Positions 1-36,046 of a stretch of 36,046 bases of DNA are shown piece after piece. The stretch covers positions 120,888-156,933 of the forward strand of contig JABBOH010000005.1 in the NCBI GenBank assembly GCA_019351895.1, given 5' to 3'. Numbering within the stretch: position 1 is the stretch's first letter; every line of letters begins with the position of its first letter. Source of the stretch: Pseudomonadota bacterium. GTDB lineage: Bacteria > Pseudomonadota > Alphaproteobacteria > Acetobacterales > Acetobacteraceae. A program made the position numbers and the translations under genes. The notes beneath the pieces were generated by a model. That model did not search any database, had not been told where the DNA came from, and saw only the letters and a program-made list of their open reading frames with translations.

Positions 1-1
1 C

Positions 2-658
2 TCGGCCGCCGACATGACGTTCGCCACCGACAATTTCCAAGCCGGCGAACTCATTGGCGAGTGGGCGAAGGCTCATCTCGGCGACAAGGCGAAGGACGCG
101 AAGATCGCGATGCTCGACCTCTCGGTCGCGCATCCGACCGTCGATGTCGAGCGCGATCACGGCTTCCTCACAGGCTTCGGCATCAAGATCGATAATCCGG
201 ACCAGTTCAACGTTCCCGACCCGCGGATCGTCGGCCATGCCGAGACCATGGGCGCCGAGGAAGGCGGCCAGAAGGGCATGGAATCGCTGCTCGCGCGCAA
301 CCCGAACATCAACCTCGTCTATACAATCAATGAACCGGCTGCTTTCGGCGCCTATCAGGCGCTGAAGTCCGTCGGCAAGACAGGTGACGTAACAATCGTC
401 TCGATCGACGGCAGTTGCACCGGCGTGCAGGGCGTCAAGGCCGGCATCATCGCGGCGGACTCGCAGCAGTATCCGCTGAAGATGGCGGCGCTCGGCGTGA
501 AGGCGATCGCCGATTTCGCCAAGACCGGGAAGAAGCCACAGGCGAGCGCTGGCAAGGACTTTCTGAACACGGGGACGAAGCTGATCACAGCGGATCCCGC
601 GCCGGGCGTGCCGTCGATCACGCCGGCCGAAGGCGCCAAGCTGTGCTGGGGCAAGTGA
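2..658 (+). CDS. frcB: Sugar ABC transporter substrate-binding protein, FrcB-like (5' end outside window)
   Basis: This is the C-terminal part of a periplasmic sugar-binding protein of the ribose/fructose (CUT2, type I) family. The frame is open to the window edge, so the start and signal peptide lie upstream; 218 residues are present against roughly 340 in the family. Seen: a DNFQAGE-type stretch near the visible start, a YTINEPAAFGAY hinge-region segment and a VSIDGSC segment, all typical of FrcB/RbsB folds. It delivers sugar to the FrcC/FrcA complex encoded directly downstream. The gene order B-C-A and the very FrcA-like ATPase support fructose (perhaps also mannose or ribose) as substrate, but specificity is inferred from neighbours. 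Confidence 0.9.
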   Translation, partial: SAADMTFATDNFQAGELIGEWAKAHLGDKAKDAKIAMLDLSVAHPTVDVERDHGFLTGFGIKIDNPDQFNVPDPRIVGHAETMGAEEGGQKGMESLLARNPNINLVYTINEPAAFGAYQALKSVGKTGDVTIVSIDGSCTGVQGVKAGIIAADSQQYPLKMAALGVKAIADFAKTGKKPQASAGKDFLNTGTKLITADPAPGVPSITPAEGAKLCWGK

Positions 659-686
659 TCCGAGCCACTTGACGACAACCCGCGTT

Positions 687-707
687 GGGCGGCGAGGTTC
701 GCCGCCC
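687..707 (+). promoter_or_regulatory. Intercistronic stem-loop between frcB and frcC
   Basis: A perfect 8-bp inverted repeat, GGGCGGCG (687-694) and CGCCGCCC (700-707), encloses a 5-nt AGGTT loop. It sits 28 nt after the binding-protein stop and about 45 nt before the permease start. There is no U-tract, so it is not a standard intrinsic terminator. Hairpins at this place in ABC operons are known to protect the binding-protein mRNA and lower permease expression; that role here is inferred. Confidence 0.6.
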
Positions 708-753
708 GACCACTTCAAGAGCCGCGTCGCACGGGCGCGGGTCGGAGGGATCG

Positions 754-1836
754 ATGTCTAGCAAGAACGAGAGCCAGACCGGGTTCGAGGTTGCTGTTTC
801 GGCCAAGGGAAGCGAGTCCGTGGCCGAGTTCGTCCACCACAAGTCGCCGCTCGAACGATTGCAGCACGCCCTGCACGAAACGCCTGCGCTCGCGCCGCTT
901 CTGGTTCTCGTCGCGTCGCTGATCGGCTTCGGCATCCTCGTCGGCTCACGGTTCTTTACGGCCTACGCGCTGACGCTGATCCTCCAGCAGGTAATGATCA
1001 CCGGCATCGTCGGCGTCGCGCAGTCCCTGGTGATCCTGACCGCCGGCATCGATCTTTCCGTCGGCGCCATCATGGTTCTGTCGACGGTGATGATGGGGCA
1101 ATGCGCCTTCAACTACGGGTTTCCCGCGTGGCTCGCAATTCTCTGCGGCTTCGGGCTCGGCACGGCCGTCGGCGCCGCCAACGGCGCTCTGGTGGCACTG
1201 ATGCGGCTGCCACCCTTCATCGTCACCTTGGGCACCTGGCAGATCGCGCTCGCCGCCAACTATCTCTACTCGCAAAATCAGACGATCGGCGCGGCGCAGA
1301 TCGAGATGCAGGCGCCGCTGCTGCAGTACCTGGGCAACACCTTCAGGGTCGGCGGGCATGATGGCGCGACCTTCACCTATGGCGTCGTCCTGATGCTGCT
1401 GCTCGTGCTGCTGTTCGCCTACATCCTGCGTCATACGGCCTGGGGCCGGCATGTGTATGCGGTCGGGGACGATCCGGACGCGGCGGCGCTTGCCGGCGTG
1501 CGGGTGACGCGGATGCTGATCAGCGTCTATGTGCTGTCGGGCATGATCTGCGGCTTCGCCGGCTGGGCGCTGATCGGCCGCATCGGCGCGGTATCGCCGA
1601 ACTCCGGGCAGTTCGAGAACATCAACTCGATTACAGCCACGGTGATCGGCGGCATCTCCCTGTTCGGCGGACGCGGATCGATCATCGGCATGATCTTCGG
1701 CGCGCTGATCGTCGGAGTCTTCACCCTCGGCCTCAATATGTATGGAACCGATCCGCAATGGACCTACCTGCTGATCGGAGCGCTGATCATCATCGCGGTG
1801 GCGGTGGATCAATGGATCAGAAAGGCAGCGGTGTAA
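754..1836 (+). CDS. frcC: Sugar ABC transporter permease, FrcC-like
   Basis: Inner-membrane permease of the CUT2 family (BPD_transp_2/AraH-RbsC fold), 360 residues. A hydrophilic N-terminal tail of about 60 residues precedes 8-10 hydrophobic segments. The family-typical GIDLSVGA motif follows the third segment, and a conserved loop precedes VYVLSGMICGFAGW. The ATG at 754 is chosen because a strong ribosome site (GGAGGGA, 743-749) lies 4 nt upstream; an in-frame TTG at 685 would overlap the intercistronic hairpin and has no such site. The stop shares one base with the next start (TAATG), so permease and ATPase are translationally coupled. It forms the sugar channel with FrcA. Confidence 0.92.
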   Translation: MSSKNESQTGFEVAVSAKGSESVAEFVHHKSPLERLQHALHETPALAPLLVLVASLIGFGILVGSRFFTAYALTLILQQVMITGIVGVAQSLVILTAGIDLSVGAIMVLSTVMMGQCAFNYGFPAWLAILCGFGLGTAVGAANGALVALMRLPPFIVTLGTWQIALAANYLYSQNQTIGAAQIEMQAPLLQYLGNTFRVGGHDGATFTYGVVLMLLLVLLFAYILRHTAWGRHVYAVGDDPDAAALAGVRVTRMLISVYVLSGMICGFAGWALIGRIGAVSPNSGQFENINSITATVIGGISLFGGRGSIIGMIFGALIVGVFTLGLNMYGTDPQWTYLLIGALIIIAVAVDQWIRKAAV

Positions 1837-2612
1837 TGGAACCGATCCTCTCGGCCAAACGGCTGGTCAAGCGCTACGGCCGCGTGACGGCCCTCGACCA
1901 CTGTGACTTTGACCTGATGCCGGGCGAGATCCTCGCCGTCATCGGTGACAACGGCGCGGGCAAGTCCTCGCTCATCAAGGCGCTGTCAGGCGCGGTGCAG
2001 GCGGACGAAGGCGAGATCTTTCTGGAGGGGAAGCGGGTGCACTTCTCCTCGCCTCTCGACGCGCGGGCGGCCGGGATCGAGACCGTCTATCAGACGCTTG
2101 CGATGTCGCCCGGGCTCTCGATCGCGGACAACATGTTCATGGGGCGGGAGCTGCGCAAACCCGGCTTTCTGGGCACGATCTTCCGCAAGCTCGACCACGC
2201 CGAAATGCAGCGTGTCGCGCGCGAGAAGCTCAACGACCTCGGTCTTATGACGATCCAGAACATCAACCAGGCGGTGGAGACGCTGTCAGGCGGACAACGG
2301 CAAGGTGTCGCGGTCGCGCGGGCGGCGGCCTTCGGCTCGAAAGTCATCATTCTCGACGAGCCGACAGCGGCGCTTGGTGTAAAAGAGTCCCGCCGCGTGC
2401 TGGAACTCATCCTCGATGTGAAGTCGCGCGGCATCCCGATCATCCTGATCAGCCACAACATGCCGCATGTGTTCGAGGTCGCCGATCGTGTTCACATCCA
2501 CCGCCTCGGGCGGCGGCTCTGCGTGATCGACCCGAAGCAGCACAGCATGTCGGATGCGGTGGCCTTCATGACCGGCGCCCGCGTGCCGGACGAGGCGCTC
2601 GCCGCCGCCTGA
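1836..2612 (+). CDS. frcA: Sugar ABC transporter ATP-binding protein, FrcA-like
   Basis: ATPase of the fructose-type importer, 258 residues with a single ABC domain, matching Sinorhizobium FrcA rather than the double-domain RbsA/XylG ATPases. Seen: Walker A GDNGAGKSS with K43, signature LSGGQRQ around S151, Walker B ending in D174-E175, and a switch histidine in ISHNMPHVFEVADR. Whole stretches such as GLMTIQNINQAVETLSGGQR and RIHIHRLGRRL-like text fit remembered FrcA sequence. The ATG overlaps the frcC stop by one base. In S. meliloti a kinase gene, frcK, follows; here no kinase is found downstream, so phosphorylation of the imported sugar must be encoded elsewhere. Confidence 0.93.
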   Translation: MEPILSAKRLVKRYGRVTALDHCDFDLMPGEILAVIGDNGAGKSSLIKALSGAVQADEGEIFLEGKRVHFSSPLDARAAGIETVYQTLAMSPGLSIADNMFMGRELRKPGFLGTIFRKLDHAEMQRVAREKLNDLGLMTIQNINQAVETLSGGQRQGVAVARAAAFGSKVIILDEPTAALGVKESRRVLELILDVKSRGIPIILISHNMPHVFEVADRVHIHRLGRRLCVIDPKQHSMSDAVAFMTGARVPDEALAAA

Positions 2613-3140
2613 CCGGCCGGTGCGACCACGCTGGAGGTGCGGCACGCGGTGGAGGCCGAGACCGCCGCGATCCGTGCGGAACGGGCGGGCCGATCTGCCC
2701 TGCGGCGCGGCGGGGAGAGCAACCGCCCGCGCCTGACGCGCCGCCGGGCCTTGGCCAGGCCCCGGTCATGCCGCCGATCTACCAGACGTCGCTGTTCACC
2801 TTCCGCCGTTGCCCTGCTGCTCCCGATCCCGCTCGTTGCGGCCATCGCCCGACGACGCAGTCGCCGAGCCACACGATCTTCCCTGTCGACCTGCTGACCT
2901 TCGTCGCGTTGGCAGGCTAACTGGCCGCGGGCCTCAGCGCCGGCACCGCGAAAGGCCGAGGCGGAAGCTGCTCCGATGGGGGCGGCGCGTACAAATGTGC
3001 AATCGTATCGAAACGCTAACAAATTGGAGTTGAGGGACGCGTCCACGACGATGTGAGGCGCTGCATGTGACCCGTGCTTGACAAGCCGATAACGCCCGCC
3101 TCTTCTACACGGAACAGCGGGAAGGAATTGAAAGTTGGCA
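2613..3140 (+). other. Non-coding interval after frcA
   Basis: No convincing gene is seen in this stretch. Open frames on both strands are arginine/alanine-rich and look like GC-rich noise. The first part (to about 2990) is very GC-rich; the last part is more AT-rich and probably carries the promoter of the LacI-family gene. A TTGACA hexamer at 3078-3083 is a candidate -35 box, but the matching -10 (around 3101-3108) is weak. A short scrap resembling a Cys/Met PLP enzyme is listed separately. Confidence 0.5.
2753..2797 (+). pseudogene. Possible remnant of a Cys/Met-metabolism PLP enzyme
   Basis: In the frame starting at 2753 the DNA reads GQAPVMPPIYQTSLFTF-like text. PPIYQTS(L)F is a well-known N-terminal signature of cystathionine gamma-synthase/beta-lyase type PLP enzymes. 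After about 15 residues the similarity stops (RRCPAAPDP follows) and no PLP-lysine region is present. This may be a decayed N-terminal fragment left by a deletion, or chance similarity in GC-rich DNA; the match is short. Confidence 0.3.
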
Positions 3141-3154
3141 GTTAAGCGCTTAAC
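3141..3154. promoter_or_regulatory. Perfect palindromic LacI-family operator
   Basis: GTTAAGCGCTTAAC is a perfect 14-bp palindrome with a central CG step, the usual architecture of LacI/GalR-family operators. It ends 23 nt before the GTG start of the LacI-type regulator and lies downstream of a possible -35 box at 3078-3083. Because the regulator is the first gene of a co-directional series (binding protein, permeases, two beta-galactosidases), one site here could control itself and the whole operon. No second copy was noticed in the window. Confidence 0.75.
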
Positions 3155-3177
3155 CTCAACAAATCTGTAGGATTTCG

Positions 3178-4197
3178 GTGCCGACGCTTTCGGATGTCGC
3201 GCAGCGCGCCGGCGTCACGACCGCCACCGTCTCGAACGTGATTCGCGGGAAAGGCTCTGTTGGTCCCGCGACGGCAGAACGGGTCCGTGCGATTATTGCC
3301 GATATCGGATACCGACCCAATCTCACGGCACGGGCATTGGCCGAAGGGCGTGCGCCGACCCTCGCGCTACTCGTCTCCAGCATCGCCAATCCCTTCTATC
3401 CCGAATTCGCCCGTGCGGCGGAACAGGCGGCGCGGCGGGAAGGGCACTTCCTGCTCGTCTGCCACACCGAGACCGATGCCGATATCGGGCTGGCCTATCT
3501 GGACCGCGTGTCTTCCGGATTGTCGGAAGGCGTCCTCGCGATGGCCGGCAATCTCCGGCCGCAGGATCTCGTGGCCGTCGCCGACCGGGGCGTCCCCGTG
3601 GTTCTAGTGATGTGGGAGCAAACGCGGGAAGCGCTCCCGATGCATTCCCTGACTGTCGATTTCCATACCGCCGGACGTCTGGCGGCAGAGCATTTGCTGG
3701 CGCTCGGTCATCGCTCCATCGGCTTGGTATCCGCCAAGACGGCGGAGGGATGTCTCGTGCATGTGCAGCGCCACTGCGGTTTCCTGGCGACCCTGGCTGA
3801 AGCTGGCGTGAGCCTCCCCGACACGAGCATCGAGTATGACAGAGACACGATCGGCGGCGGCTTCCGGGCAGCTTTGGATCTGCTGAGCCGCGCGAATGGG
3901 CTGACAGCCGTCTTTGCCACCAACGATCTGCTCGCCATTGGCGCCATGCAGGCGGCGGCCGCGCTCGGCCGTCGTGTGCCGCAGGATCTTTCGGTCATGG
4001 GCGTGACGGACATCGAGCTCGCGGCGCAGATGCGCCCGGCTTTGACGACGGTCGCCATCGGCACGGTCGCGGTGGCCGAATCCTCGATCCGGCTTCTGCT
4101 CGACAAGATCAGACTGGGTTCAGTTCACAACGAGCAATACAGCACACCGCCCCCGGTCCTGATCCGGCGCGGATCGACCGCGCCGCCACCCAGGTGA
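3178..4197 (+). CDS. LacI-family transcriptional regulator
   Basis: Sugar-responsive repressor, 339 residues. Residues 3-48 form the LacI helix-turn-helix (TLSDVAQRAGVTTATVSNVI), followed by a hinge region (RPNLTARALAEGR) and a periplasmic-binding-protein-like effector domain with typical landmarks (LLVSSIANPFYPEF; FATNDLLAIGAMQA; SVMGVTDIELA). Translation starts at GTG 3178, five nt after a weak TAGGAT ribosome site; this start puts the HTH at the very N-terminus, as in the family. The gene lies 60 nt upstream of the binding protein and follows a palindromic operator, so it very likely represses its own operon and is released by an imported galactoside or product. The effector is not deducible. 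Confidence 0.93.
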   Translation: MPTLSDVAQRAGVTTATVSNVIRGKGSVGPATAERVRAIIADIGYRPNLTARALAEGRAPTLALLVSSIANPFYPEFARAAEQAARREGHFLLVCHTETDADIGLAYLDRVSSGLSEGVLAMAGNLRPQDLVAVADRGVPVVLVMWEQTREALPMHSLTVDFHTAGRLAAEHLLALGHRSIGLVSAKTAEGCLVHVQRHCGFLATLAEAGVSLPDTSIEYDRDTIGGGFRAALDLLSRANGLTAVFATNDLLAIGAMQAAAALGRRVPQDLSVMGVTDIELAAQMRPALTTVAIGTVAVAESSIRLLLDKIRLGSVHNEQYSTPPPVLIRRGSTAPPPR

Positions 4198-4257
4198 GCA
4201 CCGGCTGACAGTACAGGATTCCGGAGCAACCGGAACCAATACAGGAGGAGAGAACGC

Positions 4258-5580
4258 ATGACGCTTCCCCACAATTCGCTGGCGGGCGGTATCGGCCGCC
4301 GCAGTTTGATGGCCGGCGCTGGCCTCGGCGTGCTTGGTGCTGCGGCGCCCGTCGTGCGGCGCGCCGCCGCCGCCGATCCCCTCACCTTGACCGTGTGGTC
4401 GTGGGTTCCGAACATGCAGAAGGAGACAGCGCTCTACGAGCAGGCCAATCCCGGCGTCACCGTCAATGTCGTCGATGTGGGGCAGGGCTTCCCGCATTAC
4501 GCTAAGATCGAGGATGCGCTGCGCGCAGGCAGCGGCGGTCCCGATGTCGCGCAGATCGAATTCGACATGATCGCGACCTTCCTCCAGCTCAAGGCTTTTG
4601 CCGATCTCGCCCCCTATGGGGCCAGCAAGTTCAGCCGGGACTATGTGCCCTGGGCCTGGCAGCAGGTGACCCGTGGGGACCATGTCTATGCGCTGCCGTG
4701 GGATAGCGGGCCGATTGGCCAAGTCTATCGCAAAGACATCCTCGATGCACACGGCATGCAGCCGGCCGGCACATGGGGCGAGTTTGCCGATCAGGCCCTG
4801 AAGATGCACAAGGATACGCCGAACACACTGCTGACGAACGCAACCTTCGATCAAGGCGCCTGGACGACTGCGCTGCTTTGGCAGGCGGGCTGGAAGCCCT
4901 TCACGGTCGATGGCGACACAATCGGCATCGACGTGAGCAACGCTGTCAGCAGCCGTTTCGCTGCCTATTGGCAGAAGCTGCTCGACGCCGGGGCGGTGGA
5001 TGCCAAGCCGGGCTTCGTCACGGAGTGGTACGAGGCTTTCGACAAAGGGCGTTACGCCATCTGGATCGTTGGCGCCTGGGGGCCGGTGTTCCTGCAGCAG
5101 TTCGCGAAGAGCAGTTCCGGGAAATGGCGTGCGGCCCCCATTCCGCAACTCGCAGCCGGCGGCCATGTCTGTGCCAACTGGGGCGGATCGACCCTCGCTG
5201 TGCTCAAGCAGAGCCAGCACCGCTCCGAAGCCGCGAAGCTCGCCACATGGCTGCTGCACAACCCGACCTCCACCCGGATGTTCGCGACCGACCAGTATCT
5301 GTTCCCGACCAGCCTCGCTCTCCTGAACGATAAGGCCTTCCTGGAGACGCCCTACCCCTTCTACGGCAACCAGCCGGTCAACGAAGTCTTCGCCGCCGCT
5401 GCGCATGACGTGAACACGTCGTTCCAGTGGAGCCCCTTCCAGGGCTACGTGCAGTCGCAGATGGGGATCGAGCTTGATGCTGCCGCAAACGGGCGCGGCA
5501 CCTTGCAGCAGGCTTTCGACCGGCTGCAGAAGAAGTTCGTGAAATACGCCAACGAGCAAGGCTTCACCGTGAAGACCTGA
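4258..5580 (+). CDS. Extracellular sugar-binding protein (family 1, MalE/UgpB-like), Tat-exported
   Basis: Binding protein of a CUT1-type sugar importer, 440 residues. The N-terminus carries a twin-arginine motif at R14-R15 (GIGRRSLMAG), a weakly hydrophobic stretch and a likely cleavage after A39 (AAAA|DP), pointing to Tat export. The mature part begins LTLTVWSW and has family features such as YALPWDSGPIGQVYRKD and a C-terminal WSPFQGYVQSQMG segment. A strong ribosome site (AGGAGGAGAG) precedes the ATG. It is followed by two permease genes and two GH42 beta-galactosidases, so a beta-galactoside or galacto-oligosaccharide is the likely ligand. An intercistronic hairpin follows. Confidence 0.92.
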   Translation: MTLPHNSLAGGIGRRSLMAGAGLGVLGAAAPVVRRAAAADPLTLTVWSWVPNMQKETALYEQANPGVTVNVVDVGQGFPHYAKIEDALRAGSGGPDVAQIEFDMIATFLQLKAFADLAPYGASKFSRDYVPWAWQQVTRGDHVYALPWDSGPIGQVYRKDILDAHGMQPAGTWGEFADQALKMHKDTPNTLLTNATFDQGAWTTALLWQAGWKPFTVDGDTIGIDVSNAVSSRFAAYWQKLLDAGAVDAKPGFVTEWYEAFDKGRYAIWIVGAWGPVFLQQFAKSSSGKWRAAPIPQLAAGGHVCANWGGSTLAVLKQSQHRSEAAKLATWLLHNPTSTRMFATDQYLFPTSLALLNDKAFLETPYPFYGNQPVNEVFAAAAHDVNTSFQWSPFQGYVQSQMGIELDAAANGRGTLQQAFDRLQKKFVKYANEQGFTVKT

Positions 5581-5603
5581 CAGCGACGATAGGTTCACGC
5601 CAA

Positions 5604-5634
5604 GGCCGGACGTCCGTTCCCACAGGGTCCGGCC
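5604..5634 (+). promoter_or_regulatory. Intercistronic stem-loop after the binding-protein gene
   Basis: A perfect 8-bp inverted repeat, GGCCGGAC (5604-5611) and GTCCGGCC (5627-5634), encloses a 15-nt loop. It lies between the binding-protein stop (5580) and the permease ribosome site (AAAGGA, 5639-5644). There is no U-tract. The position parallels the malE-malF type of mRNA-stabilising element, which keeps binding protein in excess over permease; the function is inferred. Confidence 0.55.
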
Positions 5635-5648
5635 GAACAAAGGACGCC

Positions 5649-6587
5649 ATGTCCATGTTCGACTTTGTCACCGCGACACCAACCCAGGCGCCGCCACGCC
5701 ATCGCGGACACCGGCTGCGCCGCAGGCTCGTCCCTTACCTGTTCCTGCTACCGTTCATGGTACTGTTCGTGCTTGTGCTGATCGTGCCGCTGCTGCTTGC
5801 CCTCGACCTCAGCCTCTATCGCGATACGCTGGCGCGCGGGCAGATCTTCGTGGGTCTGGCCAACTATTTCAGTATCCTGGATGACAGCAGCCTTTGGGAC
5901 GGGCTTGCCCATGTGGTGGCTTTCGGCGTCGTCCAGGTGCCGATCATGTTGGCTTTCGCGCTCGGTCTCGCCGTTCTGCTCGACAGCGGCGTGCTTTGGG
6001 GACGACGCCTGTTCCGCATCGCCTTCTTCCTGCCCTACGCCGTGCCGAGCGTGATCGGCGCTCTCATCTGGGCCTATATGTATGGGCCATCCTTCGGCCT
6101 GTTCAGCTCGATCGCGCATGCGGCCGGTGTCAGGGCCCCCGATTTCCTCTCTGGCCGCATGATGCTGGTCTCCCTCGGCAATGTGGTGACCTGGGAATAT
6201 ACTGGCTACAACATGATCATTCTCTACGCGGCCCTGCAGGCGGTGCCGCGCGACGTGGTCGAGGCGTCCTGGATCTGCGGTGCCACGCCATGGCAGACGG
6301 CGCTCCGCATCCGCATTCCCCTTATCGGGCAGGCGCTGGTGCTGACGGCAGTTTTCTCGATCATCGGCACGCTGCAGCTGTTCAACGAGCCAGAGATGTT
6401 CAAGGCGATCGCACCCGATGTCATCGGGGATCATTACACCCCGAACCTCTACGCCTATACCCTGGCCTTCACAGATCAGCAGGTGAATGCCTCGGCCGCA
6501 CTCTCCTTCGTGCTGGGCGCGATCGTTGCCGTGGTTTCCTACATCTTCATGCTGGCGACAAGCAGACGTGCGGCAGGTGCAGGATGA
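5649..6587 (+). CDS. Sugar ABC transporter permease (MalF-type)
   Basis: Inner-membrane permease of the CUT1 family, 312 residues with about six membrane segments. After a basic N-terminus (RHRGHRLRRRLVPYLFLLPF) the typical first helix LLPFMVLFVLVLIVPLLLALDLS appears. The EAA cytoplasmic loop that docks the ATPase starts at E205 (EASWICGATPWQTALRIRIPLI). The start at 5649 has AAAGGA 4 nt upstream; an ATG two codons later is an alternative. The stop overlaps the next start as ATGA, so the two permeases are coupled and should form a heterodimer. Confidence 0.92.
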   Translation: MSMFDFVTATPTQAPPRHRGHRLRRRLVPYLFLLPFMVLFVLVLIVPLLLALDLSLYRDTLARGQIFVGLANYFSILDDSSLWDGLAHVVAFGVVQVPIMLAFALGLAVLLDSGVLWGRRLFRIAFFLPYAVPSVIGALIWAYMYGPSFGLFSSIAHAAGVRAPDFLSGRMMLVSLGNVVTWEYTGYNMIILYAALQAVPRDVVEASWICGATPWQTALRIRIPLIGQALVLTAVFSIIGTLQLFNEPEMFKAIAPDVIGDHYTPNLYAYTLAFTDQQVNASAALSFVLGAIVAVVSYIFMLATSRRAAGAG

Positions 6588-7462
6588 GCGTCGCGACGCT
6601 GCAACGCCCAGCGACATCGCTCCGTCGCACGAAGCTGCTCACGACCGCATTGCTGGCGGTGTTCCTAATCTACACGCTGGTTCCGCTGGTCTACTTGCTG
6701 ATCGCCGCGACGAAGGACGACGAAGGCTTGTTCAACAGCTTCGGCCTGTGGTTCGCGCCTCAGTTCCATCTGTTCGGCAATATCCGGGCGCTCTTCACCT
6801 TCCAAGGCGGCATCTTCACGCGCTGGCTCATCAATACCGCCTTCTACTCGGTCACCTCCGCGGTCGGTGCCACGCTGCTCGCCAGCGCCGCAGGCTACGC
6901 CTTCGCCAAATTCCGCTTCCTGGGGCGGGACTTTCTGTTCGCGCTCACGCTCGGCGCGGTGATGATCCCGCAGACGGCGCTCGCGATCCCGCTGTTCCTG
7001 CTGATGAGCAAGGTCGGGCTCGTCAATACTCCCTGGGCCGTCATCCTGCCGTCGCTCGTCAACCCGCTCGGCGTCTACCTCATGCGCGTCTATGCCGAGC
7101 AGTCCGTCCCTGACGAACTCATCGACGCCGCGCGCATCGACGGCGCGGGAGAGGGACGCATCTTCGCGACGATCGCCCTCCGTATTCTCTCGCCCGCCGT
7201 CATCACCGTGCTGCTGCTGTCCTTCGTCGCGACCTGGAACAACTACTTTCTGCCGCTCGTCATGCTCGAATCCTCGCACCTCTTCCCCCTCACGATCGGT
7301 CTCGCCGATTGGTACGAAGTGTCGAGCGCTGGCGGCGGCGGACAGGCCTTGTTCCCGCTCGTGCTCACTGGCTCGCTCGTCTCGATCCTGCCGATCTGCG
7401 CGCTGTTTCTGGCGATGCAGCGCTTCTGGCAGAGCGGGCTTGCCACCGGGAGCGTCAAGTGA
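6584..7462 (+). CDS. Sugar ABC transporter permease (MalG-type)
   Basis: Second half of the CUT1 permease pair, 292 residues, about six membrane helices. The N-terminal helix LLTTALLAVFLIYTLVPLVYLLIAATK is typical, and the EAA-type loop is DAARIDGAGEGRIFATIALRIL starting at D181. The ATG at 6584 overlaps the preceding TGA (ATGA); a much longer upstream open frame is only read-through of the MalF gene in another frame. No MalK-type ATPase gene follows, so the complex must recruit an ATPase encoded elsewhere. The next genes encode cytoplasmic beta-galactosidases for the imported sugar. Confidence 0.92.
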   Translation: MSVATLQRPATSLRRTKLLTTALLAVFLIYTLVPLVYLLIAATKDDEGLFNSFGLWFAPQFHLFGNIRALFTFQGGIFTRWLINTAFYSVTSAVGATLLASAAGYAFAKFRFLGRDFLFALTLGAVMIPQTALAIPLFLLMSKVGLVNTPWAVILPSLVNPLGVYLMRVYAEQSVPDELIDAARIDGAGEGRIFATIALRILSPAVITVLLLSFVATWNNYFLPLVMLESSHLFPLTIGLADWYEVSSAGGGGQALFPLVLTGSLVSILPICALFLAMQRFWQSGLATGSVK

Positions 7463-7518
7463 ACCTCACCACGCATGAACGCCCACGGACGGGTTCACGC
7501 TTGCAAAGGATGACATCC

Positions 7519-9546
7519 ATGACCGATGGCGTTTTACGATTTGGCGCCGACTACTACCCCGAACATTGGCCGGAGACCCGGTGGACGACGGATGCGCGGC
7601 TGATGCGCGAAGCGAGCTTCAACGTCGTCCGTCTCGCCGAGTTCGCGTGGTCGAAGCTAGAGCCGCGCGAAGGCGAATTCGACTTCTCCTGGCTCGATCG
7701 CGCGATTGCCGTCCTGCATGACCAGGGCATCGACGTGGTGCTCGGGACGCCCACGGCGTCGCCGCCGATGTGGGTGATGAAGAAGCATCCGGATGCCTAC
7801 CGCGTGCTTGAGGATGGGCGGCGCCTCACCTTCGGTCATAGGCGGCACTATTGCCCCAACCATGAAGGATTTCGCGAGAGCACGCGCTCGATCGTGGCCG
7901 CCATGGCCGAGCATTATGCGGCGAACAAGGCGGTCATCGGCTGGCAGACGGACAACGAGTTTGGCGATCGCTGCTATTGCGGGAGCTGCGGGCGTGCCTT
8001 TGCGCGATGGCTGGCCAAGCGTCACGGGTCGATCGACACCCTCAACGAGCGGTGGGGCACCGTGTTCTGGAGCCAGGAATACGAGAACTGGGACGATATC
8101 CAGCTTCCGTCACGCATCGCGCGTGCGCCCAATCCCGGCCTGCAGCTCGATTATTTTCGATTCTCGTCCGATTCATATGTCGACTACCAGAACATCCACA
8201 TCGACATTTTGCGCCGTCTCTGTCCCGATCAGTGGATCACCCATAATCTCATGGGGTTCAAATACGACCAGATAGATTACTTTGATCTCGCCGCACCTCT
8301 CGACTTCGTCTCATGGGACAACTACCCGCGACTTGCCTGGGCGATGGTGCCCGAGGTCGACGTGCCGGCAGTCGCGTTGGCGAGCGACACCATGCGCGGC
8401 CTTAAGCGCAAGGGCTTCTGGGTGATGGAGGCGCAGAGCGGCTCCGGCGGCTGGGAGGATATCTCTGTCGCTCCCCGCCCTGGTGAAATCCGGCTCTGGG
8501 CGTGGCAGGCGATTGCTCATGGAGCGGACGGCATCATCTTCTTCCGCTGGCGTACGGCGCGGGTCGGCGCGGAACAGTATTGGCATGGCATCCTCGATCA
8601 TCACGGTGAGGTCGGACGGCGCTACGAGGAGGTGCGGCGGATGGGCGCCGAACTTGCCCGCGTCGGGGGCAAGATTTTGCCGACGCAGCCCCGTGCCGAG
8701 GTTGCGCTGATGCTTTCCTATGACAGCCGCTTCGCCTTCCAGGCACAGGGCAACAACCCGGCCTTCTCCTATCCGGGACACCTCAGGGATATCTACGCTG
8801 CCTTTCACCGGCTTAACGTCATGGTCGATGTCGTCTCACCCGAGGCCGATCTTGCCGGCTATCGGATCGTGCTCGCGCCCGCTTTGCATGTATTGCCTGC
8901 GGCGACTGCCGATAGGCTCCGCGCCTATGTGGAGGCCGGAGGCGTGCTGCTCGGCACCGCGCGCACCGGCGTCAAGGGCATCCACAACGAGGTCGTGGAT
9001 GCCCATCTGCCGGGTCTGCTCCGCGATGTCTTCGGCGTGCGGGTCGAGGAGTATGATTCGCCCGCGCTCGGCGTCGCGACGCAGCTCCGTGCCGAAGGTG
9101 CCGGTCAAAACCTGACAGGGGATGCCACTGCCAACGGCTGGTGCGACATCCTGGCGCCCGAGGGCGCGACGCCGCTGATGGTCTACGAGGCGCAGCACTA
9201 CCTAGGGCGCGCTGCGGTGACCGAGCATCGCTTTGGGCAAGGCCTCGCCCTCTACGCCGGCACCTTCGGCAATGCCGCGTTGCACGATCATCTGGCCTCA
9301 CGGCTTCTGGATGCCGCGGGTCTGGCGGAGGCGATGCGGCCCGCGCCGGAGGGCATCGAACTCTGCTGGCGGCAGGGCGACGACGGAACACGCCTGCTTT
9401 TTGTGCTCAACCACGGAGTGGAGCCCCGCAGCGTCGTGCTGACGGAGGCCTTCGTCAGCCTGATCGACGGTCTGCCCGTGCGGGGCGAGACCGTTGTCGG
9501 CGCACACGATGTGCTGCTGCTGCGGACGGGCGGAAACCTTATTTGA
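7519..9546 (+). CDS. Beta-galactosidase, GH42 (first copy, zinc-site type)
   Basis: GH42 retaining beta-galactosidase, 675 residues, no signal peptide, so cytoplasmic. It opens with the family signature FGADYYPEHWPE. The acid/base is E147 in WQTDNEFG and the nucleophile E304 in FWVMEAQSG. Cysteines C112, C152, C154 and C157 match the four-cysteine zinc site known from Thermus A4 beta-galactosidase, so metal binding is likely. A trimerisation-like domain (about 400-600) and a small C-terminal beta domain follow. ATG 7519 is preferred because AAAGGA lies 8 nt upstream; a GTG at 7459 overlapping the permease stop would add 20 residues of non-family sequence. Expected to release galactose from imported beta-galactosides. 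Confidence 0.95.
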   Translation: MTDGVLRFGADYYPEHWPETRWTTDARLMREASFNVVRLAEFAWSKLEPREGEFDFSWLDRAIAVLHDQGIDVVLGTPTASPPMWVMKKHPDAYRVLEDGRRLTFGHRRHYCPNHEGFRESTRSIVAAMAEHYAANKAVIGWQTDNEFGDRCYCGSCGRAFARWLAKRHGSIDTLNERWGTVFWSQEYENWDDIQLPSRIARAPNPGLQLDYFRFSSDSYVDYQNIHIDILRRLCPDQWITHNLMGFKYDQIDYFDLAAPLDFVSWDNYPRLAWAMVPEVDVPAVALASDTMRGLKRKGFWVMEAQSGSGGWEDISVAPRPGEIRLWAWQAIAHGADGIIFFRWRTARVGAEQYWHGILDHHGEVGRRYEEVRRMGAELARVGGKILPTQPRAEVALMLSYDSRFAFQAQGNNPAFSYPGHLRDIYAAFHRLNVMVDVVSPEADLAGYRIVLAPALHVLPAATADRLRAYVEAGGVLLGTARTGVKGIHNEVVDAHLPGLLRDVFGVRVEEYDSPALGVATQLRAEGAGQNLTGDATANGWCDILAPEGATPLMVYEAQHYLGRAAVTEHRFGQGLALYAGTFGNAALHDHLASRLLDAAGLAEAMRPAPEGIELCWRQGDDGTRLLFVLNHGVEPRSVVLTEAFVSLIDGLPVRGETVVGAHDVLLLRTGGNLI

Positions 9547-9564
9547 CACGGCTGGAGAAACGCG

Positions 9565-11499
9565 ATGCTCGGTGTCTGCTACTATCCCGAACACTGGCCC
9601 GAACCCTGGTGGGCGGAGGACGCCGCGGCAATGCGCGACCTCGGCATCACCTATGTCCGCATTGGGGAATTCGCCTGGAGCCGGATGGAGCCCGCGTCCG
9701 GTACCTATGAATGGGGCTGGCTAGACCGCGCCATCGACGTGCTTGGCGCCGCGGGCCTCAAGGTCGTGCTCTGCACACCGACCGCGACCCCGCCGCAATG
9801 GCTGATCGACACCTATCCCGGCATCCTGCCGGTCGATCGGAACGGCCGTACCCGCGGGTTCGGCTCGCGCCGGCACTACAGCACATCCTCGCCCGACTGG
9901 CTGCGCGAGACGCGCCGCATCGTCACCCTGATGGCGGAGCGCTACGGCGCGCACCCGGCGGTTGCCGGCTGGCAGACCGACAATGAATTCGGCTGCCACG
10001 ACACGACGGTCTCCTACGGGCCCCACGACCTTGCAGCGTTCCGCGACTGGCTGCGCCGCCGCTACCAAACTCCCGAGGCGCTGAACGAAGCGTGGGGCAA
10101 CGTCTTCTGGTCCATGGAGGCGAGTGGGTTCGACAGCGTGCCGCTTCCCGTGGGAGCGGTGACCGAGACCAATCCGGCGGCGAGGCTCGACTACCAGCGC
10201 TTCGCCTCGGCGCAAATGGCGGCCTACAACCGGCTGCAGGTTGAGATCATCCGCCGTCACTCGCCGGGCCGATTCGTGACCCACAATTTCATGGCCTTCT
10301 TCCAGGCCTTCGACCATTTCGCGGTCGCCGAACCATTGGATTTCGCGTCGTGGGATTCCTATCCGCTCGGGGCGCTCGAGGTGTCGAGCCTGCCGGAGAC
10401 GGAGCGGCTACGCTGGGCGGAAACGTCGCATCCTGACATTCCGGCGTTCAATCATGACCTTTATCGCGCCGTCGGTCGGGGGCGGTTCTGGCTGATGGAG
10501 CATCAGCCAGGGCCGGTGAACTGGGCGCCCTGGAACCCTGTGCCCGCGGCAGGAGTGGTACGGCTATGGAGCTGGCAATGCTTTGCCCATGGCGCCGAGG
10601 TGTTGAGCTATTTCCGCTGGCGGCAGGCGCCCTTCGCTCAGGAGCAGATGCATGCTGGCCTCCATCTGCCCGACCGGAGCCGGTCGCCCGGCGGCGAGGA
10701 GGCGGCGCAGGTGGCGCGCGAACTTGCGGCGCTCGGGCCATTGCCGCCCATGACCCAGGCTCCGGTCGCGATCGTCATCGATTACGAAGCCGCCTGGATC
10801 GCGCAGATCCAGCCACAGGGGCGGGATTTTCGCTACTTCGACCTTGTGTTTCAATGGTATGGCGCGCTTCGCCGCTTGGGGGTCGATGTCGACATTGTCC
10901 AATCCGGCGCTGTGCTCGACGGCTACAGGCTGATCGCCGTGCCGACGTTGCCCTATGTGAGCGACGCGGCGCTCGCGGCTCTGCGGGAGGCTGACGGCTT
11001 CATACTCTTTGGCCCGAGGACCGGCTCCAAGACGCGGGATTTTGAAATACCGTCGTCGCTGCCGCCGGGGCCCGTGCAGGAGCTGCTGCCGCTTCGTATC
11101 CGGCAGGTCGGGTCCCTGCGGCCCGGTCTCACCCACGCCATCATCGGTGAGGGCGTGGCGGGCGAGGCGGTGCGGTGGCGCGAGTGGCTGGAGACCGAGC
11201 TGCCGGCCGGCCTGACCTTCGGCGACGGCACCAAAGCCTTGGTGGGCGATGGCAGGCAACATTACCTGGCCGCCTGGACGGATGATGGCCTGCTCATCGA
11301 GGTTATGGCGCGGCTGCTCGGCCAAGCAGGTTTGCCAGTGATGCGGCTTCCCGAGGGGGTGCGTCTGCAGCGCCGCGGGCGGCTCACCTTCGCATTCAAC
11401 TTCAGTGGCGAGGCGTGGGAGGCGCCCTGCGTAGAGACTGCACACTTTCGCATCGGAGGACGGACGGTTCCACCACGAGGCGTGAGTTGCTGGGATTAG
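9565..11499 (+). CDS. Beta-galactosidase, GH42 (second copy, zinc site lost)
   Basis: A second GH42 enzyme, 644 residues, starting 18 nt after the first, with GGAG 7 nt before its ATG. It opens MLGVCYYPEHWPEPWW. Acid/base is E141 in WQTDNEFG and nucleophile E312 in FWLMEHQPG, so it should be active. Unlike the first copy, the zinc-binding cysteines are missing: HYSTSS replaces HYCPNH and the CxCxxC loop is replaced by CHDTTVSYG. The two enzymes are clearly divergent paralogues rather than a recent duplication, suggesting different linkages or chain lengths of galactosides. This is the last gene of the LacI operon. Confidence 0.95.
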   Translation: MLGVCYYPEHWPEPWWAEDAAAMRDLGITYVRIGEFAWSRMEPASGTYEWGWLDRAIDVLGAAGLKVVLCTPTATPPQWLIDTYPGILPVDRNGRTRGFGSRRHYSTSSPDWLRETRRIVTLMAERYGAHPAVAGWQTDNEFGCHDTTVSYGPHDLAAFRDWLRRRYQTPEALNEAWGNVFWSMEASGFDSVPLPVGAVTETNPAARLDYQRFASAQMAAYNRLQVEIIRRHSPGRFVTHNFMAFFQAFDHFAVAEPLDFASWDSYPLGALEVSSLPETERLRWAETSHPDIPAFNHDLYRAVGRGRFWLMEHQPGPVNWAPWNPVPAAGVVRLWSWQCFAHGAEVLSYFRWRQAPFAQEQMHAGLHLPDRSRSPGGEEAAQVARELAALGPLPPMTQAPVAIVIDYEAAWIAQIQPQGRDFRYFDLVFQWYGALRRLGVDVDIVQSGAVLDGYRLIAVPTLPYVSDAALAALREADGFILFGPRTGSKTRDFEIPSSLPPGPVQELLPLRIRQVGSLRPGLTHAIIGEGVAGEAVRWREWLETELPAGLTFGDGTKALVGDGRQHYLAAWTDDGLLIEVMARLLGQAGLPVMRLPEGVRLQRRGRLTFAFNFSGEAWEAPCVETAHFRIGGRTVPPRGVSCWD

Positions 11500-11607
11500 G
11501 GACGGACGGAGCGCCCGGATGGTCAGAACTGCCAGAGCTTCTGCAGAAGATGCTTCGGATCGCTTGTCGGATAGATAAACTTCAGACCCGGTTTAAGTTT
11601 CGTTAAT

Positions 11608-11826
11608 CTAATGAAGTACCCAAAGAATTACCCACACCCAGACCGGAATCATGACGGCAAGCCCTACCGCAACCCCCCGAAAGAAGGATTTCTTGGGCTC
11701 GTCGCTGTCTTGCGCTATGTCTGCCGGCGGTTCAGCAACGCTGACATAAGGGCCTAGTCCTGACCAGGAGAACGCGCCTCTCTTGTCGATGGCGGGCTGA
11801 GGCTCTGGCGGAGTGCGCTCATTCAT
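11608..11826 (-). CDS. Small single-span membrane protein, unknown function
   Basis: A 72-residue protein with a hydrophilic, proline-rich N-terminal half (NERTPPEPQPAIDKRG) and one C-terminal membrane helix (GVAVGLAVMIPVWVWVILWVLH), giving a tail-anchored topology. GTGAGGT lies about 8 nt upstream of the ATG at 11826, favouring this start over an ATG 12 codons earlier. It stands alone between the end of the beta-galactosidase operon and the GH79 gene. The family is not recognised and no function can be given. Confidence 0.55.
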   Translation of the reverse strand: MNERTPPEPQPAIDKRGAFSWSGLGPYVSVAEPPADIAQDSDEPKKSFFRGVAVGLAVMIPVWVWVILWVLH

Positions 11827-11995
11827 GGCTTCAGACCTCACCGGCACCACTGATGTCGGCATGTCAGCCGCGACCTTTCATGGGTGTTGTAGTCATTCTT
11901 ATCTTGTTAATTTCCCAACGGCAATTGTCCGTCCGAGGTATGGGGCCGGGTGGTACGCAACCCCCGTCTGCTAAGATCGCGTAACACCTCATGCC

Positions 11996-13480
11996 TCAGA
12001 CAGCCGTTACGAGCATCGCAGAGGCCGGTCCGATACGCAGCCCGATAGAGCCGTTGTGTATTTTTACGGTGCCGGGCGCGCGGGGGGACCACGTGCCGTC
12101 ATTCCGGACCGGTGCACCGCTCAACAACATCCCGCTTACGCTATTGAGGGTGGGAGCGGAGAGGCTGGTGAGCCGCGCGCCTCCCACCCGCTTTCCAGGC
12201 CAAATGGTAACATCCACGCTGGACGCTGGCTCCTTGTTGACGAGTATGATCTGGGTGCCCGTGCTACTGGCGACTGCATGGGCCGAAACGGCGAGCGTCG
12301 ACGCCGATTGTACCGTGCTGAGAAGTCGCCCAGGGCCCATCAACGAAAAAAGCAAAATCCCATAATATTCGGGGCGTATTCCAACGACTTCACGTCCGTT
12401 GTCGGCAATCGGCGTATAGCCAGGCGCGTCACCCCCACCATGGAAGTTGACGCCGCTCGATCCTAAGCGTGCGTTGGCAAATAGAAAATCGATTGTCCAA
12501 AGCGCCGTTCCGAAGGTGTTGCTGATATGGGGCGCGCCGCCGTCATAGAACGAGTTCGCCTCAGTCAGACGATAGCCGTCCCTAATATGGGCGGCCGTGC
12601 TTGCTCGCCTGAGGGGAGCGAGCAGGCCCGGCAGCGCCGGATCGCCCGCCAGCAATAGTTCGAGCGTCGACTGTGGGGACAGTCCATTGGCACGGTAGTA
12701 GTGCTGCGTGAGAAGAATGATGCGGTGCCCCTCATCCCGTGCAAACGGGACTGTCCAGTTCGTTTCGTGCCACGCACTGGCCGGGCCAGTCAGCCCGGCA
12801 CCCGGCACCGCCTGACTTACGGCGGAAGCGAAGGCATTCCACTCAATGAGAAACTGGGCATAGGAGTAGGACGGCGGCCTAAGATGATTGATGGAGTAGG
12901 CATCGGGCTCGTTCCCGATTTCAAAGCCGTAGAGGTGGCGGCCGAGCGTCCTCGCGGCATACGCAGCCTCATTGGCCGCAGCGGCAGGCGTGTTCGTCGC
13001 CATATTAAGGCCGTACAGGACGCTCCAGCCAGTCGCGTGGAGAAATGTTGACAAGGCATCGACGTTGCTCGGCGTTACGGGCCCGCCGGTCTGTCTGGAT
13101 GAGGATGTTTGCCACCCCGTGCGGTCGACGGTATTTCCGCCCAGCCGAAGAAGTCCGGTGCCAAGGCGGCGAAAGAGCCGAACGAGAGGTAGGTTCGATG
13201 CCGCGAAGAAGCCCGTGATCAAGCTGTTCTTCTCGTAGCTGAAGCCAGCATACCCCGTGGCGATCGACGGCCCGGGGTCTTGCTGATCGATCACAACCGT
13301 CAGCGCGGCGGGCTTGTCGTCGGCAGGGGAAGCGGCGGCCTTTGCGGCATTAGGGTGGAGGCCCGCGCATGCCGAAAGTGACGGCAGGATCAGGCTGCTG
13401 GCGAGGCAGCCGAAGATATCGCGCCGGCTCGCGCCTTGTTCAGCTATGCCGCTGCCCCGTCTGTCTCGTTCTTCTGTCAC
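11996..13480 (-). CDS. GH79-type beta-glucuronidase-like lipoprotein
   Basis: Predicted retaining glycosidase of clan GH-A, most like bacterial GH79 beta-glucuronidases (Acidobacterium type). From the GTG at 13480 (AAGG about 10 nt upstream) the protein has 494 residues. The N-terminus has an RRD twin-arginine-like motif and a lipobox LSAC with C38, so the mature enzyme is probably a lipid-anchored periplasmic protein. Acid/base is E191 in GFEIGNEPD and the nucleophile E307 in RLTEANSFY; the spacing of 116 fits the family. A C-terminal beta-sandwich follows, also typical. An ATG at 13555 is in frame but would overlap the divergent glycosyltransferase start. With a GlcA-adding transferase in the same locus, it may trim glucuronosyl side chains. 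Family call is from motif pattern only. Confidence 0.75.
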   Translation of the reverse strand: MTEERDRRGSGIAEQGASRRDIFGCLASSLILPSLSACAGLHPNAAKAAASPADDKPAALTVVIDQQDPGPSIATGYAGFSYEKNSLITGFFAASNLPLVRLFRRLGTGLLRLGGNTVDRTGWQTSSSRQTGGPVTPSNVDALSTFLHATGWSVLYGLNMATNTPAAAANEAAYAARTLGRHLYGFEIGNEPDAYSINHLRPPSYSYAQFLIEWNAFASAVSQAVPGAGLTGPASAWHETNWTVPFARDEGHRIILLTQHYYRANGLSPQSTLELLLAGDPALPGLLAPLRRASTAAHIRDGYRLTEANSFYDGGAPHISNTFGTALWTIDFLFANARLGSSGVNFHGGGDAPGYTPIADNGREVVGIRPEYYGILLFSLMGPGRLLSTVQSASTLAVSAHAVASSTGTQIILVNKEPASSVDVTIWPGKRVGGARLTSLSAPTLNSVSGMLLSGAPVRNDGTWSPRAPGTVKIHNGSIGLRIGPASAMLVTAV

Positions 13481-13529
13481 GATTGCATTACCTTGAAGCG
13501 ATGGCCAAGCGCTGGAACGTACGCATACA

Positions 13530-14780
13530 ATGGCCATGTGGCCAATCCTCAACACAGGCGGAGAAAGCGGCTTGGACGATTCTGCGACCGTGAGCTTGTC
13601 AGGCTCGGATCAATCCGTGGCCTCAGGTCCTCGCGTTGCCATCTACCGTACCCAGATCCTTCCGTTCTCCGAGACCTTCGTCCGGGATCAGGCCTTGGCT
13701 TTGCGTCGTTGGCGCCCGATTCTTGTGGGCGAGCGGGAGATAAAGGCGCTGCCGGTCGAGGGTCTCCCCGTGCAGACGGCCTTTGTGGGCGGGGCCACGC
13801 TCAAGCAGCGCGCCACGGGCATGCTGGGGCGGAAGCTTGGCCTGCCCCCTCCGCGCATGACAGGTGTCGTCCGACATGTGGCACCCCGACTGATCCACGC
13901 GCATTTCGGCTTCGACGGGGTGGAGGCTTGGCCGATCGCGCGAAGGTTGCGCTTGCCCCTGCTCGTGACCCTGCACGGGTCTGACATCACGACCCGGATG
14001 GAGTGGTTCGCGCAGGGGCGGGCGGGTCGCCGGTGGCAAGGCTATCCGGCGCGGTTGGCTCGCATGGCCCGAGACCAAGCTGTGACCTTCATAGCGATCT
14101 CCGAGAACATCCGGCGCGCCGCGATCGCGAGCGGCCTCCCGGAAAGCAGGGTCATCGTCCAGCTGATCGGGATCAATATCAGCCGCTTCTCGCCCACTGG
14201 CGCGGCCATCGCTGAGCGGCGGCCAAAGATCCTGTTTCTGGGTCGGCTCGTCGAGAAGAAGGGCTGTTTGTATCTGCTGGAAGCTTTCGAGCGGATCCGC
14301 GCGCGGATGCCGCAGGCGGAGCTGATCATCGGCGGCGACGGACCTGAGCGTGCGATGCTTACCCAGCGTGCGAGCTCGATCAGCGGCGTGCGCTTCGTCG
14401 GAACCTTCACGCGGGAACTGGCAACGACGCTTCTGGCCGAGGCGCGGGTCTTCTGCCTGCCAAGCGTGACGGCCGAAAGTGGCGACGCGGAAGGTCTGCC
14501 ATTGGTTATTCTTGAGGCACAGGCGAGCGGCGTGCCGGTCGTCACGTCGGCGCGCGGTGGTGCGACTGAGGGCATCCGTGATGGAGAAACCGGCTTTTCC
14601 TTTGCCGAGCGCGATGTCGACGCTCTGACCGAGCGACTGATGGCCTTGCTGATCGACGATGGGCTGGCCACGCGCTTTTCGGCGGCGGCTCCGGGCTTTA
14701 TCGCCGAGAACCATGACCTCTTTCAGCGGACGGCGCAGCTGGAGCTGCTTTATGACCGTGCCGCAGGAATCAGAACGTGA
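13530..14780 (+). CDS. Glycosyltransferase family 4 (GT-B)
   Basis: Cytoplasmic, membrane-associated GT-B transferase, up to 416 residues. The N-terminal domain includes ILPFSETFVRDQALAL and the HAHFG...TLHGSDIT segment typical of colanic-acid-type GT4 enzymes; the C-terminal donor-binding domain has ILFLGRLVEKKG, IIGGDGPER and an E-x7-E motif at E321/E329 (EGLPLVILE). The start is uncertain: ATG 13530 has no clear ribosome site, and GTG codons at 13590 or 13617 would remove 20-29 residues with no family similarity. It overlaps the next GT2 gene by four bases (GTGA). Donor and acceptor sugars are unknown; it probably adds a side-chain sugar to the EPS. Confidence 0.88.
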   Translation: MAMWPILNTGGESGLDDSATVSLSGSDQSVASGPRVAIYRTQILPFSETFVRDQALALRRWRPILVGEREIKALPVEGLPVQTAFVGGATLKQRATGMLGRKLGLPPPRMTGVVRHVAPRLIHAHFGFDGVEAWPIARRLRLPLLVTLHGSDITTRMEWFAQGRAGRRWQGYPARLARMARDQAVTFIAISENIRRAAIASGLPESRVIVQLIGINISRFSPTGAAIAERRPKILFLGRLVEKKGCLYLLEAFERIRARMPQAELIIGGDGPERAMLTQRASSISGVRFVGTFTRELATTLLAEARVFCLPSVTAESGDAEGLPLVILEAQASGVPVVTSARGGATEGIRDGETGFSFAERDVDALTERLMALLIDDGLATRFSAAAPGFIAENHDLFQRTAQLELLYDRAAGIRT

Positions 14781-15751
14781 CGGAGCGTGCGGAGCCGACC
14801 GCGACGGTGATCATCGCGGCTTACAACTGCGAGACTTTCCTCGGTCGCGCGATCGCTTCGGTGACCGCGCAGACCCTGCCGCCGAAAGAAATTCTGATCG
14901 TCGACGATTGCTCGACGGATTCCACGCGGGAGGTGATCCGGGCTGCCGCGGAGACGGATCCGCGGGTTCGTATGATCGCGCTTCCGAGGAATGGGGGTCC
15001 TTCCGCTGCTCGGAACGCCGGGCTCGACGAAGCGGAGGGCGATTGGATCGCGGTTCTGGATGCCGACGACGCTTTCGCTCCTGAGCGGCTGGCCCAGCTC
15101 ATTCCCTTCGGCGTCGCGACGGGCGCCGACCTCGTGGCGGACGATGTGGCCTATTATGATGCGTCCGCGGGTCGCGTTACCGGGCGTGGGCTCGGGCCAG
15201 AAGCGCAGTTCTCAGATGTCGATATCACGTTGCGAGACTATTTTCGCCATAATCTGGCCACAGGGACTAGCTTTGACTGGGGCTTGTTGAAACCGATATT
15301 TCGGCGCAACGCGCTGTCCGGCCATGCCGTCCGGTATCGCGCAGGGCTTCGCCATGGCGAAGATTTTCAGTTGGTCGCTGAGCTTCTTTTGAACGGAGCT
15401 TCGTTTCGTGTGCTCAACCAACCTTTGTATCTCTACACTCAGCGGTTCGGGGCCATCAGCAATCGCTCGTCCGGGATGACGCGAACGACGATCGCGTATG
15501 GTGCTTTACGCGATGCCACACTCGCACTTTGCGCGAATGCGGCAATAGCGTCGGATCATGAGTTGGTGGAGTTGCTTCGCCGTCGCGCGGCGGGCCTTGG
15601 CCGGCTTGACGACGCGCATTTCATCTCGACGGCTACGCGGGAAATGGCGTTTGGCGCCATCGTCGCGCGAATTAGGAAAAATCCTTTTTTAGTGTCAACG
15701 ATGATGCGGCAGTTCAGCGCCGCGCTTGTTCGGAGGCTATCCCGCTCGTAG
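14777..15751 (+). CDS. Glycosyltransferase family 2 (GT-A)
   Basis: GT-A family 2 transferase, 324 residues, starting at GTG in a GTGA overlap with the preceding GT4, so the two are coupled. Seen: N-terminal ATVIIAAYNCETFLGRAIASV, IVDDCSTDST, the GGPSAARNAGL segment and the metal-binding LDADDAF with D95/D97/D98. A later ED motif (RHGEDFQL) is the likely catalytic base region. No membrane helix is seen. It has the look of ExoA/ExoW-like side-chain transferases; substrate not deducible. The next gene is convergent. Confidence 0.88.
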   Translation: MTERAEPTATVIIAAYNCETFLGRAIASVTAQTLPPKEILIVDDCSTDSTREVIRAAAETDPRVRMIALPRNGGPSAARNAGLDEAEGDWIAVLDADDAFAPERLAQLIPFGVATGADLVADDVAYYDASAGRVTGRGLGPEAQFSDVDITLRDYFRHNLATGTSFDWGLLKPIFRRNALSGHAVRYRAGLRHGEDFQLVAELLLNGASFRVLNQPLYLYTQRFGAISNRSSGMTRTTIAYGALRDATLALCANAAIASDHELVELLRRRAAGLGRLDDAHFISTATREMAFGAIVARIRKNPFLVSTMMRQFSAALVRRLSRS

Positions 15752-15778
15752 CGTAGTTAACTCTGCCCATTCCGGATC

Positions 15779-16624
15779 TCAATGCGCACGCATGAGCGTG
15801 TCGTTAGCAAATGCCCGTATGGATTTCAGACTCATGAGCACGATCGGTGGAGCGACCAGGCGCAAGCCAAGTTCCACCCGCTGTCTCACCGAATATCCTT
15901 TGTGGGCGAGGTAGGTCGTGGGCAACATGTTGCTCGTGGTGCTTTGAGCCCGCCCATTGGTGTAGAAATAGGCGGTCACGGATCGCCTTTTCCGGCCGTC
16001 CCGTATTGGCCGTGGATGCCCGTGCGCCGAGATCTGCGACTGCTCCAGGATGACGGTCCTGCCGAAGACCGGCGTAACGCTTGCGGCGCAGCGCGGCGGC
16101 TTTGTGTGCCATAGTTCCAGATTCCCGCCGTCAGTCGGCAGCCAGTTGTCATTGAGGTAGGTGATGACGACGAGCCGGTTGTCGAGAAAGGTCCTGGGAT
16201 GCCGTTCGAAATCCAGATGAATTTCAAACGCGCCACCTTCCTCAACCTCATGCATGCCCCCGCCATGCAGAGCTGGATCCGGAATGAGGTTATTGATCCC
16301 CGTGATTTCCGAGAGGAACCGTATGAAGGGCCCTGAATTGAGCGTGTTGAAATAATCCTGAACAAACGGCGGCAGCGGCGAATCGGGCGGGGTGGCACGT
16401 TTCCGCTGGAGCCCGGACTTGATGTCCCGCCACGTGGCGGCAGGCGCCGTGTCGAAATCGGCAGAGACCGCCAGCAGCCGTTCCGCGGGGAACAAGCCAT
16501 CGATCACAAGATGAGGGAAAGGCTCCGCAGAAGCGTATTCGGACCGGAGCCTGTCCCGTTGCGCTGAGCTCATCGCCTCGAATCCTGGCGGACTGCAATT
16601 CCAGTGGGATGGATCGCTGCGCAT
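15779..16624 (-). CDS. 2OG-Fe(II) oxygenase, prolyl-4-hydroxylase-like
   Basis: 281 residues of the 2-oxoglutarate/Fe(II) oxygenase superfamily. The iron ligands appear as H136-x-D138 in EIHLDFERHP and a distal histidine in HGHPRPI (H201/H203); the 2OG-binding arginine is in RRSVTAYFY (R214). The HGHP...RRS arrangement is common in small P4H-like enzymes found in polysaccharide and lipopolysaccharide loci. The ATG has TTAGGT about 5 nt upstream. It lies convergent to the GT2 gene and divergent from the EPS operon, hinting at a role in modifying the polysaccharide or an envelope component, but the substrate is unknown. Confidence 0.8.
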   Translation of the reverse strand: MRSDPSHWNCSPPGFEAMSSAQRDRLRSEYASAEPFPHLVIDGLFPAERLLAVSADFDTAPAATWRDIKSGLQRKRATPPDSPLPPFVQDYFNTLNSGPFIRFLSEITGINNLIPDPALHGGGMHEVEEGGAFEIHLDFERHPRTFLDNRLVVITYLNDNWLPTDGGNLELWHTKPPRCAASVTPVFGRTVILEQSQISAHGHPRPIRDGRKRRSVTAYFYTNGRAQSTTSNMLPTTYLAHKGYSVRQRVELGLRLVAPPIVLMSLKSIRAFANDTLMRAH

Positions 16625-17179
16625 GATCGACCTAATCCTCGCCAGCTCTGTACAAAAGATCTGCCTTAGCCATTAGTCACTGACCTCCTGACCGAACGGA
16701 GTATGCACCTATCCGAAAAACGTCGGAAAGTGCTACCTGAAAATTTCGCCCCTGCCCAAAATCGACTGGTGGCAGAATTTATGGTGCCACTCCGCAATAG
16801 TATTGATACCGCATCGATTACGCAGATCAAGACTTATTTACCGAGCGACGGGTGCCTTCTAGTTAGTTGAGAACGCTTGAGAGTTTGTGTCAGCATCGGC
16901 GGACTGGGCGCAATTATGATGCAATGCAGCAAAAGCCATTGACGCCCAGAAGGCTTATTCTTAAGTTGAGGTTCGTTTTCGAGAGTCGGCGGTCGTCGGG
17001 TTGCGGTGCGGATGCTTATGTTGCAGAAGCAAGCGCCGCTGCATTTACTTGGCATAGGACCAAGTCTTTCGTCTTTGTGACCTGCTATGGGGAGCTATTT
17101 TGGTGAACCAAGTGCTACGCTCGGTCCAGGACGTCGCGGTTGGATTTCGTCTGAAAGTTCGTGAATCACGAGACAGGGC
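16625..17179 (+). other. Upstream region of the EPS operon
   Basis: No convincing gene is seen; the short frames here have atypical composition and no homology by eye. The stretch is more AT-rich than its surroundings and separates the divergent oxygenase gene from the first EPS gene, so it should carry promoters for both. An inverted repeat GTGGCA (16769-16774) and TGCCAC (16785-16790), spaced by 10 nt, could bind a dimeric regulator. No clear -35/-10 pair can be assigned. Confidence 0.5.
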
Positions 17180-18697
17180 ATGCATCTCGATAAAGGCAAA
17201 GACTTAGTTCTCGAGATCCCGGACGGCTCCGCCAACGCTGCGGTCGATCTCGGTGATATAGCTGTCAGCTCCGTCCGTAGTGCTCCGCGCGCCATCGACG
17301 GTAAGCCAATTGTCGCGTCCGTGACCTGGTTTGCCGAAGTTGCGGCAGTATTTGTCGCGACTTTTTCTGTCGCATCCGCGAATCATCCTGTACTCGTCAG
17401 TCACCAGCATGATTTTGCAGTTGCAGGCTTTGTGACGGTTCTCACTTTCTGCCTTCTCCACCGCCGCAGTGGCGTCGCAAGGTCGGCGTCAAAGGGCGGT
17501 TTTCGCCGGCAGATGAGGCGGGCGGCTTCTCTCTCGCCCGCGCTGCTCGGCGCTGCGATGGCTGGCGCTTGCGTTCTGGTGTTGTTGGGCTTCGCCTTGC
17601 CGAAGCTGATAGCGCCAGTTTCGCTCTGGTTGGCCACGAGCCTTGTCGCGGTAACCGCCGTCGGCGGGATTGCTGCCTATGTATTGGCGCATCCTTTCGT
17701 CGCCCATCGTATGGCTCGTAAGGTGGCAGTCATAGGTCACGACGGAAATGCGTCGCGGGTGGCCGACCTCTGCGCCGGCCGCGCGCGTGAGCCTGTCCAA
17801 TTTCTTGGGATTTTCAGCGATGAGCCGGCTCGACCCGGTGGGCCATCCGTCGCGGGTTCAGTCGACGAGCTGATCGATTTGAGCCGCGAAATGTCCATCG
17901 ACGACATCGTTATAGCGGTCCCACCCGACGCTGACGCGCTTGAGACCGTGGCGCAGCTGCGCTGGCGTTTGCGAGGTGTTGCTGTGGAGGTTTACATCTT
18001 GCCGCACCTCGCGCAGGGCGAGGATGTCGTGCTTCCGGTGGAGATGTTCGGGCCGCTTCCGCTGGTGGTTGTTCAGCGTCGTCCGCTTAGTCATGCGCAG
18101 GCCCTCTGCAAGCGCCTTTTGGATTTAGCTTTCGGCTTGATACTGCTTGTTCTTCTGCTCCCGGTTCTTGTGGCGGTGGCCGTGGCGGTCAAGCTCGATT
18201 CCCCTGGCCCGATCCTTTTTCGCCAGCCGCGCCTGGGGTTCAACGACCGGCCGTTCACGGTGCTGAAGTTCCGCTCGATGCATGCCAGCGCATCGGATCT
18301 GATGGCTAGCCGCCAAACCTCTCGGCGTGACCCGCGCGTGACGCGGGTAGGGCGGTGGCTGCGAAAACTGAGCCTCGACGAGCTTCCCCAGTTGTTCAAT
18401 GTGCTGTCCGGCGACATGTCCCTCGTGGGCCCAAGGCCTCACGCTCCGCATACGCGGGCGGGAGGACGGCTATTGAAAGATGCGATGGCTGAATATGTCA
18501 TCCGGCATCAGGTGAAACCCGGCATCACCGGCTGGGCGCAGGTGAACGGCGCCAGGGGTGAATTGGTCACCATGGATGACCTGCGGAGGAGGGTGACTTT
18601 CGATCTCGAGTATATCCAGAAGTGGTCCGTGTGGTTGGATATCCGGATCATCTCGATGACGGTCCTTCGGGAGGTCTTCAGCAAGCATGCATTCTGA
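17180..18697 (+). CDS. gumD: Polyprenyl-phosphate glucose-1-phosphate transferase, GumD/WcaJ-type
   Basis: Priming enzyme of EPS synthesis, transferring sugar-1-phosphate (most likely glucose) from UDP-sugar to undecaprenyl phosphate at the inner membrane; 505 residues. Four N-terminal membrane segments lie within about residues 45-175, then a Rossmann-like domain (KVAVIGHDGNASRVADL), then the catalytic domain from about 310: the re-entrant LLDLAFGLILLVLLLPVLV helix, KLDSPGPILFRQPRLG, VLKFRSMHA, SLDELPQLFNVLSGDMSLVGPRPH and VKPGITGWAQVNGARGE. The latter text closely follows Xanthomonas GumD. The ATG has ACAGG just upstream. It heads the operon and overlaps the GT26 gene by 11 nt. Confidence 0.92.
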   Translation: MHLDKGKDLVLEIPDGSANAAVDLGDIAVSSVRSAPRAIDGKPIVASVTWFAEVAAVFVATFSVASANHPVLVSHQHDFAVAGFVTVLTFCLLHRRSGVARSASKGGFRRQMRRAASLSPALLGAAMAGACVLVLLGFALPKLIAPVSLWLATSLVAVTAVGGIAAYVLAHPFVAHRMARKVAVIGHDGNASRVADLCAGRAREPVQFLGIFSDEPARPGGPSVAGSVDELIDLSREMSIDDIVIAVPPDADALETVAQLRWRLRGVAVEVYILPHLAQGEDVVLPVEMFGPLPLVVVQRRPLSHAQALCKRLLDLAFGLILLVLLLPVLVAVAVAVKLDSPGPILFRQPRLGFNDRPFTVLKFRSMHASASDLMASRQTSRRDPRVTRVGRWLRKLSLDELPQLFNVLSGDMSLVGPRPHAPHTRAGGRLLKDAMAEYVIRHQVKPGITGWAQVNGARGELVTMDDLRRRVTFDLEYIQKWSVWLDIRIISMTVLREVFSKHAF

Positions 18698-19553
18698 CGC
18701 TGACGTGGTGGTGGAGCGCGTCCGCTCGAGCCAGGGCACTCCGCCCGCTGATCGTGACGCGCTGATGGGTGCGGAAGCCTTCGAGGTGATGGGGCTGCGT
18801 CTGCAGAACATCCACCGCGCTGCTATTGCGGAGCGCGTTGTCGAGGCTGTCGAAGAGAAGAGCGGGCTCCTTGTGGTGAATGCGAACGCGCATTGCGTGA
18901 CGCTTTCGCAAAAGGAATCATGGATGCGGGGCTTTTTTGCGCAGGCTGACATCGCGTTCTGCGATGGCGCCGGGGTGCAACTTGCCACCAAAATTCTCAA
19001 GGGCTTCACGCCGCATCGGACCACGCCGCCGGAATGGATTGGGGCCGCTCTTGAGCGGCTCGGTCCGAAGGCTCGGGTCTTCTGGCTTGGCGGCGCCCCC
19101 GATGTTGCCTTGGCGGCTGCCGCAGCCTTTGAGGCTCGATACGATGTCGTCACCGTAGGCGTCCAGCACGGCTATTTCGATCCGACGCCGGGATCGGATG
19201 AGTCACAGGCAATTGTCGCTCGCATCAACGAGAGCCAGCCTACGGTTCTCCTCGTGAACATGGGCATGCCACGGCAGGAGAGGTGGCTCTGGGATCATTC
19301 GCGGGAACTGCGGCCACTGGTTGCAATCACCGCGGGTGCGCTGGTTGATCACGCCGCTGGCCGCGTCAGCCGACCGCCGCGCTGGGTTGCAAATCTTGGT
19401 ATCGAGTGGCTGGTACGTCTGCTCCGCGAGCCAAGGCGGCTCTGGCGCCGCTACCTGTTGGGCTTACCGGTTTTTGGCATCTACCTCGTCAGCTACGCCA
19501 TCAGGGCCGGTATCCCGCGACGCGGCCGGGCAGAATCAAAGACATCCGCATGA
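18687..19553 (+). CDS. gumM: WecG/TagA/CpsF family glycosyltransferase (GT26), GumM-like
   Basis: GT26 enzyme, 288 residues. In xanthan and acetan synthesis the GT26 member (GumM) adds the second, beta-1,4-linked glucose to Glc-PP-polyprenol; that role is inferred here from position directly after the GumD-type gene. Seen: LLVVNANAHCVTLSQ, ADIAFCDGAGVQLA with the conserved Asp, VFWLGGAPDVA, LLVNMGMPRQERW and AGALVDHAAGRVSRPPRWV, all family hallmarks. A C-terminal amphipathic basic region (EPRRLWRRYLLGLPVFGIYL) probably gives membrane attachment. It overlaps both neighbours (11 nt before; ATGA after). Confidence 0.9.
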   Translation: MHSDADVVVERVRSSQGTPPADRDALMGAEAFEVMGLRLQNIHRAAIAERVVEAVEEKSGLLVVNANAHCVTLSQKESWMRGFFAQADIAFCDGAGVQLATKILKGFTPHRTTPPEWIGAALERLGPKARVFWLGGAPDVALAAAAAFEARYDVVTVGVQHGYFDPTPGSDESQAIVARINESQPTVLLVNMGMPRQERWLWDHSRELRPLVAITAGALVDHAAGRVSRPPRWVANLGIEWLVRLLREPRRLWRRYLLGLPVFGIYLVSYAIRAGIPRRGRAESKTSA

Positions 19554-21736
19554 ATTCAATGAATAGTCACCTTCCGGTCATTGGGGTAATGCAGCCCAAT
19601 GGCGCATATGCGGCGAAGCGCCTATTGCGCGTCTGGCGCCGGCACCTTGGTCTTTTTCTGGGCGTCTTCGTAGTTCTCGCAGCGATCGGCGTAGCGGTCG
19701 TCTTTAGCCTGAAGCCCACCTACACGGCCACGGCGACCGTCGTGCTGACGACCCAGAATGCGGATCCCCTGGCGGCTATGGGGCAGCAGCCCATGGACGT
19801 AGTGGGCGACGACCGAGCAGCTACCGAGGCGGCGCGGCTGCAGTCGCGCGATGTGGCGGCGGCAGTACTTCACGAATTTCCGCCTCCGCCTGCGGCACCG
19901 AGGTTCCAGATCCGCAACTGGCTCTGCACCAACCACCTGACGTTCCTCTGCAAAAAGCCGCCACCGTCGTCGCCAGGATCGCAGCAGGAGGGCGAGATAA
20001 ACGCGTTCCTCTCGAAGTTGACGGTGTCGCCGGAGCTACATTCGCGCGTCCTCGACGTGAGCGTGACCGCGAATGACGGCCAGCGGGCCGCCACGCTGGC
20101 AAACGCGGTGGTGACGAACTACCAGACGCTGGCCCTGCAGCAGCAGACCGCGGATGTGAACCGCGTCGCGTCCTGGCTGGATGCGCGGACGGAGGAGCTG
20201 CGGCAGCGCTGGCTCGACGCTGTCAACAAGGCCAATGCCTTCGACGTAGCGCAGGGCTTGACGAACACCGGCAATGGGCAGGCGAGCGATCCGCTCGTCA
20301 ACAGCCAGATCGCCGAGACGGCGGTCAACCTCAGCGCGGCGCAGGCCAAGCTCGCGGCCGCGCAAGCGCGCGCGGATGCGCTGCAGGCAGCCGCTCATGG
20401 TGGCAGGCCCGGAAGCCTCCTGGAGGCGGCGCAGCAGCCCATCGTTGTCGCATCGGCCAATGCTCTGAGCCAGCTCGAGAGCGAGCGGCGGCAACAGGAA
20501 GCTGAGTTCGGCCGGAATTATCCGGGCGTTCGCGCCCTGAACCAGCAGATTGCATCGACACGTGCGAGCTTGAGATCGGCGACCAGCGAGGCGCTTGGAA
20601 ACATCCGTGAAAATCTCGTGGCGGCGCGTGCGGAGGTCAAGCAGCTCACCAGCTACCTCAACTCGCTCCGGGACCAGGCGGGCCGCCAGAGCGCCCCGCA
20701 GGCCCAGTTCCGAAGCCTCAGTCAGGAGGCGCAGAGCGCCCAGACCGTCTATCAGACCTTCCTTGACCACTCCAAGGAGGTGGTCGACCGCGCGGCGTTG
20801 CTGCAGCCTCCGGTCGCGTTTGTGTCCCACGCCGCGGTACCGGGAAGCCCGACCTTTCCGAACCACGGCAAGCTGCTGGCCGGCGTCGCGATCGTCTCCA
20901 TCGTTCTGGCGCTCGCCGCCGTATTGCTGGCCGATTACCTATCGGTCGGCTTCGGGGACGTGGATGATCTTCGTGGAGCCGTGCAGTTGCCGCTCCTCAC
21001 CGCTATTCCGTTCGTCTCAGCGAGTGGGCGGCGGCTGATCGCCCGCCATGTTCTGGACGATCCCTTCTCACGGGCCAGCGAAGCCGTACGCGGATTGGCG
21101 GCGCAACTTTCTCTGATGGTGCGGGACGGTGATCGCCCTAGATCGGTTCTCGTCACGTCGGCGAGTGCGGAGGAGGGCAAGACGACATTGGTCGTGTGGC
21201 TCGCGCTGACGGTGCGCATGGGCGGGCAGCGTGTGATCGTCGTGGACGGTGATCATCGGCGCGGCTCCCTCAACCGACACATGTCGGGGTCGACAAAGCT
21301 CGGCCTCACGGATTTGCTTGCCGGTCACGCGACGCTGGCCGAAGTCATTCAGACCGACCCTGATACCGACGTGGACTTCATCGGTGCAGGCAGGCCGATG
21401 ACCAACTCCTTTGGCACGCGCGACATCATGAATTTGCGCGCCATCATGACCGCGTTGAAGACCTCGTATGGTCTCGTCATTGTCGACAGCCCACCGCTGC
21501 TGGCCATGACGGATGGTCTTGTTCACGCGAGCATTGTCGACCAGACCATTTTCATCTGCCGGTGGCAGTCGACTTCGCGCCGGGCTGTCGTCGGATGCAT
21601 CGAACGTCTTCGGGCTTATGGAGCGCAGATTCCCGGTATCGTGGTCTCGATGGTCGATCAGAAATCCACCTTGGCCCTGGGCGACGACTACAGCCGCCGA
21701 GAAATGAAGCTCATCAACAAGCTCTACGGCTCTTGA
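19550..21736 (+). CDS. Polysaccharide co-polymerase with BY-kinase domain (Wzz/Wzc, ExoP-type)
   Basis: Chain-length control and export protein, 728 residues. A Wzz domain starts with a membrane helix (HLGLFLGVFVVLAAIGVAVVF), has a long coiled-coil-rich periplasmic region (SQLESERRQQEAEFGRNYPG) and ends in a second helix near residues 441-463. A cytoplasmic bacterial tyrosine-kinase domain follows: Walker A SASAEEGKTT with K544, Walker A' VIVVDGDHRRGSLNRHM, Walker B LVIVDSPPLLAM. The C-terminal tail has only two tyrosines (DDYSRREMKLINKLYGS), fewer than the cluster in E. coli Wzc. Xanthan GumC lacks the kinase domain, so this locus uses the fused form. ATG 19550 overlaps the previous stop (ATGA). 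Confidence 0.92.
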   Translation: MNSMNSHLPVIGVMQPNGAYAAKRLLRVWRRHLGLFLGVFVVLAAIGVAVVFSLKPTYTATATVVLTTQNADPLAAMGQQPMDVVGDDRAATEAARLQSRDVAAAVLHEFPPPPAAPRFQIRNWLCTNHLTFLCKKPPPSSPGSQQEGEINAFLSKLTVSPELHSRVLDVSVTANDGQRAATLANAVVTNYQTLALQQQTADVNRVASWLDARTEELRQRWLDAVNKANAFDVAQGLTNTGNGQASDPLVNSQIAETAVNLSAAQAKLAAAQARADALQAAAHGGRPGSLLEAAQQPIVVASANALSQLESERRQQEAEFGRNYPGVRALNQQIASTRASLRSATSEALGNIRENLVAARAEVKQLTSYLNSLRDQAGRQSAPQAQFRSLSQEAQSAQTVYQTFLDHSKEVVDRAALLQPPVAFVSHAAVPGSPTFPNHGKLLAGVAIVSIVLALAAVLLADYLSVGFGDVDDLRGAVQLPLLTAIPFVSASGRRLIARHVLDDPFSRASEAVRGLAAQLSLMVRDGDRPRSVLVTSASAEEGKTTLVVWLALTVRMGGQRVIVVDGDHRRGSLNRHMSGSTKLGLTDLLAGHATLAEVIQTDPDTDVDFIGAGRPMTNSFGTRDIMNLRAIMTALKTSYGLVIVDSPPLLAMTDGLVHASIVDQTIFICRWQSTSRRAVVGCIERLRAYGAQIPGIVVSMVDQKSTLALGDDYSRREMKLINKLYGS

Positions 21737-21746
21737 GGGGCGGGAC

Positions 21747-22904
21747 TTGAAGGTCGTCCACGTCGTCCGCCAGTTCAGCCCTTCGGTAGGCGGACTGGAG
21801 GACACCGTCCTCAGTTTGACGCGCGCCCAGCGGGATCGTCTCAACATTGACGCAAGTGTCTTGACCCTCGACCGTCTGTTTACCGGCTCTGAGGTTCTGC
21901 CCGCCCAGGATATTGTTGAAGGTGTGCCCGTCCGGCGTATGCGGTGGCTGGGATCCAGCAGGTATCCTGTGGCTCCTTCTGTTCTGCGCCATCTGAAAGG
22001 CGCGGATGTTGTTCATGTTCATGCCATCGATTTCTTTTTCGACTACCTCGCGCTGACGCGCCCCTTGCACAGGCGGCGGATGATCGCGACGACCCATGGC
22101 GGCTTCTTCCACACGGGGGCGTTCAAAAGCGCCAAGAAGCTGTGGTTCCAGACGCTCACTCGCGCGTCCATTTCCGCTTACGACCGGATCGTCGCCTGTA
22201 GCCAGAGCGATGCCGAGATGTTCAAGGCAAACGCTGGAAAGCGATTGGTTCTCATCGAAAACGGCATCAACCAAGCGAAGTTCCACAACGCTGCATCGCA
22301 CGTGCCGCGGAAGACTATCCTGAGTTTCGGACGGTTCGCTCGCCACAAACAAACTGACAGGTTGCTGGCGGCGCTCAAGGAACTTGTTGCCCGCGACCCC
22401 GAATGGCGGCTCATCATCGCTGGCCGGGAAGCCGATCAGACGGTTTCGGAACTTCGCGATCTGGCGCGTCGACTGGGAGTTGTCGACGCTGTTCGGTTTG
22501 TTCTGAACCCGACAGACGCCGACCTGCGCGGCCTGATGGGCGAAGCGAGTTTCTTCGCGAGTATGTCTGCGTATGAGGGTTTCGGGCTGGCAGCCGTCGA
22601 GGCGATGTCAGCCGGGCTCATTCCCATTCTGAGCGGAATTCCAGCCTTTCGCCGCCTTGTCACGAGGGCCGGGATCGGCTTGATCGTCGATGCGGATGAC
22701 GCTCCCAGTGTTGCGGCGGCGATCGTCACGCTCCCGGTAGCTGATGCCGATCTTCTGGCGGCATGGCGGCATCGGGCACTGGCGGTGGCCGCGAACTACG
22801 ATTGGCAAGAGGTTGCACGACAGTATTCGCTCGTCTACGAGAACGCCGCCAACATCGGGCCCGCTATACGGCAGGCAGTTGGTTCGGAGAGGCTGATTGA
22901 CTGA
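21747..22904 (+). CDS. gumH: GumH-type alpha-1,3-mannosyltransferase (GT4)
   Basis: GDP-mannose:cellobiosyl-diphosphopolyprenol alpha-1,3-mannosyltransferase homologue, 385 residues. The start is TTG 21747: it gives MKVVHVVRQFSPSVGGLED, matching the remembered N-terminus of Xanthomonas GumH, and a GAGGGG ribosome site lies 6 nt upstream. Further GumH-like text: GSSRYPVAPSVL, HAIDFFFDYLALTRPLH, THGGFFHTG, WFQTLTR. The GT4 E-x7-E motif is E277/E285 in EGFGLAAVEAMSAGLIPILS. It should add the first side-chain mannose onto the Glc-Glc lipid intermediate in the cytoplasm, the acceptor later used by the GumK-type enzyme at 27183. Confidence 0.93.
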   Translation: MKVVHVVRQFSPSVGGLEDTVLSLTRAQRDRLNIDASVLTLDRLFTGSEVLPAQDIVEGVPVRRMRWLGSSRYPVAPSVLRHLKGADVVHVHAIDFFFDYLALTRPLHRRRMIATTHGGFFHTGAFKSAKKLWFQTLTRASISAYDRIVACSQSDAEMFKANAGKRLVLIENGINQAKFHNAASHVPRKTILSFGRFARHKQTDRLLAALKELVARDPEWRLIIAGREADQTVSELRDLARRLGVVDAVRFVLNPTDADLRGLMGEASFFASMSAYEGFGLAAVEAMSAGLIPILSGIPAFRRLVTRAGIGLIVDADDAPSVAAAIVTLPVADADLLAAWRHRALAVAANYDWQEVARQYSLVYENAANIGPAIRQAVGSERLID

Positions 22905-22909
22905 AAAAG

Positions 22910-22924
22910 GGTTCTCTAAGAACC
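22910..22924 (-). terminator. Small hairpin with T-tract on the minus strand
   Basis: GGTTCT (22910-22915) and AGAACC (22919-22924) form a 6-bp stem with a 3-nt loop just after the gumH stop. Read on the minus strand the hairpin is followed by CTTTTT, like an intrinsic terminator; on the plus strand there is no T-tract. No minus-strand gene is seen upstream of it, so its use is doubtful. Confidence 0.3.
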
Positions 22925-22987
22925 TCCTCCATCAACGCTTTTAGCACGTTGCTGCCGCTTCTGACCTCAGGAGGCGAACTGCCTCTC

Positions 22988-23163
22988 TGCATCGTCTTGT
23001 GGTTGCAGGTGCAAGCTGCTTCTTTTCGATGATCCTGTTGATGCGGTCTGTGGTGTTTGCGGTCGCTCTTGCCCGCGCCCTGTTCTCGAATCCGAGGACG
23101 TCACCCGCGAGGCAGGCCATGTCGCGGGCGTTCGGTTTCGTGATGATCTACGCGCCCGGGTAG
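22988..23163 (+). pseudogene. Remnant of a LysE/RhtB-type translocator (C-terminal end)
   Basis: In one frame this stretch reads a hydrophobic segment (VVAGASCFFSMILLMRSVVFAVALARAL) followed by a basic loop (FSNPRTSPARQAMSRAFG) and FVMIYAPG before TAG at 23161-23163. That is the pattern of the C-terminal end of LysE/RhtB amino-acid exporters (membrane helix, short Arg-rich loop, Asn/Ser-Arg-x-x-G, last helix). The N-terminal two thirds and a start codon are missing, so it would be a decayed fragment. The match is by pattern only. Confidence 0.35.
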
Positions 23164-23478
23164 CTCGTGATGTTCGGGACGATGCCCCTGATCATCAACT
23201 GCGGCTTACTCCTTTTGCTCAGTGGTTGCTTCAACCGGGAGTGTGGCGCCTAGCATTCCCCCCGCTGCTAATGAGTATGGCCCTGGTAGTCGGACGGCTT
23301 TTGCCCATGGCCACGGCGAGAGCGTGTTGCTTGGCGGTTCCGTTTGGGCTCTGCTTCGCTCTCCTGTCATTGCGCTCGTCCGTTGCTTCGCGAGATTGTT
23401 CTTGCGACGGCGCGGCGGATCGGTATTCTCCCGCATCCCGCGTGTCTGAAAGCGATACCCTTTTCTGATGGCCTTCCT

Positions 23479-24819
23479 GTGCTGATTGGTAGAACCACCT
23501 GGGGTAACGAGTTTGGGCGCGCTCTCGCTCTGTGCGGCGTTGCGGCGGCGGTAAGCGTTCTCTCGGCCAGCAAAGCCCAAGCCCAGCTGGTGCAGGAGTA
23601 TTTTCCCGGACTGATACCCGGGTACCAAGCCAATCTCAGTGGCTCGGTTATCAATCGCATTTACAGCCTGGATGCTCCGACCGGAGTCGAGGTCGGCGAT
23701 TTTGTCATCCGGCCTCAAGCGACGGAATCGGCTGGCTACAACTCGAGCGTCCTGGGTGTGCCGGGGACAGCCAGCCCGTCTCTCAGCACCAGCGCGGGCG
23801 TCAAGGTGAATTCGGATTGGAGTCGGGACGCGATCGGCGCCTCAGCCGACGTGAGCGAAAACCAGTTCTTTAACACTCCCATCGCGAACTACACCTCCTG
23901 GGGCGCCGCATTGGGCGGCACGCTAACGCTCGGCAACGACGCCGCCAGCGCCGGCTACTCTCATCGAAACCAATATCTGTCCGCCGAGGATCTGGGCGTC
24001 ATCGGTGTCGTCAGCCCGGTGCCGTATTCGGTGGATGATGTGCGGGTCTCGTACTACAAGCTTTTTAGCCGCTTCAGCATCACACCCTCGTTTGAATATG
24101 AGAACTTCACCTTCGGCCAAGCTCAGGGTGCCGAGACAATCTCCTACAGCGGGCTCAACCATCGGACCGAGATCGGCGCTTTGACAGGGGAATACGCGAT
24201 CTCGCCCGGTAACGCCGTGGTCGCCATCCTGCGCGGGACCGCCGCGCAGTTCAACCCGGTCGCCGGCGCGACTTCGAACAACTACAGCGATGCCGCGGGC
24301 TTCCTAGGTTTCGACTACGAGAGCGGGAGCCTCTTGCAATACCGGGCGTTGATCGGGGCAGAGAGCCGCACCTTCACCTCGAGCAACCTGTCAACCGTTA
24401 CCACGCCTGTGTTCGAACTTGATGCCATGTGGGAGCCGACCGAGGTCGATACGGTCACTGGCGTCGTAAGCCGAGAGCTCAATGACCCGGCATCGCCGTT
24501 TGCAAGCAACCAGACAATCAGTCTTGCCCGGTTGCAACTCGACCATCAGCTGCGTGACAACCTTTTTTTACGAGGCTCCCTTCAATACGGCAAAAGCGTT
24601 TCCCCCGCGAACACAGCCGGTTTTTCGACCTTGAACGAGACGCAGGTGAGTTTCGGCGCGAGGCTGCTTTGGAAAATATCCCGTCATCTCGATGCCAGTG
24701 TGAGCTACGGCTTTAGCAACGGGCAAAGCTCTGGTGGCAGTAGCGTCCCTTTGCCCAACAATGGCGGCAGCAACTTTACGAGCAATAGCGTCCTGTTGGG
24801 GGTCAGTATTTTTGACTAA
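23479..24819 (+). CDS. Outer-membrane beta-barrel protein, BBP2-like
   Basis: Predicted outer-membrane beta-barrel, about 446 residues from GTG 23479. A signal peptide (RALALCGVAAAVSVLSASKAQA|Q) is followed by alternating amphipathic strands rich in Tyr, Ser, Gly and Asn (AGYNSSVLGV, FSITPSFEYENFTFG, LDASVSYGFSNG) and ends VLLGVSIFD, a barrel-type C-terminus close to an aromatic residue. The pattern fits the putative beta-barrel porin 2 (BBP2) family common in alphaproteobacterial EPS loci. The start is uncertain: no ATG is available in frame, and a TTG at 23344 would bury the signal peptide. It sits directly upstream of the export lipoprotein, which suggests a joint role in secretion of the polymer. 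Confidence 0.8.
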   Translation: MLIGRTTWGNEFGRALALCGVAAAVSVLSASKAQAQLVQEYFPGLIPGYQANLSGSVINRIYSLDAPTGVEVGDFVIRPQATESAGYNSSVLGVPGTASPSLSTSAGVKVNSDWSRDAIGASADVSENQFFNTPIANYTSWGAALGGTLTLGNDAASAGYSHRNQYLSAEDLGVIGVVSPVPYSVDDVRVSYYKLFSRFSITPSFEYENFTFGQAQGAETISYSGLNHRTEIGALTGEYAISPGNAVVAILRGTAAQFNPVAGATSNNYSDAAGFLGFDYESGSLLQYRALIGAESRTFTSSNLSTVTTPVFELDAMWEPTEVDTVTGVVSRELNDPASPFASNQTISLARLQLDHQLRDNLFLRGSLQYGKSVSPANTAGFSTLNETQVSFGARLLWKISRHLDASVSYGFSNGQSSGGSSVPLPNNGGSNFTSNSVLLGVSIFD

Positions 24820-24937
24820 AGTGACCGACCTCTGCTGATTGACGCATGAGAATTGTGGGGGACCTGCGGCTTGCTTGGGTATCCATCGATGTCGATGCAA
24901 GCTTGTTTGCTTAGACTGCCTTTTGTCCGGAGTTCAG

Positions 24938-25555
24938 ATGACGCGCACAAAGATGAATAAGACGGTGAGAAGCGCCGGGCACGGCATTCGGTTCTGGGGG
25001 CCGGCTCTCCTTCTCGGTATAGGTACAACCCTGTCAGGTTGCTCGCCTGGCGGCGACCTGCCGATGTTGGCGCAGCCGGCGAGCACGACCTATCAGCTCG
25101 GAGCGGGCGACCAAGTTCGGATCATCACCTTCGATGTCCCGCAGCTGACGAATACGTTCACGGTGGGAGACGACGGGACGATTTCCTTCCCCCTGATCGG
25201 CGTGGTGAAGGCGGCGGGCCTCACGTCGAAAGGGCTTGCATCGGAAATCTCGTCGGAACTGATTCACGACAGCCTGATGCCCCACCCCAGCGTTTCGGCG
25301 GAAATCGTTCAATATCGACCGATCTCCGTGCTCGGCGAGGTAAATCACCCAGGCCAGTACCCGTATCAGCCCGGACTGACCATGCTTGGAGCAGTGGCGC
25401 TCGCCGGCGGCTTCACCTATCGCGCGGTCACCTCCCATGCGACCGATGTTCGGACTGAAGGTCCGCACGGCAGCGATGTTGTAAAAGGTCGAATCAGCCC
25501 CGAGTCTCGTCTTCAGCCGGGCGACGTCGTTACCATTCTTGAGCGCTACTTCTGA
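24938..25555 (+). CDS. gumB: Polysaccharide export lipoprotein (OPX, Wza/GumB-type), short form
   Basis: Periplasmic/outer-membrane export protein, 205 residues. The signal peptide ends in lipobox LSGC (TTLSGC|SPGGD), so it is a lipoprotein. The Poly_export domain follows (YQLGAGDQVRIITFDVPQLTNTF...ISFPLIGVVKAAGLT), then one SLBB domain (ISVLGEVNHPGQYPYQPG...AVALAGGFTYRA) and the protein stops right after PGDVVTILERYF. It thus lacks the C-terminal amphipathic helix with which E. coli Wza crosses the outer membrane, as in GumB-size OPX proteins. ATG 24938 has GGAG 5 nt upstream. Its 3' end overlaps the convergent polymerase gene by 26 nt. Confidence 0.9.
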   Translation: MTRTKMNKTVRSAGHGIRFWGPALLLGIGTTLSGCSPGGDLPMLAQPASTTYQLGAGDQVRIITFDVPQLTNTFTVGDDGTISFPLIGVVKAAGLTSKGLASEISSELIHDSLMPHPSVSAEIVQYRPISVLGEVNHPGQYPYQPGLTMLGAVALAGGFTYRAVTSHATDVRTEGPHGSDVVKGRISPESRLQPGDVVTILERYF

Positions 25556-26840
25556 AGTTTGAGGCGAGCGCCGGGCGGGCCAGCCTGCGGACCGTCTCGG
25601 GCTGCAGGCCGGCCAGCGGGAGTTCGAAACTTCGAGCCGCGTTGGTGGTGCCATAGAGAAACCATAGAAGCGCGGCGGTCTTGATCGTGAACATATTGGC
25701 GCCGATGCAGAGCGATGTCGCCATGTACACGGCAATCATGGCCTTCATGGAAACCGCCTCAGGCGTGTTAGGCTTGTGAAAGGCAAAGACCATCAGGAGA
25801 AACGTCGCCAGCGGAAGGCTCAGATTATTGATCACGTAGGCATAGCCTGTATCTGCTGTATAAACCTGCGACGGAGCGAGACCGAGCCACTGTGCCGGGG
25901 CCCAATAGTTCAGCAAGCGGCCGGAAAAGAGCAGCCGACCCGAAAAGTCATCTTCCAAGATGGATGGCCGCACGCCCGGCAATTCATGGATGGAGCCGGC
26001 CATCGCCAGCCCGACAACGGCCGCGATCGGCAAGCAGAACACAACGAAGCGTGAGCGGTAGAAGGGCGTGCAGCGGAACAGGATCATCATCAGCCAGCAG
26101 CCGGAGGCGAAGCGGGAGTCGCCCAAAACGAAACAGGCGGCTGCGAGCATGTAGAGCAGCGCCTTCATTCTCGGCCGGTCGATCCGGGTGCTGATGCACC
26201 AAGCGAAGATCAGAACCGAGAAATTGCCCATCGATACGGGCTCTAGGAAGACCGAGGAAACCCGGTGGGGTCCGAGTAGCGACGGCAGGAAGGTGCGGCT
26301 TAGTTCCCCAGCACGCTGGCCGCTGATGAAAAAGCCGGTGTCGCTGTAGTTTACGGTCGACGCGGAGATGACGCCCTTGTCGACGTAGTAGGTCCATTCG
26401 TCAAAGAAGCTGACGAATATACTGGGGAGAAGTAACTCGAAGAGACCCATCACGATAACGATGATCATTGCCCACCAGACAAGCCGGTTTCCCTCCTGCA
26501 AGCTGGACATCATCCCGAGTTCGTAGAAGATGTACATGACCCCGATGTCATGAATGATCTTCAGATCGAGACCTGGATTGATCAGTTTCAAGCCAATCAG
26601 AAAGACGCACATGACGCCGGTGATCTCGACGGCTTGTCGGCTTATCCGGTGGCGGATCACGAACAACCCCAGCGCGAGGATGCTCAACTCCACCGCGATC
26701 ACCACTGCATTCGACATGTGGAGACCCGCGCGGGTCGTGACCAGGCACAGTACCATGTTGAAGATCAACGCCACGAGTACGAGACGTGGCCCAGCGGGGC
26801 TGAGGACGGCGGACCCGGTGATGGATGTGCTTTGCATCAT
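25530..26840 (-). CDS. Wzy-like EPS polymerase / O-antigen ligase-like membrane protein
   Basis: Polytopic inner-membrane protein, 436 residues with about 10-12 hydrophobic segments (for example LVLVALIFNMVLCLVTTRAG, WWAMIIVIVMGLFELLLP, MKALLYMLAAACFVLG, FVVFCLPIAAVVGLAMAG). A periplasmic loop with SGRLLFSGRLLNYW is typical of Wzy-type polymerases, and the location within a Gum-type locus suggests the GumE role: joining repeat units on the periplasmic side. It lies on the opposite strand to the rest of the core operon, tail-to-tail with the export gene. The start at 26840 (ATGATG) has no strong ribosome site; earlier in-frame codons add about 44 non-membrane residues. Confidence 0.8.
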   Translation of the reverse strand: MMQSTSITGSAVLSPAGPRLVLVALIFNMVLCLVTTRAGLHMSNAVVIAVELSILALGLFVIRHRISRQAVEITGVMCVFLIGLKLINPGLDLKIIHDIGVMYIFYELGMMSSLQEGNRLVWWAMIIVIVMGLFELLLPSIFVSFFDEWTYYVDKGVISASTVNYSDTGFFISGQRAGELSRTFLPSLLGPHRVSSVFLEPVSMGNFSVLIFAWCISTRIDRPRMKALLYMLAAACFVLGDSRFASGCWLMMILFRCTPFYRSRFVVFCLPIAAVVGLAMAGSIHELPGVRPSILEDDFSGRLLFSGRLLNYWAPAQWLGLAPSQVYTADTGYAYVINNLSLPLATFLLMVFAFHKPNTPEAVSMKAMIAVYMATSLCIGANMFTIKTAALLWFLYGTTNAARSFELPLAGLQPETVRRLARPALASNFRSSAQEW

Positions 26841-27182
26841 GATGACAATGCGGGCCCTGAGCGCTGTAATCGAACGACACGGACTATATAGCATAGGTCG
26901 CGAGATAAGTTGAACTCGTTGTGCGTGGCCTGGATGGCGCTCGCACAAAGGGGCATGACGAGCAGACATCAAGTTGGCTTTTCTTGTATGACCAGTGTGT
27001 CTCGGCTAAGAGATCATCTTGAAGAAATAGCTCATTGTCGGTTCTCACTCGATTGCGCGGTGGCCAACGGCCAACGGCATTTTTGGAGGCGGCAGTTGGG
27101 CGCATCGTTACCTGGGGAGGGCACGACGCGTCATATTTCACCCCGACCGATCGACGGAAGGGACTAACCGCGGGATATCTTC
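26841..27182 (+). other. Divergent promoter region between polymerase and gumK
   Basis: No gene is supported here; short frames on the plus strand have no recognisable features. The region is moderately AT-rich and must contain the promoters of the leftward polymerase gene and of the rightward gumK-GH5 pair. No clear operator palindrome was noticed. Confidence 0.45.
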
Positions 27183-28286
27183 GTGAAGGCTCTGTTCGTT
27201 TCGGTTCATGATTTCCGCAGCCTTCGCCGGGCAAGCGTTCACTTCATCGCGGCCGAGATGGCGCGACGGTGCCAGACGCGGTTTTTTTCCGTCGGCCTTT
27301 CACGCATGTCGCAGCACCGTGGCGATACCCGCACGAGCCTCGCCGCCCAGGCCAACCGAGTTGAGACTCATCAGGGGGTGGAATGCTACCTGTGGAAGAC
27401 CCCGTGGCATCCGTTCAACATGCGGAACCCGAGGCTCAAGCCTGTGGAGACAGCGCTGTTCCGCGCTTACCGCACGATGGTGCCGAAGGTTCCCAAAGAA
27501 TGGTTGCAGGAGTCGGATGTCGTTTTCGTCGAATCCGGTATGGCGGTGATTTTCATAGCGGACATCAAGAGACTGAACCCCAGGGCGCGCGTGATCTATC
27601 TCGCCTCGGACGAGTTGGATGTGATCGATTGCGCCTCGACGATCAAGCGTGACTTCGTCGCTCACTTCGACAAGATCGATACGGTCAGATTGCCGTCACG
27701 TTACATGGTGCCGAGCCTTCCACACAGCCGCACGTCGATCCTGGTCCCGCATGGGGTGGATCGATCAATGGCAGCGAAGGCGTATCCCAATCCGTACGGC
27801 GGCCAAACTTCCTGCATCGCCGTTGGATCCATGCTGTTCGATGCAAGCTTCTTCAGAATCGCCGCGGATGCGTTCCCGCACGTAAATTTCCACATCATCG
27901 GTGCAGGTAAAGGTGCAACCGAGTTGCATGGGGGGAACATTATCGTGCACCCGGAAATGGCTTTCGTCGAAACGCTGGCCTATCTTCAGCATGCGGCCTT
28001 CGGTGTCGCGGCTTATCGCGACGAGAGAAGCCCGCGCTATCTCATCGATACCTCCCTCAAGCTCAAACAGTTCGGCTTGTTCTCGATACCTGCTGTCTGC
28101 CCATATTTCGCGTTGGGCGATGCGCCCGGCCGGTTTGGCTATACACCGGGAGACGCCGCTTCCATCAAGGCCGCCATCGCCGCGGCCTTGGACAACCAGT
28201 TGCCGATTGTCGATACATCGCATAGTTGGGAGGCAGTGGTTGATCGCCTTCTCAGGCCTTCAGACTACCCCGATACGGCAATTTGA
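27183..28286 (+). CDS. gumK: GumK-type beta-glucuronosyltransferase (GT70)
   Basis: Homologue of xanthan GumK, which transfers GlcA from UDP-GlcA to the mannose of Man-Glc-Glc-PP-polyprenol; 367 residues, GT-B fold, membrane-associated. GTG 27183 starts MKALFVSVHDFRSLRRASVHFI, matching the GumK N-terminus; further matches are the FFSVGLSRMS, VECYLWKT-HPFN and ESDVVFVESGMAV stretches. The GumK catalytic Asp corresponds to D143 in YLASDELDVID. Donor-site features are also kept: VGSMLFD, HPEMAFVET and SLKLKQFG (Lys/Gln pair). GGGAT lies 8 nt upstream of the start. The GH5 gene follows after 24 nt. The presence of GumK predicts an acidic EPS. Confidence 0.93.
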   Translation: MKALFVSVHDFRSLRRASVHFIAAEMARRCQTRFFSVGLSRMSQHRGDTRTSLAAQANRVETHQGVECYLWKTPWHPFNMRNPRLKPVETALFRAYRTMVPKVPKEWLQESDVVFVESGMAVIFIADIKRLNPRARVIYLASDELDVIDCASTIKRDFVAHFDKIDTVRLPSRYMVPSLPHSRTSILVPHGVDRSMAAKAYPNPYGGQTSCIAVGSMLFDASFFRIAADAFPHVNFHIIGAGKGATELHGGNIIVHPEMAFVETLAYLQHAAFGVAAYRDERSPRYLIDTSLKLKQFGLFSIPAVCPYFALGDAPGRFGYTPGDAASIKAAIAAALDNQLPIVDTSHSWEAVVDRLLRPSDYPDTAI

Positions 28287-28310
28287 TCGCATACGGCAGG
28301 AAGGGGCAGC

Positions 28311-29657
28311 ATGATACGCATTAGACGGCGCTGCGGGGATGTCGCCCGTAGGGTCCTTGGGTGTGTGATCGCTTTGGCATGTTTCGGTCAAGGTCCAGCC
28401 GCGATGGCTGCTGCCGCGACACGTTCACCCATCCTTTGGGGGGTGGCCGAAAGCGGGCTCGAGCTTGGCCATGGCATGAAGGCCGGTACAAACTATCTGA
28501 TCCCAGATCCCAGCTACTACCTCAGCCACGGCGTGCGGTTGATAAGGCTACCCTTCAAGATGAGCCGAATGCAGCCTCAGGCTCAAGGTCCGCTTGACCC
28601 AGCGTTCATCGCCTCGATCAAGAAGATCGTTCATGAGGATGAGCGCCATGGCGCGCTCACCGTCATCGATCCCCACGGCTACGGCTTCTACGACATAGAT
28701 GGCAAACCTTCTGACATCCTCCAGGATCCCCTGGCTGCGGCCGATTATCTCGACCTCATGCGCCGGATAGGTACTGCCTTCGCACATGATGACGTGGCGA
28801 TCGGCTTGATGAACGAGCCCCATACAGGCTCCGACGTTGCCTATTCGAATATCTGGAACCAGGCGATCGCTGCAATCCGCGCCGCGGGATTTCGCGGCAC
28901 GATCGTCGTCCCGCATGCGCACTGGAGCAATGCTGCCGACATCAGCCCAAAGAGCCCCTTCACGGGACATATCGTCGATCCCCTTCATAATTGGGTTCTG
29001 GAGGTTCATCTTTATCTGGATCCAAACGGCACTGGCACTTATCGACAGCCGATCGCAGATGCCGATGTCGGGCGCGACAGGTTGTCGGGCGCCATTGCGT
29101 GGTCTCGGCAGAGCGGGGTTAAGCTTTTTCTCGGCGAAACAGGTGCGCCACCCGACAGCATGGGGATGAGCGCTTTGCATGTGGTCCTGAACGAAGTTGC
29201 GGCGGCGCCGGACGTGTTCTGGGGGATCGCATTATGGGGCGCCGGCGCCTGGTGGAAGCCAAACTATCCGATGCGCCTCGATCCCATCGACGGAGTGGCT
29301 CGGCCGCAGTTCGTCGCACTCGAAGATACATTTGCGCCAGAGATGCTATATTTGGCCAAACCGCCCGGAGGGCCTGATGTCCGGGTCACGGTGTATCTGG
29401 ACGGCCAACCGGTTGATCCCGATCTCGCTATAACTGCCGATGTGACGGGTCAACCTCAGTCGGTTCCTATAGAAGCGATGCTGGCTCCCGGCTCCCACCA
29501 CGTTCATGTCAGTCCTCTGGACGCGCCCGGTAACCAGAAAGCCTATCTTCTTGCTTCGACGTGGCACGGTGTTCCCGATAGTCAAGATGCCTTCGGTGTC
29601 ATCGACCGTGGCGGTTACACATTTACCATTCAGGTTCCGCACGGCAGCGCTCGCTGA
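28311..29657 (+). CDS. Secreted GH5 beta-glucanase with C-terminal beta domain
   Basis: Exported glycoside hydrolase of family 5, 448 residues. A signal peptide with a very basic n-region (MIRIRRRCGDVARR) precedes LGCVIALACFGQGPAAMA. The catalytic barrel shows LIRLPFKMSRMQP, DPHGYG, the acid/base E169 in LMNEPH, HLYLDPNGTG and the nucleophile E276 in FLGETGAP. After about residue 350 a beta-rich domain follows (VRVTVYLDGQPVDP...GGYTFTIQVPHGSAR), perhaps carbohydrate-binding. AGGAAGGGG lies just before the ATG. It is probably co-transcribed with gumK. Likely an endo-beta-1,4-glucanase acting on the cellulosic EPS backbone, for trimming or release; substrate is inferred from context. Confidence 0.9.
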   Translation: MIRIRRRCGDVARRVLGCVIALACFGQGPAAMAAAATRSPILWGVAESGLELGHGMKAGTNYLIPDPSYYLSHGVRLIRLPFKMSRMQPQAQGPLDPAFIASIKKIVHEDERHGALTVIDPHGYGFYDIDGKPSDILQDPLAAADYLDLMRRIGTAFAHDDVAIGLMNEPHTGSDVAYSNIWNQAIAAIRAAGFRGTIVVPHAHWSNAADISPKSPFTGHIVDPLHNWVLEVHLYLDPNGTGTYRQPIADADVGRDRLSGAIAWSRQSGVKLFLGETGAPPDSMGMSALHVVLNEVAAAPDVFWGIALWGAGAWWKPNYPMRLDPIDGVARPQFVALEDTFAPEMLYLAKPPGGPDVRVTVYLDGQPVDPDLAITADVTGQPQSVPIEAMLAPGSHHVHVSPLDAPGNQKAYLLASTWHGVPDSQDAFGVIDRGGYTFTIQVPHGSAR

Positions 29658-29676
29658 ACCCTGCCGGACCTTGCTT

Positions 29677-29700
29677 ACGGCTCACGCGCCTCGGAGCCGT
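29677..29700. terminator. Hairpin at convergent gene ends (weak)
   Basis: ACGGCTC (29677-29683) and GAGCCGT (29694-29700) form a perfect 7-bp stem with a 10-nt loop, placed between the GH5 stop (29657) and overlapping the last codons of the convergent GT32 gene. There is no clear T-tract on either strand, so it may only block read-through weakly. Confidence 0.35.
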
Positions 29701-30518
29701 CGTTTGAGCAGGCGTGCGGACTGGTAGGCCAAGTCCGCCACGCGCAGGTGCGGCGGTAGTCTCACAACAGAACCCTCATAGGTCGTGTAGTGGTTCTTAA
29801 AGAGGGTCCTGTGCGCGTCGCCGGGGACGATGCTGTAGTCCAGCGCGAGCGCCGCCTCGTTCGCAACGACGGTACAGGGATATTGCGAGATGAGCGGGGC
29901 AATCGTCAGCGTATAGATGATTGGCCCCGTCAGCCGGATCACGCCCACTTTCCCAGTGCCATGGCGCCACGGCTGATAGCGCTCGATCCCGTCGAACACG
30001 GCGACCAACACGGCGTGAAGGAACGGGTGTCCGGGAGAGGCGATCACGTGCCATTGCTGGAACTCGCCGCCTGGGATGTGGGCGACCTCCGGCTTCAGAC
30101 CATAGCCTTCATAGCGTTCCCCTGGGCCGTTGCTCCATTGTGACAGGATGAAAGACTCGTCGCCCCGCAGCACCTCATCGATGGGGCGCAGGAAGCGGCT
30201 TTTGATGTCGAGGTAGACGCCGCCAAGCTTGTAAATGACGAGATAGCGGAAAAGATCGGCACGGGCAGCGCCATAGCGTGGATTGATACGCTGATAGAGC
30301 GCGTGTATGGCGGGATCGTAATGCGCGATCAGAAAGGCGTCGATCGCAGCGTCGTCGTAGAAGCGATAATCCCAGCCTGAGTTGTTCGCTTTGAGTTCGT
30401 CCACGTTGCGCTGTAGAGCCCCGGGCAGTTCGCGACTGCCATAAGTTTGGTGAATGATCTTCGGAACACGTGCGACAGTTTGGGGCGCATCCAGCGGGAG
30501 AGGAGGCTTGCGGATCAT
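29682..30518 (-). CDS. GT32-type glycosyltransferase (OCH1/capsular-type)
   Basis: GT-A transferase with the 'sugar-binding region containing DXD' domain, 278 residues. Seen: VPKIIHQTYGSRELP at the N-terminus, WDYRFYDD, and ARADLFRYLVIYKLGGVYLDIKSRF, the GT32 core. The DXD motif reads D104-I-K106, so its second acidic residue is lysine; I cannot tell whether this is normal for its subgroup. No signal or membrane helix is seen, so it is cytoplasmic. The ATG has GAAGGA about 13 nt upstream, a loose ribosome site. It may add a further sugar to the EPS repeat; donor unknown. Confidence 0.82.
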   Translation of the reverse strand: MIRKPPLPLDAPQTVARVPKIIHQTYGSRELPGALQRNVDELKANNSGWDYRFYDDAAIDAFLIAHYDPAIHALYQRINPRYGAARADLFRYLVIYKLGGVYLDIKSRFLRPIDEVLRGDESFILSQWSNGPGERYEGYGLKPEVAHIPGGEFQQWHVIASPGHPFLHAVLVAVFDGIERYQPWRHGTGKVGVIRLTGPIIYTLTIAPLISQYPCTVVANEAALALDYSIVPGDAHRTLFKNHYTTYEGSVVRLPPHLRVADLAYQSARLLKRRLRGA

Positions 30519-30972
30519 GGGTGGCGGAAGTCCTTCGTCGTGACGGGAGGTTGTGTGATGGCGGACCCGTGATTGGATGACGTGGCTCGGGATTTGATCG
30601 ACATCCAGTTGATGCGCCGCAACGCAGCTTCCTTCTTTCTGAAGGCCGTAATCATCTTAGTCGGAGAACGACCAGCAACGAATGGCACTCTCCCGCTACG
30701 CGGATAGTTGCCGGCGGATCATCGTCGTTTCTCCGCTGGCGATAGACTTACCGCTACAGATGGCAACTGGCCAAGCATTTCAAAGTCTCCGGCGTCTCGC
30801 CTGCGGAGCGGTCGTTGCCGACGTGCCACGCCGATAGTAACTCACGCGCCACCATGATATCAGGTGTCGCGCCGTCCCCGGCGACTTGCAAGACCGCGCG
30901 GCCATCCTGGTTCCGGTGTCGAGCAAGCCACTCAGCATCATTGATGCGCATAATCAAGGTCCGGCGACCTGC
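30519..30972. other. Divergent interval with a possible small gene
   Basis: This stretch separates the leftward GT32 gene from the rightward PAP2 gene. The left half (30519-30753) shows no gene and probably holds promoters. The right half contains a small minus-strand frame, listed separately. Confidence 0.4.
30754..30951 (-). CDS. Possible small hypothetical protein (65 aa)
   Basis: A 65-residue minus-strand frame starting MRINDAEWLARHRNQDGRAV and continuing TPDIMVARELLSAWHVGN, with normal protein-like composition and codon choice, unlike the Arg/Pro-rich shadow frames around it. A GGA lies about 10 nt before the ATG. It would be divergent from the PAP2 gene, with only 21 nt between starts. 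No family is recognised; it may be a real small regulator-like protein or chance. Confidence 0.35.
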   Translation of the reverse strand: MRINDAEWLARHRNQDGRAVLQVAGDGATPDIMVARELLSAWHVGNDRSAGETPETLKCLASCHL

Positions 30973-31569
30973 ATGCCGTTCTCTCTGCATCTCCACATCA
31001 TGCACTTCGTGACGGCCTTTGCGGACGAGGCTCTTCTGTTGCCGCTTGCGGCCTCGGTGGTTTTCGGTTTCGCGACATCGGGATGGCGCCGCGGCGCTGC
31101 TGGTTGGGGAGGCGCGGTCGCTTTGACCCTCGCCGTGATGCTCGGGCTGAAACTGGCGCTCATTCCCTGCGGGCATCTTCTGCTCCCCGGGTTGCGAAGC
31201 CCGAGCGGCCACACCGCGGCGGCGGCGGCCATCTACGGCAGTCTCATCGGGATTTGGACGCGGCACAGGGGGCGGAGTTCTCTCTGGACAGCCCCCGTCG
31301 CCCTCGGTGTCGCCGTGGTCATCGCCGTGTCGCGACTCGCGCTCCACGTGCATTCACCGATCGAGGTGCTGGTGGGAGGCGGGGTCGGAATAACTGGGGC
31401 GATGCTGGCAGTGGTTCTGGCGGGGCCGCCGCCCGCTGGCCTCCGTCTGCGATCAATAGCCGTCGCCATGGTTGTGGTGATCGTGGTTTTTCACGGCTTC
31501 CAGTTGCCGGCCGAAGCCGAGATTCGCAGGCTGTCTTTCACGATCTGGCCATTTTCCGCATGTCGGTAG
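30973..31569 (+). CDS. PAP2-family membrane phosphatase
   Basis: Type 2 phosphatidic-acid-phosphatase-like membrane protein, about 198 residues from ATG 30973 (ATG 31000 is an alternative; neither has a good ribosome site). It has about five hydrophobic segments. Motif 2 is SPSGHTAAAA with H80; motif 3 is SRLALHVHSPIE with H127, where the usual Asp after the histidine is E131. Motif 1 (K-x6-RP) is not clear. In an EPS locus such enzymes often dephosphorylate undecaprenyl pyrophosphate to recycle the lipid carrier; that is the favoured but unproven role here. Confidence 0.75.
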   Translation: MPFSLHLHIMHFVTAFADEALLLPLAASVVFGFATSGWRRGAAGWGGAVALTLAVMLGLKLALIPCGHLLLPGLRSPSGHTAAAAAIYGSLIGIWTRHRGRSSLWTAPVALGVAVVIAVSRLALHVHSPIEVLVGGGVGITGAMLAVVLAGPPPAGLRLRSIAVAMVVVIVVFHGFQLPAEAEIRRLSFTIWPFSACR

Positions 31570-31777
31570 CCAAAGAGGTTTTCAGCTGGAGTCGGGCAGG
31601 ACGCTCGATGCACGAGCGCAGAAATTCGTGGTCCATGCTCAACGGTCCCGGCGTTACCGGCCCGTGCTGATTTCCACGACGCGATCCATCCGACCACCTC
31701 AACCGCCCGCTCGCCAAATGCGCTCAAACTAGACCACGATCGATCATCCCGATCACGCGGACGGGAAAGCCGGTTCG

Positions 31778-33130
31778 TCAGGCGTCGATGGCTGCAGCTT
31801 CGGACGTCGGCGATGTTGAGCGATCATGTGACGTGGCTTTTGGCCGCCGACGTTGAAGTTCCGCGCGAACTTCGCTGATGCGTTCGGGCCTTATTGCGGA
31901 TCCGAACGCATCATTTTTCCGAACAAGCGCCTCGAGTCTAGCCAGGGCGCCTCTTTTGGTCCAGGGAAGACGCAGAAGTTCTTCGACGAGTTCAGGTTCG
32001 TTCCATGGAACGTCCTCGACCGGAAGGGCTTGTCTAGCCCCGCCGCCGTCTCCAAATCTCAGACACTGCGGGAAAAAAGCGACTGCCCTGGGGTGATCTG
32101 GGCGGCTGCCCGGTGCGGCGGATGCGGCTCCGGCCGCGCGGCACAATCGCGTTGCAAGATCAGCACCCCGGACCCGGATATGGCCCAGCTGCGTGGCCCT
32201 TGGGTTCATCTCGATCAGTAGGCATCGTCCCGTCGCTTCTTCGACGATGAAGTCGAGGCCGAAGAAGCCTGAAAGCCCAAGATGCTCTGCCGTGACTGCT
32301 GCGGCGGCTTCGATTTGCGGGTTGTCCGTCAATTGCAACAGCGTGGATGCCCCGACCCGGCCCTGAGTGGAAATTACCTCGGCCGTCACGCTTCCAACAA
32401 GGCGGCCCTGCCAAGCTGCCGCCATGCAGGTTACCTGGATTCCCTCCGCGTGGGCTTGAGCCATCACATTCCTTTTCTGCCGGTGGAAGAAGCGCGTTAC
32501 CGTAAAGGGGTCGCGATCGACCAGAAGAAGCCGGAGAGCCTTGTGCAGGGGAAGTGGGGAAGACAAATCCTGGAATGCCTCAGCGGCCTCGCCAACCGTG
32601 CTCACGATCCGGACCCCGGAGCCGCCCCAACTTCCTTCTGCTTTAATGACCCAGGGCGGCGCGTGAGCTGCACACCACGTCCTCACGTCTTCGAGAGTGC
32701 GCAACTCGGCGCCAAGAGGCACCGCGACGCCTCTTGTCCTCATTGTCTCGAGGAAGGCATGGCGGGTCCCGCTCACACCGTAACTTGCTGGTTGGCCAAG
32801 CGAGCGCTCGATCAAGGCCTGGATGATGGGGCCCTCCGTTCCACTGAAGCTCGCGGCTCGGCGATAGAGGGAATGGATGTGGCTGACCGCTCGGTCATCC
32901 GTCGGAATGATGAGGTCGGGGCGAAAATCGCTGATGGCCCGAACCAAAGATCCGTGTGGATCCCGGGCCGAGTATGTCTGAGCGCCTCTCGAGAACGTGA
33001 GCTTGCGCACTGGATTGCCGATTGGACTAAGACTGTATAGGTTCGCGCCGGCGTCGGCGAAGGCAATCGCTAAATAGGCTGCCGACGGCCACCAAGTGGT
33101 TGTAGCAATGAGAACTTTGAGTGGTGCCAT
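31778..33130 (-). CDS. ATP-grasp enzyme, substrate unknown
   Basis: Cytoplasmic ATP-grasp ligase-type protein, 450 residues from the ATG at 33130, which places the Rossmann-like preATP domain (LKVLIATTTWWPSAAYLAIAFADAG) at the N-terminus. ATP-binding landmarks: K163 in PWVIKAEGSWGGSGVRIV, D293 in FFGLDFIVEE and E307/N309 in LLIEMNPRATQLGHIR, the Mg-binding pair. The fold resembles carbamoyl-phosphate synthase/PylC-like carboxylate-amine ligases, so it probably joins a carboxylate to an amine via acyl phosphate. It is divergent from an FAD oxidoreductase gene 140 nt away, suggesting a shared pathway. The ribosome site is weak. Product unknown. Confidence 0.85.
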   Translation of the reverse strand: MAPLKVLIATTTWWPSAAYLAIAFADAGANLYSLSPIGNPVRKLTFSRGAQTYSARDPHGSLVRAISDFRPDLIIPTDDRAVSHIHSLYRRAASFSGTEGPIIQALIERSLGQPASYGVSGTRHAFLETMRTRGVAVPLGAELRTLEDVRTWCAAHAPPWVIKAEGSWGGSGVRIVSTVGEAAEAFQDLSSPLPLHKALRLLLVDRDPFTVTRFFHRQKRNVMAQAHAEGIQVTCMAAAWQGRLVGSVTAEVISTQGRVGASTLLQLTDNPQIEAAAAVTAEHLGLSGFFGLDFIVEEATGRCLLIEMNPRATQLGHIRVRGADLATRLCRAAGAASAAPGSRPDHPRAVAFFPQCLRFGDGGGARQALPVEDVPWNEPELVEELLRLPWTKRGALARLEALVRKNDAFGSAIRPERISEVRAELQRRRPKATSHDRSTSPTSEAAAIDA

Positions 33131-33270
33131 GCCGCAGTCATTGTTCTTGTCAAAATCGGGGGCGACGACACCGTGCGTCGTGTGTGGTGCTTTAACAGAA
33201 GGCATTGATACTCGGCTAACACGAGGGCCGGAAATGTTCAAATTTTGCAAGGGCACGGACGATCGACAGA

Positions 33271-34467
33271 ATGACACCTTGGATAGACTATGCAATTGTC
33301 GGGGCAGGTCCTTATGGCCTCTCTTTGGGAGCCCACCTGGCTGCGCGAGGCGCGGATTTCAGGATATTTGGGTCTCCGATGGCAGTGTGGCGCAGCCATA
33401 TGCCGAGTGGCATGTATCTCAAGTCGGAAGGGTTTGCGTCCGACATATTTGATCCACGCGGGCAGCACACACTTCGGGACTTCTGTGAACGACACGGCTA
33501 TGCCTACGCGGATGTGGGCGTTCCGATACCGGTAGAGGTGTTCTACGCCTACGGCCGCGAATTCCAGGAGCGCCTGCTTCCTGATCTTGATACGCGCCAC
33601 ATAGCCGGCATCACGAGCGAGACGGGCGGGTTTCTGCTCCGCCTCGACGATGGGCAGGCCGTGCGCGCTCGCCGTGTCATTGTCGCCGTCGGTATCGCCC
33701 ACTACGCCTTTGTCCCGCACGAACTACAGGCGCTACCGCCACAATTCGTATCGCATACATCTCAGCAGCGCTCGATGACAGACTTCTCCGGCAAGAAAGT
33801 CCTGGTCCTCGGGGCAGGATCCTCTGCGGTAGACACAGCCGGCTTGCTGCATCAAGCTGGCGCTGACACTGAGATTGCTACCCGGCGACCCAAGATCTGG
33901 TTCAACCATCCCCCCGACAACAAGCGTGGGCTGGAATTGGCATATGCGAGGCTTCTGAAGCCGCGCTCCGGTCTCGGACTCGGCTGGCGGTCGCGAATGG
34001 CCTCGGATCTCCCAACAATATTTCACGGGATGCCGGAGCGTTTTCGTCTGCGGGTCACCCGCGGACATCTGGGTCCCTCGGCCGGGTGGGTCAGCCGGCA
34101 GATGGTCGAGGGCAAGGTGCCTATCCGAACCGATATGACGCTGCGGCAAGCGGCGGTGAAGGGCGACAGGGTCGTCGTGACATTCGACAAACCAGACGGG
34201 GCGCAAGAGCAGGTGGTCGTGGATCACCTTGTGGCGGGGACGGGATATAAAGTCGATCTAGACCGCCTCGAGTTCTTGGATGAGCCGATGCGTGCACAAA
34301 TTTCGCGCGTCCACAATACCCCAAGGCTTTCGCGCTTCTTCGAATCCTCCGTGCCTAATCTGTATTTTGTCGGGCCTTCGGCTGCCAATAGCTTCGGCCC
34401 CCTGCTGCGGTTCGCCTGGGGTGCGAAATTTACGTCGCGTCATTTATCGAGGCATCTCACGCGGTAG
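33271..34467 (+). CDS. FAD/NAD(P)-binding oxidoreductase (FMO/N-hydroxylase-like)
   Basis: Flavoprotein, 398 residues with two Rossmann nucleotide sites: FAD at 8-20 (AIVGAGPYGLSLGAHL) and NAD(P) at 178-186 (VLVLGAGSSAVDTAGLL). RRVIVAVGIAH and HLVAGTGYKVDLDRL are typical connecting ATG/GTG motifs of flavin-containing monooxygenases and lysine/ornithine N-hydroxylase-like proteins; the C-terminal PNLYFVGPSAANSFGPLLRF closes the FAD site. It starts at ATG 33271, divergent from the ATP-grasp gene, and overlaps the convergent GT2 gene by 11 nt at its end. It could oxidise the amine used or made by the ATP-grasp enzyme; substrate unknown. Confidence 0.88.
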   Translation: MTPWIDYAIVGAGPYGLSLGAHLAARGADFRIFGSPMAVWRSHMPSGMYLKSEGFASDIFDPRGQHTLRDFCERHGYAYADVGVPIPVEVFYAYGREFQERLLPDLDTRHIAGITSETGGFLLRLDDGQAVRARRVIVAVGIAHYAFVPHELQALPPQFVSHTSQQRSMTDFSGKKVLVLGAGSSAVDTAGLLHQAGADTEIATRRPKIWFNHPPDNKRGLELAYARLLKPRSGLGLGWRSRMASDLPTIFHGMPERFRLRVTRGHLGPSAGWVSRQMVEGKVPIRTDMTLRQAAVKGDRVVVTFDKPDGAQEQVVVDHLVAGTGYKVDLDRLEFLDEPMRAQISRVHNTPRLSRFFESSVPNLYFVGPSAANSFGPLLRFAWGAKFTSRHLSRHLTR

Positions 34468-35695
34468 AACCTATCCGGCTTCGCGGACGGCCCGTGCTCA
34501 ATCTCTGGTCTAGAAGTTCGAGATGATCGGGCAGGTCTAAGATCTCCGGCACGGACCTGATGGCTGCATCCTTAAACCGGGCGCTCCTTCGTCCGCGCCG
34601 GCAGGTGCGGTCGGCGGAGCGGAGTGACGGCTTCCCATACCTCGAGACAAAGTCTGCCAGAGCAACCCCCAGGATCGCATCCTTGAGGAGGCCCTTGCCT
34701 CCAAATGTCCAAAAGTTGCTCTCGCTATAGGCTCCGTGCCTCCACAGCCGGATAAAAGACGATATGCGCCTGGGAAGCCGGGCAGAGGATACCTCGGCGC
34801 GATCGGCGTAAGTCGGACCTAGCTTCTGCCAAGCTATGGCCGCCTCAGCGGCACGTACGCACAAGTCTGACGACAACGTCGTTAGCATCGATGCCGAATC
34901 AAATAGGCACGCGTTCATCATGGCAACGTGAGATAGACGCTGGTAGACGGCTGAGCGGTTTTCCAATCGATACTGCCAGCGCTCCACGAGGGTCACGCGC
35001 GTGCGCTTTCCCGACCCCATCGTGTTGCGCCCGTGCTGGCGATAGTCAGCGAGTTCGTCATTCACGTAGCAAACGCTTCCAAGTCCCGAGGCGAGCAGAA
35101 AAAAGAATACCCCGTGGCCCATTTCCGTGTCCTGCTGGAAATAGTCCTTGACCGTTCGCCAAAGCGCAGCTGCGGGGAGAAGACTGCTGCGGAACGTCTG
35201 CGTAAAGCCATAGGATGCCGACCATGCAGGCAACGTCAGTCTCGGAGACAGCTCCGGAGCAGGAGGGTCCGCAAAGAACGTTGAGATCGGGCGGAGGAAT
35301 TCGTCGACGACCCGGGCGTTGTGAAAGGCCAGGAGCACGTCGGGGTCAGCAAAACAGTCCGCAACCCTCAGAAGATTGTCGGGATGCCATACATCGTCTT
35401 GATCGCAAAACGAAACAAGATCGCTCTGACAACGTTCGGCCGTGCGGATGAAGTTTTCCCGAAAGCCCAGGCGGGTAGGGTTCCTTACAACCAGGACGGG
35501 GAAAGGCGCCTTGCTTGCGAAGCGCTCCAAAATCTCAAGCGTCGCGTCTTCGGAGCCATCGTCGCCCACGACCAACTCCGACGGCAAATGCCGCTGGCTT
35601 GCGAGGCTGTCGAGTTGCTCCTCAAGGTAGGCTGCGCCGTTGAACGTCGTCATCGCGACGGACACGGTCAGTCGATGGCCTACGCTCGTCATCAA
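34457..35695 (-). CDS. Glycosyltransferase family 2 (rhamnosyltransferase-like)
   Basis: GT-A family 2 transferase, 412 residues (ATG 35695 or the adjoining ATG 35692). Seen: VSVAMTTFNGAAYLEEQLDSLASQ, VVGDDGSEDATLEIL, LGFRENFIRTAERC and the DXDD motif D98/D100/D101 in FCDQDDVW. This pattern (AYLEEQLDSL...DQDDVW) is typical of the WcaA/RfbN-like rhamnosyl/galactosyl side-chain transferases. A C-terminal extension of about 130 residues is Arg-rich and unassigned. The gene lies on the minus strand, overlapping the FAD gene tail by 11 nt; a further minus-strand frame runs in from the right. Substrate not deducible. Confidence 0.87.
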   Translation of the reverse strand: MMTSVGHRLTVSVAMTTFNGAAYLEEQLDSLASQRHLPSELVVGDDGSEDATLEILERFASKAPFPVLVVRNPTRLGFRENFIRTAERCQSDLVSFCDQDDVWHPDNLLRVADCFADPDVLLAFHNARVVDEFLRPISTFFADPPAPELSPRLTLPAWSASYGFTQTFRSSLLPAAALWRTVKDYFQQDTEMGHGVFFFLLASGLGSVCYVNDELADYRQHGRNTMGSGKRTRVTLVERWQYRLENRSAVYQRLSHVAMMNACLFDSASMLTTLSSDLCVRAAEAAIAWQKLGPTYADRAEVSSARLPRRISSFIRLWRHGAYSESNFWTFGGKGLLKDAILGVALADFVSRYGKPSLRSADRTCRRGRRSARFKDAAIRSVPEILDLPDHLELLDQRLSTGRPRSRIGSTA

Positions 35696-35826
35696 AGCAA
35701 CTCCGAAGTAAGCCTATTGATCTGGCAGAACGAGCGTATTCAACTGCCTGGGCGGTCGTTCGGCAAGTCCGGATTGCTTCCGCACGAGAGGTTTACCCAC
35801 CCGATCGACCATGCAGTGCCCGGACG

Positions 35827-36046
35827 CTAGCCCTCATTCAAGGCCGGCGCGAAGGCGATGGCGTGCAGGAGAAAGTGCATTCCGTCCCACACGTTGCGCA
35901 CAAACGCGAACACTGCCCCCCAAGCTGGCTGGGAGCATGCACGTCGCAAGGCAGCAGCCGAGCGGTTCAGTGCCCGGTTCTTTGGACACAGGGTTGGGGT
36001 TAAGCGGCGGCGCTGAGCATCGCGTGGTTCCAGGTTGCTCGGGCGT
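35827..36046 (-). CDS. Possible C-terminal end of a gene continuing beyond the window
   Basis: A minus-strand frame is open from the window edge to a TAG at 35827-35829, giving about 72 residues that end FVRNVWDGMHFLLHAIAFAP and ALNEG. The aromatic/hydrophobic end looks protein-like (possible amphipathic C-terminus), while the part nearest the edge is Arg/Pro-rich. It would lie 131 nt upstream of the GT2 gene on the same strand. No family is recognised and chance openness in GC-rich DNA is possible. Confidence 0.35.
   Translation of the reverse strand, partial: RPSNLEPRDAQRRRLTPTLCPKNRALNRSAAALRRACSQPAWGAVFAFVRNVWDGMHFLLHAIAFAPALNEG

Follow-up and report, generated by a model that had tools for sequence, protein, structure and literature searches.

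Background

The described systems closest to the locus reported here are the acetan cluster of Komagataeibacter xylinus, the gum-like clusters of Gluconacetobacter, Acidomonas, Acetobacter and Kozakia, and the gum cluster of Xanthomonas. Acetan is a known polymer related to xanthan, and the gene list of the cluster in K. xylinus E25 has been published (PMC6528568). Its gene order agrees, from polC to polB, with the K. xylinus genes read in L036/L135, and aceR, aceQ and aceP are therefore named by position. The polymers of G. diazotrophicus and A. estunensis have been reported to contain Gal and no Rha (PMC7961339), and Kozakia is reported to be without aceR (PMC5050591). In the open-licence literature, our searches turned up no study of acetan in this genus, Acidisoma. 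No chemistry of any Acidisoma polymer was found either, which counts against an acetan reading. The window (the whole stretch of 36,046 nucleotides analysed, on contig C9) had been read in a first-pass annotation as a xanthan-core pathway for a possibly undescribed polysaccharide.

Results and discussion

Of 16 K. xylinus acetan-locus proteins used as queries, 12 matched the window (eg, gumE, gumK, aceR, aceQ, aceP, aceA, aceB, aceD, aceC, aceG and aceH; tblastn, E<=1e-3), and all seven acetan transferases had counterparts with 52-62% identity to the K. xylinus proteins. The acetan-type genes in the window are intact open reading frames, and the biosynthetic set spans 13530 to 35695, wider than the interval from 17180 to 28286 first given. 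In the GumK tree, the window sequence was grouped with that of Acidisoma sp. L85 (99/94), which shares the genus with the window's genome, and this pair was joined as sister to Komagataeibacter (99/94). Homology, open frames, gene complement and tree placement are direct observations for the Acidisoma locus. These results make it very probable that the locus is of the acetan type, is closest to that of K. xylinus and belongs to an Acidisoma species; the alphaproteobacterial host proposed earlier is supported.

The GumD-, GumM-, GumH- and GumK-type genes named by the first-pass annotation were all recovered, each as one intact frame with 52-62% identity to the K. xylinus protein. The AceA/GumD-type gene (17180..18697, + strand) matched PF02397 (3.6e-67), scored above the cut-off of TIGR03025 and, with 398.1 bits, below that of TIGR03023 (410.75); its identity to K. 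xylinus AceA was 52% over residues 161-529. The gene for AceB/GumM (18687..19553, +), a glucosyltransferase of the WecG/TagA/CpsF family, matched PF03808 (1.6e-50; 62% to K. xylinus AceB), and that for AceC/GumH (21747..22904, +), a GDP-Man mannosyltransferase of family GT4, matched PF00534 (1.7e-25) and PF13439, with 54% identity to K. xylinus AceC and 47% to Xanthomonas GumH. The fourth gene (27183..28286, +) encodes GumK/AceK, a GT70 glucuronosyltransferase, and matched PF22059 GumK_N (5.7e-62), a domain with no match in 14 control genomes. Its residues 4-366 align with residues 18-380 of PDB 2hy7 (E 3.3e-100), and the solved X. campestris GumK is 45% identical to it along its length. The key Asp is kept, as Asp143, at the alignment position where chain 3cuy has Ala; the GumK_N domain and this Asp together place the protein in the GT70 GumK family. 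The strong similarity to GumH and GumK claimed for the N-terminal halves is therefore real, although for GumK it extends over the full length, and the assignment of the 21747 and 27183 genes to these families held against Xanthomonas and acetan loci and PDB. The E-values of the domain and protein matches exclude chance for the core transferases. The predicted core, GlcA-Man-Glc-Glc-PP-lipid of the xanthan/acetan type, and the predicted acidic polymer are both supported.

An additional GT4 gene, two GT2 genes and a GT32 gene had also been listed, and all are present. The GT4 gene (13530..14780, +; PF00534/PF13692) is of the AceQ type, with a predicted role in the transfer of alpha-Glc onto GlcA; it is 59.7% identical to the gene at the aceQ position in K. 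xylinus, and 24 of 25 Acetobacteraceae-type GumK loci have a match above 80 bits. The first GT2 gene (14777..15751, +; PF00535 1.3e-38), predicted to add beta-1,6-Glc, is 52% identical to K. xylinus AceP, which found it as the best match in the window's genome (336.7 bits; next, 46.4 bits). A good AceP was not found in Acidisoma sp. L85, which counts against the acetan reading. The second (34457..35695, -; PF00535 1.4e-23) is a predicted rhamnosyltransferase of the AceR type, with 54% identity to the gene at the aceR position in K. xylinus and 57-58% to its counterpart in Acidisoma sp. L85. All nine Komagataeibacter loci carry an AceR-type gene, between gumK and aceQ, and among the other 15 Acetobacteraceae-type loci a match above 80 bits occurred in L043 only, at 38% identity. 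The AceR tree gave no resolution and was not used; the putative orthology draws on the identity and on the position of the K. xylinus counterpart. GT4 enzymes are retaining and GT2 enzymes are inverting. These mechanisms fit the anomers given for acetan (PMC7961339), which counts for the acetan-type reading. Since these three genes are counterparts of AceQ, AceP and AceR (60%, 52% and 54%), the enzymes by which the known side chain of acetan is built, the earlier claim of a possibly undescribed polymer with different side-chain ends is not supported.

The supply of precursors bears on how closely the product would follow acetan. UDP-GlcA and GDP-Man supply of the acetan type is encoded in the genome: a UDP-Glc dehydrogenase-type gene on contig C58 scored 515 bits with the TuaD model (cut-off 700) and above the cut-off of the subfamily model TIGR03026, and GDP-Man pyrophosphorylase-type genes on contigs C56 and C93 are 63% and 62% identical to that of K. 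xylinus. On contig C45, rmlA, rmlB and rmlC are intact and each above its NCBIfam equivalog cut-off, and rmlD is split over two frames in the assembly (profile positions 2-107 in one ORF, 91-285 in the next), so that the supply of dTDP-Rha is doubtful, barring a sequencing error in rmlD or another copy. The exact acetan heptasaccharide is the product that we favour, by a modest degree. It is possible, at a clearly lower level of confidence, that the same core carries a different side chain, for example without Rha, with Gal for one Glc, as known from other acetic acid bacteria, or with a sugar added by the GT32 enzyme, a reading that overlaps with the acetan type. AceQ/AceP-type genes are also found in the loci of G. 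diazotrophicus and A. estunensis, whose Gal-containing, Rha-free polymers (PMC7961339) favour such a variant, as do the two frames of rmlD, a GT32 gene with no match above 80 bits among the 80 loci and the failure to find GumF in the genome; the intact frame of the AceR-type gene, the intact rmlA, rmlB and rmlC and the sister position of the GumK lineage to Komagataeibacter argue against it. A search beyond the window for modifying enzymes had been proposed, and for the GumF acetylase (K. xylinus query) it came out empty in the window's genome (E<=1e-3); K. xylinus AceI had no match within the window. Both outcomes count against the acetan reading. The two acyltransferases are reportedly absent from most Acetobacter species having the locus (PMC7961339), indicating that they are not a strict requirement for an acetan locus.

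The GT32-type gene (29682..30518, -; PF04488 2.9e-9), a putative pathway member, had no match above 80 bits among 80 GumK loci; it could add a sugar, which counts against plain acetan. In each of the two Acidisoma genomes compared, a GH5/GH79 gene pair is located among the acetan genes or next to them. It is conceivable, though unlikely, that the GT32 enzyme adds a sugar to acetan and that GH5/GH79 (an endoglucanase and a beta-glucuronidase-family enzyme) trims or recycles the polymer; if so, acetan production here would come with remodelling enzymes of its own. For a 2OG-Fe(II) oxygenase gene (15779..16624, -; PF13640 9.7e-15), matches above 80 bits occur in 4 of the 25 GumK loci of Acetobacteraceae type and in 3 of the 29 others from outside Xanthomonas. 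These extra local genes (GT32, 2OG oxygenase), and specificities that are not readable from sequence with certainty, would suit a polymer not yet described, in which the xanthan core carries side chains whose ends resemble none on record; with a counterpart of 52-62% identity for each acetan transferase, we regard this as very unlikely.

Flavoprotein and ATP-grasp genes are both near acetan genes in Acidisoma sp. L85 and in genome G022. Their candidacy as pathway members is weakened: a flavoprotein relative above 260 bits is present in 15 of 100 family genomes, 12 of them without a GumK_N match, and neither gene was matched above 80 bits within 10 kb on either side of GumK in the 80 loci. A second copy in the window's genome also counts against the pair.

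For polymerisation and export, the acetan-type locus encodes AceD/GumC (19550..21736, +; PF02706, PF13614), a Wzz-domain polysaccharide copolymerase with an AAA domain, 48% identical to K. xylinus AceD, whose start, read directly at 19550, overlaps the stop of the preceding gene. AceG (23344..24819, +; PF10082 BBP2_2 4e-34; 42%) is a beta-barrel outer-membrane protein with its true start probably downstream of 23344, and AceH/GumB (24938..25555, +; PF02563, PF10531; 57%) is a Wza-type export protein. The GumE/Wzy polymerase gene (25530..26837, -) had no Pfam or NCBIfam match and is 55% identical to K. xylinus GumE and 29% to Xanthomonas GumE, whose match was placed at 26780-25650. An Eg-type GH5 endoglucanase gene (28311..29657, +; PF00150 3.4e-24; PDB cellulase 5hnn 2.2e-40) is 32% identical to K. 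xylinus eg and 61% to the Acidisoma sp. L85 gene. By eye, its N-terminus is signal-like. The low identities of AceG (42%) and Eg (32%) count against the acetan reading. Outside Xanthomonas and its close relatives, most loci have a GH5 gene adjoining GumK, making the enzyme's role testable; a literature search found no paper on a xanthan-like gum cluster with an endoglucanase.

A flippase is absent from the window, as first noted, with no match of K. xylinus AceE or of the ORF at the gumJ position in Xanthomonas, but the search beyond it found an AceE-type gene on contig C79 (59% over residues 2-489 of 493) and a GumJ-type gene on contig C11 (61%). Contig C79 was considered as abutting the end of C9, and within 300 bases of each C79 end no C9 suffix (10-150 bases) was present. 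That the locus is decayed and makes no polymer for want of its own flippase is most improbable, given that both flippase genes are free of internal stops, that the acetan-type frames are intact and that fragmented loci are on record, with aceE absent in most locus-bearing Acetobacter species (PMC7961339). Within a single window the locus seems to be missing parts, most of which the rest of the genome supplies.

Which sugar each enzyme transfers, the sequence in which the sugars are added, activity, the choice of flippase and the role of GH5 are inferred. AceA would transfer Glc-1-P onto the lipid, AceB would add Glc, followed by Man from AceC and GlcA from GumK, and AceQ, AceP and AceR would add alpha-Glc, beta-Glc and L-Rha. 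The lipid-heptasaccharide may be turned over by the AceE-type or the GumJ-type flippase, polymerised by GumE and exported by AceD/AceG/AceH, and the cellulose-like backbone is probably cleaved by GH5 to release or clear the polymer.

The Xanthomonas gum cluster shares homologues of GumD, GumE, GumH, GumK and GumM with the window (29-47% identity). In Xanthomonas sp. LMG 31884 (L076), the ORFs were 34% (GumD), 29% (GumE), 47% (GumH) and 45% (GumK) identical, and 37% for GumM over residues 108-276 only. The ORFs that we take, from operon order, to be gumF, gumG, gumI, gumJ and gumL had no window match (tblastn, E<=1e-3), in agreement with the absence first reported for GumI, GumJ, GumF/G and GumL, and neither had the partial gumC ORF (E<=1e-3). 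Membership of the xanthan gum clusters was rejected on the side-chain ORFs (GumI, GumL, GumF/G). GH5, AceQ, AceP and AceR exceeded 80 bits in none of 26 Xanthomonas loci (within 10 kb on either side of GumK).

The gum-like clusters of Gluconacetobacter, Acidomonas and Acetobacter (from sequence) and Kozakia (from papers) share counterparts of GH5, GumE, GumK and AceQ, and many also have those of AceP, AceA, AceB, AceD and AceC. An AceR-type gene of comparable identity was found neither in the stretches compared from the first three genera nor in the whole genomes G042, G022, G037 and G101.

The K. xylinus acetan cluster has the same seven transferases, Wzy, copolymerase, beta-barrel and Wza-type parts and GH5 gene. 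The gene order is rearranged, with AceQ/AceP upstream of AceA, AceR about 6 kb beyond GumK and AceE on another contig, all of which count against the acetan reading. Unlike in K. xylinus, AceE, the UDP-Glc dehydrogenase, the GDP-Man pyrophosphorylase and the rml genes lie elsewhere in the genome, no GumF was found, rmlD is in two frames, and GT32, GH79, 2OG oxygenase, ATP-grasp and flavoprotein genes lie in between. Acidisoma is a new carrier of an acetan-type system, the polymer itself not being new, and the acetan-type cluster with an AceR-type gene now extends outside Komagataeibacter.

Core transferases and source organism

The first-pass annotation had recognised four xanthan-core genes, and these proved to be real: Pfam yields families of the GumD (17180), GumM (18687) and GumK (27183) types together with a GT4. 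The window GumK is 45% identical to Xanthomonas campestris GumK in an alignment spanning its length; residues 4-366 align with 18-380 of the solved enzyme (E 3.3e-100), and it keeps the Asp, taken to be the catalytic residue, whose place is filled by Ala in chain 3cuy. The GumH-type protein (21747) shows 47% identity to Xanthomonas GumH and 54% to Komagataeibacter xylinus AceC. The window sits at the end of contig C9 in a genome of 4.7 Mb (141 contigs) and, by the collections' definition of the genus, comes from Acidisoma. Acidisoma sp. L85, of the same genus, carries its GumK on a contig of 424,502 bases (C14 of its own assembly). In the GumK tree, where the window branch is long and was flagged, the window and Acidisoma L85 form a pair (99/94), which then joins Komagataeibacter (99/94).

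Side-chain transferases

We compared 26 window proteins with the best 80 of 118 confirmed GumK loci, all 80 of them named, taking scores over 80 bits as matches. Twenty-five of the 80 form an Acetobacteraceae-type group (our own grouping, Acidisoma L85 included). Locus counts are lower bounds because many loci end at ±10 kb or at contig ends. Within this group, among the best 80 of 118, matches were found to the GT4 at 13530 in at least 24 of 25 loci, to the GT2 at 14777 and to GumE in at least 18 each, and to GumD in at least 14. The GT2 at 34457 (minus strand) has a match in all nine Komagataeibacter loci of the best 80 (51-54%), always between gumK and the GT4; beyond that genus, the same 80 loci gave only one match in Acetobacter sicerae (L043) and one in a Caulobacterales MAG (L058), both at 38%.

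Our literature basis was PMC5050591, PMC5553594, PMC6528568 and PMC7961339. A figure legend on the K. xylinus E25 cluster lists polD, polC, eg, gumE, gumF, gumK, aceR, aceQ, aceP, aceM, aceF, aceA, aceB, aceD, aceC, aceE, aceG, aceH, aceI, polA and polB (PMC6528568), and the gene order in two K. xylinus loci (L036, L135) agrees with this list from polC onward. Therefore, the GT2, GT4 and GT2 that had been regarded as extra belong to the acetan set and correspond to AceR, AceQ and AceP, respectively. Of 16 K. xylinus acetan-locus proteins, 12 match in the window; those of aceE, aceI, gumF and ugd (aceM) have no match within it, and a genome-wide search for AceF gave no match on C9.

K. xylinus AceP scored 336.7 bits against the window GT2, the runner-up in the genome scoring 46.4. 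The window AceR scored 430.8 bits to K. xylinus and 471.7 to Acidisoma L85; best matches in four other whole genomes (G042, G022, G037, G101) were at most 73.7 bits. A paralogue on contig C79 scored 161.6 bits to the window AceR; its identity to the window protein and to that of K. xylinus (L036) is just 36-38%. The AceR tree failed to resolve. GT4 enzymes retain the anomer and GT2 enzymes invert it. The anomers of acetan agree with this: alpha-Glc for AceQ, beta-Glc for AceP and alpha-L-Rha for AceR. We infer the sugar specificities and activity of the window transferases.

The GH5 endoglucanase gene (28311-29657) corresponds to 'eg' in the acetan cluster. Among the best 80 of 118 loci, GH5 stands beside GumK in at least 23 of 25 Acetobacteraceae-type and at least 23 of 29 other non-Xanthomonas loci, and in 0 of 26 from Xanthomonas. 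Six of the 29 in that set have no GH5 match; among them are Pseudoxanthomonas (L056), [Pseudomonas] boreopolis (L062) and a short Luteimonas contig (L081), which the GumK tree places close to Xanthomonas. This spread suggests a general role for a backbone-cutting enzyme.

Remaining pathway genes

In the proposed mechanism, a flippase would turn over the lipid-linked unit, GumE (25530, minus strand) would perform the polymerisation step, and AceD, AceG and AceH would export the product. Flippases of two types are encoded elsewhere in the genome, one AceE-type (C79:1122-2585, 59%) and one GumJ-type (C11:43058-44509, 61% to an Acidomonas protein). There is also a gene of the UDP-Glc dehydrogenase type on C58, and C56 and C93 carry two of the GDP-Man pyrophosphorylase type. 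A search of the genome for GumF relatives gave none. Contig C45 carries intact rmlB, rmlA and rmlC, each above an NCBIfam cut-off, and beside them rmlD (L134 13752-14691), split over two overlapping ORFs in different frames (RmlD profile positions 2-107 and 91-285); the frame change could reflect either an error in sequencing or a genuine break.

Besides the AceE-type flippase and the AceR paralogue, contig C79 (13 kb) encodes another GumD (56% to that of the window), a 2OG oxygenase and proteins resembling PssD and PssE (72.9 and 73.8 bits, below their cut-offs). It is probably a second EPS locus.

Other genes in the window

A GH79 family (beta-glucuronidase/heparanase) protein is encoded at 11996-13555 (minus strand; PDB 5bwi, E 3.7e-96). 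Acidisoma L85 has a relative (53%) close to its own acetan genes (L048 2728-4200), and no match over 80 bits was found within ±10 kb in the other 79 of the best 80 of 118 loci. Likewise, the GT32 gene (29682, minus strand) had no match over 80 bits among these 80. A 2OG-Fe(II) oxygenase gene (15779-16624, minus strand) also occurs beside GumK in at least 4 of 25 Acetobacteraceae-type and at least 3 of 29 other loci (best 80 of 118). The divergent ATP-grasp/flavoprotein pair (31778-34467) is also head-to-head near acetan genes in Acidisoma L85 and G022; the family has many other relatives of the flavoprotein. Positions 1-11499 encode sugar ABC transporter components, a LacI-family regulator and two GH42 beta-galactosidases side by side, and resemble a locus for taking up and using beta-galactosides.

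Comparison with known acetan systems

We found no open-licence literature on acetan in Acidisoma, and the Acidisoma exopolysaccharide papers, judged by title, included none on the topic. In Acidisoma L85, AceE adjoins GumH and AceR lies about 23 kb from GumK on one contig; the AceP search there gave no good relative (best 46.1 bits), and with AceE and AceR present one sugar of its repeat unit may be different. Compared with the K. xylinus cluster, AceQ and AceP precede AceA in the window, AceR lies at a distance from the other genes, and a different contig carries AceE. Acetan loci broken into fragments have been reported from Acetobacter (PMC7961339). The system is of a known kind, the acetan type, and the window is a further member of it.
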